Assembly: GCA_945859605.1 (NCBI GenBank)
Contig: OX243815.1
Location: 41,884,459 to 41,948,458, forward strand
Reading direction: 5' to 3'
Length of the DNA: 64,000 bases
From: Lumbricus rubellus
Taxonomy: Eukaryota > Annelida > Clitellata > Crassiclitellata > Lumbricidae
The notes under the pieces were generated by a model. It searched no databases. It was not told the DNA's origin and worked only from the letters and a program-made list of their open reading frames with translations. Positions within the stretch are counted from its first letter, which is position 1; every line of letters starts with the position of its first letter. A program made the position numbers and the translations under genes. Below, piece by piece: positions 1-64,000 of this stretch.

Positions 1-184
1 GAGGTGTCGCATAGTCAAGGCAAGTCCATTCCAGGTTGCTGGACAGTCAGTCATTCGATTCAAATCAAAACAGAGAATGATTACCTGAATCCCACTGCCT
101 CATTTGTGAACTATGATGATTAATGTGTTAAAACATGGCTTCTTGAGGTTCCCTGACAGTATAATATCGAAATATTATTCTCAG

Positions 185-331
185 AATTTGGACTAACCGA
201 AGCTGAGCTGAAAGATCTGTACGAGATGTGGTCTACGAAGGTTCCTGCAGGCGAGGATTCCTCTTTCCAGGCGTTTTTTAAATGGATGGATGAAAATGAT
301 GAACCCGAGGACGAAGGAGCTGTCGGACCTG
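185..331 (+). CDS. Gene A acidic cassette exon
   Basis: Phase 1-1 exon of 147 nt between attattctcag and gtaagaag. It encodes FGLTEAELKDLYEMW, then VPAGEDSSFQAFFKWMDEN and EPEDEGAVGPG. Three aromatic/Trp positions (LYxxW, SFQAF, WMDEND) are conserved in every copy in the window. It is net acidic with no cysteine. It looks like two short helices with a flexible acidic end. Function unknown. Confidence 0.75.
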
Positions 332-1280
332 GTAAGAAGTTCTGCTGATTGCAAACGAAAGTAATCATGAAATCGAGATTTATGCAGCGCCGATAGAGGA
401 AAGAGTCAAGGACTAGATTGTTTCCAGGTGCTTTGTGAAAACGAACTCGAGAGACCTTATAAATGTCAAAATCGGTTCCAATTGGTCTAGCTGTCCGACA
501 GACAAACACTCGGTCAGTTAATTGATGACTGTCAAATGCGTTTAGCCTAACTAGCCTACTTTCGAAAAAATTAATTTTTTAGGTTAGAGACCAGCTTGAA
601 GGGTTCGCAGAGAAGGGTATCAGCACCAGCTTCCTTAAATTTTACCATTGCCAAATGTAACAAGAGAACTCTGCTATGCTGGCTGGTAATGAATAATTAT
701 TAGAGTTTGTAGGTTAGTGTCATCAATCGTTGCATTTGATCGGAATTCTCGCTTGCCTGGTTTTCGGAAATCAGCAATAACAATATGGCTTGAGTCAGCT
801 GTCGGTGCGATAATTATTATTATTATTAGGCCTTTTATAATTCTGATCAACACCATTTGCTTGCGTGTGTTTTAACTTGGACCTGGCAATACGTATGAAA
901 AGAATTATTGAAGTAGAATAATCCTTTGTTTTATAAAAAGGGCTTTAGACCTTTGTCGGCTGACTCATTGACCTGCACTAGCGTTAAGTTTATAACAATA
1001 ATTATTCTTGTTGAATTTTGTTGTAAATGTATGTTGCTGTTATGTGAATGTTGATGTGACATGCAAGTCAATAAACAATAAAAAATATCAAAGTCACTGA
1101 TGTAGTAAAATTATTTCCATACACGTAGAATAATGAAGTTATAGGCTAACTGTGGACAAGATTGCATGGCTTTTTTAGCGTGCAGTTGTAGGCTACACAA
1201 AATTTGAAGCAAGAATGGGTTTTGCAGTTCTAAAAATTCCTTAAAAACCGAACTGCAAGGTTGAATGATGTCGTGTTTAG

Positions 1281-1439
1281 AAACTCACTTTCGCAGGGCC
1301 ATAAAGTGGACCAGGAGGGTAATTAAATGGATCGAAAAGAAAACAAAGAGGGATGTCGGAGACGAACAACAAATTGCCGAAGTTCAACGATCAATTGACG
1401 AGGAACAGCCGCAAATAAACCAGCAGGAAATCGCCACAC
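1281..1439 (+). CDS. Gene A cationic cassette exon
   Basis: Phase 1-1 exon of 159 nt. The first half is a cationic Trp-containing amphipathic segment (THFRRAIKWTRRVIKWIEKK), the second half acidic and Gln-rich (DEQQIAEVQ, RSIDEEQPQ). The acceptor is gtcgtgtttag; the donor is gttagt. Read-through would stop one codon later at TAG 1442-1444. The cationic-helix-plus-acidic-tail layout resembles antimicrobial peptide precursors; that role is inference. Confidence 0.75.
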
Positions 1440-1801
1440 GTTAGTTGAATACTTTCTAAACATCCAGTCTTACGTGTTGGCCAGACCTATCAGCACGTAG
1501 GCCTACATACAAATAAGCTTAAGTAAAATTGCAAAAGGTCAGTATAATTATCAGCAACCTGCAAATCAATTTTTAATTCATTGAGCAGGAATGAGTCCTT
1601 CATTTAATTAGTTTAATAATATGAAACTTTTGCCTTTTAATATAAGCTCTCTAATTAAAAATATAACGGTATACCAAGTTCAAAGTTCGGTCAGTGACCT
1701 GAGCAACTTAATATTTTTCTAAACTGGTTCAGTGAAAACTTTCCTGATTACGATTAAAATTGCATTCACTAGTCGGCGTTCAATGCCATTTTTATCTACA
1801 G

Positions 1802-1906
1802 CCGACAAGAGAAATTTTGCTGCATGGTGGAAGAAGTTCGGGAAGATGTTCCAGCGGAAGAAACCAAGGTCATTAGAAGAGGACCAGCAGCAGAGTATCG
1901 TCAATG
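1802..1906 (+). CDS. Gene A Trp/Lys-rich cassette exon
   Basis: Phase 1-1 exon of 105 nt between tttttatctacag and gtcagt. It encodes ADKRNFAAWWKKFGKMFQRK, then KPRSLEEDQQQSIVNG. The WWKKFGKMFQRKK stretch is strongly cationic and aromatic. The R-S-L-E step marks the switch to an acidic/Gln tail. The homologous slot in the middle of gene B (18899-19012) is Pro/Arg-rich instead. Confidence 0.75.
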
Positions 1907-2975
1907 GTCAGTCATCAAATGGCCGCTCGCGATCTTCACATCACCTTGTCACCTTGTGCTGTCAGTTCGTTGAACTCTAGCGATCGTTAAGGCCAGCCTT
2001 AACGATCACTAGATCTTCCCATAACTGACACAAATAATTTCTCGAAACATAGTGCACTTCCTTTCCAGTGATAATCTTAAATGCTTCAATTAGATCTTCT
2101 CTGCTTCTCCGTCTCTTCAGTGTTGTTAGATCCCACATCTTCAGGCTTTCTTTGTAGTTCCAATCTTTCCCGCCTTCAGTCGTCATTCAACTCTCATTGC
2201 TCACCGACATAATTATCCGAATAAATATTGTTTGATTTTGCATTCTAAACACTCTTATTTCACTCTATTCTAATCCTATAGATTAGAACTGACATGATAT
2301 AAATAATCTGATCCGCATAATAACAATAGGGCCTAATGATAGTGATGATTATGATGATGATGACGACGACGACAATAATAATAATAATAATAATAATAAG
2401 TCATTAATAATATTATAATAATAATAATGTCAATAATTGACGAGTGCGTTTTTTTCAAGAAAATTTTTATCAATTACCAGTAAAAGGTTCGCACAAGAAG
2501 GAAAAGATTTAAATCCCTGCAGAACGTTGATGAAGGCCAACCGAAATAGGGCAATCAAAAATCTCTCAGACCACTGTCATTCTCTTGTCCAGAGGCGTAG
2601 ACAGGGGGTGGTTTGGGAGTTAAAACCCTCCCATTGGCTTAGGAAATAAGGTTTTTTTAAGGTTTATCCACTTAGATCAGAAAAACAAAACAATTGTTTG
2701 TAGTAACAATTGTTTTCTTCCCTTTATTACTTTATTCCCTTGTATTATTTAATTTATTTACTGTAATGCTGTTGGGTTGGTGCCTGGAAGGGCATCCGGC
2801 CATAAACCTCCCCATCATAAATTTCTGACTACGCCACTGCTCCTGTCCTTGAGCCAAAATGCTCAGTGAAGATAAGAAAAAGATTGTTCAGAACCTCTGG
2901 CGTTGGATAAAATTATCTGAGCGTAACCGTGGCTTTAAAGTTTGTAAAGTGAATAACAAATAATATTGTTTTTAG

Positions 2976-3041
2976 GCAATGAAGATGCAGAACTGCCGAA
3001 AGAAAACGTAGAAGATGAATCATTGGGTGTAAATGCGGCTG
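2976..3041 (+). CDS. Gene A short acidic spacer exon
   Basis: Phase 1-1 exon of 66 nt between attgtttttag and gtaagaaa. It encodes GNEDAELPKENVEDESLGVN and AAG. Four copies of this spacer occur in genes A and B. A Trp-rich segment immediately upstream (2859-2940) looks like a decayed cassette: copy A has a TAA before the spacer. Confidence 0.65.
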
Positions 3042-3100
3042 GTAAGAAACCCTATAGCAATTTATTTCAATCGTTTTGTCAGTTGCTCATTTGATCGTTA

Positions 3101-3300
3101 AGTCAGTCAGTCAGTCAGTCAGTCAGTCAGTCAGTCAGTCAGTCAGTCAGTCAGTCAGTCAGTCAGTCAGTCAGCCAGTCAGCTAGCTAGCCAGTCATTC
3201 ATTCAGTAGTTAGTTAGTCGGTCAGTCAGTCAGTCAGTCAGTCAGTCAGTCAGTCAGTCAGTCTGTCAATCAGCCAATCTGTTGTCAGTCAGTCATTCTT
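3101..3300. repeat. (TCAG)n microsatellite
   Basis: Two long runs of TCAG separated by imperfect units, in the intron after the acidic spacer exon. The same repeat follows the spacer in gene B at 20586-20745 and 33899-34090, and degenerately at 23399-23505. It therefore predates the cassette duplications. Confidence 0.95.
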
Positions 3301-3698
3301 TCAGTTTCAGATTCGCTTAGTTGGATATTAAGTCAGAGTTTCAGCTGGTTGTCTTCACGAACAATTGGGCATTTTTGTCAATGCGTCGATCAGTGAGTCA
3401 TTTGCGAGTGAATGATTGATTAGGGTGTTGGCGTGTGTCTTAATTGGGTTTAAGGTGGGTGCATGCATGGTTGGACAACTAGAGTGTGATATATCGAGTC
3501 AGTCGGTCAGCCGGACAGCCGGACGCCTGACTGCAGAGTGTCAAAATTAAAATGCGACCCTATCAAATTTGGTATCACCAGTTACTGCTGTATTTGGTAT
3601 TCGTGCTGCGTATTTGAGATTTCGAAGTGACGAAGAACATTAAATGCATCAACTGGGCCAATGCTTTTATTTATTATTGCATTCTTGTTATTGTTTAG

Positions 3699-3854
3699 CT
3701 TATAGTGGCCAGAAATTGTTCGACGCCTATCGCAAATGGCTAAAGACTGTTGGCGAAGGCAAAGATAGAACTTTCCAGAAATTCGCCGACCTATTCAACA
3801 TTCGGAAGCCTCGCAGCCTCGAGAGCGAACTTAGCGACGAGTCTAAGCTACCAG
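3699..3854 (+). CDS. Gene A Lys/Arg-rich helical cassette exon
   Basis: Phase 1-1 exon of 156 nt between ttattgtttag and gtatac. It encodes AYSGQKLFDAYRKWLKTVGE, then a basic stretch ending NIRKPRSLES and the acidic tail ELSDESKLPG. It is present once per gene, directly before the CBM14 exon. It shares the cationic-block, R-S-L-E, acidic-tail layout with the other cassettes. Confidence 0.75.
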
Positions 3855-4385
3855 GTATACACAAAATCAAGCGATTTTCATAAATTCATGCTAACAGAAA
3901 CAATTACGAATCAAGTTAATTAACACGATTAGCTGACCATATGTGACACAGAGGCTCAGAACCCGTCATATGTCGTTTTTGACCTTTTTATTTAGTCATA
4001 TTCTACAATGAACAAGCTCTAAAATGCTTTTAACAGAATGAAAATATCTTTTTTATAACTGAAGTTATGCTCGTTTGATTCTTTCATTAGTTTTTAGCGA
4101 GAAAACCAACCAAAAGTTACTGAATATTTGTGTAATCCAAGTATACTGAACCTACTAAGTTATTATTCTGCAATTGTTCTGGGCATTAGAGGCATATATT
4201 CTGAATCAGATAACGCAAACGGCATCAAAATTGGTTCACTACTTCACAAATTAGGGCGAATTCACAATCATATGCTGAACTGAAGAATAAACTGCATTCT
4301 TGACCCCTCTCGCCTATTTCGGCATCTAGCGCAATATCTAGGAAGCGAAATGCGACGGGTTTCAAGACACTGCGTCACATATTAT

Positions 4386-4500
4386 TGTGTGTAAGCATTT
4401 ATAAAGCACATTCTGTAGGTTGAACCGTTCAGAAGCATTCCTAGTGCGCAAGATCTCGCGGGAAGAAGCAGATTTTGAGAAGAGAGGACGAAAAAACACT
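4386..4500 (-). repeat. LINE 3'-end fragment
   Basis: On the minus strand this reads as the 3' tail of the LINE at 59.5-62.5 kb: the same order of a GCGCACT motif, GCTTCTGAACGGTT and a TTTATAAATGCTTA end. Related minus-strand fragments lie at 21021-21125 and 34854-34962, so the insertion predates the cassette duplications. Confidence 0.6.
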
Positions 4501-4511
4501 GCCAGCTAGAA

Positions 4512-4763
4512 TTGCAGAACGAATGGATAAAAGAATGCGCAAAACGTAGGCCTAGGTCCTATTACTACCATCAATTCAAACAACAAGGCAAGATGAAACA
4601 GGCTGACAGCATATTAAAACAAGAGGGGAAACGTAGCCTATGGAAGAAATTGAACAAAATGTGTGAACATCATCAAATTGCAAATGGACTAAATGCATTA
4701 ATGGGCTACCAGCAATTCGAATATTTATTAAACATTTTCATAATTAGGCCTAATCAGGAATAA
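4512..4763 (+). other. Conserved open segment, unknown
   Basis: An 83-codon open frame, Lys/Arg/Tyr-rich at the start (AKRRPRSYYYHQFKQQG) and later SLWKKLNKMCEHHQ. The gene B duplicate (34982-35215) keeps it open almost unchanged. No convincing splice signals or start context were found. It could be an optional exon, an exonised repeat or chance. Confidence 0.3.
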
Positions 4764-5238
4764 TTATTACTATCAACAGACGGAAAACAGTCAAAGCAAT
4801 ACTTATTACAAAATGCAGGAGCAGCTGACTTGCTGAAATTGTAATCTCCAAATTTCAAAAGCGCCTCTCGAAAGCCAAGCGAAAATATAATTAGGCTATT
4901 GGATAGGTTACTTAGGCCTACTGGTTATTCGCGGCGCTGAAATAATTTCTAGCTGTGATCTTCTGTCAAATGATTCTATTACTGGGTCAAAATTAATTGA
5001 ATGGTTGATTGATTGATTGCTTGATTGATCCCTTGCTTGCTTGATTGATTGACGCTTTACTCCAGAAGACCTCCCAGATGACATTCGAGCTGCCCCATCA
5101 AGTTACTTTTTCTAACCGTGTTAAAACCTAACAGTTCAGATTTCCCCATGTGCAACCATGTTCGGAGAGCTTTAGCAAACTCCATGTTATTATATGCTTA
5201 GGCCTACATTAATTATGGTACAATGTTTTGTCTTTTAG

Positions 5239-5501
5239 ACAAGGAGATCCCCGAAGGCGAGGAAAAAGAGAAGGAAGTCCCAGCGGAGGAATCGAAGCCA
5301 AATGACACGAACGGAGGCTACAGCTGCGAGAAGAACAGTCCGTGCAACATAGAGAACATCGTCAACGAACAGTTCTACTTTGCAACGACATCTACCGATA
5401 AGTTCATCCAATGCGACGCCTGGGGCGGATGCCACACCTTGACCTGCGACGATGGGCTCGTCTGGGATGACCAGATCAAAACGTGCGGACTACGTACATA
5501 A
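5239..5501 (+). CDS. Gene A terminal exon: acidic linker plus CBM14 chitin-binding domain
   Basis: The acceptor tgttttgtcttttag opens a phase 1 exon that ends at a TAA. The first 25 residues are a Glu/Lys linker. Then come six cysteines: YSCEKNSPC, FIQCDAWGGC, HTLTC and IKTC. The FYFATTSTDKF and DGLVWDDQIKTC segments match the peritrophin-A/CBM14 (chitin-binding type 2) fold, which holds three disulphides and binds chitin or mucin-like matrix extracellularly. It is about 60 residues, as usual for the domain. The gene B copy at 35716-35978 has the same length. Confident in the domain; actual chitin binding is inferred. Confidence 0.85.
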
Positions 5502-5725
5502 CTAACGCATCCAAGAAAATGCAGCTCTTGAGCCTTTCTGGCTCCTAAGTTTTCGGAAAAGGACACGAAACTTTAAGACATAAAAGCAAATCTACTAATG
5601 AAATAGGCCTACCATGACAACTCTGAATGTCTCTGATAATTGCGTAGCTTTATGTAAAATATATTTGATTAAGTTTTAGCACATGATAATCTTATGACTT
5701 GAAGTTGATAATGATTAGCTTAGGT

Positions 5726-5731
5726 AATAAA
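5726..5731 (+). terminator. Gene A poly(A) signal candidate
   Basis: AATAAA about 225 nt after the stop codon of the CBM14 exon. Confidence 0.5.
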
Positions 5732-5839
5732 GTCATTGAAATCCTAACTTGTTTTGAATAGGTTAATTAGAGTATAATAATAGCCTACTATACACCATAC
5801 ATCATATCTTCAATGCATGCATTGATTGCTGCACACGCT

Positions 5840-6060
5840 AAAATGTTTCTCTCGGGGTTCCCCTCCATCCTCTCTCCGTCTCTGTATGTCTGTTTGTCTG
5901 CCTATCTCTTTCTCTCTTTATTTCTTTCTTTCTTTCTGTCTGTCTCTGTTCTGTCTATGTCTTTGTCTGTCGGTCTGTCTGTTTCTTCCTAGTCTCTACC
6001 TCACTGTCTCCTTTCTTCTGCCTATCTAACTGCCTCTTCATTCCCCTTTTTCTTTATCCC
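5840..6060. repeat. CT-rich low-complexity tract
   Basis: Runs of tctgtctgtctc and tttctttctttc downstream of gene A. A shorter homologous CT-rich tract follows gene B at about 36330-36430. Confidence 0.85.
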
Positions 6061-6375
6061 CCCTCACTAAAACGCTATCAATTAGTAAAGTCATCCCTGG
6101 GCCGCAGGCCCATTGGCGAGGCGCTCATCTCCTTTCCTAAGCCCTTGAGCCGGCAATGGACGAATCCCAAGGTCCTGAGAATTAAAAAATTTCGGCTGCG
6201 AGAAACAAACGACTTTCAAAAACAATTGAATTTATGCGAAGCTCAATAGCCTAAAGTTTCTAAACCAAGATCGCATCACTAGATATGCTTATTTCTACGA
6301 ACGTCATAGGATTAATGTGTAGCATTATAGGGTATAATTGGCCATTGGTCTAGACAGCTGCTGCAAAGGAAAGAG

Positions 6376-6394
6376 AGAGATCAAGAGAGAGAGG

Positions 6395-6436
<42 letters not shown>
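6376..6436. repeat. (GA)n microsatellite
   Basis: GA/GAGGGA repeats in the A-B intergenic region. A tRNA-like SINE fragment may lie just upstream at 6100-6190 (weak). Confidence 0.9.
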
Positions 6437-6534
6437 ATGACAGGGAGAGAGGAAGGGATTTTCAGGGGAGAGGAGGAAGAGGACTCGCGTTGATCACACA
6501 TATGACTAGCGATTAATCGAGTCCCCCCACCTAT

Positions 6535-7960
6535 GTGGAATCCAGGTTTCTGGAAATTCTGGGAGGAGACAATCGAACGTACGGCGGACGATCGCCGAGG
6601 CGCGTTGTGCCGAGAGGGTTATGGGTATGGGAATGTGGAGGGGGAATTTCCACATTGCAAATGGTAGCATTTCATGCTGTCATCTTAACAAACAGCTGTA
6701 CTTTTCCCATTGCTGATAAGAGTGGCCTCAGACTTTAAAAAAAATATAGACTATACTCAGTGTGAGAATTGTGGAAAAATAACTGAGGGGATTGGACCAT
6801 TATCCACTTGGAAATGGGGTGTAAAAACATACTTTAACATGGGGCTCTAAGAAAGATTTTGGGGTTGAAACCCCCAACCACCGGCAATTCTCACCCTGGC
6901 TATACTACAAAATAATTTATGTTTGAGTTTCCAAATTGTAATGGTACCATTTTGTGATGTCATTTAGCAAAAATACTCAATTATTTCAATAAGCTTACTC
7001 ATAAAAGAGTGTTTTAAGATTTCAATAAATATAATTGCACTTAGGATAATAATTTCTTTATGTATCGAGTTCAGCAGCTCAGTTCTAGTGCTGTATGGCT
7101 ATGAGCATATATGATAATGACGTGAGTAGACCTACACAATTTAGTGGCTGATCGACTCTGATATCTTCACTGCACCTGCTTGCAATTCGGATGAGTTTCC
7201 TGGACAGCTAAAAGAAACTGTAACCCTGACATTGGATAAAGTCCTCCGAATAGGAAGGAATATGGAGGAGGGGGATGTGCCCCCTCCCCAGTCCTGATTT
7301 TTTTAAATTTCCACACAGCAATGGCAGCATTTCAGGCTGTCATTTAAAACCCCAGAATTTCATTGTTAAAGACATGATTTATGACTGCAATAAAATAATG
7401 TCCCCTTACCTCCGTTTAAATGTTTGAATCTCCATTATGTAATGATAGGCTATTAACTTAGTATTAAGTTGTCATCTTATTCAAATTGATAATTTTAAAT
7501 TCTGATAGTTAAGCTTATAGGCCCTACATTAATTTTTAGTTTAAGACTTCTGAGAGTTGCCTCTCGAGACTCGACTGCTTAAATTTTTTGGAATTTTCAC
7601 GCTGCAACCGTAGGTTTTTTAAAGCTGTCGTCTTAACCAAATTAGACTCTACTCATGATTTCAGTGCTCAGAGACATGGTTTAAGATTTCAATAAATGTC
7701 TCCTCCCATTGACAGCCTATTGCTTAAGAATCTTTTTTAGCCTATTTGCACACTGTAATGTTAGCGTTTTAAGCTGTCATCTTAACAAAATAGTTGCTCA
7801 TTATGGATAAATAGTGGATTACACGGCATAAATTTTTACTGATGTAGAGGAATATTTATGAAATATTGGGGGATATAAGCATCGTCGTCCCTCCACCACA
7901 AACTTTGATGGGGGACCGTCCTTGCCATCTAAGCCTCCGCTCATGGTCTTAGGCGACCTT
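6535..7960. repeat. Degenerate dispersed repeat cluster between genes A and B
   Basis: A motif near ttccacactgcaatggtagc followed by ttaagctgtcatcttaacaa recurs with divergence at about 6645, 6915, 7305, 7590 and 7745. A relative sits at about 39905, upstream of gene C, with a similar following block (ggggatataagc...ccaccaca). No coding potential seen. It is either an old tandem repeat or a decayed transposon also present upstream of gene C. Confidence 0.55.
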
Positions 7961-8689
7961 CTGAACCAGTCACAAGGTGGTTCTCGACTGAGGCAATAAA
8001 GGCAAAGACAGCGTCGTCGGTTAGAGCAGAAAGGGAAAGAATCTGGACTCAGCGAGGACAAAAGACGCTGTCGTCGCCACCGCTGTACAACAAACGACTC
8101 ACGGACTGCTTATTAGGGGCTGCGGCCTGCGGGTACAGTATTTCTTGCTACCCGACCCCTACCCGTGCGCTGTGCGAGAAACCCTTTGAATCCTAGGCTA
8201 CATGTAGTTCTTAACCCTCGGGCTACCAGGTTTTTCCAGACGTCTTTCGTTTGGAATAAAATTTTGACGTTTTAAGCAGCTGTAGAGGGTTCATTGGCAC
8301 ACATTTTGAGCAAAAAGTTTTGGTCATAGCCCATTTCGTTCGAAAGTTATTCCCGATATACGCAAGGCACCAGAGGGTGGATACCACCCACTTAGATTAT
8401 CGACTAGGCCTATATCTTTTCCGCCATTTAACATGAAGAGGCACAAATTATACCATTCTATAGGGGGAATGGGGGCTACACATCCGTGCTCACTGAGTTG
8501 TCTTTGACAAACGGAAATGCTCAAAATAAATTAAAATGTATATAAAGGTGTTTTTTTTTCATAAAGTTGTCATGTTTTTCCTAATAACTTTAAGTTTTTG
8601 CCTAAGACGCATGAGCATATGAATTGTACATTGTACTTAAGAGGGGATAGCTAACCATCTACCTCGCCGTCTCATCTTCCCACTGACAC

Positions 8690-8840
8690 AGTGCGGTCGC
8701 TGTGTTCATTATGGCTGAGTTAACTTGGAGGGGGTGATGAAAATCTCGACACAGGTTTCTGCCCTGGTGGGATTTTACCCCACCTCGAACTCTCGGTGGG
8801 CAGTATAGCACGCCAACCACTAGACTACCTCACAATTGTG
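8690..8840 (-). repeat. tRNA-derived SINE (minus strand)
   Basis: On the minus strand a box A-like GTAGTCTAGTGGTTGGCGTG is followed by a box B-like GAGTTCGAGGTGGGG at tRNA spacing. There is no intact cloverleaf, so it is a SINE and not a tRNA gene. The rest of 8000-9650 shows nothing coding. Confidence 0.6.
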
Positions 8841-9670
8841 TGCTTACTATAGCTAAAGAATAATTGAAGACTTGACGGATGTTATATTCCAAGGTGCAGT
8901 TGAACTGAGACCGGCAAAAGACAGAGTGACCTTTAAAATAATTATGTCTACACTGTAGAAATTTACAATTCCGTTATCTTAAAACAGCGAAATCGGTTGT
9001 CATATGATGACATAATAATTATTATATCATTTGGCAGTTGAACTGAGACAAAAGGGCAAAAGACCCAAAGGTCTAGACTATATAGATTTACCACTTCATT
9101 ATAAAAATCTAAAAACAGCGAAATCGGTTGTCATATGGTGACGTATTGTAGGCCTATCAAAATTAATGGCAAACGATTCTTGCTTTGACATAAAGTCATA
9201 GTCTAGACATACAACAAGTAGGCTATCCGTTATTTTGTCGATCAGTCGTGATTTACAACGATGGGCCAATTAATTGAACCTCGTCTTTATCAGATTTACA
9301 TACTGTATAATGTATATATTTATTATAGGCCTAATCTTTTAACAAATTACCACACTGCATGAACGATGGTTCTCGTCTGAATAGGTCTAATCATTTCGTT
9401 GCTCGCCGACAAAAAGTGAGCTACATAACCTTGCTTCAAACCAAACCAATGTTGTCGTGGTGCAAAAAATGCTTCAGAACATGGTCAAAGAATTGTGTGT
9501 AACTATTGACTACTAACACTTTTATAGTGGTAGTGACCGCTCGCTACCGTTATCAAACAAAGTTAGACTTACAGTTATAACATAGAAAACATTGCCTGCA
9601 ACTTGCGGGATGAAGATGTAGTCAACTCGCAGCGAGTTACTCGCTCCTTATTGGTCATTGGCTCGAGCCG

Positions 9671-9703
9671 AAGCGTTTGACAGCGATGACTTTATTACAA
9701 CCA
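9671..9703 (+). promoter_or_regulatory. Conserved upstream block of gene B
   Basis: AAGCGTTTGACAGCG followed by ACTTTATT and AACCA recurs almost unchanged upstream of gene C at 40291-40320. GCGTTTGACAG occurs again at 9979, just after the gene B TATA box. Conservation between paralogous promoters suggests a cis-element. Confidence 0.45.
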
Positions 9704-9771
9704 GTCGATGATATCCGTATAGGACACAGCAATAAAACCATTCTTCTATTAAGGATTTACAGCCTATCAAG

Positions 9772-9900
9772 CATGCCTGTCATCATTGAGGAAGTTGTAG
9801 GGTGGTCGCCCGATAATATATCATTCAAATCTTTTAGGCTATAATACATGTCTGTCATCATTGATGAAGTTGTACGATGGTCGTCCGATCATGCAATATA
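9772..9900 (+). repeat. Tandem duplication upstream of gene B promoter
   Basis: Two imperfect copies (9772-9821 and 9847-9900) share TGTCATCATTGA, GAAGTTGTA, TGGTCG and CCGAT. They lie 65-190 bp upstream of the TATA box. Confidence 0.7.
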
Positions 9901-9910
9901 TTATCGAAAG

Positions 9911-9978
9911 CCTTCATCTTTTATAGACAGAAATTTGATTGATTTTATCAATCATATTTCTGCCTATAAAAGATGAGG
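9911..9978. promoter_or_regulatory. Near-perfect hairpin overlapping the gene B TATA box
   Basis: The left arm 9911-9943 and right arm 9947-9978 are inverted copies with two mismatches, a one-base bulge and a 3-nt loop. The right arm contains TATAAAAG at 9965-9972, 118 bp before the ATG. Gene C has a TATA-like motif at the matching place but no hairpin. Confidence 0.8.
9965..9972 (+). promoter_or_regulatory. Gene B TATA box
   Basis: TATAAAAG, 118 bp upstream of the signal-peptide ATG. The downstream leader aligns with that of gene C (gtcgtca, tcttgc, gtgttacagcttg-like blocks). Confidence 0.65.
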
Positions 9979-10082
9979 GCGTTTGACAGAGTTGACCGAT
10001 CAAAGGAAAGTCGTCAGAGTCTTGCATCACAGCACTCGTGTTTCAAGGTGCTACAACTTGATCGTTTCGCATGCAGGGCAGG

Positions 10083-10176
10083 ATGAGGGTCGTTCTGATT
10101 CTGTCCTTGGCCTTGGTTCTTCTGGTCTCCAAGTCTTTCGCTGCGCCTTCTTTGGTCGACGCTCCTGAGGCCGCAG
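10083..10176 (+). CDS. Gene B exon 1: signal peptide
   Basis: The ATG opens MRVVLILSLALVLLVSKSFA, then APSLVDAPEAAG: a basic n-region, Leu/Val core and an A-x-A-like cleavage site. The donor gtgaga follows in phase 1. It closely resembles gene C exon 1 (MRVVLFLFLSLALL...). The ATG is supported by the TATA spacing and this conservation. Confidence 0.85.
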
Positions 10177-10599
10177 GTGAGATTGTATAGCTATTGTATT
10201 TTAACTGTAAATTAGTCTGCATTTAGTCTTATATAAGAATATATTTCGTCTTTGTTCATTAACCCAAACAATGTCTTAATCAGTTGTTTAAAAGAAACTT
10301 GCGGATAATGGACACACGTTTTGATTTAGCCTTCTTCACTGAGACAATAAATCCTTCATAATTCGATCACTGTAAAATATTATAATTATGATAAGAACTT
10401 ATTGTAAGTTATTATGACTGCTTCGATATGAAACCTATTGGCTTTAATTCCATCAGCAGATCCATCTGAAGTGAAGTCTTAGCTATGGCAAGTGGCCCAA
10501 CTAAAAGGCGAAAAACCTTGAGTTAGACGTTAAAGCTGTTTATAGTTCTGCATCGTTTTTTATGTTATATTCATTTATTTTATTTTTCGCATTTACTAC

Positions 10600-10808
10600 A
10601 GCGCCTCTTTGAGCTCTCTGCTCAGAAATGCTCCCGACTACAGCGCGGACACTGTATTTGAGTTTCACACCGAAGCGCATGAGCAATCGCAAGTGAAAGA
10701 CTTGCGAAAGGTCACTACGCTGCGGCTTGAGGTGGATTTGAACCTGGAACTTCCGGTTCCAAGGCAGTGAAGGCACCGAACCTGCCACTACACCCTGCGC
10801 CCCGCTGC
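10600..10808 (-). repeat. tRNA-derived SINE (minus strand) in gene B intron 1
   Basis: The minus strand reads GGGCGCAGGGTGTAGTGGCA, then a box B-like GGTTCAAATCC at 10733-10743, then an unrelated body and a GAGGCGC tail. It is the same family as the plus-strand copy at 48585-48836. Confidence 0.75.
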
Positions 10809-10929
10809 ATGGCTGTAAAGCAGAATATTAGCACGCTTATAAATTTCTTGATGTGATAAAGTAATAAATTCATATAATCACTTAAATTCGGAAAATAGAC
10901 AAAAATAGATGGTATTATACCGTGCATAG

Positions 10930-11052
10930 AAACTCCTCAATCTGACGGAGAGAATAAATCGAGTGATGACAAGGAAGACATTCAGCTGCAGTTGGCAGGA
11001 AAATCCGATGACGACGATAAACCGGAAATAAACCACCAGGAAGTTGCTAAAG
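10930..11052 (+). CDS. Gene B exon 2: acidic leader
   Basis: Phase 1-1 exon of 123 nt between accgtgcatag and gttaac. It encodes ETPQSDGENKSSDDKEDIQL, then QLAGKSDDDDKPEINHQEVA. Orthologous to gene C exon 2 (47947-48078). The tail INHQEVA resembles the INQQEIA ends of the cationic cassettes, so it may be a cassette that lost its cationic half. Confidence 0.7.
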
Positions 11053-11147
11053 GTTAACTGACTGAATGCTTTCTAGGCCTGTTTGTTATTCCGACCAAGC
11101 CAGTTATTCCGCAGCAGTGTTTCATCTAGAGTACGGATAGGCTATAG

Positions 11148-11377
11148 CACAGGCGTACGAGGCGGGGGTCCAGAGGGGGCAAATGCCCCCCAAATTTCGG
11201 GCAAGTCTGTTTTTTCGGGCAAGCAGACCCGGAAAAATAGGGGAAAAATTGTATTTTTCACGACATATTTCAACTTTTTTGTCTGAAAAAAATAGTATAT
11301 TTCTTACCACGAGATTTATTTTTCGGGCAGAACAAAAATCATTGATCCCAACTGCTGAAATATCCCGTACGCCTTTG
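11148..11377. mobile_element. Non-autonomous hAT-like element (230 bp)
   Basis: Terminal inverted repeats CACAGGCGTACG and (inverted) CAAAGGCGTACG are flanked by a perfect 8-bp duplication GGCTATAG at 11140-11147 and 11378-11385. The interior is the Gly/Cys-rich 'gggggcaaatgcccccc' type and has no transposase. Confidence 0.8.
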
Positions 11378-11611
11378 GGCTATAGTATGCAATGTCATCA
11401 TTAGTGTTTAATGTACTGTAATAACTATGTCTTAAAACATTATAGGCCTAAGACTTTTGCAGAGACTTTCGTTTCGTTGACTATCATTAGTGTTTAATTT
11501 ACTCTAATACATAAGTATTTTTAAAACATTATGAATTGTGATTATTTCATTTCGTTTATTCGTAAATGACATTAACATTCGGGATCGATATGGCGAGATC
11601 TCAGCCTTATA

Positions 11612-11728
11612 GGTCGTCCTTTCGATGGTCGCCCTTTTGATCGGCGCTCTTTCGATCGGTCGCCTTTAAAATCGGCGCCCTTTTGTTGTTGCTTTTCTGA
11701 TGGTCGCCCTTTCGGAGTCGCCTTATCG
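11612..11728. repeat. Short degenerate minisatellite
   Basis: Imperfect copies of a 15-17-bp unit near GTCGCCCTTTCGATCG. Intronic. Confidence 0.6.
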
Positions 11729-12227
11729 ATATTGAACCTGCCAGAACAGACGTGGTATGAATAGTTTCAATCAGTCATGAGTTGACGGCATAATTTATAC
11801 AAAGCGATAGATTAGAAGTATAGGCCTATATAATTACCCACGAAAAACTATACTTTGGAAGTAATTGAAGTAATAATTATTGTCAGTAGTTCAGGGTCGT
11901 GATTTCAAGAATAAACGATAATAATTAGGCTACTTGACTGAAATGATTTGCAATTTAGACCGTGTATTGCCATGTAGCCTACGATGATCTGTACTTATCG
12001 TACTTAGCAATCACTACGACAGCACTGTAGAAATATATCTACTTAGGCCTCTACCAGGTACCTGATCATATATAGACGAAATACTATCCCGTACGATCAG
12101 CCTAGCCTAAAATAAAGCACAAATCCAGCTGCAAACATTTTACAAAAATTATATTAATTTTCAAACATGCGTTGCGTCTTAGATTCATCGATAGCCTATT
12201 AATATATGCAAATTGCAATTTTTCTAG

Positions 12228-12374
12228 AATTTGGATTAACTGAGACTGATCTGGACGAGTTGTACCAGACGTGGGTCCCGACGGTTCCCACTGGCGAGGA
12301 TTCATCTTTCCAAGCGTATCTTGACTGGATGGATGCAAATGATGAACCAGAGGACGAAGGAGCTGTTGGACCTG
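12228..12374 (+). CDS. Gene B exon 3: acidic cassette
   Basis: Phase 1-1 exon of 147 nt. Starts EFGLTETDLDELYQTWVPTV and ends EPEDEGAVGPG; keeps SFQAYLDWMDAND. The acceptor is tttttctag, the donor gtaagaag. Confidence 0.75.
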
Positions 12375-12575
12375 GTAAGAAGTTCTACTGAGTAGGCCTA
12401 TACGTATCATCAGGGCTTTTTAACTTGGAGTTGTGCAGTCGCAGAAGCACTTCTGTGCTGTTAAGATATAGTAAAAAAGGTCTTTGTCCTGCGATTGGAA
12501 GCAATTTACCATGGAGGATGGGTAAGGAAAGAAGGGGTTGTGCAGTTGCAGCAGTGCTAAAAATTTCTTGCAACA

Positions 12576-13045
12576 GCCGGTGTCACGAAATAGATATCCC
12601 CCGTATTAATATTATCCCCCAAATGAGGAAAAGTCGGAAAAAAACACTTTCGCGTGGGTTTATTTTTGCAAAATAATTTTCATCTTCATTGTTTTGAACA
12701 ATGACACTAATAGGTATGTTTATTCCTACTAGATAATTTGTTTTGCTTTGGTTTTATAGCACTTAAAACATTTAAAACACTTCAAATCACTTGGATACAC
12801 TACATAAATTAGAGTTGCGTTTTTCTGAGCATTGCTTAGGTCACTTAAAACAATTAGAGTCACTTTAGATTTTTATTAGAGTATAAATTTTTTAATTATA
12901 CACATTTTTTTCAAAAAATGGGATAGAATGGTTTATCCCCCCCCCGGATAGTCTAGACTGGCTAAATCCATCCGGGGGGATAGATTAATTCATCCTCCCG
13001 GATAGCCTTCAGAGGGGATAGCCTAATCCTTTTCGTGTCACCGGC
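12576..13045. mobile_element. MITE-like element with GCCGGTGTCACG termini
   Basis: Ends are exact inverted copies of GCCGGTGTCACGAAA (12576-12590 and 13031-13045). The interior is G/C-homopolymer-rich (ggggggatag) and non-coding. I could not fix a target-site duplication. Confidence 0.55.
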
Positions 13046-13612
13046 ATAGGCCTACAAAACGAAAACAATCATGTAATCGAGATTTATACAGCGCCCAAAG
13101 AGGAAAGAGCCGGGAACCAGAATGCTTCCAGGTGCCCTGAAATACGAATTCGACAGGCAGACAAGGTCAAAGGGTCTTGCAGTCCATGCAGCAGTCAAAC
13201 GCCTACGATGTACGGTGTTTAGAATTGAAGTGGCGAGAACAGGGTGTCTATAATTTGTAGGACTACACCATGTAGGCTACAGTATTATACGTGGTTTAGT
13301 GCTGTTACAGTAGGTCTACGATTTCATACAAAATTGAATGTAATTCCAATATGGAGATTTCTAACAGAAACCGTGCAAGAGTTCTTGACAACGTTCTGCT
13401 TTGTAAGATTGAACCCATTAATTTTGTCTTGGACTACCTTAATTAGGCTACTTGATGCATTAAGTAGAGCTTGACTTGACTATTTGCTAAAAAATAAACG
13501 CGGAGTTGAAAAATATCGTGTTTAAAAATTATCAACGCTTTCACTATTAGTTTCTTTAGAAAAACGAAACAATACTATGGCTTTAAATAGGACAGAATAA
13601 TGTCGTGTTTAG

Positions 13613-13741
13613 GAACTCACTATTTGAGAAGTATCATCAAATGGACCGGAAAGATCAGAAATAAGGCAAATAAGAAAGCCAAAAGCCAACGATCAATTGA
13701 CGGAGAAAAACCTCAGATGGACCGCAGTCAAATTGCTGCAG
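13613..13741 (+). CDS. Gene B exon 4: cationic cassette
   Basis: Phase 1-1 exon of 129 nt. GTHYLRSIIKWTGKIRNKAN and KKAKSQ are followed by RSIDGEKPQMDRSQIAA. The acceptor gtcgtgtttag and donor gttggt match the family. Confidence 0.75.
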
Positions 13742-14483
13742 GTTGGTTGAATACTTTCTAAGAACGATTGTACCGTATAGGCTACATACTCCTCAGAAAT
13801 CAGAATATAGGCTATGTAACCGTTGTGTAGCTTGATGTTTTCAGATGCACGAGAATAAGGCTCGCTTTCTCGAAATTTATCTATGTATTTCTAAATGTTA
13901 ACTTTCGTTAATTTATTTTAATTTTTTTTCTATTGCTACCAATGCTCAAAAAATGAGGTCGTCGATGGATAAGCCGGTGTAAGCTTATAGCTGGACTAGC
14001 CAGTTACTCATTTACATGTAGTTTAGCAATAAACAAACCGGCCTCTCTTCCAGTCATTTCACACACAGATCTTACTTTACCCGCCCCGTACTCTTCTTCT
14101 GTCGGCAATCTTGGAATCATCTTCGATAAGAACTTTTTCTCTTCCAGCCACATCACCCGGCCATCTCCCGTGCACCTCCGTGTACATTCGTGTTCTTTGT
14201 CAATTGCGTCGATTGCTCGATTACACTGCAGGATCGTCTGTACAACCAACATAGGCCTATACTTCAATCGTTCACTTCAAACTCGACTAGGCCTAAGTAA
14301 TTTTTCTCTTACACAACATTGAGTCTTCTCAAATGAAACTTCTTTTCCTTCAGGCTAGAATTATTTTCTATGCCGAGGGGTCAGCCACTCGGATCCTTCT
14401 CCTCCACTTCTCCTCCACTTCAAGGCGGGATAAGATCTAGCGAACAAGTGTGATTTTAGCATGGATTAAAAAGAGCCCACTGA

Positions 14484-14874
14484 GCCGGTGTCGCGTGACA
14501 GAGTCTCCCCATAAAAGTCTCCTCCTGGAGATTTTATTTCGAAACAGATACCCCCGGCAGTTCTGTTTCCGGAATGAATTAGCTCCCGAGACTCTGTTCT
14601 GAAATAAACTTTCCCGGGAGAGAGAATATTTCCTCCGCCTACGAAACAAAGTCTCCCCGTCCAGCGTGAATTGGGCTACAGCAGCTGCTGTATAAACTTT
14701 TAGAGGAGCAGGTTAAATGGTTAGTTTAAGTTGGTAAATCATATAACAAGAAAATATATGCACTTTTATTTCAGAAATTTTGTTCCAACACAAAGTTTCA
14801 GCCAGAGGAGACTCTGTTTTTTTTGGGGGGGAGGACACTTTATATCGGGGGAGACTTTATATCGTGATAACGGC
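14484..14874. mobile_element. MITE-like element related to 12576-13045
   Basis: The left end GCCGGTGTCGCGTGACAGAG pairs imperfectly with the right end (inverted GCCGTTATCACGATATAAAG). The interior repeats motifs such as gagactctgttctg. Non-coding; target-site duplication unclear. Confidence 0.45.
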
Positions 14875-15009
14875 AGATCGAATAGCGAGATGAAGTCTGT
14901 TCCAGACTCGAGGACCAGCGACCGGGTAAGTATACGATCACCGAAGCGCGTCCTCATCCGAAAATAATTATTGGTCCTTTCAGTTGATTGCATTTTGTAC
15001 TTTTGCCAG

Positions 15010-15156
15010 AGTTTGGATTGACTGGAGCCGAACTGGAATACCTGTACAAACTGTGGGTTCCGAAGGTTCCTGCTGGAGCGGATTTCTCTTTCAAGGCATT
15101 TGTTGACTGGATGAAGAAAAACGATAAACTCGTTGACGATGAAGCTCCTTCAGTTG
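15010..15156 (+). CDS. Gene B exon 5: acidic cassette
   Basis: Phase 1-1 exon of 147 nt. Begins EFGLTGAELEYLYKLWVPKV and ends KLVDDEAPSVG; carries SFKAFVDWMKKND. Less acidic in the WM-block than its sisters. Confidence 0.75.
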
Positions 15157-15264
15157 GTAAGTGATTTTTGCGTTGTGCGAAGCATACAAACGTATTCATT
15201 CATTCATTCATTCAGTCATTAATTCATTAATTCATTTATTCATTTATTTATTCATTTTTATATG

Positions 15265-15360
15265 AATTTATATGGCGCCCCTTCAAGAAATTTGCTCAAA
15301 GGCGCTCCCAGCCCAGCCACGGTGAAGGAAGAAAGACTTGAGAGATTTATGAAGCACACT
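15265..15360 (-). repeat. SINE/LINE tail fragment
   Basis: The minus strand ends GGAGCGCCTTTGAGCAAATT...GGCGCCATATAAAT, the tail type also seen at 24335-24400, 37203-37245 and 48760-48800. Confidence 0.6.
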
Positions 15361-15715
15361 TTGATTGGTCAGATGAAATACATGTAAATGAAGCTTTGAA
15401 AAAAGGTCATTCCAGATTGACAATTACTGTAATATTGAGATTTCTAAAAGAAAACTGTGCGACAGTGCGAGCTTAAGCTACTTGACAACGTTCCGGCTTG
15501 TGACATAGCCTACTTATTACGTAGGCTACATGTATAACTGGATGCATTAGGCTAATCAGATTGTGTCGATAGCCTAAGTGTTAAGTGGATAAACAAAAGT
15601 AGACAATATCGTGTTTACAAATCGTCAACGTTGCCAAAATGATTCCTTTAGAAGTTTAGATTTAGCCTATAATAAAATCATTGCTTTAAACAGGACAGAA
15701 TAATGTCGTGTTTAG

Positions 15716-15952
15716 GAAAGGACAAGGCGAAAAGTATCATCAAATGGATCAGGAGGATCGCCAAAGCGATCATCAACGCACGAAATAGACCGCCTCCTAG
15801 GCATAGGTCTAGGCCTATATCTATTTATAGGCCTAGGCCTATATATAGGCCTAGACCTATTTATAGGCCTAGGCCTATATATGGGCCTAGATTTGGGCCA
15901 CGATCAATTGAAGGGGAACAAACTGAAATCGACCGCAACCAAATAACTGCAG
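15716..15952 (+). CDS. Gene B exon 6: cationic cassette with Arg-Pro-Ile-Tyr repeats
   Basis: Phase 1-1 exon of 237 nt, the longest cassette. It starts GKDKAKSIIKWIRRIAKAII, then a Pro/Arg region with RPISIY and three tandem RPRPIY hexapeptides, GPRFGP, and the family tail RSIEGEQTEIDRNQITA. The hexapeptides come from an 18-bp unit made of TAGGCCTA motifs (15796-15895). The product resembles proline-rich antimicrobial peptides in composition; bioactivity is inference. Confidence 0.75.
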
Positions 15953-16039
15953 GTTAGTTGAATGCTTCCTAATAGGCTAAGCTGTTTCTGTGTTGTTACA
16001 ATCATGTTTAACGACACTGTCATATCGAAAATGATTAGT

Positions 16040-16165
16040 GTCGCCACGCCATTTAGGTCCGAGATTTGAATCTCTGAAATAGCCACCTTCGGGAATCGAA
16101 CCGCGGCCCGCGCGCTCTCTTTCGCAAAGTAACGTGCAGACTCGCGGCCATCGACCTTACCGGTG
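16040..16165 (-). repeat. tRNA-derived SINE fragment (minus strand)
   Basis: The minus strand shows a perfect box B GGTTCGATTCCCG with a box A-like GGTCGATGGCCGCGAGTC upstream. Confidence 0.55.
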
Positions 16166-16166
16166 T

Positions 16167-16285
16167 AGCCAAGCGAGCCAGTTTGCAGCCAAGCGAGCCA
16201 GTTTGTAGCCAAGCGAGCCAGTTTGTAGCCAAGCGAGCCAGTTTGTAGCCAAGCGAGCCAGTTTGTAGCCAAGCGAGCCAGTTTA
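16167..16285. repeat. 20-bp minisatellite
   Basis: Six near-identical copies of GTAGCCAAGCGAGCCAGTTT adjoining the SINE fragment. Confidence 0.95.
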
Positions 16286-16453
16286 AGCCGTTTCTTTCTT
16301 GGGACAGACATACATGTAGATTCTACATAGGCTACATCGCCACAGAATGACAAACTTTCTGAAATATAATATGAGATTTATTCTGGACTGTTCTTCTACT
16401 CAGTTGCCACTAACGTTTCCTCGATCGATTAAATGTCTAGTAACTCTATAGAT

Positions 16454-17546
16454 CAGTGCTGTCCAACGTGCGGCCCGCGGGCCGCATGCGGCCCGCGAGG
16501 GGATTTCAAGTGGCCCGCCAAGGCTCTGAAAAATTTACGTGCTTGGTGTAAAATGAAGTAAAGGATGAAGTCACTAGTCGACTTGAGCGTTTATTTTTGG
16601 TTTTGATTTGTGACAGTCGCCGATTTGGCATGCTGCCAGGAAGGCCATTCCGAAAACTAAATCTCTTCTTTCTTTTCCTGGGATTAGATTGGTCTACCTG
16701 ATATTGACAAACGACTTTTGGTTTTAGCAACTCTTATTGCTGTACTCGACTAAACGAACCTCGAAAACTTTCCCAAACCGTTCACTTCTAGTCAGTCCCC
16801 TAGATGTAGGCTATTAGGCTACAGAGTTAAAGCACATCTGCTAGTCAGTGACTGCGACCATTCCATCGAGAGATAGTATAGTTCTAGTTCTAATGATTAG
16901 AAGTGAACAATCAATTAGATACCCAAGGCCGACGAATGGTTCTTTCTGGTCCGACGACTATGACTGTTAGCTCTTTAGGCAGAGACTATAGCTTCGACGA
17001 TTTTTTTTATGAAAGCCAGAGCAGGAGAATGGAAATTCGCCCCAGTCATAAAATGGATCTTAGCAAAGAAATTGGCTGCTCGAAGTAATGAAGAGCTGAG
17101 TTGGCCAAACCGTGGCTGGGCGACGAAGCGAAGTGCAAGGCAGGGATAAACACACCCTGCACGGCTTGGTGCTCATTTATTGTGAAGTATGACAATTGTG
17201 GTTTGTGTACCATGCTATTATTCTTGTGGGACTTGTCGAACTCTTTCCATAAACTGCTCAAGACTTTCCTCTTTGGCCATTCCTACATGGGTCGGGAGCA
17301 ACTCTGAATAAACCTAGTTATCTTGAACCGACGTTATATAAATTTCATATCATAAATTAAATATCGGTAGCTAGATTGATAGACAGATTGTAATCATTCC
17401 ATATTAAATTTCAATACTCGTTTCAATGTTAACATAATACATTACCAATAAATTTTAGTCACTGTTTTTAAGTTTACTGTTGCGGCCCCCGGCTTCAAGA
17501 ATCTTGCTTTTGCGGCCCATGGTGCCAAAAAGGTTGGACAGCACTG
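16454..17546. mobile_element. hAT-like DNA transposon remnant (1.09 kb)
   Basis: Inverted ends CAGTGCTGTCCAAC and GTTGGACAGCACTG are flanked by a perfect 8-bp duplication CTATAGAT (16446-16453 and 17547-17554). Subterminal GCGGCCC-rich blocks at both ends are typical of hAT elements. Short open segments remain, but no transposase is intact, so it is non-autonomous or internally deleted. Confidence 0.85.
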
Positions 17547-17667
17547 CTATAGATGCTCGTGTAGGCTACATGTGCTTTGCATTTAATTATTATGATGAGT
17601 TTCAACCAACCGTTAGCCTTCTATTATCCTTTGAACATTGCATCACGTTAATGCAATTTTTCCCCAG

Positions 17668-17814
17668 AATTTGGACTGACCGAAGCTGACGTGGAAGATC
17701 TGTACCAGCTATGGATTCAGAAGACCCCTGCTGGGGAGGATGGATCTTTCCAGGCGTTTGTTCAGTGGATGAAGGATAATTATGAACCAGTGGACGACGG
17801 AGCTGTCGGACCTG
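17668..17814 (+). CDS. Gene B exon 7: acidic cassette
   Basis: Phase 1-1 exon of 147 nt. Begins EFGLTEADVEDLYQLWIQKT, with SFQAFVQWMKDNYEP and DDGAVGPG at the end. The acceptor is tttttccccag. Confidence 0.75.
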
Positions 17815-18006
17815 GTAAGAGACTTTCGAGCATGGATAACATTGTGTCCATCCCAACCTCTGTGATCGACATAGTAATATTAAATTCGATCTGTAGCACA
17901 AAATTTGAGCGGCAGCTTAAACCGAAACCCGTCAAAGGAACACAACCACTCAAAATAGTTTAGTTATCTCGTCTTGTGCTACATTTAACACTTGCGATTA
18001 TCAACG

Positions 18007-18135
18007 TTGGGGAGGGGAGGGGAAGGGGAGGGGGAGGGGAGAGGAAGGGGAGGGGAGGGGGAGGGAGGGGAAGGAGAAGGGAAAGAGGAGGGGGAGGGGA
18101 AGAGGGTGGTGAGGGGAAGGGGAGGTCGAATGGAG
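18007..18135. repeat. GGGGAGG purine-rich tract
   Basis: Imperfect GGGGAGG/GGGGAAGG repeats. Purine-strand bias could form triplex or G-quadruplex structures. Confidence 0.9.
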
Positions 18136-18248
18136 GTAGGGACGGGTGATTGGATGCTCTTTTCAGCCAAATCAACGCGTGGCCGGGTACGCTGCAGTTC
18201 ATTAATAGAATCATCATTTCAAAATATGCAGAACAATGTCGTGTTTAG

Positions 18249-18415
18249 GGACTCAATCATGGAGCAAATTCATCAAATGGGGCTCAGGCGGTAATTGGTT
18301 CAGAAAGAAAAGCAAGAAGGAAAATATCGCAGATGAACAACAGTTGACAGAAGTTCAACGATCTGTTGACGACGAACAATCGGAAATAAACGAGGAAGAA
18401 ATAGCTACGCATTAG
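18249..18415 (+). CDS. Gene B exon 8: cationic cassette with lost donor
   Basis: The acceptor gtcgtgtttag is intact. It encodes GTQSWSKFIKWGSGGNWFRK, then KSKKENIADEQQ and VQRSVDDEQSEINEEEIATH. Where the sister exons have the donor GTTAGT, this has ATTAGT, so no canonical 5' splice site exists and an in-frame TAG follows at 18413-18415. Either the exon is skipped (phase 1-1, harmless) or it yields a truncated isoform without CBM14. Confidence 0.6.
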
Positions 18416-18898
18416 TTGAATACTTTCTAAACACTCATCGCTCCTCGATCCTTAGAGACTAATAGACAGTTTCTGTAACTGCGTAAAAGTGTTGCGTCTG
18501 TATTACAAGGCTTTGTGTTTCTAACTCAGACTGACTGATTGATTGATTGACTGAGTGATTGAGTGAATGTTTTAAGGATTCACCAGAGCTATATCAGCAC
18601 GTAAACTTACGATTTATAAAAGGTCAACATCAGCGACCTCGAAAGTAAATTTTAATTAATCAAGAATGAGCCTTTCCTTAAATTAAATTAATAAAATAAA
18701 GCCTTAGACTTTTTGGTAGGCTCTATATTAAGCTCCGTATTAAAGTGGAATGCGAAAATGTTCAATGCTCGACCAGTGACCTGAAGGATTAAATTTTAAG
18801 AAACTGGTTCCTGTAGACATATTACAGTATTTCCATATTACGATTAAGATCAGGCCTACACTCAGTCAACTGTCGTTGTATGCCATTTCTGTTTACAG

Positions 18899-19012
18899 CC
18901 GACAAGAGACAGCTTCGTGGTCGTCCGTTGAGGAAGAAACTTCCGCCGATACGAAGACCAAGACCAAGACCAAGGGGATTGGATGAGGATCAGCAGCAGA
19001 GTATTGTCAATG
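18899..19012 (+). CDS. Gene B exon 9: Pro/Arg-rich cassette
   Basis: Phase 1-1 exon of 114 nt between tctgtttacag and gtgagg. It encodes ADKRQLRGRPLRKKLPPIRR, then PRPRPRGLDEDQQQSIVNG. Flanks and tail are homologous to the Trp-rich exons 1802-1906 and 31850-31954, but the cationic core is now Pro/Arg-based. Confidence 0.7.
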
Positions 19013-19186
19013 GTGAGGAATCAATGGCCGCTCGTGATCTCCAGCCGTCATTCAAACCCGCTCCAAAGTCTCCCAGTACGTGGCTTAGACGTATACAGAC
19101 AAGTCTGATCTTGTCACTTCTATTTCACCCTATTCTAATCTTATTGACATGATAGATTCATCTGATCTGCATTGTATTAATGACAG

Positions 19187-19935
<749 letters not shown>

Positions 19936-20438
19936 ATTATAGCAATTATAATTAGAATAATAATAATCACAATTTCCAGACTAGTAGCATTCAAATCCTG
20001 TGATCCTGCCAGCAGTTTAGTTTACATCGGGGCATAAAATTAGGCTAATAATTTTGAGCAGATGATGAGTTGGTTGGTGATCTCCTATGGATCAAAAATC
20101 TCAACCAAATTTCAGCCCTTGTATATTTGAACCCAACCCGACCCCCAACCGCACTCCTCATGCACCTGGTTGACTGTCCGGCACGCGAACTACAACTTAC
20201 AAGGCTATTGTTAAGGTGTAGGTAAGATTTTATTTTGATGAAAGATTTCAGATTTAAACAAAGGCCAACCGAAAGAGGGCAATCAGTATCTCTCAGGCCG
20301 CTCCAATTCTCTTGTCCTTGAGCCAAAATGCTTTATGACGAGGAATAAAAACTGGCCAGAACCACTGGCCTAGAATAATATTCGAGTGTGATGGTGGCTT
20401 TAAAGTTTGTTAAGTGAATAAAAAATAATTGTCTGCAG

Positions 20439-20504
20439 GGAATGAGGAAGCTGAACTACCAAAAGAAAACGCAGAAGATGAATCATTAGGTTTAAATGCA
20501 GATG
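20439..20504 (+). CDS. Gene B exon 10: short acidic spacer
   Basis: Phase 1-1 exon of 66 nt after ttgtctgcag: GNEEAELPKENAEDESLGLN, then ADG. The upstream Trp-rich segment is decayed by stop codons here. Confidence 0.65.
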
Positions 20505-20585
20505 GTAAAAAACTTTGCAATTCATTTCAGTCTACTATTAGGTCAGTCAGTTGGATCGGAAGTCGGTCGTTTACTCATTCGATCG

Positions 20586-20745
20586 ATCAGTCAGTCAGTC
20601 AGTCAGTCAGTCAGTCAGTCAGTCAGTCAGTCAGTCAGTCAGTCAGTCAGTCAGTCAGTCAGTCAGTCAGTCAGTCAGTCAGTCAGTCAGTCAGTCAGTC
20701 AGTCAGTCAGCCAGTCAGTCAGTCAGTCAGTCAGTCAGTTAATCA
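20586..20745. repeat. (TCAG)n microsatellite
   Basis: About 160 bp of TCAG units in the intron after exon 10. Ser/Gln/Val open frames are artefacts. Confidence 0.95.
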
Positions 20746-21387
20746 GTGCTAGCCATGGGTCAGTCAGTCAGTCAGCCAGCCAGTCAGCCAGCCAGTCAGT
20801 CGTCAGTATTTCAGTTTCCGATTCGCTCAGTCGGATATTAACTCAGAGTTTCAACCTATTGTTTGCACACACAATAATATTGGACATTTTGCTAATGGGT
20901 CGGTCAGTCAGTCATTTGCGAATGAATGAGTAGACTAACTCAAGCGATATTAGAAATTCATGCGAATAGAAACAACGAATTAAGTTAATTAGCACGATTA
21001 GCTGATATTGTACTATTATTGTGTCTAAGCATTTATAAAGCACATCCTGTAGGTTGAACCGTTCAGAAGCACTCCCAGTGCGCAAGATCTCGCGCGAAGA
21101 AGCAGATTTTGAGAAGAGATGATGCAAAAACACTGCCAGGTAGAATTGTAGAACGAACGGATAAATAAATGCACAAAGCGTAAATTGACTCTCTCATTCT
21201 AAATTTGAACTCATTTTCTACTCAATTTTTTTAATTTTCCCACCAATGCGCAAGACTGAGGTTGTCCATGGATGCGCCGGTGCGTAGCAGGACTAGTCGA
21301 ATAAATGTCTAGTTACTGTCTTATAGTTTCCAAATTATGATATTTTTCAAGCAATCGTAACTATAATGTTCTGAAAATTTTTCTCAG

Positions 21388-21534
21388 ATTTTGAATTAGA
21401 TGAAACTGAACTGGAAAAGCTGTATCTGTCGTGGGTCTTGAAAGTTCCTGCTGGCGATGATTCCTCCTTCCCGGCGTTTATCAACTGGATGAAGGAAAGC
21501 TATGAACCCGAGGATGACGGAGATCTCACAATTC
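21388..21534 (+). CDS. Gene B exon 11: acidic cassette
   Basis: Phase 1-1 exon of 147 nt after tttttctcag. Begins DFELDETELEKLYLSWVLKV, with SFPAFINWMKESYEP, ending DDGDLTI. The most diverged acidic cassette in gene B. The donor is cgtaagt. Confidence 0.7.
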
Positions 21535-21755
21535 GTAAGTGGTTTTTGTGCTGTGCAAAACAGTACAAAAGTAAGATTGTTTATTAGATTTTAGCGATAG
21601 CATACGTGCAAAAAGGATAAACAAAGTAGAAGCATCTCGTGTTTAGTAAAACATTATCAACTTAGTCAAAATTATTCCTCTAGATATACTAGGCCTACAT
21701 GTAAACGAAACAATATTATCTTTAAACAGGGCTGAAGGATGTCTTATTATTTTAG

Positions 21756-21887
21756 GGACTCGTTTTTTTAAACCGGCCGCCAGATGGTTTCGCAGGATCG
21801 CCAAGGGGATCAGAAAGGCCGCCAAAAAGCTTAGGCGATCAATAGACGGGGAAGAAGTTCAAATGGACGGCACGCAAATAGCTGCAG
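21756..21887 (+). CDS. Gene B exon 12: cationic cassette
   Basis: Phase 1-1 exon of 132 nt. GTRFFKPAARWFRRIAKGIR, then KAAKKLR|RSIDGEEVQMDGTQIAA. The first 27 residues form the clearest amphipathic cationic helix in the window. The acceptor (attattttag) differs from the usual gtcgtgtttag. Confidence 0.75.
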
Positions 21888-22280
21888 GTCAGTTGGTTGC
21901 TTCCTAAGAACGATTGTGTGCTACACTAAACATAATAATGAGGTTAAGCTCATGTGTTACGTGGTGAAGGAAATTGATGTAGGCTAGTTGAGGACGACAG
22001 TGCTTGTTGATTGGTTTCGTATAGAACGTAGGCCTAAACAGTTTTGTATAGATATAAGCCGTCCGAGTCAAGATCAGAAAGTAAGTAAGTAAGAATATTC
22101 TTTAATTGACCACCAGCAAACGCACAGTAGTTTTCAGAGGAAATAAATAATAGAAAATAGACCCAAAAAATTGATCCAAAGTTATACGACATTCGCATAA
22201 TAAAACTTCGTCTGGCAAAAGAATCAACTCTAGGAAGGGTTAGATTATGTGGCCTTGGTCGAGTATTGTATGGAGTGACC

Positions 22281-22441
22281 TCTTCTTCTTCTTCTTCTTC
22301 TTCTTCTTCTTCTTCTTCTTCTTCTTCTTCTTCTTCTTCTTCTTCTTCTTCTTCTTCTTCTTCTTCTTCTTCTTCTTCTTCTTCTTCTTCTTCTTCTTCT
22401 TCTTCTTCTTCTTCTTCTTCTTCTTCTTCTTCTTCTTCTTG
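22281..22441. repeat. (TTC)n microsatellite
   Basis: About 53 uninterrupted TTC/CTT triplets. Lys, Phe and Ser open frames here are artefacts. Confidence 0.97.
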
Positions 22442-23029
22442 TCTTTCCGGCTGAAATTAATCCCTCTCAGGGGATGGGTCAGCCACTCGGATCCGTTTTC
22501 TCCACAGAACTCTGTTTGCCGCATCTTCTCTCCTGAGGTTGAGAAGTTCTAAGTCCTGTTTGATAGCATCCATCCCTTTTTCTGTCTTCCTCTGCTTCGT
22601 TGCCCCTCCACCCCGCCGTCATCACTCTCTTGATGCTTTCATCTTCCAATGCCCTCTCCATTGGAAGATGACAGCGTGGAGTGACCTCATCAGGGAGAAC
22701 AAAAGTGATGTGGAAGGCGACAGCATTGAAGCGCTGAAGAATGATTGACAGGAACTTAGTCTATTTTAGTCATTTACTCATTAGCAGACTTCCGTTATTC
22801 AGTGTGAATCAGTGAGCACTTTAACTTCTCTTAAGTAGGCCTACTCTTGAATGCACTCCTCCGTGTAGCTTAGGCCTACAACAACACATTGGGTTTATTC
22901 TTACGTTATTGGAAGAATATTCTCTTTAGCCATTGTAAGACGCAGGAATGGGTATGAAGGGCCAGCAATGCATTTTCGTGACCTCTGCAATAATAATAAT
23001 AGGGTGCAGTCAGTGCTCTCTCCCACCTG

Positions 23030-23210
23030 TGTGCGACCAGTGAACAGTAGACCTTCTCATGTAGCTGCGTCGCCCAGGGAGCACATGGAGCAGAAATCTG
23101 AACCTACAGTACTGTTCTGCCCTGGATGAGAATTTAACCCACGACTTCTGGATTGATAGCCAGACGCTCCAGCCAATAGACTCTTAGACTAGTGCATCTA
23201 GTTATTTTTG
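23030..23210 (-). repeat. tRNA-derived SINE fragment (minus strand)
   Basis: The minus strand has a box A-like TAGTCTAAGAGTCTATTGGC and box B-like GTCGTGGGTTAAATTC. Confidence 0.5.
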
Positions 23211-23299
23211 TTCAGTTGGAAATACTCAGGTAAGTGGGATGGATTTCAATGGGTGCAGATTGTAAAGTATGTTAATTGAATGAAAATAATTGATTCTAG

Positions 23300-23371
23300 G
23301 CAATGAAAGCGCAGGACTGTTGAACGAAAACGTTGAAAATGAATCAGAGCAACTAGGAGTCGTCGCGACAG
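23300..23371 (+). CDS. Gene B exon 13: short acidic spacer
   Basis: Phase 1-1 exon of 72 nt after ttgattctag: GNESAGLLNENVENESEQLG, then VVATG. Two codons longer than the other spacers. Followed by a degenerate TCAG tract. Confidence 0.6.
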
Positions 23372-24624
23372 GTAGCCTAAAACGATTTCCATTTTTTAGT
23401 TGGTCGGTCAGTCAGTAATTTAGTCAGTCAATCAGTCAATCAATCAGTCAATCAATCAGCCAGTCAGTCGGTTAGTCAGTCAGTCAGTCGGTCAGTCACT
23501 GCATGAGTCTGTTAGTCGCAAGTGGATGGTCGTAGGCCTATACATGGCCTATAGGTGTAACTGTCGGTGTGGCCATGCGTTTCATTATTATTGTACTGTG
23601 ATGGTATTACTGCAGATAACGGCTGATGTTTGATAATGTTCGTGTCAAGTTGTAATGTTCTAGTAAATATGTTGTAGCAATAGGTTTAAATAAAGGAGCC
23701 TGCATTGGGCTTATTTTACAACTCCGTGCTCTGACGGTGTTAAAACCATGACAAGATGACAGCTTCTAAGCATTAGGCCTACTTACAAGCCGTCCAGTCA
23801 CAAATATGTAGCCTTTTGCATTTGCATTTTACAGTGTGCATATCTTTCAATAAATTGCTGGGAACTGTGACTTAGAAAATGTTCAAATTATGAATTACAG
23901 AAGCGTCTTTTCACCACGGTTTCTCCTATTATAAGCATCGTACAACTGACCATTTTCATACTGATGATGGACACTGTTTTATGTAGGGTCTGAACAACTC
24001 TGCTTACTCAGTTCGCTCCATTGACTCGCTCACTCATGGCTTGTTCCTCTGGATGTCGACACACTGTCTTTGCATAAAATAATATTGATAAGACTCATTT
24101 GATGTGGTTTGGAATAGGGAGTAACTGCATCCTGAGCTAAGGGCCTAATTATAATTAGATAATTATCCGTTGCCGACCGAGATATTCCCATTTCACCTAT
24201 TTTAAATCCCGGAACATTAGCTCGAGACTATCCAGCCTTCACCGAACACAGGTTGAGTCTGATTTGCTTCTGCTGCACTCAATCGAGGCGACTTCATGAG
24301 AGCCACTGAAAGCGCGATGTAAATCAATCAATCAATCAAAATTTATATAGCGCCCCTTAAAGGTACTACTCAGAGGCGCTCCCGGGCGAGACCAAGCGAA
24401 AAAAAGTCTCCAACAGTTTGTGAAGTTGAGAACAGCTTGGGAGGTGTCGCATAGTCAAGGCAAGTCCATTCCAGGTTGTTGGACAGTCAGTCATTCGATT
24501 CAAATCAAAACAGAGAATGATTACCTGAATCCCACTGCCTCATTTGTGAACTATGATGATTAATGTGTTAAAACATGGCTTCTTGACGTTCCCTGACAGT
24601 ATAATATCGCAATATTATTCTCAG

Positions 24625-24771
24625 AATTTGGACTAACCGAAGCTGAGCTGAAAGATCTGTACGAGATGTGGGCTGCGAAGGTTCCTGCTGGAGATGATTC
24701 GTCTTTCCAGGCGTTTTTTGAATGGATGGATGAAAATGATGAACCCGAGGACGAAGCAGCTGTTGGACCTG
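24625..24771 (+). CDS. Gene B exon 14: acidic cassette
   Basis: Phase 1-1 exon of 147 nt. FGLTEAELKDLYEMWAAKVP, with SFQAFFEWMDEND and EPEDEAAVGPG. Near-identical to gene A 185-331. Confidence 0.75.
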
Positions 24772-25417
24772 GTAAGAAGTTTTGTTGAGTAGGGTACCTT
24801 AGGAAGACAGAATCCATGGAATTAGGAAAGATTCAGATAAACACTAGCCTAGTTGATGACTGTCAAATGCGTTAAGTTACTTTCGAAATAATTAATTTTT
24901 AGGTTATAGACCTGCTTGAAGGGTTCGCAGAGAATAGTTGGCTAATTCAGTAGCCTACCAGCTTCCTTAAATTCTACCATTGCCAAATGTAGGCTAACAA
25001 GAGAACCCTGCTATGCTGGCTGGTAATGAATTAGTGTTTGTGCGCTAAGTCGTCGGTCGAGAATTATAAGGGTCTATGTCCACTTTTTGAAATTTTTCAC
25101 TTTTTGGTACCATGACGTAGATCTTGTTCAGGGCTATAACGTCCTGTGAGAATCTAAGCTTCATCTTCAATATTAAAAGAGATATTTGCAATATTAAAAG
25201 GATCTATGTCCCATGTTTTCATCTATTTGCGAATTATAAGGCTCTATGTCCAATAGCAAATACGAACGCTGCATTCAAGTCACGTGACGAGGCTCTATGT
25301 CCCATGTCTTCATCTTTTTGAGAATTATACGGCTCTATGTCCAATAGCAAATACGAACGCTGCATTCAAGTCACGTGACGTGAGTCTTTTGGGCTCTAAC
25401 AGTACGCAACAAAAATA

Positions 25418-25497
25418 ATGGCGGATAGTTTGCATCGCATATCGCGGAAGAAATTAACTAGCAGTCAATTGCTGGGTCTATTACAGGATGATGAAGA
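25418..25497 (+). CDS. Transposase exon 1
   Basis: The ATG opens MADSLHRISRKKLTSSQLLG, then LLQDDE. The donor gtaaga is at 25498; it joins in phase 2 to the acceptor gttttag at 26081-26087, after which the frame continues into exon 2 (WDYSSDEDNYDSQLEV). The join is inferred from frame and splice consensus. Confidence 0.5.
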
Positions 25498-26087
25498 GTA
25501 AGATAACAATTTTGTGTGTAACTGTTAATTTGAGATAATGTCTACTGTGCTTAATATGTTTCTGATATGTTTCTGATATTGCCTAATAATATTGGTGCCT
25601 TACATACAAGACGACTGCAAAGCAAGGTTTGACTAAAGACAGTGTGAGCTGGGTCCTGACCTGCAGTAGCAGTTAACTGGACAATAATAATTATTACTGC
25701 CGATACCTATTTTATAAATTAATCCCCGTAAAAGGCAGGGCATTTCTTTCAAGTTTCTTGAAGTTTGTAATGATCCATCATCATACACGATATTATGATC
25801 ACATAATAAAAATTATGATAGTAAAGTTACATGTGCGCATGGCTTACACAGTAATGCAATGCGGAAATTTAATTTAAAAAATGAAATAAGTCAGCCAGCA
25901 GATATATTATCCAGCTATAAGCAATCAAAAGTTATTAACCTTAATAATACTGGTCTCCAAGTAATATTGATGAAATATGGCTGGCAATGAAATTATAATT
26001 GAGAATAATGACGGCCATCTGAGCTATTTACCCTTCCGATCTATTACAATTTAAATAACTGAATCTACTCCTAGTTCATTGTTTTAG

Positions 26088-28067
26088 GTGGGATTACAGC
26101 AGTGATGAAGACAATTATGACAGCCAGTTGGAAGTGACTGATGGATATCCGATTTCACTTACACTTGCACCAATGATTAATGCAGGTCCTACTACAGATC
26201 CAATGCAGTGTGACACATGTGGTAAATTCAATGGGTGCTCGTGTGCATCTGGAACTTTTGTGGAAGTAGCTCCATTGTCGTCTGTTAATCTTGAACCTGC
26301 CAATTATGACAGCCAGTTGGAAGTGACTGATGGATATCCGATTTCACTTACACTTGCACCAATGATTAATGCAGGTCCTACTACAGATCCAATGCAGTGT
26401 GACACATGTGGCAAATTCAATGGGTGCTCGTGTGCATCTGGAACTTTTGTGGAAGTACCTCCATTGTCGTCTGTTAATCTTGAACCTGCCAATTATGACA
26501 GCCAGTTGGAAGTGACTGATGGATATCCGATTTCACTTACACTTGCACCAATGATTAATGCAGGTCCTACTACAGATCCAATGCAGTGTGACACATGTGG
26601 TAAATTCAATGGGTGCTCGTGTGCATCTGGAACTTTTGTGGAAGTACCTCCATTGTCGTCTGTTAATCTTGAACCTGCCAATTATGACAGCCAGTTGGAA
26701 GTGACTGATGGATATCCGATTTCACTTACACTTGCACCAATGATTAATGCAGGTCCTACTACAGATCCAATGCAGTGTGACACATGTGGTAAATTCAATG
26801 GGTGCTCGTGTGCATCTGGAACTTTTGTGGAAGTACCTCCATTGTCGTCTGTTAATCTTGAACCTGCCAATTATGACAGCCAGTTGGAAGTGACTGATGG
26901 ATATCCGATTTCACTTACACTTGCACCAATGATTAATGCAGGTCCTACTACAGATCCAATGCTGTGTGACACATGTGGTCAATTTAATTGGTGCTCGTGT
27001 GCTGAAAACCATGAGCATGAAACCACCAGACATCATGCCCGAACAGGACAACCTCTGACACGGAAACGCAAAAAGAACCAATCGGATTGGATTCAGGAAA
27101 AAAGGAAAAGGCTTCGTCAAAGTGGTAAAAGCTACATAACATCTCAAGGGAAACTGGCACCATCAAAGGCAATTATAAGAGACTGCAAAAGGGATCATAC
27201 AAGTTGTCGTTTTAAATGTTCGGTTAATATTGAAGATGAAGAAAGAGAGTTGATTAGCCAGGCTCATTGGGCTATGTCCGATATTGAAAAACGGTTCTTT
27301 TACACCAAGACATCAGCTGTCATTTGCAAAGCAAGAACTCGAAGAACAGACAATATGCATGAAAACAGGAAAAAAAGAGTTACAAGTACTTCTTTAACAG
27401 TGTTAATGGCACAATACGACGTGTCTGCAAAGATTTTTATCTGAATACACTGAACATCAACAGTAAACGAATTGTTAATACACACCAAGCAAAAAGTGAT
27501 GCAACTGGAACACCTTTGCCATACCGTCGGGGTAAACATGTAAAAAAAGACTGCCGTGCAGACAAAGCTATGATTAGAGAACACATTGAATCTCTTCCTA
27601 AAGTTGAGAGTCACTACTGTAGGAAGGAAACGAATAAGCAATACTTGTCAAGTAACCTGAACTTGCAAATTCTGTACGAAAAGTATCAAGAATACTGTCT
27701 GGGAAAAGAGGTTATTCCAGGGAAAATAAGCTTGTATCGAGACATCTTCAACCATGAATTTAACATAGAATTTCAGAAATTAAAAAAAGATAGATGCGAC
27801 ATTTGTGAAGCTGTACGTTTCAACAATAAAACCGAAGAAAGATACGCCACCCACCTAGAAAGTAAAGCTGAAACTCACAATGAAAGGCAGCAGGATAGGT
27901 CGACTGAAAGGCAGTGTGTAGTGTGCTTCGATATGCAAAATGTATTTGCATTACCACAGGCAAATGTATCCAGTTTTTTCTACAAGCGTAAGTTGAATGT
28001 ATACCATTTGACTGCACAGTGTTCTATTGATAAGCAGGGTTATGGTGTGCTGTGGCCAGAAAGCTAA
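26088..28067 (+). pseudogene. Transposase, N-terminal repeats and catalytic D1, broken
   Basis: The frame starts at the acceptor and contains four full 63-residue repeats plus a partial fifth (26115-27000), each with CDTCGKFNGCSC. A basic region follows (RKRKKNQSDWIQEKRKRLR) with a Cys-containing RDHTSCRFKC motif. Near 27369 a run of A residues marks a frameshift: the family-like sequence resumes in another frame. The following frame carries KKDRCDICEAV and CFDMQNVFALPQANVSSFFY, where D is the likely first catalytic residue. A TAA at 28065-28067 interrupts it. Not active as read. Confidence 0.6.
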
Positions 28068-29597
28068 AGTGGTCGTACTGGCAATGATATTGCAAGTGCT
28101 CTTGTGAGAATTTTAGAGCGACTTACTGAGGACCATTCTGATATCACTGAAATGACTCTGTGGAGTGATTCGTGCGTGCCACAGAATAAAAACAAAGTGA
28201 TGTCCACTGCCATTGCACTGTTCCTTCGAAACCATCCATCTCTGACATCTATAACCCAAAAGTTCTGTGAACCTGGTCACAGTGAAGTGCAAGAAGTGGA
28301 CAACCTCCACAGTCAGTTAGAGAAGGTGATGAAAGTCAGTGAAGTCTATAGCCCAGTCGGATTAGTCAGAGTGTTGAGCAGGACGCCAAGGAATAAACCA
28401 TTGAAACTCATGCAGCTGAAACTGGAGGACATCAAAGATTATCACAAGGAGGCTAACAGGTTTAAATATGACATCATTCCTTACACCAAAGTGAAAACTC
28501 TCAGATACTCATCACAAAGTCCCATGTCTGTAGAATACAAGCTTCGATTCTCAGATGAGTTATGGGTACAAGAACAATTGAAACTAAACATATCAGGTAG
28601 AAGTCGAGAATCGGATGGTCATTCCGTATGCCATATTTTCACTATGCCTCAGCGTGCGTCAAAAACAGAAGTTTTGACATCAGAAAAAATCAAGGATATA
28701 CAATCCATGCTAGATTTTATGCCTCAACCTGATAGACTCTATATGGAAATAATTTGTCAGAAGACACGCAATGCCGAAGGAGACAGGCTCCCAGTAGAGG
28801 CAAAATCTGATGACACTCAAACAGTAAGTAGACTAAGTAAGAAAAGAAAACATTCCACAGAAGCAACAATTATTGTTGAAAACCTGAAAATTGGCAGAAA
28901 AGGAAGGCATCCGGTATCATCAAAAGAAAAGCAGGGAAACACAAGCACGAGTGCAAATGAAACACTGTCAGTCAAACCAAAAGACCTGAAAGTAATTATT
29001 GGCAGAAAAGGAAGGCATCCGGTATCATCAAAAGAAAAGCAGGGAAACACAAGCACGAGTGGAAATGAAACACTGTCAGTCAAACCAAAAGACCTGAAAG
29101 TAATTATTGGCAGAAAAGGAAGGCATCAGGTATCATCAAAAGAAAAGCAGGGAAACACAAGCACGAGTGCAAATGAAACACTGTCAGTCAAACCAAAAGA
29201 CCTGAAAGTAATTATTGGCAGAAAAGGAAGGCATCCGGTATCATCAAAAGAAAAGCAGGGAAACACAAGCACGAGTGCAAATGAAACACTGTCAGTCAAA
29301 CCAAAAGACCTGAAAGTAATTATTGGCAGAAAAGGAAGGCATCCGGTATCATCAAAAGAAAAGCAGGGAAACACAAGCACGAGTGCAAATGAAACACTGT
29401 CAGTCAAACCAAAAGACCTGAAAGTAATTATTGGCAGAAAAGGAAGGCATCCGGTATCATCAAAAGAAAAGCAGGGAAACACAAGCACGAGTGGAAATGA
29501 AACACTGTCAGTCAAACCAAAAGACCTGAAAGTAATTATTGGCAGAAAAGGAAGGCATCCGGTATCACCAAAGGGGAAAAAAATAAAAATTAAATAA
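28068..29597 (+). pseudogene. Transposase, C-terminal catalytic part and 36-residue repeats
   Basis: Open from after the TAA to 29597. LWSDSCVPQNKNKVM holds the likely second catalytic Asp, and EPGHSEVQEVDNLHSQ likely the third acidic residue. From 28890 there are six tandem 108-bp repeats (unit IGRKGRHPVSSKEKQG, then NTSTSANETLSVKPKDLKVI) and a partial seventh. The tail is Lys-rich, perhaps DNA binding. Catalytic assignments come from position and family memory. Confidence 0.55.
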
Positions 29598-31332
29598 GGA
29601 ATAAGAATGAGAAAAAAGCAGTAACAGTAACAGTGGCTACAGTGAAAGAACAAAAGTACTGTTACTGACATAATAATTTATGGTCAATGCTTCAAACCAT
29701 TATTTGGATTAATGTTACTAAGAGTTTCTGTTATAAACACCACAGTAAATTAATCATAAAAAAATTGGACCAATATCACACTATTGCAAATTAACAGTGT
29801 TGCTTTTAAAAACAAAGAGAATTATTATAGATCATTTGGACATGTCTGATATTAAAAAAAAAGTTTAACCGCTGCAATTTACTGGTGCGAATTATAAAGA
29901 CTGGACTACACTAAGACTTTGTGGCAACAACGACAAAACAGTAACAGTCACTGTGGCTACAGTGCGAAAGAACAACGTTGAAATAACAATAATTTATTGT
30001 CAATGCTCCAAACCAATAATATTTTGAATGTAATGCTATAATATTTGCTGCTATTATAAGCATCACAATAATAATAATATTATTATTAATGCATTAACCA
30101 CATAAAAAGTCTATATCAATGAAGCTTTATAAGAAATGAACAATGCTGCATCAATTTTCACGACATTCAGAATTTTGGCTGTCTATCCAAAAGAAAGTTG
30201 CAGCTGAAAAAACCCCAAAATTAAGTCAATTACTTATATTTTTTTATCTGAATGTCTGCTAAATATGGGTTCACAAGATGCTTTTAGTCTCAAACACAAT
30301 GGATAAATCATATATTAATTCGTTTTCACCAGCTGAGTGGTACATAATTTTTAATTAATATGCTCCCTCAGCCCACGCATTGCGTACATTTGAGTGTTAG
30401 AAGGCTCTATGTCCATGCTTTCGGCGTCGGGCGTTATTTGAAAAAAATCAGAAAAAAATACTTTCACGTTTTATTCACAATTTTTGGCGATGTACAATGT
30501 TACTTCATTGACAAATGAACAAAAAGACCCCAGTTACATTGTAATATTTGCATAATTGTGCGTGTACTTGAATGCTGAACTCACAAATCGGAATAATTAT
30601 GTTCAGCCCTCGCATTCTGTAAACATTGAGTATTATAAGGCTCTATGTCCATTTTTTGGCGTGGGGTATTCTTTAAAAAATTTAATTAAAATATTTTAAC
30701 GTTTTATTCACTAATTTTTTTAATGTACACTGTTACTTTATTGACAAATGAACAAAAGACCCCAGTTACATTTGTAATATTTTCATTCTTGTTTGTGTGC
30801 CTGATTGTTGAACTTTCAAATTGGAATATCTCGGAATAGTACTTTTTGGACATAGACCCTTATAATTCTCGACCGACGAAGTGCCACCAATCGTTGCATT
30901 TGATCGGAATTCTCGCCTGCCTGGTTTTCGGAAATTAGCAATTATAGCCTGGCTTGAGTCAGCTGTCGGTGCGATAATAATTATTATTAGGCCTATTTTA
31001 ATTCTGATCAACACCATTTGCTTGCATGCGTGTTGCAACTTGGACCTGGCAATACGTATGAAAAGAATTAATGAAGTAGAAATACTTTCTTTTATAAAAG
31101 GGCTTTTAGACCTTTGTCGGCTGACTCATTGATCTGCACTAGCGTTAAGTTCATAACAATAATTATTCTTGTTGAATTTTGTTGTAAATGTATGTTGCTG
31201 TTACGTAAACGTTGATGTGATATGCAAGTCAATAAACAATTTTAAAAATATAAAAGTTACTGGCGTATACACGTAGAATAATGAAGTCATAACTGTGGAC
31301 AAGGTTGAATAAATGAATAATGTCGTGTTTAG

Positions 31333-31494
31333 AAACACACTTTCGCAGGGCCATAAAGTGGACCAGGAGGATCGTTAAATGGATCGAAAAGAAAACAAAG
31401 AGGGAATATGTCGGAGACGAACAACAGATTGCCGAAGTTCAACGATCAATTGACGAGGAAGAGCCACAAATAAACCAGCAGGAAATCGCCACAC
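31333..31494 (+). CDS. Gene B exon 15: cationic cassette
   Basis: Phase 1-1 exon of 162 nt, one codon longer than gene A 1281-1439. THFRRAIKWTRRIVKWIEKK, then TKREYVGDEQQ and RSIDEEEPQINQQEIAT. The donor is gttagt. Confidence 0.75.
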
Positions 31495-31849
31495 GTTAGT
31501 TGAATACTTTCTAAACATCCAATTGAGTGTCTTACGTGTTGGCTAGACCTATCAGCATGTAGGCCTACATACAAATAAGTACAACTGTAAAAGGCCAATA
31601 TATCAGTAACCTCCAAAGTCAATTTTTATTCAACAGGAATGAGTCCTTCATGAAATTATTTTAATAAAATGAAACTTTAGACTTTTGGTATAAGCTCTCT
31701 AATTAAAAATATAACGGTATACCAAGTTCAAAGTTCGGTCAGTGACCTGAGCAACTTAATATTTTTCTAAACTGGTTCAGTGAAAACTTTCCTGATTACG
31801 ATTAAAATTGCATTCACTAGTCGGCGTTCAATGCCATTTTTATCTACAG

Positions 31850-31954
31850 CCGACAAGAGAAATTTTGCTGCATGGTGGAAGAAGTTCGGGAAGATGTTCC
31901 AGCGGAAGAAACCAAGGTCATTGGAAGAGGACCAGCAGCAGAGTATCGTCAATG
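31850..31954 (+). CDS. Gene B exon 16: Trp/Lys-rich cassette
   Basis: Phase 1-1 exon of 105 nt encoding the same peptide as gene A 1802-1906 (NFAAWWKKFGKMFQRKKPRS). The donor is gtcagt. Confidence 0.75.
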
Positions 31955-32541
31955 GTCAGTAATCAATGGCCATTCGCGATCTTCACATAACTAATACAAA
32001 GAACTTCTCGAAACATAGTGCACTGTGCACTTCCTTTCCAGTGATAATCTTAAATGCTTCAATTAGATCTTCTCTGCTTCTCCGTCTCTTCAGTGTTGTT
32101 AGACCCCACCTCTTCAGGCTTTCTTCGTGGTTCCAATCTCTCTCACCTTCAGTCGTCATTCAAACTTGATCCAACATCTCAGTAATTATTGCTTGATTTT
32201 GCATTCTAAACACTCTTATTTCACTCTATTCTAATCCTATAGATTAGAACTGACATGATATAATTAATCTGATCTGCATAAATAACAACAGGCCGAATAG
32301 GGCCTAATGATAGTGATGATTAAGATGATGACGACGACGACAATAATAACAAGACATTAATAATATTATTCAAGTCCTGGGATCCTGTAAAAATCCAGGC
32401 ATAAAAACAATGAGTCAATGACTGATTAAAGAGAGGTAGCAGATAAAGGTTTGCGTAAGAAGGAACAGATTTAAATCTATGCAAAACGTTGATGAAGGCC
32501 AACCGAAATAGGGCAATCAGAATCTTCCATAGGCCTATATA

Positions 32542-33546
32542 CACCGTGAGGCATAAAAAAGGAAACCCCTAGAAAAATCGTTATCATTTTAACAATATTC
32601 AATCAATGTCAATGAAATTCAGGAAAGTTATAGCTAAATAGTAAGCAATGTAAATAGGCCTACATTTACAATTTTTACTCTAACTGTCCGCCTTCAGCTT
32701 CTACGCATGCGCGAAGTCGCTTGCGCCATTCGTGCACCACCCAGCAATAATTCGCCGGTCAAGATCGTTCAAAGCCTGCATTATTCGCTTGCTAAGATCT
32801 TCAACATCACAGACCTTTGCTTTGTACACCATTTCCTGCTTTTCGTAGCAATAAGCTTAGACTACTCAAAATGATCGTCTGTATGTAGCAGTTGGAACTC
32901 GAAAGAGAGAAATTGCAGCCGACCGCCTTTTAAGCACACGTCCGACGTTTAGCTAATCCCTTATGGTGTCAGTCGGTGTTTCTTCTCTGGGGCGCACGTC
33001 AATTCATTTTGTTGAACCGGGGTAAAAATCAACGGCCAATACTACCGAGATGTTTTACTCATGGAAGGCCTTCTACCTGAAATTCGAGAACTCACTGAAT
33101 TTTACATTCTACAGCAAGATGGTGCTCCAACGCACAGAGATCGAGAAACGATTGCACTTCTGACGCATGAAACTACTGACTTCATAATTCCTACTCTTTG
33201 ACCCCCTAACAGCCCAGGTCTTAATCCCGTCGATTATAAAATATGGGATTCATGCAGGAAATGGTGTACAGAACAAAGGTCCGTGATGTTGAAGATCTTC
33301 GGAAGCGAATCATGCAAGCTTGGAACGATCTTGACCAGCGAATTATTGACTCGGCGGTGCGTGAATGGTGCAAGCGACTTCGCGCATGCGTAGAAGCTAA
33401 AGGCGGACAGTTAGAGTAAAAACTGTAAATGTATTTACATTGCTTGCTACTTAGCTATAACTTTCCTGAATTTCATTGACATTGTTTGAAAATTGTTAAA
33501 ATGATAACGATTTTTCTAGGGGTTTCCTTTTTTATGCCTCACGGTG
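32542..33546 (+). mobile_element. Palindromic Tc1/mariner element
   Basis: Ends CACCGTGAGGCATAAAAAAG are inverted and flanked by TA. The outer 300 bp or so on each side are inverted copies of one another: the left arm repeats, in reverse, the sequence encoding the transposase C-terminus in the right arm. The middle encodes a mariner-type fragment on the plus strand (FYILQQDGAPTHRDRE, NSPGLNPVDYKIW) with an in-frame TGA at 33199. No N-terminal DNA-binding part remains, so it is non-autonomous. Confidence 0.8.
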
Positions 33547-33651
33547 TATATATTCGTTTAATAGAAAAACCAAGTGACACACCGCACATGGGTACATGAA
33601 GAGATATAGAAAATTTGAAAGTATTTGACCACTGCCATTCTCTTGTCCTTC

Positions 33652-33770
33652 AGCAAAAATGCTCAGTGAAGATAAGAAAAAGAATGTTCAGAACCTCTGG
33701 CGTTGGATAAAATTATCTGAGCGTAACCGTGACTTTAAAGTTTGTAAAGTGAATAACAAATTGTTTTTAG
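33652..33770 (+). pseudogene. Relic Trp-rich segment before spacer exon
   Basis: In this copy MLSEDKKKNVQNLWRWIKLS and ERNRDFK stay in frame with the following spacer. In gene A (2859) and at 20328 the same segment is broken by stops. The acceptor cttgtccttcag is good only here. The gap to the spacer (27-33 nt) is too short for a normal intron. Probably a decaying cationic cassette; could be a read-through exon in gene B. Confidence 0.35.
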
Positions 33771-33836
33771 GCAATGGAGACGCAGAACTGCCGAAAGAAA
33801 ACGTAGAAGATGAATCATTGAGTGTAAATGCGGCTG
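33771..33836 (+). CDS. Gene B exon 17: short acidic spacer
   Basis: Phase 1-1 exon of 66 nt: GNGDAELPKENVEDESLSVN, then AAG. The donor is gtaagaaa. Confidence 0.65.
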
Positions 33837-33898
33837 GTAAGAAACCCTATAGCAATTTATCTCAATCGTTTTGTCAGTTGCTCATTTGATCGTTCAGT

Positions 33899-34090
33899 CT
33901 TCAGTCAGTCAGTCAGTCAGTCAGTCAGTCAGTCAGTCAGTCAGTCAGTCAGTCAGTCAGTCAGCCAGTCAGCTAGCTAGCCAGTCATTCATTCAGTAGT
34001 TAGTTAGTCGGTCAGTCAGTCAGTCAGTCAGTCAGTCAGTCAGTCAGTCAGTCTGTCAATCAGCCAATCTGTTGTCAGTCAGTCATTCTT
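33899..34090. repeat. (TCAG)n microsatellite
   Basis: Duplicate of the gene A tract at 3101-3300. Confidence 0.95.
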
Positions 34091-34607
34091 TCAGTTTCAG
34101 ATTCGCTTAGTTGGATATTAAGTCAGAGTTTCAGCTGGTTGTCTTCACGAACAATTTGACATTTTTGTCAATGCGTCGATCAGTCAGTCATTTGCGAGTG
34201 AATGATTGATCAGGGTGTTGACGTGTGTCTTAATTGGGTTTAGGGTGGGTGCATGGTTGGACAACTAGGGTGTGATAGGCTATATCGAGTCAGTCGGTTG
34301 GATGATGGAAGATGGATATGGAAAACTCAAAGAAAATGCACAACATCGAGAAGAGTGGCGTCGTTGGGCATCTGGACCTGCCGAGAGGCAGCTTACCTAA
34401 AGAAGAAGAAGGTAAGCCGGACAGCCGGACGCCTGACTGCAGGCTGCCAAAATTAAAATGCGACCCTATCAAATTTGCTATCACCTGTTACTGCTGTATT
34501 TGGTATTCGTGCTGCACATTTGAGATTTCGAAGTGACGAAGAACATTAAATGCATCAACTGGGCAAATTTTATATATATTATTATTGCATTCTTGTTATT
34601 GCTTTAG

Positions 34608-34763
34608 CTTATAGTGGCCAGAATTTGTTCGACGCCTATCGCAAATGGCTAAAGACTGTTGGCGAAGGCAAAGATAGAACTTTCCAGAAATTTGCCGAGT
34701 TATTCAACATTCGGAAGCCTCGCAGCCTCGAGAGTGAACTTAGCGACGAGTCTAAGTTACCAG
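34608..34763 (+). CDS. Gene B exon 18: Lys/Arg-rich helical cassette
   Basis: Phase 1-1 exon of 156 nt. AYSGQNLFDAYRKWLKTVGE, then NIRKPRSLESELSDESKLPG. Close copy of gene A 3699-3854 (D to E and K to N changes). Confidence 0.75.
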
Positions 34764-35715
34764 GTAGACCAACTCAAGCGATCGTTAGAAATTCATGCGA
34801 ATAGAAACAAATAATTAAGTTAATTAGCACGATTAGCTGATAGTGTACTATGTTGTGTCTAAGCATTTATAAAGCACATCATGTTGGTTGAACCGTTCAG
34901 AAGCACTCCCAGTGCGCAAGATCTCGCGGGAAGAAGCAGATTTTGAAAAGAGAGGACGAAAAACACAGCCAGGTAGAATTGCAGAACGAACTGATAAAGA
35001 AATGCGCAAAGCGTAGGCCTAGGTCCTATTACTACCATCAATTCAAACAACAAGGCAAGATGAAACAGGTTGACAGCATATTAAAACAAGAGGGAAAACG
35101 TAGCCTATGGAAGAATGTGAACAAAATGTGTGAACATCATCAAATTGCAAATGGACTAAATGCATTAATGGGCTACCAGCAATTCGAGAATTTATTAAAC
35201 ATTTTCATAATTATTACTATCAACAGACGGAAAACAGTCAAAGCAATATTTATTACAAAATACAGGAGCAGCTGACTTGCTGAAATTGTAATCTCCAAAT
35301 TTCAAAAGCGCCTCTCGAAAGCCAAGCGAAAATATAATTAGGCTATTGGATAGGTTACTTAGGCCTACTGGTTATTCGCGGCGCTGAAATAATTTCTAGC
35401 TGTGATCTTCTGTCAAATGATTCTATTACTGGGTCAAAATTAATTGATTGGTTGATTGATTGATTGCTTGATTGATCGCTAGCTCAATTGCTTGATTGGT
35501 TGACGCTGTACCACAGAAGACCTCCCGGCTGACATTAGAGCTGTTCCATCAAACTCTATAGACTACTCAAGTTACGTTTTCTAACTGCTTTAAGTTTTCC
35601 AACCTTCAGACCTATGTTCAGATTTCGCCATGTGCACCATGTTCGGAGAGCTTGAGCAAACTCCATGTTATACGCATAACCTACATAAATTATGGTGCTA
35701 TGTTTTGTCTCTTAG

Positions 35716-35978
35716 ACAAGGAAACCCCCGATGGCGAGGAAACAGAGAAGGAAGTCCCAGTGGATGAATCGGAGCCAAATGACACGAACGGAGGCTACAG
35801 CTGCGAGAAGAACAGTCCGTGCAACATAGAGAACATCGTCAACGAACAGTTCTACTTTGCAACAACATCTACCGACAAATTCATCCAATGCGACGCCTGG
35901 GGCGGATGCCACACCTTGACCTGCGACGATGGGCTTGTCTGGGATGACCAGATCAAAACGTGCGGACTACGCACTTAA
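35716..35978 (+). CDS. Gene B terminal exon: acidic linker plus CBM14 chitin-binding domain
   Basis: The acceptor ttttgtctcttag leads to a TAA stop. The CBM14 part from NGGYSC to CGLRT is residue-identical to gene A, while the Glu-rich linker differs at several residues (TPDGEETEKEVPVDESE). The domain therefore looks constrained or gene-converted and the linker relaxed. Six Cys as in the peritrophin-A fold. Confidence 0.85.
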
Positions 35979-36116
35979 CTGACGCAACGCAGGAAATGCA
36001 GCTCGTGAGCCTTTTATGGCTCTTAAGCTTTCGGAAAAGGACACGGAACTTTAAGACTTAGAAAAAATTTACTAATAAACGCCACAACTTTGATAATTGT
36101 CGACATGCGTAGTTTA

Positions 36117-36122
36117 AATAAA
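36117..36122 (+). terminator. Gene B poly(A) signal candidate
   Basis: AATAAA about 140 nt after the gene B stop codon. Confidence 0.5.
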
Positions 36123-36749
36123 AAATAATAGTTTATTAAGTTTTAGCACAATCTTGAGGCTCTTATGACTAATGCACTTGACGTTGATATTGATTAAATT
36201 AGACTGCAGTGTACGCCTGATAAGGTCATTGATATCGAACAGAAAATGCTAATAAAACTTGTCTTGCATGGGTTAATTAGAGTAGGCCTAGGCTATACGT
36301 CATATCTTGATTGCATTGATCGCTGCAAACGTTAAAAGCTCTTCTCTCTGGCCCTCTCACCTTCTGTCTTCATCTGTCTGTCTAACTTCTCTCACCCTCT
36401 TTCGCCTTTCTCTTTCTTTCGCTCTAAACTCTATAAGTAATATTAGCGGAGAACGAAAGATTAACGGTTGCGTAGAATAGGGCTACTGATTCTGAAGACA
36501 ATTATAAATACGTTATGCATCCCAGGGCAGGGCGGATCTAGGGGCCAATCCGGCTCCCCTCATTCCAAAATGTGCATAGGACGTGACCCCCACTAGGTTT
36601 CAACAAACTTTCAACCAAAGAGAGGAGAGGATTTAGGGTAAAGAAAAGCGGTATAGGGTGAGAAGAAGGGAGAGGTAAGGGGTGACGGAAGAGCTTCAGT
36701 CGATCATATAATTTATGTGATGCGTCGTCAGGTTATAATTATCTCTTGA

Positions 36750-37085
36750 CATAAGCTTACCAATTTTGTCTAGATAACACATCAAATGCATATAAGTCAT
36801 TTTGGTGTTCGAAGCTAACTGTGACCTCTCTGCCCGTTCGATGCGTCTTCTTAGATCCTTTGATCGGCCTGACCTCTTCGTTCCCTGCGTGACCACGTCA
36901 TGACCGCCTTGTCTCAATCCAGATCTTTTACTATAATAGAACGGACTTTCCTCCATCTTTGGCTCTTTATGCCTGTCTGGTAGAGATTCATCACCTTTCT
37001 CTCGTCTCAAACCCTACCTTTCCTCTCGAATTCGAACGCACTGGGAGCTCTTCTGATCGTCCTTTGCTGAGAGAGGCTTTTATGA
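36750..37085 (+). mobile_element. 5'-truncated LINE 3' end
   Basis: Same order of blocks as 62200-62465: tcttagatcctttgatcgg, cctgacctcttcgt, ctttctctcgtct, gaacgcactgggagc, then the hairpin-like tail. A short repeat with ggcggatctagggg precedes it (36530-36620). Confidence 0.7.
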
Positions 37086-38039
37086 ATGGCCATTTACATT
37101 GAAATTCAATAACGGTTGATTTTCTTCAAGATGTTAAAAATAGCAAGGCTAAAGAAATTAAGACAAACGAATCGGCGACTAGGCCTACTTGTAGTATACA
37201 TGAGCGCCTCTGAGGAGTTCTCTTGAAGTGGCGCTATATAAATGTTCGATTACAATTGCATGGCACATGCACAAATCAATTAATCGGGTTTAAGTGCTGT
37301 AGTAAAGGTAGAATAGGGTATGCCCTATTATATCAGACCTAAATTAGGCCTATTATATATTTCATAGGTCTAATTTGTATAAATCAGCTCAGCTGTCCTT
37401 CAAACAACGAGTCTAAACTCCTTATTCAATAATCAAGGTTAGTGTAGGCTATATAGTTTCGCTTCGGACTATAACCATTAACCATGCAGTTTTGAAGATG
37501 AAAGCTGAACAGAGCATAACATATCAAGCTGTAGAAGTTTTCGAGCGTTTCTTCAGACACAGTAATAAATTTTCCAGGAACACTCAGTAAATTCTGCAAT
37601 TAATCAAGGCAAATAAAATGGTTTTACTCTGGACCAATTAAAAACCTCGACATTTGCTAGCATGTCCAAACGGAATCATATACAATGTAGAACCTTAGCA
37701 TTTTCATGGAAACGCTCTGAATGCAGGCATGGCGGTGCACATTTTTACGTCGGCTGTCGGATTTACATGTATACGAGTCATGTCGATCGAAGACTTGTGG
37801 GAGCAGGTCGCTTTAGTTCAATAAGTTTGTCAGTCTATCAGTGAGTTATAAGCGCTCACGGTTTTCGCCTAAGTCACAGCGCTGACATCGGAGCAGTGTC
37901 GGTGTCTGAGTTTATTGGATTCACTTTGGAAAACTTCTGATTGAGTGGCTGACCATTCTAATGTGTAGACTACAGCATGGCTCAATAAAAAATGTCCCAC
38001 CGGATAAAATGCAATATCTTCCCAACCGATCGAAATGTT

Positions 38040-39060
38040 TCTGCGAAAATTTCCCAATTCGCACGGGAGTCAATTTCCAACAATCCCTGTAAGTTTCACT
38101 TAAAATATTTTATGCTTGCAAAAGTTACAATTGTTTAAACTTTCGATTCCGTTTTTTTAAATATCCGCGAAAAAATGAACGTCAGTTGTAGATTTCCATA
38201 CCAAACGATATCACTTTCACTAAAACCACAGAATTCCGTTTAACAGTTCATTGTAAATTATGATGAGAGTATCCACTCCCTGCTTTAATACGACCTCGAA
38301 TACTTTTTGTGAAGTTCAGTATGGGCTTGTGTATCGAGTCCTGCTGCGACTGATCCCACATTAGCAGCAAGACTTCCTTCAGCTAACCAATGTTCTCCAA
38401 CTTGGGATGAGATGTGTTGCAGCGTTCCAACAGAGCTCCCAAATATCATAATCAAGAGGGTTAGGGTCTGGCGAGTAGCCTATGTTGTTTATTCATATTT
38501 GCCAATAAATTTACTGCAGTTGATGGCAAAAATAAGGTAGCGTCATCATAATCAACCTTGCCGTGCGAGCAAGCAGGCGCACCGTCCTGCTGGAAAATAA
38601 AACCAGATGTTAGAACATACCTTCAGTGTTCAATGAGTCTGGGTAAGAGAGTTTAACGATAAGTTTGACATTTAGCCTACTGAATGGGATGAAGTGCAGT
38701 CTTTCATTGCAGCCGTAACATACGCCAGCAGATCTGAAGCCGAAACCATGATGTGCTTTGCAAACTTGATGCCTTCGACTACCAAGCGAATTTCGTGAAC
38801 ATCACTCTCTTTTCCGTCACATCAAACGACCACTTCCTGCGTCTCTTCCGACATCTGACCTCCGTTAAATAAACACGTTTGCAGATAACCTTCACTGTTC
38901 ACTGTGCTCAGGTTCCACTTTTCAATGGGTATTTTGCTATGATCACGCGATGTCTCAGTCTCTGCTCACGTAACGTTCGAGTTACCATTTTATCGTCTGC
39001 AGAAACTTTGTCCATGACGGTCAGTAAGGTATTCAAAAATCAAAATTGAGACCTTAATAT
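38040..39060 (-). pseudogene. Decayed Tc1/mariner-type transposase
   Basis: The minus strand near 38590 reads FQQDGAPACSHGK, and near 38460 YSPDPNPLDYDIWEL, with mariner-like spacing between the two Asp. Many stops and frameshifts. Ends not resolved. The rest of 37.1-39.9 kb shows no gene. Confidence 0.55.
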
Positions 39061-40290
39061 ACAAAATATCACCAAATACTAACAGCTTGCATCATAAACA
39101 GCTTCTTTATATCTCTTAGGGAGTTCATATGACATCGTCATCACTCTGTGCGTTGTAATTTGTTAAAAAAAACTTGAAGAAATCACATGTAGGCTATTGG
39201 AACGTGATTCTGCGGAAATGTGAAAAAATGGAAAACTGTTTTGCACAGCTGTAACTTCTGAAGTAATGCAGATTCATTACTGTGATTTTCAGGGATTGTT
39301 GCAAATTCGTGCTAGTGAGCCGTAAACAATTCATGTAGGCTAATAATATTAACTTTCAAAATTGTGTTTGAGACATTTGGGAAAATTTTGTATCGTCACG
39401 AAAAAGTTCAACAAACATGAAATGATAAAAGGAAGCAATACACAATTTTTTGCGAGTTTGTTCGTTTCAATTTTCGCGATTTCAATACCATTTTTAATAT
39501 AAAAAACCGTTTCTATTCCCTGGACATACGACACTATGATACAACGAAGTGAGCAGTGCATTGATGTCGTATCTCCTTATCAACCAATCAACGACGAGCT
39601 TCCTCTGGACATACGACAATGCACTTTGAAACCGTGAATGCGGTAGGGCCTACTGAAGATAGGCCTACGGCAAAAATAAATAGGAGATACGACAAAATCA
39701 TTCTGAAAATGGACAATTGGACATAGCCTACTACAGGTAGTTTTCGTTGAGTATCTTTAAAACGACCTTCGGATATTCTAACGATTAAAAATGATGAAAG
39801 ATAAGCACATTTTTGCTACACATCAAGTCTAAACTCGATTTTGAGTAAATGGAGATAGGCCTAGGCTACAAGATAATTCTCAGGCGACGAATTGCTTACA
39901 ATTATTTAGATTTGCACACTGTAACCGTAGTTTTGAAGCTGTCATCGTAACAAAATTGTTCATTCATCATGAATAAACAGTGGGTAGGCTAACACTATAG
40001 AATATAATAACAATATTATATTATGAATATGTCTGAAATAGTGGCCTTGTTGGGGGTATATAAGCTTCTCCGTCCCCCACCACAGACTTGTCCCCTCTAA
40101 GTCTCCGTCCATGCCTATGCATATTTTTATTTATATAACTCCATTATTTTTATGGACTCGATGGCCAACTTTGGTCAACGTCGACGACAGTCCAGCGTTA
40201 TAAAACTGTCTTCGAGTAAATTGCGAAATAATTGTTTACAGCGCGAAGACGCCAGCACCTCTATCGTAATTTCTCACCTGATCGATGGAA

Positions 40291-40320
40291 AAGCGTTTGA
40301 CAGCGCACTTTATTGTAACC
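40291..40320 (+). promoter_or_regulatory. Conserved upstream block of gene C
   Basis: AAGCGTTTGACAGCG, then ACTTTATTGTAACC; the counterpart of 9671-9703. Confidence 0.45.
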
Positions 40321-40485
40321 ATCCGTAGATATATAGACTCTACTTTTGATGGCAATTAATTTATGCGCTTTGCATGTGTCAACAAACCACACGTCGTACC
40401 AGCCTCGAATTTGTATTTAGGTGGGCGTCCGATTATTAATCACTAAAAGTAGCCTAATTCTCTATAGGAGATCCAAGCGTTTAAC

Positions 40486-40493
40486 TTATAAAT
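40486..40493 (+). promoter_or_regulatory. Gene C TATA-like box
   Basis: TTATAAAT lies 105 bp before the ATG, close to the gene B TATA-to-ATG distance. The leader is homologous downstream. Confidence 0.55.
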
Positions 40494-40590
40494 TGACCAG
40501 TCTAAGAACAGAAGTCGTCATTTGCAGAACATCTTGCTTCAGAGCGTTGGTGTGTCAAAGTGTTACAGCTTGTTCGCTTTACAGAAGAAA

Positions 40591-40690
40591 ATGAGGGTCG
40601 TTCTGTTTCTGTTCCTCTCCTTGGCTCTTCTGAACTCCGTGACCTTCGCTGCACCATCCAGACTGCCGGTCGAGACTCCTGAAGACACTG
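40591..40690 (+). CDS. Gene C exon 1: signal peptide
   Basis: MRVVLFLFLSLALLNSVTFA, then APSRLPVETPEDTG. Typical secretory signal with a T-F-A cleavage site. The donor gtatga is in phase 1. Confidence 0.85.
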
Positions 40691-41002
40691 GTATGATTGC
40701 AGTTCTTGTATTTTAACTGCAAATCAGACTGTGTTTAGCCTGGCAATTATAGGCCTACAATGTGATAGGTTATTTCATAGTTGTAAAAAACTTTTTTTCG
40801 TTTTTTATTCTCTCCCCAAAATCGTCGTTTTTTCGTTTTTTATTTTCCCATCGTTTTTTATGGGTTTTTTCTTTAACTTTATTTATTCATTTACTTTCTG
40901 TTATTATTTTCCTTAACTTTAATTTGTTTCTGATATTCCTTATGTTTTTCGCCAACTATCAACGATTCAGCTAACTAAAGTCATTATTTCATCGTTTAGC
41001 AT

Positions 41003-41512
41003 TGTGATAACCTCCTTGTGATCACCTCCTCCTATCAGTCTCTTCGGAAGCTTCTTCATATAAGTTCGTGGTAGCATAGGCCTATCCCTAGATAACTGTG
41101 TCATTAGCTAAATGGCTAGGTAAAGAATCTACAGACTTTCACTGTTTTGTAACCAACAACGACGACGTGTTTAAGTCTTCTTATTATACTCCAAAATCCG
41201 ATGTAAAGTAAAACGATCAGCAACAACACAACAATGACTACACTTGCGTTATCATAACAACTACACGACTACTACCTTCATCAGTCTACTCTATCGCAAC
41301 TCAACAACAACTATTACAGCCTATCTCAATAGCTCTCAACACACAACACTCCTTCTTCACTTCCACTCCCTCCTTGTACACTCAACGTACGCTCGTCTAG
41401 ACATCACGCGCTGTCCAGACAATCACCTGTCCAGACGCCGCGCGCCAATTTGCAGTTGGCCTACCTGCGTCGCTGTACGACAATCGTCGTGCACTGATTA
41501 AATTAGCTTACA
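41003..41512 (-). repeat. 3' LTR (minus-strand element)
   Basis: 510 bp, TGTGATAACC...TTACA. Left flank AGCAT at 40998-41002. Confidence 0.9.
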
Positions 41513-41629
41513 TTACCTCCTTCCTTTCTTTTGAAGAGAGCTAATTAATCTTAAAAATTAGCGAACGTATAATGCTTAAACTAAATACAAACAATTCCTA
41601 TACTAAATGCAATCACAAAATATCTTATA

Positions 41630-42187
41630 CTACAATCTCGATAAGCAGTCCGCTACTACATTCAGCTTTCCCTTCTTATAGTTCAACAGAATGTCAAAAT
41701 TTTGCAATGATAAAGACCATCGGACTAACTTAGCAGACTTCGACATTGACTCAGTCAAATAAATTAAAGGATTATGGTCAGTGAACACATTAATCTTGGA
41801 ACCAATAATAATTTCTTTCAATTTGTTTAAAGCCCATATGATTGCATAGGCTTACTTCTCAATCGTCGCCCATCTCCTCTGGGTATCTGTCAGCTTCTGA
41901 CTGATAAATGAAACGGGACGTTCTATCCCCTCATCGTCCACTTGTGACAGCACAGCCCCCACAGCAAAATCACTGCTATCACAGTACAAATTAAATGGTT
42001 TGCCAACCTCGAACATGTATAAAATCACATTTGATAAAACAATTTCTTTAAGAGAATCAAAAGACTTCTGGTGGTCCTCAGTCCAAACAATGTTCTCAGG
42101 TGTCTGCTTGCTAGTTAAATCTGTTAATGGTTTAGCAATTTCAGCAAAATTACAAATAAATTGTCTGTAGAAACCAAAAAATGTCAA
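41630..42187 (-). pseudogene. RT C-terminus and RNase H of the LTR element
   Basis: The minus strand begins at the RT thumb (GFYRQFICNFAEIAKPLTDL), then RNase H: YCDSSDFAVGAVLSQ and, after a stop at about 41852, VFTDHNPLIYL and NVVADCLSRL. The RT fingers and palm, with the catalytic Y-x-DD box, are absent between 42192 and 42187. Not functional. Confidence 0.75.
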
Positions 42188-42191
42188 TCAA

Positions 42192-42640
42192 TTAGTTAGC
42201 AAGTGTTAGGATTTTTGGGTTCAGCACCACTTCCTGTTCTACCATTGTACATAATCCAGGTTTGTCCGAAAATCTGTCTGCATAACGGTTCAGTACATCC
42301 AGTAGCTGTTTCTGTTGCTCGCACGTAAGATGTCCGATCTGTTCATAGTCCAATTGCAGCGATTTCTGTGTCGTCTCTGCATGGTCTTCTTTCAATGGTA
42401 GCTCTACCACTGATCCGAATTCGTCGTCCTCTTCCACGATGAGACCACACGATAATGTTCTTGCGATGAACTTCCTCATTTTGTTGGCATGGACGATTCG
42501 TCGGCCGTTTTCATTCATGTCCACCAGATACGAATACTTGGATCTTCTTTGTAGCACTGTACATGGACCATGCCATCGTGAGATCAATTTATTGGTTGAC
42601 GTGGATACAGGACGATGACGTTTTCTCCTGGTTCGAATTC
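42192..42640 (-). pseudogene. Integrase C-terminus and RT leader of the LTR element
   Basis: SRWHGPCTVLQRRSKYSYLV is a GPY/F-like integrase C-terminal module. It continues in the same frame into the spacer and to the start of the RT region. It is out of frame with the upstream ORF: two frameshifts lie between about 42600 and 42665. Confidence 0.65.
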
Positions 42641-42641
42641 T

Positions 42642-45600
42642 TTATCCTTGGCCCTCTTGTTGTATTGACTGGCGTATTGCACAATTCTCAGCAAATATCA
42701 AAGCTTTCTCCATGTCTGCTCTTAAGTTCTTCAGGTACTTTGCTGGTTGTACTCCAATGTTTGGCGGTAGATTTATTTCTTTGGTCCAGCTTTCCTTTAA
42801 GATAGTTAAAGGTCCTCTTGGCATTTTTCCATATACCAGCAGATATGGTGCCACTCCTGTCGTTGCGTTAGGAACTTCTCTCAATGCCCATACGGTAAAC
42901 GGAATGATTTTATGCCACTGTCTTGGATTTTCCACAATGACATGATGTACCATCTTCTTGAACGTCTGATTCCATCTCTCGACTAATCCGGCTGCCTCTG
43001 GATGCCCCGGTGAATCGAATCGTGGACAGCATCCCATCAATTTCAAAAATTCCCTTGTAAGACTGGTTGTAAAATTCGTGCCTCTGTCGCTGGTGATCAC
43101 AGACGGCACCCCCACGTCAATGAATAGCTTCATCAAAGCTTCGCACACAGCCTTAGCAGTCAATGACTTCAGCAAAAAGATTGTCGGCCATCTTGTACAT
43201 GAATCCACTATGCACAAGCAATACTTATGCCCAGCTGCTGACTTCGGTTCTATTGGGCCTACCACGTCCATAGTCATCCGTCGGAATGGAACATCTTCCC
43301 TTGGAATTGGTGTAATCGGCACTCGATCCATCACCAAACTTCGTGCCTTCAGCTGACACTTCTCACAGGACTTACAAAATTTCACCACGTCTCGACGCAT
43401 CTTTGGCCAGACAAAGAACAACTTGATTCTCTCTCGTGTCTTCTCTTCTCCCAAGTGTCCGCCAAATACTGACTCGTGAGCTAATTCCATTACTTGAATT
43501 CTTCTCTCTTTCGGTAACACCAACTGGTACACTAGCTGATCCAACATTTGATGCTTCTTATACATCAATCCATTCACCACGCTAAACTCTGATCCTTTGT
43601 CTTCAGCGATCCTCCACCACGATTTCAGTGACTCGTCATTTCTCTGCTGCTCCTCGAATTTCTTCGCATCTTCCAGCTGTCTTTCATCGTTCGAATTCTC
43701 TGTGAACAAGTCCCTCATACTTGTCTCCAGTTCAGCGTCGCTTCCGGAATCTTCACTATCATTTCGTTCACATGCAGCCATCTCTTCTTCAGTTTCATTG
43801 TTCTCATATGTTGTTCTTTCGTCATCTTGAATGCTGAGTTCATCTTCGCTGTCCGTGTCATCTTCTTGCGAACTTTCGTTTATCGTTTCATCTTCTCCGC
43901 CTTCGACTTCTGCTCTCCGACTTTGTGCTCTTGTAGTCACATTCGCTTGTAGTTCCCCTTGCAATACACTCACTGGTGGAATCTCTTTCAATTCTGCAAT
44001 TATCTCCGGATGTAGCAAGAACTTTTCTCTGTTTTCTTTGCACAGATCCGCTGGAATGCTGGCACACACTAAAGTTAAATATGGCGCGATATTTATTGTC
44101 CTGTCCTCTGTAGCTGCTCCTTCGTTACGACCGCTCATCCGCACTTCGATTTTTACCAACTTAGCTGGAATCGGCTCTCCAGCTACACATTGCAAATGAA
44201 CTCTGCCGATTTCTTCTACTGTCGTTCCTTTCAGTAGTTCCTCGTTGATTACCGGTATCTCGGTCCCCGAGTCAATCAACGCCTCGACTTGCACAGGCTG
44301 CCCATCAGTCCCACGTATCTCCACATTTACATGCTGCAACGATATCTTCTTTATGCGTTGACACTCCTCTTTACTTTTTGTTTCTCGACAAATTTCTGCA
44401 ATGGAAGTAGTCTTTATCGCTTCTTTCTGCATGGTGAACTGCGGCGTACACTTCATTACCGACTTCACTTCTGTTTCACGATCGTCCGATTCTTCAAACT
44501 GGTCTGGTGCATTCATCACTTGTATCTGGTTTACTCGAAGATTTTCTGCACTTCTGCTAAAGTTCTTCCTCAGATTTGCCGCTCCTGGTACTTGGCAATG
44601 TTTTATTAGGTGTTTGTCAGAATGACAGTTGTGGCAACGTTTCTTTATAAAACTTCTTTGCTCATTGTTCTCCCACTTGTTGTACGGCGTGTATGATGCA
44701 TTACTTTCTGTTGGGCGTCCCAGCGGCGGAGTTCGATTGTAGGCTTGTCTGTCCCACGTTGACTCTTTCTTATCTTGCCAATACTGCTTTCCAGAATAAT
44801 TATCTTTCTTTGCATCATTACTCTTGGCTTGGCTTCCGGTGTCTTTGCTATCCTTGTTCCACTTGAATGGCTTTGAGCTATTTCCCCATGCTTCAAATTT
44901 CGGTTTGTCTTGGAACATCACACCAATCCGATTGTTTACATGTATGTCTGCGAGGTCTGCAACATTACTAGCTTCCAAGCATTCTGTGCCCTCTTTTGCT
45001 AAGACAAACTGCAGTGGACCTGGTGGTAAACATTCTTTCAGCTTATCCGCCACTAACAAATCAAACAGCTTCTCGTAGTCTTTGTCCACTCGTCTACTTC
45101 GGACATAATAATTCAACAGGTTCTTCAGCCTAGCCGTGAACATCGTATACGTTTCTTCGGCTGTCTTCTTGGCATCTGCAAACCTTGACCTGTACTCACG
45201 AGCTGTTAACTTGAATTCCTTCAACAAATGCTCTTTCACTGCATCGTATTTATCTAAATTCTCAAATGACAATCGATTCAATACCGTTCGCGCTCTCGGG
45301 GTCATCAATGGCAACAACAATTTCACCCAGTACTGTTTTTCCACAGCGAAGCTATTGAATGCATTTTCAACTGTTTCAAAATATAATGGCACTTCCATCA
45401 TATCATACGGCATCTTCGGTAACACATGTTTCATTGCGTCACCTATCTTCTTAATCTTGGACACCATTGTCTCACTTTCTCTGAGCCTAATCTGTTCTGA
45501 CACTTCTCGGCTCTTACGATCATCTTCGTCTCTCTTCTTCAGTCGATCTTGATCTTCGATTCTCCGCAGTTCTTCTTGTTCAATCTTCTGCTGCAACAGT

Positions 45601-46430
45601 TCTAACTGCTTTCTGCGTTCTTCTTTTTCAATGGCCATTTCTTTAAGTTGAGCCTTCTTGATAGCAAGTTTCTTTTGTTCTAACTGCATCTGCTCTTCTC
45701 TTTCTCTTTCTGCTTTTTCCAAATTGTCTTTTCCGGCTTGAAATTCTTCCTGACGAATTTCTTCTGCTCTCTCCAGTTCTTGTAAACGCATCTTTTCTTT
45801 TTCTTCCTCGCGAGCCTTTTTGTCCTCAATCTGCTGCTTTCGTATTTCTTCATCGCTTTTTCTTGCTTTTTCGTACTCTATCATTAACTCCATTCTTCGT
45901 CGTTCTGCTTCGTCACGATCTATTTTCATTTGTTCTAACTGAAGCTGGAACTGCTGCTTCTGCATATCTATCTCTTGCTGTCTCATCCTTTCTGCTTTTT
46001 CTATCTCTTGTTGTCGCAATTCTTTCTCTTCCTGTCTGCGCTGCTCTTCTTTCTCTTTCTTTTCTTGTTTACGCTCTTTCTCCTCTTGTTTACGCTCTTT
46101 CTCCTCATGTCTGCGCTGCTCTTCTTTCTCCTTCTCTTCTTGGCGACGTTCTTTCTCTTCCTGTCTACTCATCATCATGAGTTGTAGCAACGCCTCTATA
46201 GACATAGGTGGCTGTGGCTTCTCCACTGGCTTCTCTTCAGTACCACCTACAGCACCTTCTTCTTCAGCGTCTTTTTTCGCCCAAACTTCCGCCAAAGTTC
46301 TCATCAAACTTTCCCTCGACATCTGTCCGACTTCTTCTGCATCTAAACCTGCTTCGATTAATAATTTTATTATTCTTTCGGAAGCCATCTTCTTAATAGC
46401 CGCTTGCTTTTGCTCTGTAAGTTTCTCCAT
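42642..46430 (-). CDS. Gag-protease-integrase polyprotein of the LTR element
   Basis: 1262 residues. About 60-340: long charged coiled coil (EEKERRQEEKEKEEQ type). About 340-560: capsid-like helical region. Near 625: zinc knuckle CHNCHSDKHLIKHC. Near 725: aspartic protease ALIDSGTEIPVI. Then an acidic linker. From about 960: integrase HHCC finger (HLGEEKTRERIKLF, CKSCEKC), the catalytic core with MDVVGP and SDRGTNF, and the following Glu. It ends early at a frameshift relative to the integrase C-terminus. Acts in reverse transcription particles and integration; here a genomic fossil within gene C intron 1. Confidence 0.8.
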   Translation of the reverse strand: MEKLTEQKQAAIKKMASERIIKLLIEAGLDAEEVGQMSRESLMRTLAEVWAKKDAEEEGAVGGTEEKPVEKPQPPMSIEALLQLMMMSRQEEKERRQEEKEKEEQRRHEEKERKQEEKERKQEKKEKEEQRRQEEKELRQQEIEKAERMRQQEIDMQKQQFQLQLEQMKIDRDEAERRRMELMIEYEKARKSDEEIRKQQIEDKKAREEEKEKMRLQELERAEEIRQEEFQAGKDNLEKAEREREEQMQLEQKKLAIKKAQLKEMAIEKEERRKQLELLQQKIEQEELRRIEDQDRLKKRDEDDRKSREVSEQIRLRESETMVSKIKKIGDAMKHVLPKMPYDMMEVPLYFETVENAFNSFAVEKQYWVKLLLPLMTPRARTVLNRLSFENLDKYDAVKEHLLKEFKLTAREYRSRFADAKKTAEETYTMFTARLKNLLNYYVRSRRVDKDYEKLFDLLVADKLKECLPPGPLQFVLAKEGTECLEASNVADLADIHVNNRIGVMFQDKPKFEAWGNSSKPFKWNKDSKDTGSQAKSNDAKKDNYSGKQYWQDKKESTWDRQAYNRTPPLGRPTESNASYTPYNKWENNEQRSFIKKRCHNCHSDKHLIKHCQVPGAANLRKNFSRSAENLRVNQIQVMNAPDQFEESDDRETEVKSVMKCTPQFTMQKEAIKTTSIAEICRETKSKEECQRIKKISLQHVNVEIRGTDGQPVQVEALIDSGTEIPVINEELLKGTTVEEIGRVHLQCVAGEPIPAKLVKIEVRMSGRNEGAATEDRTINIAPYLTLVCASIPADLCKENREKFLLHPEIIAELKEIPPVSVLQGELQANVTTRAQSRRAEVEGGEDETINESSQEDDTDSEDELSIQDDERTTYENNETEEEMAACERNDSEDSGSDAELETSMRDLFTENSNDERQLEDAKKFEEQQRNDESLKSWWRIAEDKGSEFSVVNGLMYKKHQMLDQLVYQLVLPKERRIQVMELAHESVFGGHLGEEKTRERIKLFFVWPKMRRDVVKFCKSCEKCQLKARSLVMDRVPITPIPREDVPFRRMTMDVVGPIEPKSAAGHKYCLCIVDSCTRWPTIFLLKSLTAKAVCEALMKLFIDVGVPSVITSDRGTNFTTSLTREFLKLMGCCPRFDSPGHPEAAGLVERWNQTFKKMVHHVIVENPRQWHKIIPFTVWALREVPNATTGVAPYLLVYGKMPRGPLTILKESWTKEINLPPNIGVQPAKYLKNLRADMEKALIFAENCAIRQSIQQEGQG

Positions 46431-46773
46431 CTTACTTCTTTACTTTACTGATGCTAGTCGATAAATAGTAGGCTACTCTTCAAATGTTTGCAATTGACTG
46501 ACTTCAATTCTTTAAGCAAACTTCAATAGACAAGCAAGTTTTTCTACCTTGTAGTCGTTGTGTTGTCGTTTCTCACTGTCGTACGGATGCTCGATGTATC
46601 GTTGCTTCTCCCGAGTGCTCGGCTCCTCGATAAATGCACAGCGTCCGTTCCTCCGCAACGTCTGTTGATTGGATAGAATCCCTCCGTTCGTAACTTGGCA
46701 CGTAGACCCGCCGTTCGTAACTAGGATCGTTCTCCTGCAACTTGGATCGTTATCTCACCGCAACGACACCAAA

Positions 46774-47283
46774 TGTGATAACCTCCTTGTGACCACCTCC
46801 TCCTATCAGTCTCTTCGGAAGCTTCTTCATATAAGTTCGTGGTAGCATAGGCCTATCCCTAGATAACTGTTTCATTAGCTAAATGGCTAGGTAAAGAATC
46901 TACAGACTTTCACTGTTTTGTAACCAACAACGACGACGTGTTTAAGTCTTCTTATTATACTCCAAAATCCGATGTAAAGTAAAACGATCAGCAACAACAC
47001 AACAATGACTACACTTGCGTTATCATAACAACTACACGACTACTACCTTCATCAGTCTACTCTATCGCAACTCAACAACAACTATTACAGCCTATCTCAA
47101 TAGCTCTCAACACACAACACTCCTTCTTCACTTCCACTCCCTCCTTGTACACTCAACGTACGCTCGTCTAGACATCACGCGCTGTCCAGACAATCACCTG
47201 TCCAGACGCCGCGCGCCAATTTGCAGTTGGCCTACCTGCGTCGCTGTACGACAATCGTCGTGAACTGATTAAATTAGCTTACA
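46774..47283 (-). repeat. 5' LTR (minus-strand element)
   Basis: 510 bp, near-identical to 41003-41512. Right flank AGCAT at 47284-47288. Confidence 0.9.
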
Positions 47284-47946
47284 AGCATCATCATTTAAGA
47301 GATAGCCTGCGTGTATAGTAAGTTCCTAATCAAGGTTCTCAAGGTTAAAATGCGGTTTTAGATGTAACAAAGTCAAATTATTTTCCGTTTCCGTTTTTTA
47401 TCGGTTTTTTTTCGTTTTTTATTATTTAAAAAAACTACGTTTTCCCCCGTTTTTTATTCCGTTTCCATCGCTTTTTACATCTATGGGTTATTTAAAAGAA
47501 GCTTAGGTCTACCGATAATGGATACACATTTGAAATTATTATTTTATTTCATACATTGCGGCAAGAAATCCCTCATAATTGGCTTAGGCCCACTCTAAAA
47601 TATGAAAATTATTAGGCCTATTATATAATAGGCCTAATGCTAGTTTTACCGACTGCTCAAGCCTTCTAGCTTTTATTGATTTATTCTATTAGCATATAGA
47701 TTTGAAGTTTTAAGCTACACATGTATGGCAAGTATAGGCCTAACTAAGACTTAAAAGTTAAAACTCTTGTTCAGCACCAGGTAGACTTTTAAGCTGTTTT
47801 TAATTTTGCATTTTCTTGTATGCTTTGCGGCTGTAGTGCAAAATCACAACATGCCTAGAAATTTATTGGCGCGATCGATTCACTAGGGCCACTAGGCCTA
47901 TATTTCCAAACAACAGACAAAATATATAGAATTACGTCGTGCTTAG

Positions 47947-48078
47947 AAACTCATCGAGAAGACGTAGAGAAGAAATCGAGTGACAAGAAGGAATACATCG
48001 CAGGTCAGCTGCAGTTAGCAGCAAAATCCGATGACGACGACGCTGAACCAGAAATAAACCACCAGGAAGTAGCTGAAG
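47947..48078 (+). CDS. Gene C exon 2: acidic leader
   Basis: Phase 1-1 exon of 132 nt after attacgtcgtgcttag. ETHREDVEKKSSDKKEYIAG, then QLQLAAKSDDDDAEPEINHQ and EVAE. Orthologous to gene B exon 2 with a three-codon insertion. Confidence 0.7.
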
Positions 48079-48584
48079 GTTAACTGTCTGAACACTTTCT
48101 AACTGTGGCACAGACCTGTCTAGTTATTGTTTTCTTGTTCTGACGAATCGAGTTAGGCCTTTCTATTGTTCCATTTAGATAGGCTAGTGAACTTCCTGTC
48201 TGCGAAATTTATATATAAGCCAATACACATTCTGCTTTGAAGAATGAATGCAAGGTTGATCTGCCGTAGGTAGACTAGGCTATATCTTCTTGTTAACCGT
48301 CAAGAAGAGCAAGCTTATTCAACTGTTTTTATAGAACAAACAAATCTTGACTTTAGTCATTAACATTCAAAACAATTATCAGTTTAGTATATTTATATTT
48401 CAAGCTGACTAATGTTATATATATAATTATATTTATTTAGATAGATAGCCTACATACCAAACCTCAGACTTACTTAGTTAGGCCTTCTGTCTACACGGCA
48501 TTTCCTAGATTTTCAACAAGGATCTCCTATTCTCCTTAAGTGAAGTTTTTGTCTTGTAGTTTTAATTGTAGTCATCATTGTTGT

Positions 48585-48836
48585 GGGGCGCGATGGTATA
48601 GTGGTAGGCCTATGTTAGGTGCCTTGGAGCCGGAAGGTTGCAGATTCGAATCCACCTCAAACTTTTCGCGTAGGGCCCTGAGCAGGTCTTTCACTCGCAA
48701 TTGCTCATGCGCTTTGGCGCGTTGAACTCCGACTCAGTGGCCGCGCTGTAGTCAGGAGCGCCTCTGAGTATAATTCTTGAAGTGACACTATGACACGGTC
48801 ATACATTAAGCCTATATGAAAAATAAATAAAATATT
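48585..48836 (+). repeat. tRNA-derived SINE
   Basis: GGGGCGCGATGGTATAGTGG (box A region), GGTTGCAGATTCGAATCC (box B), body, then the GAGCGCCTCTGAG tail and an A-rich end. A full-length-looking member of the family at 10600-10808. Confidence 0.75.
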
Positions 48837-49302
48837 ATATATTTTCATGAAAATCGTATTGCCGTCGCAGTAGGGCAAAGTTACAAAACGTCAGACATTT
48901 GGCTCACATACTGGCATGCATCATTGATTATCAGCAAACAATCATGTTCTCTTAAAATTTATCTTAACCACTGTGTCCTAGAGTGACCTTAGCTCCGCAT
49001 TAATTAATACTGCAGCATTCTTGCTAAGAAATTTAATAAATACCGAGAATACAGACCTTCGAAACTGCTGACCCCTCCAAACTGCGATTCAGGGTGCTGC
49101 AACACCCCTAGCACCTACCACAATGCGGGCCTGCCAGCACTGCACATAAAAATGAGGTTGCTAATGGATGTGAGCCGGTGCATAGCAAGACTAGACGTAT
49201 CAATATCAAGTTAAGCTTTTAGTTAGCAAATTATTTGTTAATTGTAAAGCAAGTGCAACTACCAGGTTAAAAAAATTGATTGCAACATCGCTATTCTCCT
49301 AG

Positions 49303-49449
49303 AATTTGGATTAACTGAAACTGAACTCGAAGAGCTGTACCGCCTCTGGGTTCCGAAGGTTCCTGTTGGCGAAGATGCTTTTTTCCAGGCATTCGTTAGT
49401 TGGATGAAAGAAAATGATGAAAACGTGGACGACGGGGCTCCTACAATTG
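49303..49449 (+). CDS. Gene C unit 1 acidic cassette
   Basis: 147 nt, phase 1-1. FGLTETELEELYRLWVPKVP, then VGEDAFFQAFVSWMKENDEN and VDDGAPTIG. More diverged than units 2-7 (AFFQ, SWMKEN). Confidence 0.75.
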
Positions 49450-49755
49450 GTATGTGATTTTAGTCTATATAAAAAAACCGCAAACGCATTCAAAGTCTCT
49501 AGACTTATAAAAGAAACTGTGCGTGTTTACAAAAGAACTTTCCACCCTGTGCGATTATAAAGAATGTAGGCCTACTTGTTACCAACATGTAACTCGATGC
49601 TTTCGTTACATTTTGGCGATAACTTACCAGCTAAAAAGATAAAAGGGTAAATAAAGTAGATAAATCTCTTGCGTAAGGTAGGCCAGGTCTAATAATTATG
49701 TCTCTAGATGAACGACACACTAACTTCAAACAGGGCATAATAATGTCGTGTTTAG

Positions 49756-49905
49756 GATCTCATTTTTGGAGAAGTGCCATCAAATGGACCTGGAGGATCG
49801 GCAGTTGGGTCGTGGGTAAAGTCAAGGACAATAATGACAACGAAAAACGTCAACAATCAATTGAAAGGGAACAAACTGAAATGAACCACAACCAAATAGC
49901 TGCAA
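49756..49905 (+). CDS. Gene C unit 1 cationic cassette
   Basis: 150 nt, phase 1-1. GSHFWRSAIKWTWRIGSWVV, then GKVKDNNDNEKRQQSIEREQ and TEMNHNQIAA. Four Trp in the first 18 residues. The family R-S-I-D motif is replaced by KRQQSIE. The donor is gtaagt. Confidence 0.75.
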
Positions 49906-50788
49906 GTAAGTTTGTTGCCTGGAACTATTATGTACCTCCTCAAAACAAGGGGCTGTCGTGTTGCGCGTGTTTACATGTACATCATACAAGTGAACAGAGC
50001 TTGCCTTCTCGAAATCAATCCCACATTTTATATTAAAACTTATTTTTAACGCTTTGTTATTTAAAATTGTTGTACAATTGGCGCCAGAGCAGAAAGGTAA
50101 GTTGCATATGGATGTGAAGTAGTGCAATGAGTGCATAGCATGACTAGTCGAATAAATATCCTATTTTTAAAGTTTTCAATTAAACAAACTATACATCCTA
50201 CCCTCCCGATCATTGACACACAGATCGCACACTTCTCGCTCCTTGCTCTTTTTTGTCCCAATATTGAAGTCATCCTCTTCGATGAGAGCCTGCATGGGTC
50301 TAATCGTTCATCATCATTACTTTCTCTATTTCGGCCTCCAAACTTCAGTCACATTCTCCCTGAAAACATGTAACCGTTCCTTAGTCTATGCTGCACCAGC
50401 TCTTGGAATGGACTCCGATCATCATTTTCTATTAACTATGTTGCAAGACGCTGTCTTCCGGGCTTGACCTATTTGAACTTTGACCCTTCACTCTGTCGGC
50501 CTCCACACATTCCAATCACCTCGTTTCATAAGCCATGGAGACTTTTTCCTTTGATACACCAGCTATTTGGGACGGACTCCTATCATCACCCATTAATACT
50601 GTCGCACCACGCTGTCTTCTTGGCTTGGTCTACCTGAACTTTGACCTATATGACAAATATGTCATTATCTATGTGGAATCCTTGAATGTGGAAATCTCAT
50701 AATAGGCCTATGTAGTTTGAAATTAAGATAGTTTCAAACTAGCGTTACTATGATGCTACATTGCACCGTAAATTTGTAATTTGGCCAG

Positions 50789-50935
50789 AATTTGGATTAA
50801 CTGAAACTGAACTCGAAGAGCTGTACCGCCTCTGGGTTCCGAAGGTTCCTGTTGGCGAGGATGCTTCTTTCCAGGCATTCGTTATTTGGATGGATGAAAA
50901 TGATGAAAACGTGGACGACGGGGCTCCTACAATTG
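50789..50935 (+). CDS. Gene C unit 2 acidic cassette
   Basis: 147 nt. FGLTETELEELYRLW, SFQAFVIWMDENDENVDDG. Donor gtatgt. Confidence 0.75.
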
Positions 50936-51222
50936 GTATGTGATTTTAGTTCTAGACGAAACAATGCAAATGTATTCGAAGTCTCAAGACTTATAATAGC
51001 AACTGTGCGTATTTACACGAGAACGTTAAACCCTGTGCCATTATAAAGTATGTATGTGTTACCTTCATGTAACTGGATGCTTTAGGTACATTTTTGCAAT
51101 ACGAGATAAAAGGGTAAATAAAGTAGAGAAATTTCGTGCGTAGAATTGTCCAGTTCTAACAATTATTTCTCTAGATGAACGAAACAATAACTTCAAACAG
51201 GGCATAATAATGTCGTGTTTAG

Positions 51223-51372
51223 GATCTCATTTTTGGAGAAGTGCCATTAAATGGACCTGGAGGATCGGCAGTTGGGTCGTGGGAAAAGTCAAGGACAATA
51301 ATGACAACGAAAAACGTCAACAATCAATTGAAAGGGAACAAACTGAAATGAACCACAACCAAATAGCTGCAA
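51223..51372 (+). CDS. Gene C unit 2 cationic cassette
   Basis: 150 nt; the peptide is the same as unit 1. Confidence 0.75.
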
Positions 51373-52473
51373 GTAAGTTGACTGGAACTAATATGTACCT
51401 CCTCAAAACAGGGGGCTGTCGTGTTGCGCGGTGTTTACATATACATCATACAGGTGAACAGAGCTTGCCTTCTCGAAATCAATCCAACATTTTATATTAA
51501 AACTTATTTTTATTGCTTGGTTATTTAAAATTGTTGTACTTTTGCCGCCAGAGCAGAAAGGTAAGTTGCATATGGATGTGAAGTAGTGCAATGAGTGCAT
51601 AGCATGACTAGTCGAATAAATATCCTATTTTTAAGTTTTCAATTAAACAAACTATACATCCTACCCTCCCGATCATTGACACACAGATCGAACACTTCTC
51701 GCTCCTTGCTCTTTTTTGTCCCAATATTGAAGTCATCCTCTTCGATGAGAGCCTGCATGGGTCTAATCGTTCATTATCATTACTTTCTCTATTTCGGCCT
51801 CCAAACTTCAGTCACATTCTCCCTGAAACCATATAACCGTTCCTCAGTCTATGCTGAACCAGCTCTTGGAACGGACTCCGATCATCATTTTCTATTAACT
51901 ATGTTGCAAGACTCTGTCTTCCGGGCTTGACCTACTTGAACTTTGACTCTTCACTCTGTCGGCCTCCACACATTCCAATCACCTCGTTTCATAAGCCATG
52001 GAGACTTTTTCCTTTGATACACCAGCTATTTGGGACGGACTCCTATCATCACCCATTAATACTGTCGCACCACGCTGTCTTCTTGGCTTGATCTACCTGA
52101 ACTTTGACCTAGAGCCAGAACAAACTGGCCACTTTTTTGGCCACTGTGGACTTGATCTGACATAGAGTTGGTTTATATGCCTGTGTCTCCTACACTGATA
52201 CATTTCCCTATTGCTCTTCATATATTTGACCATTACCCCAGTCGCGGATTTGCACCGGTCTGATAGAATTATTATAATTGTGTCTATTCTACTCCTTCTT
52301 TGTGAATGCGGTACAATATCATCAAGACCTGATTGAAGCAAATATGTCATTATCTATATGGAATCCTTGAATGTGTAAATCTCATAATAGGCCTATGTAG
52401 TTTGAAATTAAGATAGTTTCAAACTAGCGTTACTATGATGCTACATTGCATCGCAATTTTGTAATTTGGCCAG

Positions 52474-52620
52474 AATTTGGATTAACGGAAACTGAACTCG
52501 AAGAGCTGTACCGCCTGTGGGTTCCGAAGGTTCCTGTTGGCGAAGATGCTTCTTTCCAGGCATTCGTTATTTGGATGGATGAAAATGATGAAAACGTGGA
52601 CGACGGGGCTCCTACAATTG
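52474..52620 (+). CDS. Gene C unit 3 acidic cassette
   Basis: 147 nt; peptide as unit 2. The donor is gtatgg where units 1, 2, 5, 6 and 7 have gtatgt, which may weaken splicing. Confidence 0.7.
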
Positions 52621-52907
52621 GTATGGGATTTTAGTTCTAGACGAAACAATGCAAATGTATTCGAAGTCTCAAGACTTATAATAGAAACTGTGCGTATTTA
52701 CACGAGAACGTTAAACCCTGTGCCATTATAAAGTATGTATGTGTTACCTTCATGTAACTGGATGCTTTAGGTACATTTTTCCATTACGAGATAAAAGGGT
52801 AAATAAAGTAGAGAAATTTCGTGCGTAGAATTGTCCAGTTCTAACAATTATTTCTCTAGATGAACGAAACAATAACTTCAAACAGGGCATAATAATGTCG
52901 TGTTTAG

Positions 52908-53057
52908 GATCTCATTTTTGGAGAAGTGCCATTAAATGGACCTGGAGGATCGGCAGTTGGGTCGTGGGAAAAGTCAAGGACAATAATGACAACGAAAAAC
53001 GTCAACAATCAATTGAAAGGGAACAAACTGAAATGAACCACAACCAAATAGCTGCAA
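52908..53057 (+). CDS. Gene C unit 3 cationic cassette
   Basis: 150 nt; peptide as unit 1. Confidence 0.75.
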
Positions 53058-54017
53058 GTAAGTTGACTGGAACTATTATGTACCTCCTCAAAACAGGGGG
53101 CTGTCGTGTTGCACGGTGTTTACATATACATCATACAGGTGAACAGAGCTTGCCTTCTCGAAATCAATCCAACATTTTATATTAAAACTTATTTTTATTG
53201 CTTGGTTATTTAAAATTGTTGTACTATTGCCGCCAGGTCAGAAAGGTAAGTTGCATATAGATGTGAAGTAGGCTAGTGCAATGAGTGCAAAGCATGACTA
53301 GTCGAATAAATATCCTATTTTTAAGTTTTCAATTAGACAAACTATACAATCCTACCCTCACGACTATTGACACAAAGATGGAAATTATCCCGCTCATTAC
53401 TCGTCTCCTGTCCGCAATCTTGGATTCATCTTCGATGAGAGCCTGGGTCTAGTCGTTCATTACCATTACTTTCTCTATTTCGGCCTCCAAACTTCAGTCA
53501 CATTCTCCCTGAAACCATGTACCGACCGACTAACCGTTCCTTAGTCTATGCTGCACCAGCTCTTGGAACGGACTCCGATCATCATCTAGTACCTCAGTTG
53601 CAACCTTGACCTACTTATAATTTGACATCGAATCAGAACGACCCGGGCACTTTTTTGGCCATTATTGACTTGAGTTGAAATAGGGACGGTGAATAAACTA
53701 TAGTCTCTCGATCTTACATCGATAGATCTACATATCCCTACTGCTATTAAGATAGCCCACTTGACCATTACACCACTCGCTGATTTACAAAGCTTTGATT
53801 GAATTATGATCATTGCGTCTACGGGCTAGCCTTCAACTTCTTTGTGGATGCGGTTCCATAATCTCAATGAAACGAATAATTATATCATTATCTATGTGAA
53901 ACCCTTGAATGTGTAAATCACATTATAGGCCTGTGTAGCCTAGTTAGAAATTTAAGATAGTTTCAAACTAACGCTACTATGATGCTACATTGCATCGCAA
54001 TTTTGTAATTTGGCCAG

Positions 54018-54164
54018 AATTTGGATTAACGGAAACTGAACTCGAAGAGCTGTACCGCCTGTGGGTTCCGAAGGTTCCTGTTGGCGAAGATGCTTCTTTC
54101 CAGGCATTCGTTATTTGGATGGATGAAAATGATGAAAACGTGGACGACGGGGCTCCTACAATTG
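54018..54164 (+). CDS. Gene C unit 4 acidic cassette
   Basis: 147 nt; a copy of unit 3 at a spacing of exactly 1544 bp, including the gtatgg donor. Confidence 0.7.
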
Positions 54165-54451
54165 GTATGGGATTTTAGTTCTAGACGAAACAATGCAAAT
54201 GTATTCGAAGTCTCAAGACTTATAATAGAAACTGTGCGTATTTACACGAGAACGTTAAACCCTGTGCCATTATAAAGTATGTATGTGTTACCTTCATGTA
54301 ACTGGATGCTTTAGGTACATTTTTCCATTACGAGATAAAAGGGTAAATAAAGTAGAGAAATTTCGTGCGTAGAATTGTCCAGTTCTAACAATTATTTCTC
54401 TAGATGAACGAAACAATAACTTCAAACAGGGCATAATAATGTCGTGTTTAG

Positions 54452-54601
54452 GATCTCATTTTTGGAGAAGTGCCATTAAATGGACCTGGAGGATCGGCAG
54501 TTGGGTCGTGGGAAAAGTCAAGGACAATAATGACAACGAAAAACGTCAACAATCAATTGAAAGGGAACAAACTGAAATGAACCACAACCAAATAGCTGCA
54601 A
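54452..54601 (+). CDS. Gene C unit 4 cationic cassette
   Basis: 150 nt; a copy of unit 3 at 1544 bp. Confidence 0.75.
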
Positions 54602-55561
54602 GTAAGTTGACTGGAACTATTATGTACCTCCTCAAAACAGGGGGCTGTCGTGTTGCACGGTGTTTACATATACATCATACAGGTGAACAGAGCTTGCCTT
54701 CTCGAAATCAATCCAACATTTTATATTAAAACTTATTTTTATTGCTTGGTTATTTAAAATTGTTGTACTATTGCCGCCAGGTCAGAAAGGTAAGTTGCAT
54801 ATAGATGTGAAGTAGGCTAGTGCAATGAGTGCAAAGCATGACTAGTCGAATAAATATCCTATTTTTAAGTTTTCAATTAGACAAACTATACAATCCTACC
54901 CTCACGACTATTGACACAAAGATGGAAATTATCCCGCTCATTACTCGTCTCCTGTCCGCAATCTTGGATTCATCTTCGATGAGAGCCTGGGTCTAGTCGT
55001 TCATTACCATTACTTTCTCTATTTCGGCCTCCAAACTTCAGTCACATTCTCCCTGAAACCATGTACCGACCGACTAACCGTTCCTTAGTCTATGCTGCAC
55101 CAGCTCTTGGAACGGACTCCGATCATCATCTAGTACCTCAGTTGCAACCTTGACCTACTTATAATTTGACATCGAATCAGAACGACCCGGGCACTTTTTT
55201 GGCCATTATTGACTTGAGTTGAAATAGGGACGGTGAATAAACTATAGTCTCTCGATCTTACATCGATAGATCTACATATCCCTACTGCTATTAAGATAGC
55301 CCACTTGACCATTACACCACTCGCTGATTTACAAAGCTTTGATTGAATTATGATCATTGCGTCTACGGGCTAGCCTTCAACTTCTTTGTGGATGCGGTTC
55401 CATAATCTCAATGAAACGAATAATTATATCATTATCTATGTGAAACCCTTGAATGTGTAAATCACATTATAGGCCTGTGTAGCCTAGTTAGAAATTTAAG
55501 ATAGTTTCAAACTAACGCTACTATGATGCTACATTGCATCGCAATTTTGTAATTTGGCCAG

Positions 55562-55708
55562 AATTTGGATTAACGGAAACAGAACTCGAAGAGCTGTACC
55601 GCCTGTGGGTTCCAAAGGTTCCTGTTGGCGAGGATGCTTCTTTCCAGGCATTCGTTATTTGGATGGATGAAAATGATGAAAACGTGGACGACGGGGCTCC
55701 TACAGTTG
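55562..55708 (+). CDS. Gene C unit 5 acidic cassette
   Basis: 147 nt; I to V near the end (GAPTVG). Donor gtatgt. Confidence 0.75.
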
Positions 55709-55995
55709 GTATGTGATTTTAGTTCTAGACGAAACAATGCAAATGTATTCGAAGTCTCAAGACTTTTAATAGAAACTGTGCGTATTTACACGAGAACGTT
55801 AAACCCTGTGCCATTATAAAGTATGTGTGTGTTATCTTCATGTAGCTGGATGCTTTAGGTACATTTTTGCAATACGAGATAAAAGGGTAAAGAAAGTAGA
55901 GAAATTTCGTGCGTAGATTTGGCCAGGTGTAATAATTCTTTCTCTTGATGACCGAGACAATAACTTCAAACAGGACATAATAATGTCGTGCTTAG

Positions 55996-56145
55996 GATCT
56001 CATTTTTGGAGAAGTGCCATCAAATGGACCTGGAGGATCGGCAGTTGGGTCGTGGGTAAAGTCAAGGACAATAATGACAACGAAAAACGTCAACAATCAA
56101 TTGAAAGGGAACAAACTGAAATGAACCACAACCAAATAGCTGCAA
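55996..56145 (+). CDS. Gene C unit 5 cationic cassette
   Basis: 150 nt; acceptor gtcgtgcttag. Downstream intron resembles unit 1 more than units 2-4, so units mix types. Confidence 0.75.
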
Positions 56146-57033
56146 GTAAGTTTGTTGACTGGAACTATTATGTACCTCCTCAGAACAAGGGGCTGTCGTG
56201 TTGCGCGTGTTTACATGTACATCATACAAGTGAACAGAGCTTGCCTTCTCGAAATCAATCCCACATTTTATATTAAAACTTATTTTAAACGCTTGGTTAT
56301 TTAAAATTGTTGTACAAATGGCGCCAGAGCAGAAAAGTAAGTTGCATATGGATTTGAAGCAGTGCACAATGAGTGCATAGCATGACTAGTCGAATAAATA
56401 TCCTACCTCTTTAGTTTTCACTTAGACAAACTACACCCTACCCTCCTGATCATTGACATACAGATCGAACACTTCTCGCTCCTTGCTCTTTTTTGTCCCA
56501 ATATTGAAGTCATCCTCTTCGATGAGAGCCTGCATGGGTCTAATCGTTCATCATCATTACTTTCTCTATTCCGGCTTCCAAACTTCAGTCACATTCTCCG
56601 TGAAACCATGTAACCGTTCCTTAGTTTATGCTGCACCAGTTCTTGGAACGGACTCCGATCATCATTTCTATTAGGCCTAACTATGTTGCAAGACGCTGTC
56701 TTCCCGGCTTGACCTATTTGAACTTTGACCCTTCACTCTGTCGGCCTCCACACATTCCAATCACCTCGTTTCATAAGCCATGGAGACTTTTTCCTTTGAT
56801 ACACCAGCTATTTGGGACGGACTCCTATCATCACCCATTAATACTGTCGCACCACGCTGTCTTCTTGGCTTGATATACCTGAACTTTGACCTATATGACA
56901 AATATGTCATTATCTATGTGGAATCCTTGAATGTGGAAATCTCATAATAGGCCTATGTAGTTTGAAATTAAGATAGTTTCAAACTAGCGTTACTATGATG
57001 CTACATTGCATCGCAATTTTGTAATTTGGCCAG

Positions 57034-57180
57034 AATTTGGATTAACGGAAACTGAACTCGAAGAGCTGTACCGCCTGTGGGTTCCGAAGGTTCCTGTTGG
57101 CGAAGATGCTTCTTTCCAGGCATTCGTTATTTGGATGGATGAAAATGATGAAAACGTGGACGACGGGGCTCCTACAATTG
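57034..57180 (+). CDS. Gene C unit 6 acidic cassette
   Basis: 147 nt; peptide as unit 2, donor gtatgt. Confidence 0.75.
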
Positions 57181-57467
57181 GTATGTGATTTTAGTTCTAG
57201 ACGAAACAATGCAAATGTATTCGAAGTCTCAAGACTTATAATAGAAACTGTGCGTATTTACACGAGAACGTTAAACCCTGTGCCATTATAAAGTATGTAT
57301 GTGTTACCTTCATGTAACTGGATGCTTTAGGTACATTTTTGCAATACGAGATAAAAGGGTAAATAAAGTAGAGAAATTTCGTGCGTAGAATTGTCCAGTT
57401 CTAACAATTATTTCTCTAGATGAACGAAACAATAACTTCAAACAGGGCATAATAATGTCGTGTTTAG

Positions 57468-57617
57468 GATCTCATTTTTGGAGAAGTGCCATTAAATGGA
57501 CCTGGAGGATCGGCAGTTGGGTCGTGGGAAAAGTCAAGGACAATAATGACAACGAAAAACGTCAACAATCAATTGAAAGGGAACAAACTGAAATGAACCA
57601 CAACCAAATAGCTGCAA
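57468..57617 (+). CDS. Gene C unit 6 cationic cassette
   Basis: 150 nt; peptide as unit 1. Confidence 0.75.
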
Positions 57618-58728
57618 GTAAGTTGACTGGAACTATTATGTACCTCCTCAAAACAGGGGGCTGTCGTGTTGCACGGTGTTTACATATACATCATACAGGT
57701 GAACAGAGCTTGCCTTCTCGAAATCAATCCAACATTTTATATTAAAACTTATTTTTATTGCTTGGTTATTTAAAATTGTTGTACTATTGCCGCCAGAGCA
57801 GAAAGGTAAGTTGCATATGGATGTGAAGTAGTGCAATGAGTGCATAGCATGACTAGTCGAATAAATATCCTATTTTTTAAGTTTTCAATTAAACAAACTA
57901 TACATCCTACCCTCCCGATCATTGACACACAGATCGAACACTTCTCGCTCCTTGCTCTTTTTTGTCCCAATATTGAAGTCATCCTCTTCGATGAGAGCCT
58001 GCATGGGTCTAATCGTTCATTATCATTACTTTCTCTATTTCGGCCTCCAAACTTCAGTCACATTCTCCCTGAAACCATATAACCGTTCCTCAGTCTATGC
58101 TGAACCAGCTCTTGGAACGGACTCCGATCATCATTTTCTATTAACTATGTTGCAAGACGCTGTCTTCCGGGCTTGACCTATTTGAACTTTGACCCTTCAC
58201 TCTGTCGGCCTCCACACATTCCAATCACCTCGTTTCATAAGTCATGGAGACTTTTTCCTTTGATACACCAGCTCTTTGGGACGGACTCCTATCATCACCC
58301 ATTAATACTGTCGCACCACGCTGTCTTCTTGGGTTGATCTACCTGAACATTGACCTAGAGCCAGAACGAACTGGCCACTTTTTTGGCCATTGTGGACTTG
58401 ATCTGACATAGGGTTGGTATATATGCTTGTGTCTCCTACACTGATACATTTCCCTATTGCTCTTCATATATTTGACCATTACCCCAGTCGCGGATTTGCA
58501 CCGGTCTGATAGAATTATTATGATTGTGTCTATTCTACTCCTTCTTTGTGAATGCGGTACAATATCATCAAGACCTGATTGAAGCAAATATGTCATTATC
58601 TATATGGAATCCTTGAATGTGTAAATCTCATAATAGGCCTATGTAGTTTGAAATTAAGATAGTTTCAAACTAGCGTTACTATGATGCTACAATTGCTACA
58701 CTGCATCGCAATTTTGTAATTTGGCCAG

Positions 58729-58875
58729 ATTTTGGATTAACGGAAACTGAACTCGAAGAGCTGTACCGCCTGTGGGTTCCGAAGGTTCCTGTTGGCGAAG
58801 ATGCTTCTTTCCAGGCATTCGTTATTTGGATGGATGAAAATGATGAAAACGTGGACGACGGGGCTCCTACAATTG
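58729..58875 (+). CDS. Gene C unit 7 acidic cassette
   Basis: 147 nt; the first exon base pair is AT instead of AA, so the split codon differs from units 1-6. Otherwise as unit 2. Confidence 0.75.
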
Positions 58876-59162
58876 GTATGTGATTTTAGTTCTAGACGAA
58901 ACAATGCAAATGTATTCGAAGTCTCAAGACTTATAATAGAAACTGTGCGTATTTACACGAGAACGTTAAACCCTGTGCCATTATAAAGTATGTATGTGTT
59001 ACCTTCATGTAACTGGATGCTTTAGGTACATTTTTGCAATACGAGATAAAAGGGTAAATAAAGTAGAGAAATTTCGTGCGTAGAATTGTCCAGTTCTAAC
59101 AATTATTTCTCTAGATGAACGAAACAATAACTTCAAACAGGGCATAATAATGTCGTGTTTAG

Positions 59163-59312
59163 GATCTCATTTTTGGAGAAGTGCCATTAAATGGACCTGG
59201 AGGATCGGCAGTTGGGTCGTGGGAAAAGTCAAGGACAATAATGACAACGAAAAACGTCAACAATCAATTGAAAGGGAACAAACTGAAATGAACCACAACC
59301 AAATAGCTGCAA
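59163..59312 (+). CDS. Gene C unit 7 cationic cassette
   Basis: 150 nt; last intact cassette in the window. The LINE lies in the following intron. Confidence 0.75.
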
Positions 59313-59558
59313 GTAAGTTGACTGGAACTATTATGTACCTCCTCAAAACAGGGGGCTGTCGTGTTGCACGGTGTTTACATATACATCATACAGGTGAACA
59401 GAGCTTGCCTTCTCGAAATCAATCCAACATTTTATATTAAAACTTATTTTTATTGCTTAGTTATTTAAAATTGTTGTTCTGTTGCCGCCAGAGCACAAAA
59501 GTAAGTTGCGTTCCGTTCAACTCTTCGCATCACTCAAGTTTCTCTCGACACGCCGTCT

Positions 59559-60658
59559 TTGTCTTCTCTCGCAGCGCTCTGCTTGAGTATCGCAACTCCA
59601 CGTGGTTCAGTAACTCTTCTTACAGTATACAGACCTGGATCTACTCCTCCCACTGAACAATTCTTTGAAGAGTTTTCAGCTGTGCTTGAGTGCCTGATTA
59701 CACGGAATAGCCAGCTTATCATCCTCGGTGACTTCAATATTCACCCTGAGGATGCATCTCTTCCTTCTTCTTCTCGTTTCCTCTCCCTCCTCTCACAGTT
59801 TGGCTTCCGTCAGCACGTCGCCGAGGCCACACACCGAGATGGAGGCTGGCTTGACCTCGTCATTACCTCAGACGATGATCGGGTCGATGATCTTCAGATC
59901 CTTCCACCTTCAATCTCCGATCTTTCCTATCTCAAATTCACACTCCCTTCCATCCATCTTCAACCTATTCACTCCGTTCGGAAGTTTCGGGGGTGGAAAT
60001 CGTTCGATGCCAAGGCGTTCAGCGCTGCCATCCGTAACTCAATCCTCTCGTCACCTCAAGAGACGCTCGATGTTTATACAGTCGATCAACTGTTTGACCT
60101 CTACACCTCCACTACGACAAACCTGCTCGACAAGATGCTTCCTATTCGCAGCGTTAAGACTCGTGTTCGACCGCTGGCAGTCTGGTACGACGGAGAATGT
60201 CATCAGTCACGCCGCCGCGCCCGTTGCGCTGAGAGACAGTACCGCCGTTCCAAAGATCCAAGTGACCATCTTGCTTGGATCAAAAAGTTGCGGGCCCTTC
60301 ATCATCTCTACCACGACAAAGAGGCCGCCTACTGGGAACAGCTCGTCTCTCGAAATGCCAACAATCCAAAGCGCCTTTGGTCATCCATCTCAGGACTATT
60401 CGGTCGACCATCGCGGCCAGCGGAGACACCTGCCTTTACTGCCAACGACTTCCTTGACGTGCTCAACGCCAAGACCGACCGTCTTCGTGCGTCTACTGCC
60501 AACGCTCCTCCTCCTACGTTCTCATCAACGACGTCAGTCTTCGACGGTTTCAGACTCATCGTGGATTCTGATCTTCGTTCAGTTTTTTCATGTGTAAATT
60601 TGAAATCATGTGAATTAGACCCTTTACCTCCTTTTATTATTTGTGACATTCTTGATGA
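59559..60658 (+). pseudogene. LINE AP-endonuclease and linker to RT
   Basis: TVYRPGSTPP, LIILGDFNIHP and GGWLDLVITS are the APE-type endonuclease blocks. The final active-site motif, S-D-H in this class, reads ISDLSYLKF, so the catalytic His is missing. After a Trp/Arg-rich linker the RT region begins (LKSCELDPLPPFIICDILDE) and is cut by the nested insertion. Confidence 0.75.
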
Positions 60659-60922
60659 GACTTACTTAGACTTAGTTCCTCCAGTTCCGATCGGAACATT
60701 GGTCGACAAGTCCTCGCCACTCCGCACGGTCGCCAGCCACCACCTCCGCCTCGTCCCAGCCCAGTCCCATCCGCTCCAGGTCCTTCCTGAAAGCGTGTCT
60801 CCAGGTGTTTCTTGGTCTACCTCTTTTTCGTTTTCCACCCTCCGGCACCCATTTCAATGCCGTCCTCGCAATCCTCTCCTTTGGTAGTCTAAGGATGTGC
60901 CCAGCCAACCTTCCCCTTCTCC
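60659..60922 (-). mobile_element. Nested LINE C-terminal fragment
   Basis: The minus strand encodes GHILRLPKERIARTALKWVP, KRKRGRPRNTWR and WDEAEVVAGDRAEWRGLV: the conserved C-terminal tail of another LINE type. It ends in a TAAGTC-type tail and is flanked by the 12-bp duplication CATTCTTGATGA (60647-60658 and 60923-60934). Confidence 0.85.
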
Positions 60923-62410
60923 CCATTCTTGATGACATTGCTGTATTCTTTGTGTATCTGTTTAACAGGTCACTTGCTGAGGGCTGCATTCCTGCCTCGC
61001 AAAAACGGGCCTTGGTCTTTCCTGCACTCAAGAAGCCCAATCTTGACCCTAGTCTCAGTCAAAACTATCGCCCAATCTCAAACCTATCTTTTCTGTCTAA
61101 GACTCTTGAAAGACTTGTATCCATGCAACTTCTTCCCTATCTTGAGAAATCGGGTCTCCTTCCATCCCACCAGTCTGGCTATAGGGCTATTCACTCTACG
61201 GAAACAGCCCTCCTTTCCATGCTTTCTGATATTTACTCTGCTGTTGACAAGTCTCAAGTCACTCTTTTGGCTCTCTTCGACGTCTCTGCAGCCTTTGACA
61301 TGGTTGATCATGAGATTCTCTTGCAACGACTTGAAACATCCTGCGGACTCAAGGGTTCTCCTCTCCTTTGGTTTCGGTCCTACCTGTCTGATCGCACCCA
61401 AATGATCATCTCTGGTGACTCTAGGACTCAGTGGGTCCCTGTTGTCTTGGGTGTTCCTCAGGGTTCTGTCCTAGGCCCACTCCTTTTCATCCTTTACACG
61501 GCTGGCATTACCTCTCTTTTCCCTGGCCACTCTGCAACTGGCCACCTTTTCGCCGATGATGTCCAAGCCTATGTCCATGGACCCTCTTCTGCTCAACTCC
61601 TTCTTGCAGGTCGAATTGATGCTCTATCACAAGATCTTCATCTGTGGATGTCATCTAATCGTCTTTCTTTGAACTCTTCCAAAACCCAGTTGATTTGGTT
61701 TGGCACTCCTCAACAGCTTCAAAGACTTGACTACACACTGCTCTCTCAAACTTTTCCTCACTTCAACTTCTCCTCCAGTGTTCGTGACCTAGGTGTCACC
61801 CTAGATAGTTCTCTTACCTTCACTGAGCACATTGACAATCTTACTCGCTCTTCCTACTTCCAGCTAAGGCGTCTCAGGGCTATTCGCAAATCTGTCACAT
61901 CTTCGATCTTTACCTCAATTGTTCATGCTTTTGTCTGTTCTCGGCTTGACTATTGTAATTCTGTTCTTATTGGTCTACCCAAAGTTCGCTTAGCTCCTCT
62001 GCAATCTGTACTCAATGCTGCCGCTAGGCTCATTGCCCGCCTTCCTCGATTCTCCCACATTTCTTCATTCATGACTGAACAACTTCACTTGCTTCCATTC
62101 TCGACCCGTATACAATTTAAGGTCCCAATTTTGGTCATCAAGTCTCAAATGGGTCTTGCTCCGAAGTATCTGTGTGATCAGATACTTCGCCCCCCCCTTC
62201 TGCCACTTCGCTGCGTCCTCTTAGGTCCTCTGATCGGCTTGACCTCTTTGTCCCGCGAGTCAGGACCGCCATGGCGCAATCCAGATCATTTGCCGGCATT
62301 GGTCCCTCTCTATGGAATGGGCTTCCCCCATCAGTTCGCTCTGCCATCCTCTCTGGTAGTGTATCCTCATCTTTCTCTCGTCTAAAAACTTGCCTTTTTT
62401 CTCGGAGATG
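60923..62410 (+). pseudogene. LINE reverse transcriptase
   Basis: LERLVSMQLLPYLEKSGLLP, HQSGYRAIHSTETALL, LFDVSAAFDMVDHEILLQRL (motif A), LGVPQGSVLGPLLF and FADDVQAYVH (catalytic FADD) are in order with usual spacing. A run of eight C at about 62190-62197 shifts the frame: the conserved end (FAGIGPSLWNGLPPSVR) is read in another frame and stops near 62410. Copies RNA into DNA at the target site in living elements; this copy is broken. Confidence 0.8.
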
Positions 62411-63024
62411 AACGCACTGGGAGCGCTTCTGAAAGGCTCTTGCTGCAAGAAGCGCTTTATAAATTGTCAGATAAGATAAGATATAGAAGGAATAGTCGAA
62501 TAAATATCCTATTTTTAAGTTTTCAATTAAACAAACTATACATCCTACCCTCCCGATCATTGACACACAGATCGAACACTTCTCGCTCCTTGCTCTTTTT
62601 TGTCCCAATATTGAAGTCATCTTCGATTAGTGCCTGCATGGGTCTAATCGTTCATTATCATTACTTTCTCTATTCCGGCTTCCAAACTTCAGTCACATTC
62701 TCCATGAAGCCATGTAACCGTTCCTCAGTCTATGCTGAACCAGCTCTTGGAACGAACTCCGATCATCATTCTATTAACCATGTTGCAACACGCTGTCGTC
62801 CCGGCTTGACCTACTTGATATTTGACCTTTCACTCTTTCGGCCCGCACACTCCAGTCATTTTCTCTCATAAAACATGCAAATGTCCTTTTCTTTTAAGCA
62901 CCAGCTCTTTGGGACGGACACCGATCATCACCTACATGTATTGACACTGTTGCACCACGTTGTCTTAAGGGCCTGATCTACGCATGTCGCACTCGTCATC
63001 ATACTTTCTTTATTTCTTTTTTCT

Positions 63025-63160
63025 CTATTTCTGGAGACGTTTACCAGGTATGGGTCCAGATGGTTGTTGCTGGTGACGATTTCTCTTTCCAGGTGTTTAT
63101 TTACTGGATGGATGAAAATGATGAGCCGGACGACAATTTTGTTCACCGCCCAATGAGGAA
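63025..63160 (+). pseudogene. Relic acidic cassette
   Basis: VYQVWVQMVVAGDDFSFQVF and IYWMDENDEPDDNF match the middle and end of the acidic cassette, but the FGLTE start and acceptor are gone. Confidence 0.65.
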
Positions 63161-63536
63161 AGTGTCGGAAGCCAAGCTTTTTCCAGATCTATGCTTTCAT
63201 TGCTTTGTGGACGCTATCTCCACTTTTATATGGTTAAAAAACATCCAATGGGTCTCGAATTCCGACAGTCAAACGCCTGCCTTGGGCGGTGTTTAGAGTT
63301 GAAGTGTCGCGAGCGGCAGAAGAAGACAAGGACTCAGAGCAGTGGTTTTATGGGAAAGAAGTAGGCTAAGTTTAGTTTTGAGTAAATGGCCTGTGCAGGA
63401 CGATCACCGAAATAGACGTGCTTTAGAAATGCTCAAATATAATTATTACAGCACTATAATCATAATACAACTAAACCTAGTAAATTAATACTTAGGCTAT
63501 AGAATAATGAAGTCATTATTGCGGACAATGTAGAAT

Positions 63537-63755
63537 AATGTTGATTTTCGTAACTCATTGACGAAAAGTCGTTAAATAAGGTGCGATTTATTGCGAAGGT
63601 CTTTAGGCCTAACTGGATCAAAAGACACCCAAGAAGGAATATTTCACATAGGCTTTCAATGAATAACAATAAATTGGTCGGAGGTCAACGATAGGCTAAA
63701 TAATAAAGAACAGTCACAAATATACCAACAGGAAGTGACTAAAAGAGGTATTAGC
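63537..63755 (+). pseudogene. Relic cationic cassette
   Basis: aatgttgattttcgtaactc mimics the aatgtcgtgtttaggaactc acceptor context. Scattered matches follow (agtcgttaaat, ggtcaacgat, accaacaggaagtgactaaa) with multiple stops. Confidence 0.45.
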
Positions 63756-64000
63756 CCAGTTTATTCACCCTACACATAGGCCTAGGTGATATCTCCTTTG
63801 AATGGTAGCTTAATATGTTGCTTGTTGGCTGCACGTTCTTTAGAATAAAAACCCACTTTCTGCCGATTTCTGAGAAAATGTCTCTTTGAATTCGATTCTA
63901 ATAATGTAGTAGGCCTACTACTCACGTAAGTAAGCAAGTAAGTATTACTTTATTGAACCGTCTGCAAACTCACTGCGGGAACATTGAATGAGAACAGAAT

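Follow-up and report, generated by a model that had tools for sequence, protein, structure and literature searches.

Within the window, i.e., the whole stretch of 64 kb of Lumbricus rubellus DNA that was analyzed, the three short words TAGGCTA, TAGCCTA, and TAGGCCTA behave as micro-insertions targeted to TA. This had been proposed in the original prediction for this DNA and is borne out by the enrichment of the words and by the comparison of filled and empty TA sites in paralogues. The motifs are probably the excision footprints of a transposon of the Tc1/mariner type, which would have carried the ends GGC...GCC and left a 3-nt 3′ overhang. We infer the transposase, the element ends and the annealing steps from the words at TA, the paralogous sites, the flanks, the product spectrum and the shortage of motifs in young DNA.

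Enrichment of the Motifs at TA

For TAGGCCTA, 55 copies are present in the window, whereas an order-1 Markov model predicts 0.48. TAGGCTA and TAGCCTA occur 39 and 24 times, respectively, with 2.48 copies expected of each in the same model, which amounts together to 63 vs. 5.0. The scar density is one per ~540 bp, and the excess of GGCC, GGC, and GCC at TA, a check proposed in the original prediction, is strong in the window. When 8-mers are ranked by excess, TAGGCCTA takes the third place in the company of simple-repeat words. In the top-8 lists of words of the form TA-N(k)-TA, with k ranging from 1 to 10, the outliers are GGCC (k = 4) and GGC/GCC (k = 3). Further listed words include GACC/GGTC (8 vs. 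1.4 expected) and ACGC/GCGT (8 vs. 1.2 expected), others being A/T-rich or simple repeats, and longer words with 4–9 copies may have their origin in a duplicated array. No excess is seen for 2-nt words between TAs, since GG is present 12 times (9.95 expected) and CC twice (10.9 expected), together 14 vs. 20.8.

Removal of 11 motif copies in duplicated DNA, as judged from the alignments, leaves 107 copies (48 of TAGGCCTA, 37 of TAGGCTA, and 22 of TAGCCTA), a set that still includes six copies at 15810–15877 with partly the look of a 36-bp tandem repeat. The motifs cluster slightly, with 55 neighbors at most 200 bp apart vs. 40.8 expected, to which the local repeat contributes.

A further word, TACATGTA, carries CATG between the TAs and is found 11 times in the window, with 1.0 expected:

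8199, 14013, 15379, 15527, 16311, 21696, 37764, 44937, 49972, 56212, and 62933: copies of TACATGTA

At 8199, 15527, and 21696 it directly adjoins a GGC or GGCC scar. This word may represent a preferred target or the scar of a different Tc1-like family.

Filled and Empty Sites in Paralogues

A self-alignment of the window resulted in 202 one-way alignments (80 columns or longer); 136 were kept after the removal of 66 as low-complexity. Eight pairs of filled and empty TA sites had been named in the original prediction, and all eight (16 coordinates) read as described there. The sites outside the tandem array are the following:

24990..24996, unstranded: TAGGCTA, filled; the paralogue is an empty TA at 658–659
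34276..34282, unstranded: TAGGCTA, filled; empty TA at 3490–3491
1142..1148, unstranded: TAGGCTA, filled; empty TA at 31290–31291
543..558, unstranded: two copies of TAGCCTA (543–549 and 552–558), both absent in the paralogue 24874–24879; the first is ambiguous in the alignment
32655..32662, unstranded: TAGGCCTA in one arm of an inverted repeat; the other arm is empty at 33432–33433
15810..15877, unstranded: six copies of TAGGCCTA, including two nested TAGGCCTAGGCCTA; the 36 bp spacing marks them as partly a local tandem repeat
36283..36295, unstranded: nested TAGGCCTAGGCTA, which resembles an insertion into a TA created by an earlier insertion
4740..4759, unstranded: 20-nt insertion with TAGGCCTA, consisting of the 7-bp repeat ATAATTA and a 13-nt filler; the paralogue near 35207 is without it

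The site at 552–558 lies within a 10-nt difference, which is best read as two adjacent insertions (543 and 552). In the pair at 53936–53942, the motif reads TAGCCTA and has substitutions adjacent to it. At 4740–4766, ATAATTA flanks GGCCTAATCAGGA on both sides, resembling a scar with filler, and the 4740–4759 insertion is a possible product of imperfect repair. The inverted repeat with one filled arm is an element of ~1 kb (32536–33552) with ~300-bp arms that are 91% alike, and it adjoins a further TAGGCCTA at 32530.

The catalogue of indels, drawn from alignments of at least 75% identity with good flanks, has 95 distinct entries. Counting TA insertions between paralogues, which had been put forward as a check, revealed a motif in 10 of the 15 indels of 5–6 nt, nine of them with a direct reading as TA duplication; after hand-merging of the duplicated array copies, the motif is present in 8 of 13. 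Some motif sites are common to both paralogues (1498/31560, 4547/35014, 4634/35101, 4892/35339, and 4913/35360), which suggests that the insertion process has some age. The ambiguous sites 5199, 5604, 5781/36283, 24951, and 30988 were left uncounted.

Direction of Change

The region 49301–59509 is a seven-copy tandem array with units of ~1.5–1.7 kb and short repeated open frames, and two of the units are identical across 1544 bp. Here, four sites differ between the copies:

56672..56679, unstranded: TAGGCCTA in one array copy; the five other aligned copies are empty, as is the diverged copy at 62775
49567..49574, unstranded: TAGGCCTA in one array copy; the other six are without it; substitutions in the flanks
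53269..53275 (also 54813), unstranded: TAGGCTA in the two identical array copies; three copies have an empty TA, a fourth is without insert and has TA changed to CA
53936..53942 (also 55480), unstranded: TAGCCTA in the two identical array copies; empty TA in four others

The site at 56672 is polarized as an insertion by the diverged outside copy at 62775, and it is the sole site polarized in this way. At 49567, 53269 (= 54813), and 53936 (= 55480), each filled in one lineage of an unrooted array, insertion is favored by the majority alone. A site with the reverse pattern is absent from the array alignment; gene conversion among the copies is conceivable. Since 55 copies of TAGGCCTA are present where 0.5 are expected, gain is needed.

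Accumulation in Older DNA

Two insertions of recent origin are of use here:

25050..30879, unstranded: DNA transposon of 5.8 kb with perfect inverted repeats of 33 bp; lacking in the paralogue (between 694 and 716)
41513..46773, unstranded: stretch between the LTRs (99.4% identical) of a young Gypsy-type element; one motif (46469)

These elements and a LINE stretch were chosen from a gap list after their motif poverty had been seen, which makes the following P-values flattering: the 5.8 kb transposon has no motif at 394 TA sites (12.0 expected, P = 6 × 10−6), the stretch between the LTRs one at 250 TA (7.3 expected, P = 0.006), the full Gypsy-type span 41003–47283 three (9.7 expected, P = 0.013), and the LINE stretch none at 91 TA (2.6 expected, P = 0.08). 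The motifs at 41077 and 46848 are one copy common to both LTRs. Coding constraint could also depress the motif counts in these elements.

Long open frames whose proteins contain internal repeats are present in the 5.8 kb transposon; in one frame, KH_KhpA-B scores above the cut-off, with no single stretch passing alone, and DUF7869 below it. The Gypsy-type element has its LTRs at 41003–41512 and 46774–47283 and encodes integrase domains on the minus strand, in a frame of 1265 aa. Besides this element and the LINE, a chitin-binding domain is present in the window, a set that suggests an animal genome.

The remainder of the window, excluding these elements and the array, has 2615 TA sites, of which ~4% are filled (100 motifs). 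Seven paralogue blocks outside the array have 216 TA in common at a divergence of 6.5% (273/4185) and contain four clear lineage-specific insertions (552, 1142, 24990, and 34276) as well as a likely one (543). This gives an insertion rate of ~0.3–0.35 of the substitution rate per TA, which becomes higher if the ambiguous sites are counted; overall, the rate is roughly 0.3–0.5 of the substitution rate.

One-mismatch neighbors of TAGGCCTA number only 28 vs. 14 expected, which suggests little decay among the copies. In a coarse simulation with three runs per grid point, which already starts with 28 neighbors and is therefore informative by their increase only, the best agreement with the intact counts is reached, in rough terms, near onset 0.07 with rate 0.5 and near onset 0.10 with rate 0.35. 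An onset of 0.25 with rate 0.2 matches the intact counts as well but adds 26 neighbors, compared to an excess of ~14.

Proposed Mechanism and Product Spectrum

The mechanism envisaged starts with a cut-and-paste element of the Tc1/mariner type with the ends 5′-GGC...GCC-3′, which would insert at TA and thereby duplicate it. For excision, the transposase would cut one strand three bases inside the element, leaving both flanks with the 3-nt 3′ overhang TA-GGC, and end joining would anneal both overhangs. A full 3-nt overlap with one G·G mismatch would result in TAGGCTA or TAGCCTA, whereas the perfect 2-nt overlap GC/GC would yield TAGGCCTA. A 1-nt overlap would give TAGGCCCTA or TAGGGCCTA, and joining with no overlap would place GGCGCC between the TAs.

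These six predicted words account for 122 of the 133 G/C-only words of the form TA-N(3-6)-TA in the window. Ordered by overlap, the counts are 63 for GGC/GCC (3 nt), 55 for GGCC (2 nt), 4 for GGGCC/GGCCC (1 nt), two of which (2327 and 32298) are one paralogous pair in duplicated DNA, and 0 for GGCGCC (none). The other 11 are GGG (4), GGGC (2), CGGGC (2), CGG, CCG, and CCGG (1 each). A single end structure, GGC with a 3-nt overhang, would thus account for all of the product lengths (3 and 4 nt, rarely 5 nt) and for the absent excess of 2-nt words. The mismatch model needs GGC and GCC in like numbers, and these are not significantly unequal (39:24, p = 0.077; 37:22, p = 0.067 with duplicates removed).

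The flanks display a preference that is non-random and symmetric around TA. RTAY sites are filled in 4.8% of cases and YTAR sites in 0.9% (Fisher p = 1 × 10−5, RTAY vs. rest). G at −1 has a frequency of 0.32 vs. 0.18 (p = 4 × 10−9, both sides of all 118 motifs) and A at −3 of 0.43 vs. 0.32.

Excision footprints are favored by the overlap-ordered counts 63, 55, 4, and 0, by the symmetric flank preference, which is expected of a transposase, and by the motif shortage in recently inserted DNA. Features of a Tc1/mariner footprint are found in the paralogue pairs, where insertion took place at TA with the TA duplicated (the flanks of 49567 being changed), and in the symmetric target preference. The inserts of 3 and 4 nt between the TAs are inside the 2–4 nt range of such footprints and would have to equal the ends of the putative element. 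We infer that the Tc1/mariner-type footprint suggested in the original prediction remains the best mechanism, whereas the GG...CC ends given there are recast as GGC...GCC, as no 2-nt excess is present.

Some points speak against excision footprints. Known excision products are more mixed and the words here very uniform, and a word count is blind to mixed products. The stretch bounded by the LTRs of the Gypsy-type element, which is young, contains a motif (46469). GGC and GCC are unevenly split, albeit within chance, the 5-nt class comprises 4 copies, and an outside copy polarizes one site only.

Search for a Source Element

The search for a TA-flanked transposon with matching termini, which the original prediction had called for, was negative within the 64 kb window, where the scans for TA-flanked inverted repeats revealed no element with GGC ends. 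A relaxed scan yielded 15 pairs starting with TAGG (12–13/16 matches), which were rejected as both ends begin with a motif copy that supplies much of the match. In a stricter list of 38 pairs, the TAGG-start pair 15713/17285 (15/20, no GGC) was taken as chance and four TAGG-start pairs within 15804–15877 as the local repeat. Among four open frames scanned in the window, none matched a Tc1/mariner transposase family. The blank in 64 kb is weak evidence, since cut-and-paste transposition conserves the copy number and millions of scars could stem from only a few thousand elements.

The protein of the LINE has no relative in the viral_contigs or genome_contigs; in a protein search with 7980 candidates scored, the best relative shares 89% identity among the best 120 of 7696 (E up to 0.001). 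Other DNA with clustered TAGGCCTA comprised 11 stretches from viral_contigs and 27 from genome_contigs, picked by this clustering and considered over the fetched stretch only. No sign of the same process was seen in these 38 stretches, which are no test of whole genomes. In most of them, TAGGCCTA forms one or two tight groups resembling tandem repeats, and the 3-nt forms are present 0–3 times per locus, mostly 0–1.

Comparison With Known Systems

The footprints of Sleeping Beauty are TACAGTA and TACTGTA. For Sleeping Beauty and mariner, 3-nt 3′ overhangs have been described, and the Sleeping Beauty footprints correspond to these overhangs (PMC7827188). Integration of mariner/Tc1/IS630 elements is reported to be strictly at TA (PMC5481204). 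Tc1/mariner footprints are given as 2–4 bp, and excision of the zebrafish element ZB leaves zero to three bp (PMC7913693), whereas the excision products described in rice are mostly deletions and filler (PMC4423477). As in Sleeping Beauty and mariner, TA is duplicated, the 3-nt insert would equal the 3′ overhang of the putative element ends and two mismatch-resolved forms are expected. In contrast, the word is GGC/GCC, the palindrome GGCC is about equally common, as the self-annealing overhang GGC allows, and the scar density exceeds that described for these elements in the available text of the sources.

The Stowaway MITEs of grasses are similar in that short fragments of element ends between TAs were inferred from filled and empty homologous sites (PMC1925063). 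Unlike the narrow product set at more than 100 places in 64 kb found here, the Stowaway footprints described are five distinct putative scars at one intron across the wheat tribe (PMC1925063). ISL2EU of the PHIS superfamily also has a 2-bp target duplication, which is AT within the target A|AT|T (PMC4482050); it was rejected because TA is duplicated here rather than AT and the flanking bases differ.

Footprints of Tc1/mariner and Stowaway are already well known (PMC7913693, PMC1925063, PMC4423477). Among the open-access matches listed (titles and abstract starts), no report describes a genome filled with one scar set or TAGGCCTA as a motif. As a free-standing word, TAGGCCTA was found in none of the open-access papers searched, within longer words no title among the matches listed is motif-related, and on an overrepresentation of GGCCTA nothing on point is among the matches listed. 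A paper on the rainbow trout RAG 3′ UTR (a text of 13,368 characters) contains all three words, with counts of 1, 2, and 1, which is a lead only, hinting at the same scars in fish. Such words presumably occur in fish sequences as well, and the transposon lineage or the process may be spread across distant aquatic animals. PIF/Harbinger elements duplicate the 3-bp target TWA and were rejected, since the paralogue pairs duplicate TA only.

Alternative Explanations

A separate micro-insertion process, e.g., by a domesticated transposase or by a TA-specific nuclease combined with biased repair, could act at sites that never harbored an element. We regard this as rather unlikely. The missing donor element in the window, the very narrow product set and the high insertion rate per TA would all agree with it, but the TA duplication, the symmetric flanks and the overlap-ordered series are what is expected of transposase cutting, and no process that places such a fixed G/C word at TA is known to us. 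It is improbable that the scars derive from a Tc1-like element that ends in GG...CC and leaves an overhang of 2 nt, with 3-nt forms arising by the loss of one base. GGCC would then consist of two bases from each end, a form shared by the Tc1 footprint TACATGTA. However, a 2-nt overhang makes GG and CC likely products, and these fall below expectation (14 vs. 20.8); the 3-nt products are as common as the 4-nt ones, and the 5-nt products GGGCC and GGCCC would need an addition.

An ancestral filled state, from which TA arose by deletion between two TA repeats, is very unlikely, although deletions between short direct repeats are common in general and three of the four sites in the unrooted array can be read both ways. 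The diverged outside copy shows 56672 to be an insertion and the majority of copies favors insertion at the remaining three sites, recently inserted elements are motif-poor, and a word expected 0.5 times has to be gained to reach such numbers. It is hardly credible that the words are binding sites under selection, spreading by point mutation. A palindrome at high copy number does resemble the site of a factor, but paralogues differ by whole blocks of 5 or 6 nt, and the one-mismatch neighbors of TAGGCCTA (28 vs. 14 expected) are set against 55 intact copies.

Implications

It is possible, if doubtful, that one TA-inserting lineage, long active at a modest rate per copy, made its scars a leading class of mutation in the host. 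Provided that the window is typical, the density would amount to ~1.8 million scars per Gb. Should excision footprints be the correct explanation, the scars of one transposon would make up two thirds (10/15) of the 5–6 nt indels between paralogues in this window, and excision alone would reshape the word content and the indel spectrum of a genome. This would also imply caution for motif finders, as TAGGCCTA need not mean a binding site. The scars would allow the element's termini to be predicted exactly. They would also document earlier jumps, even of lost elements, in a form that can be read and dated, and would make the rate of germline transposition measurable from sequence.
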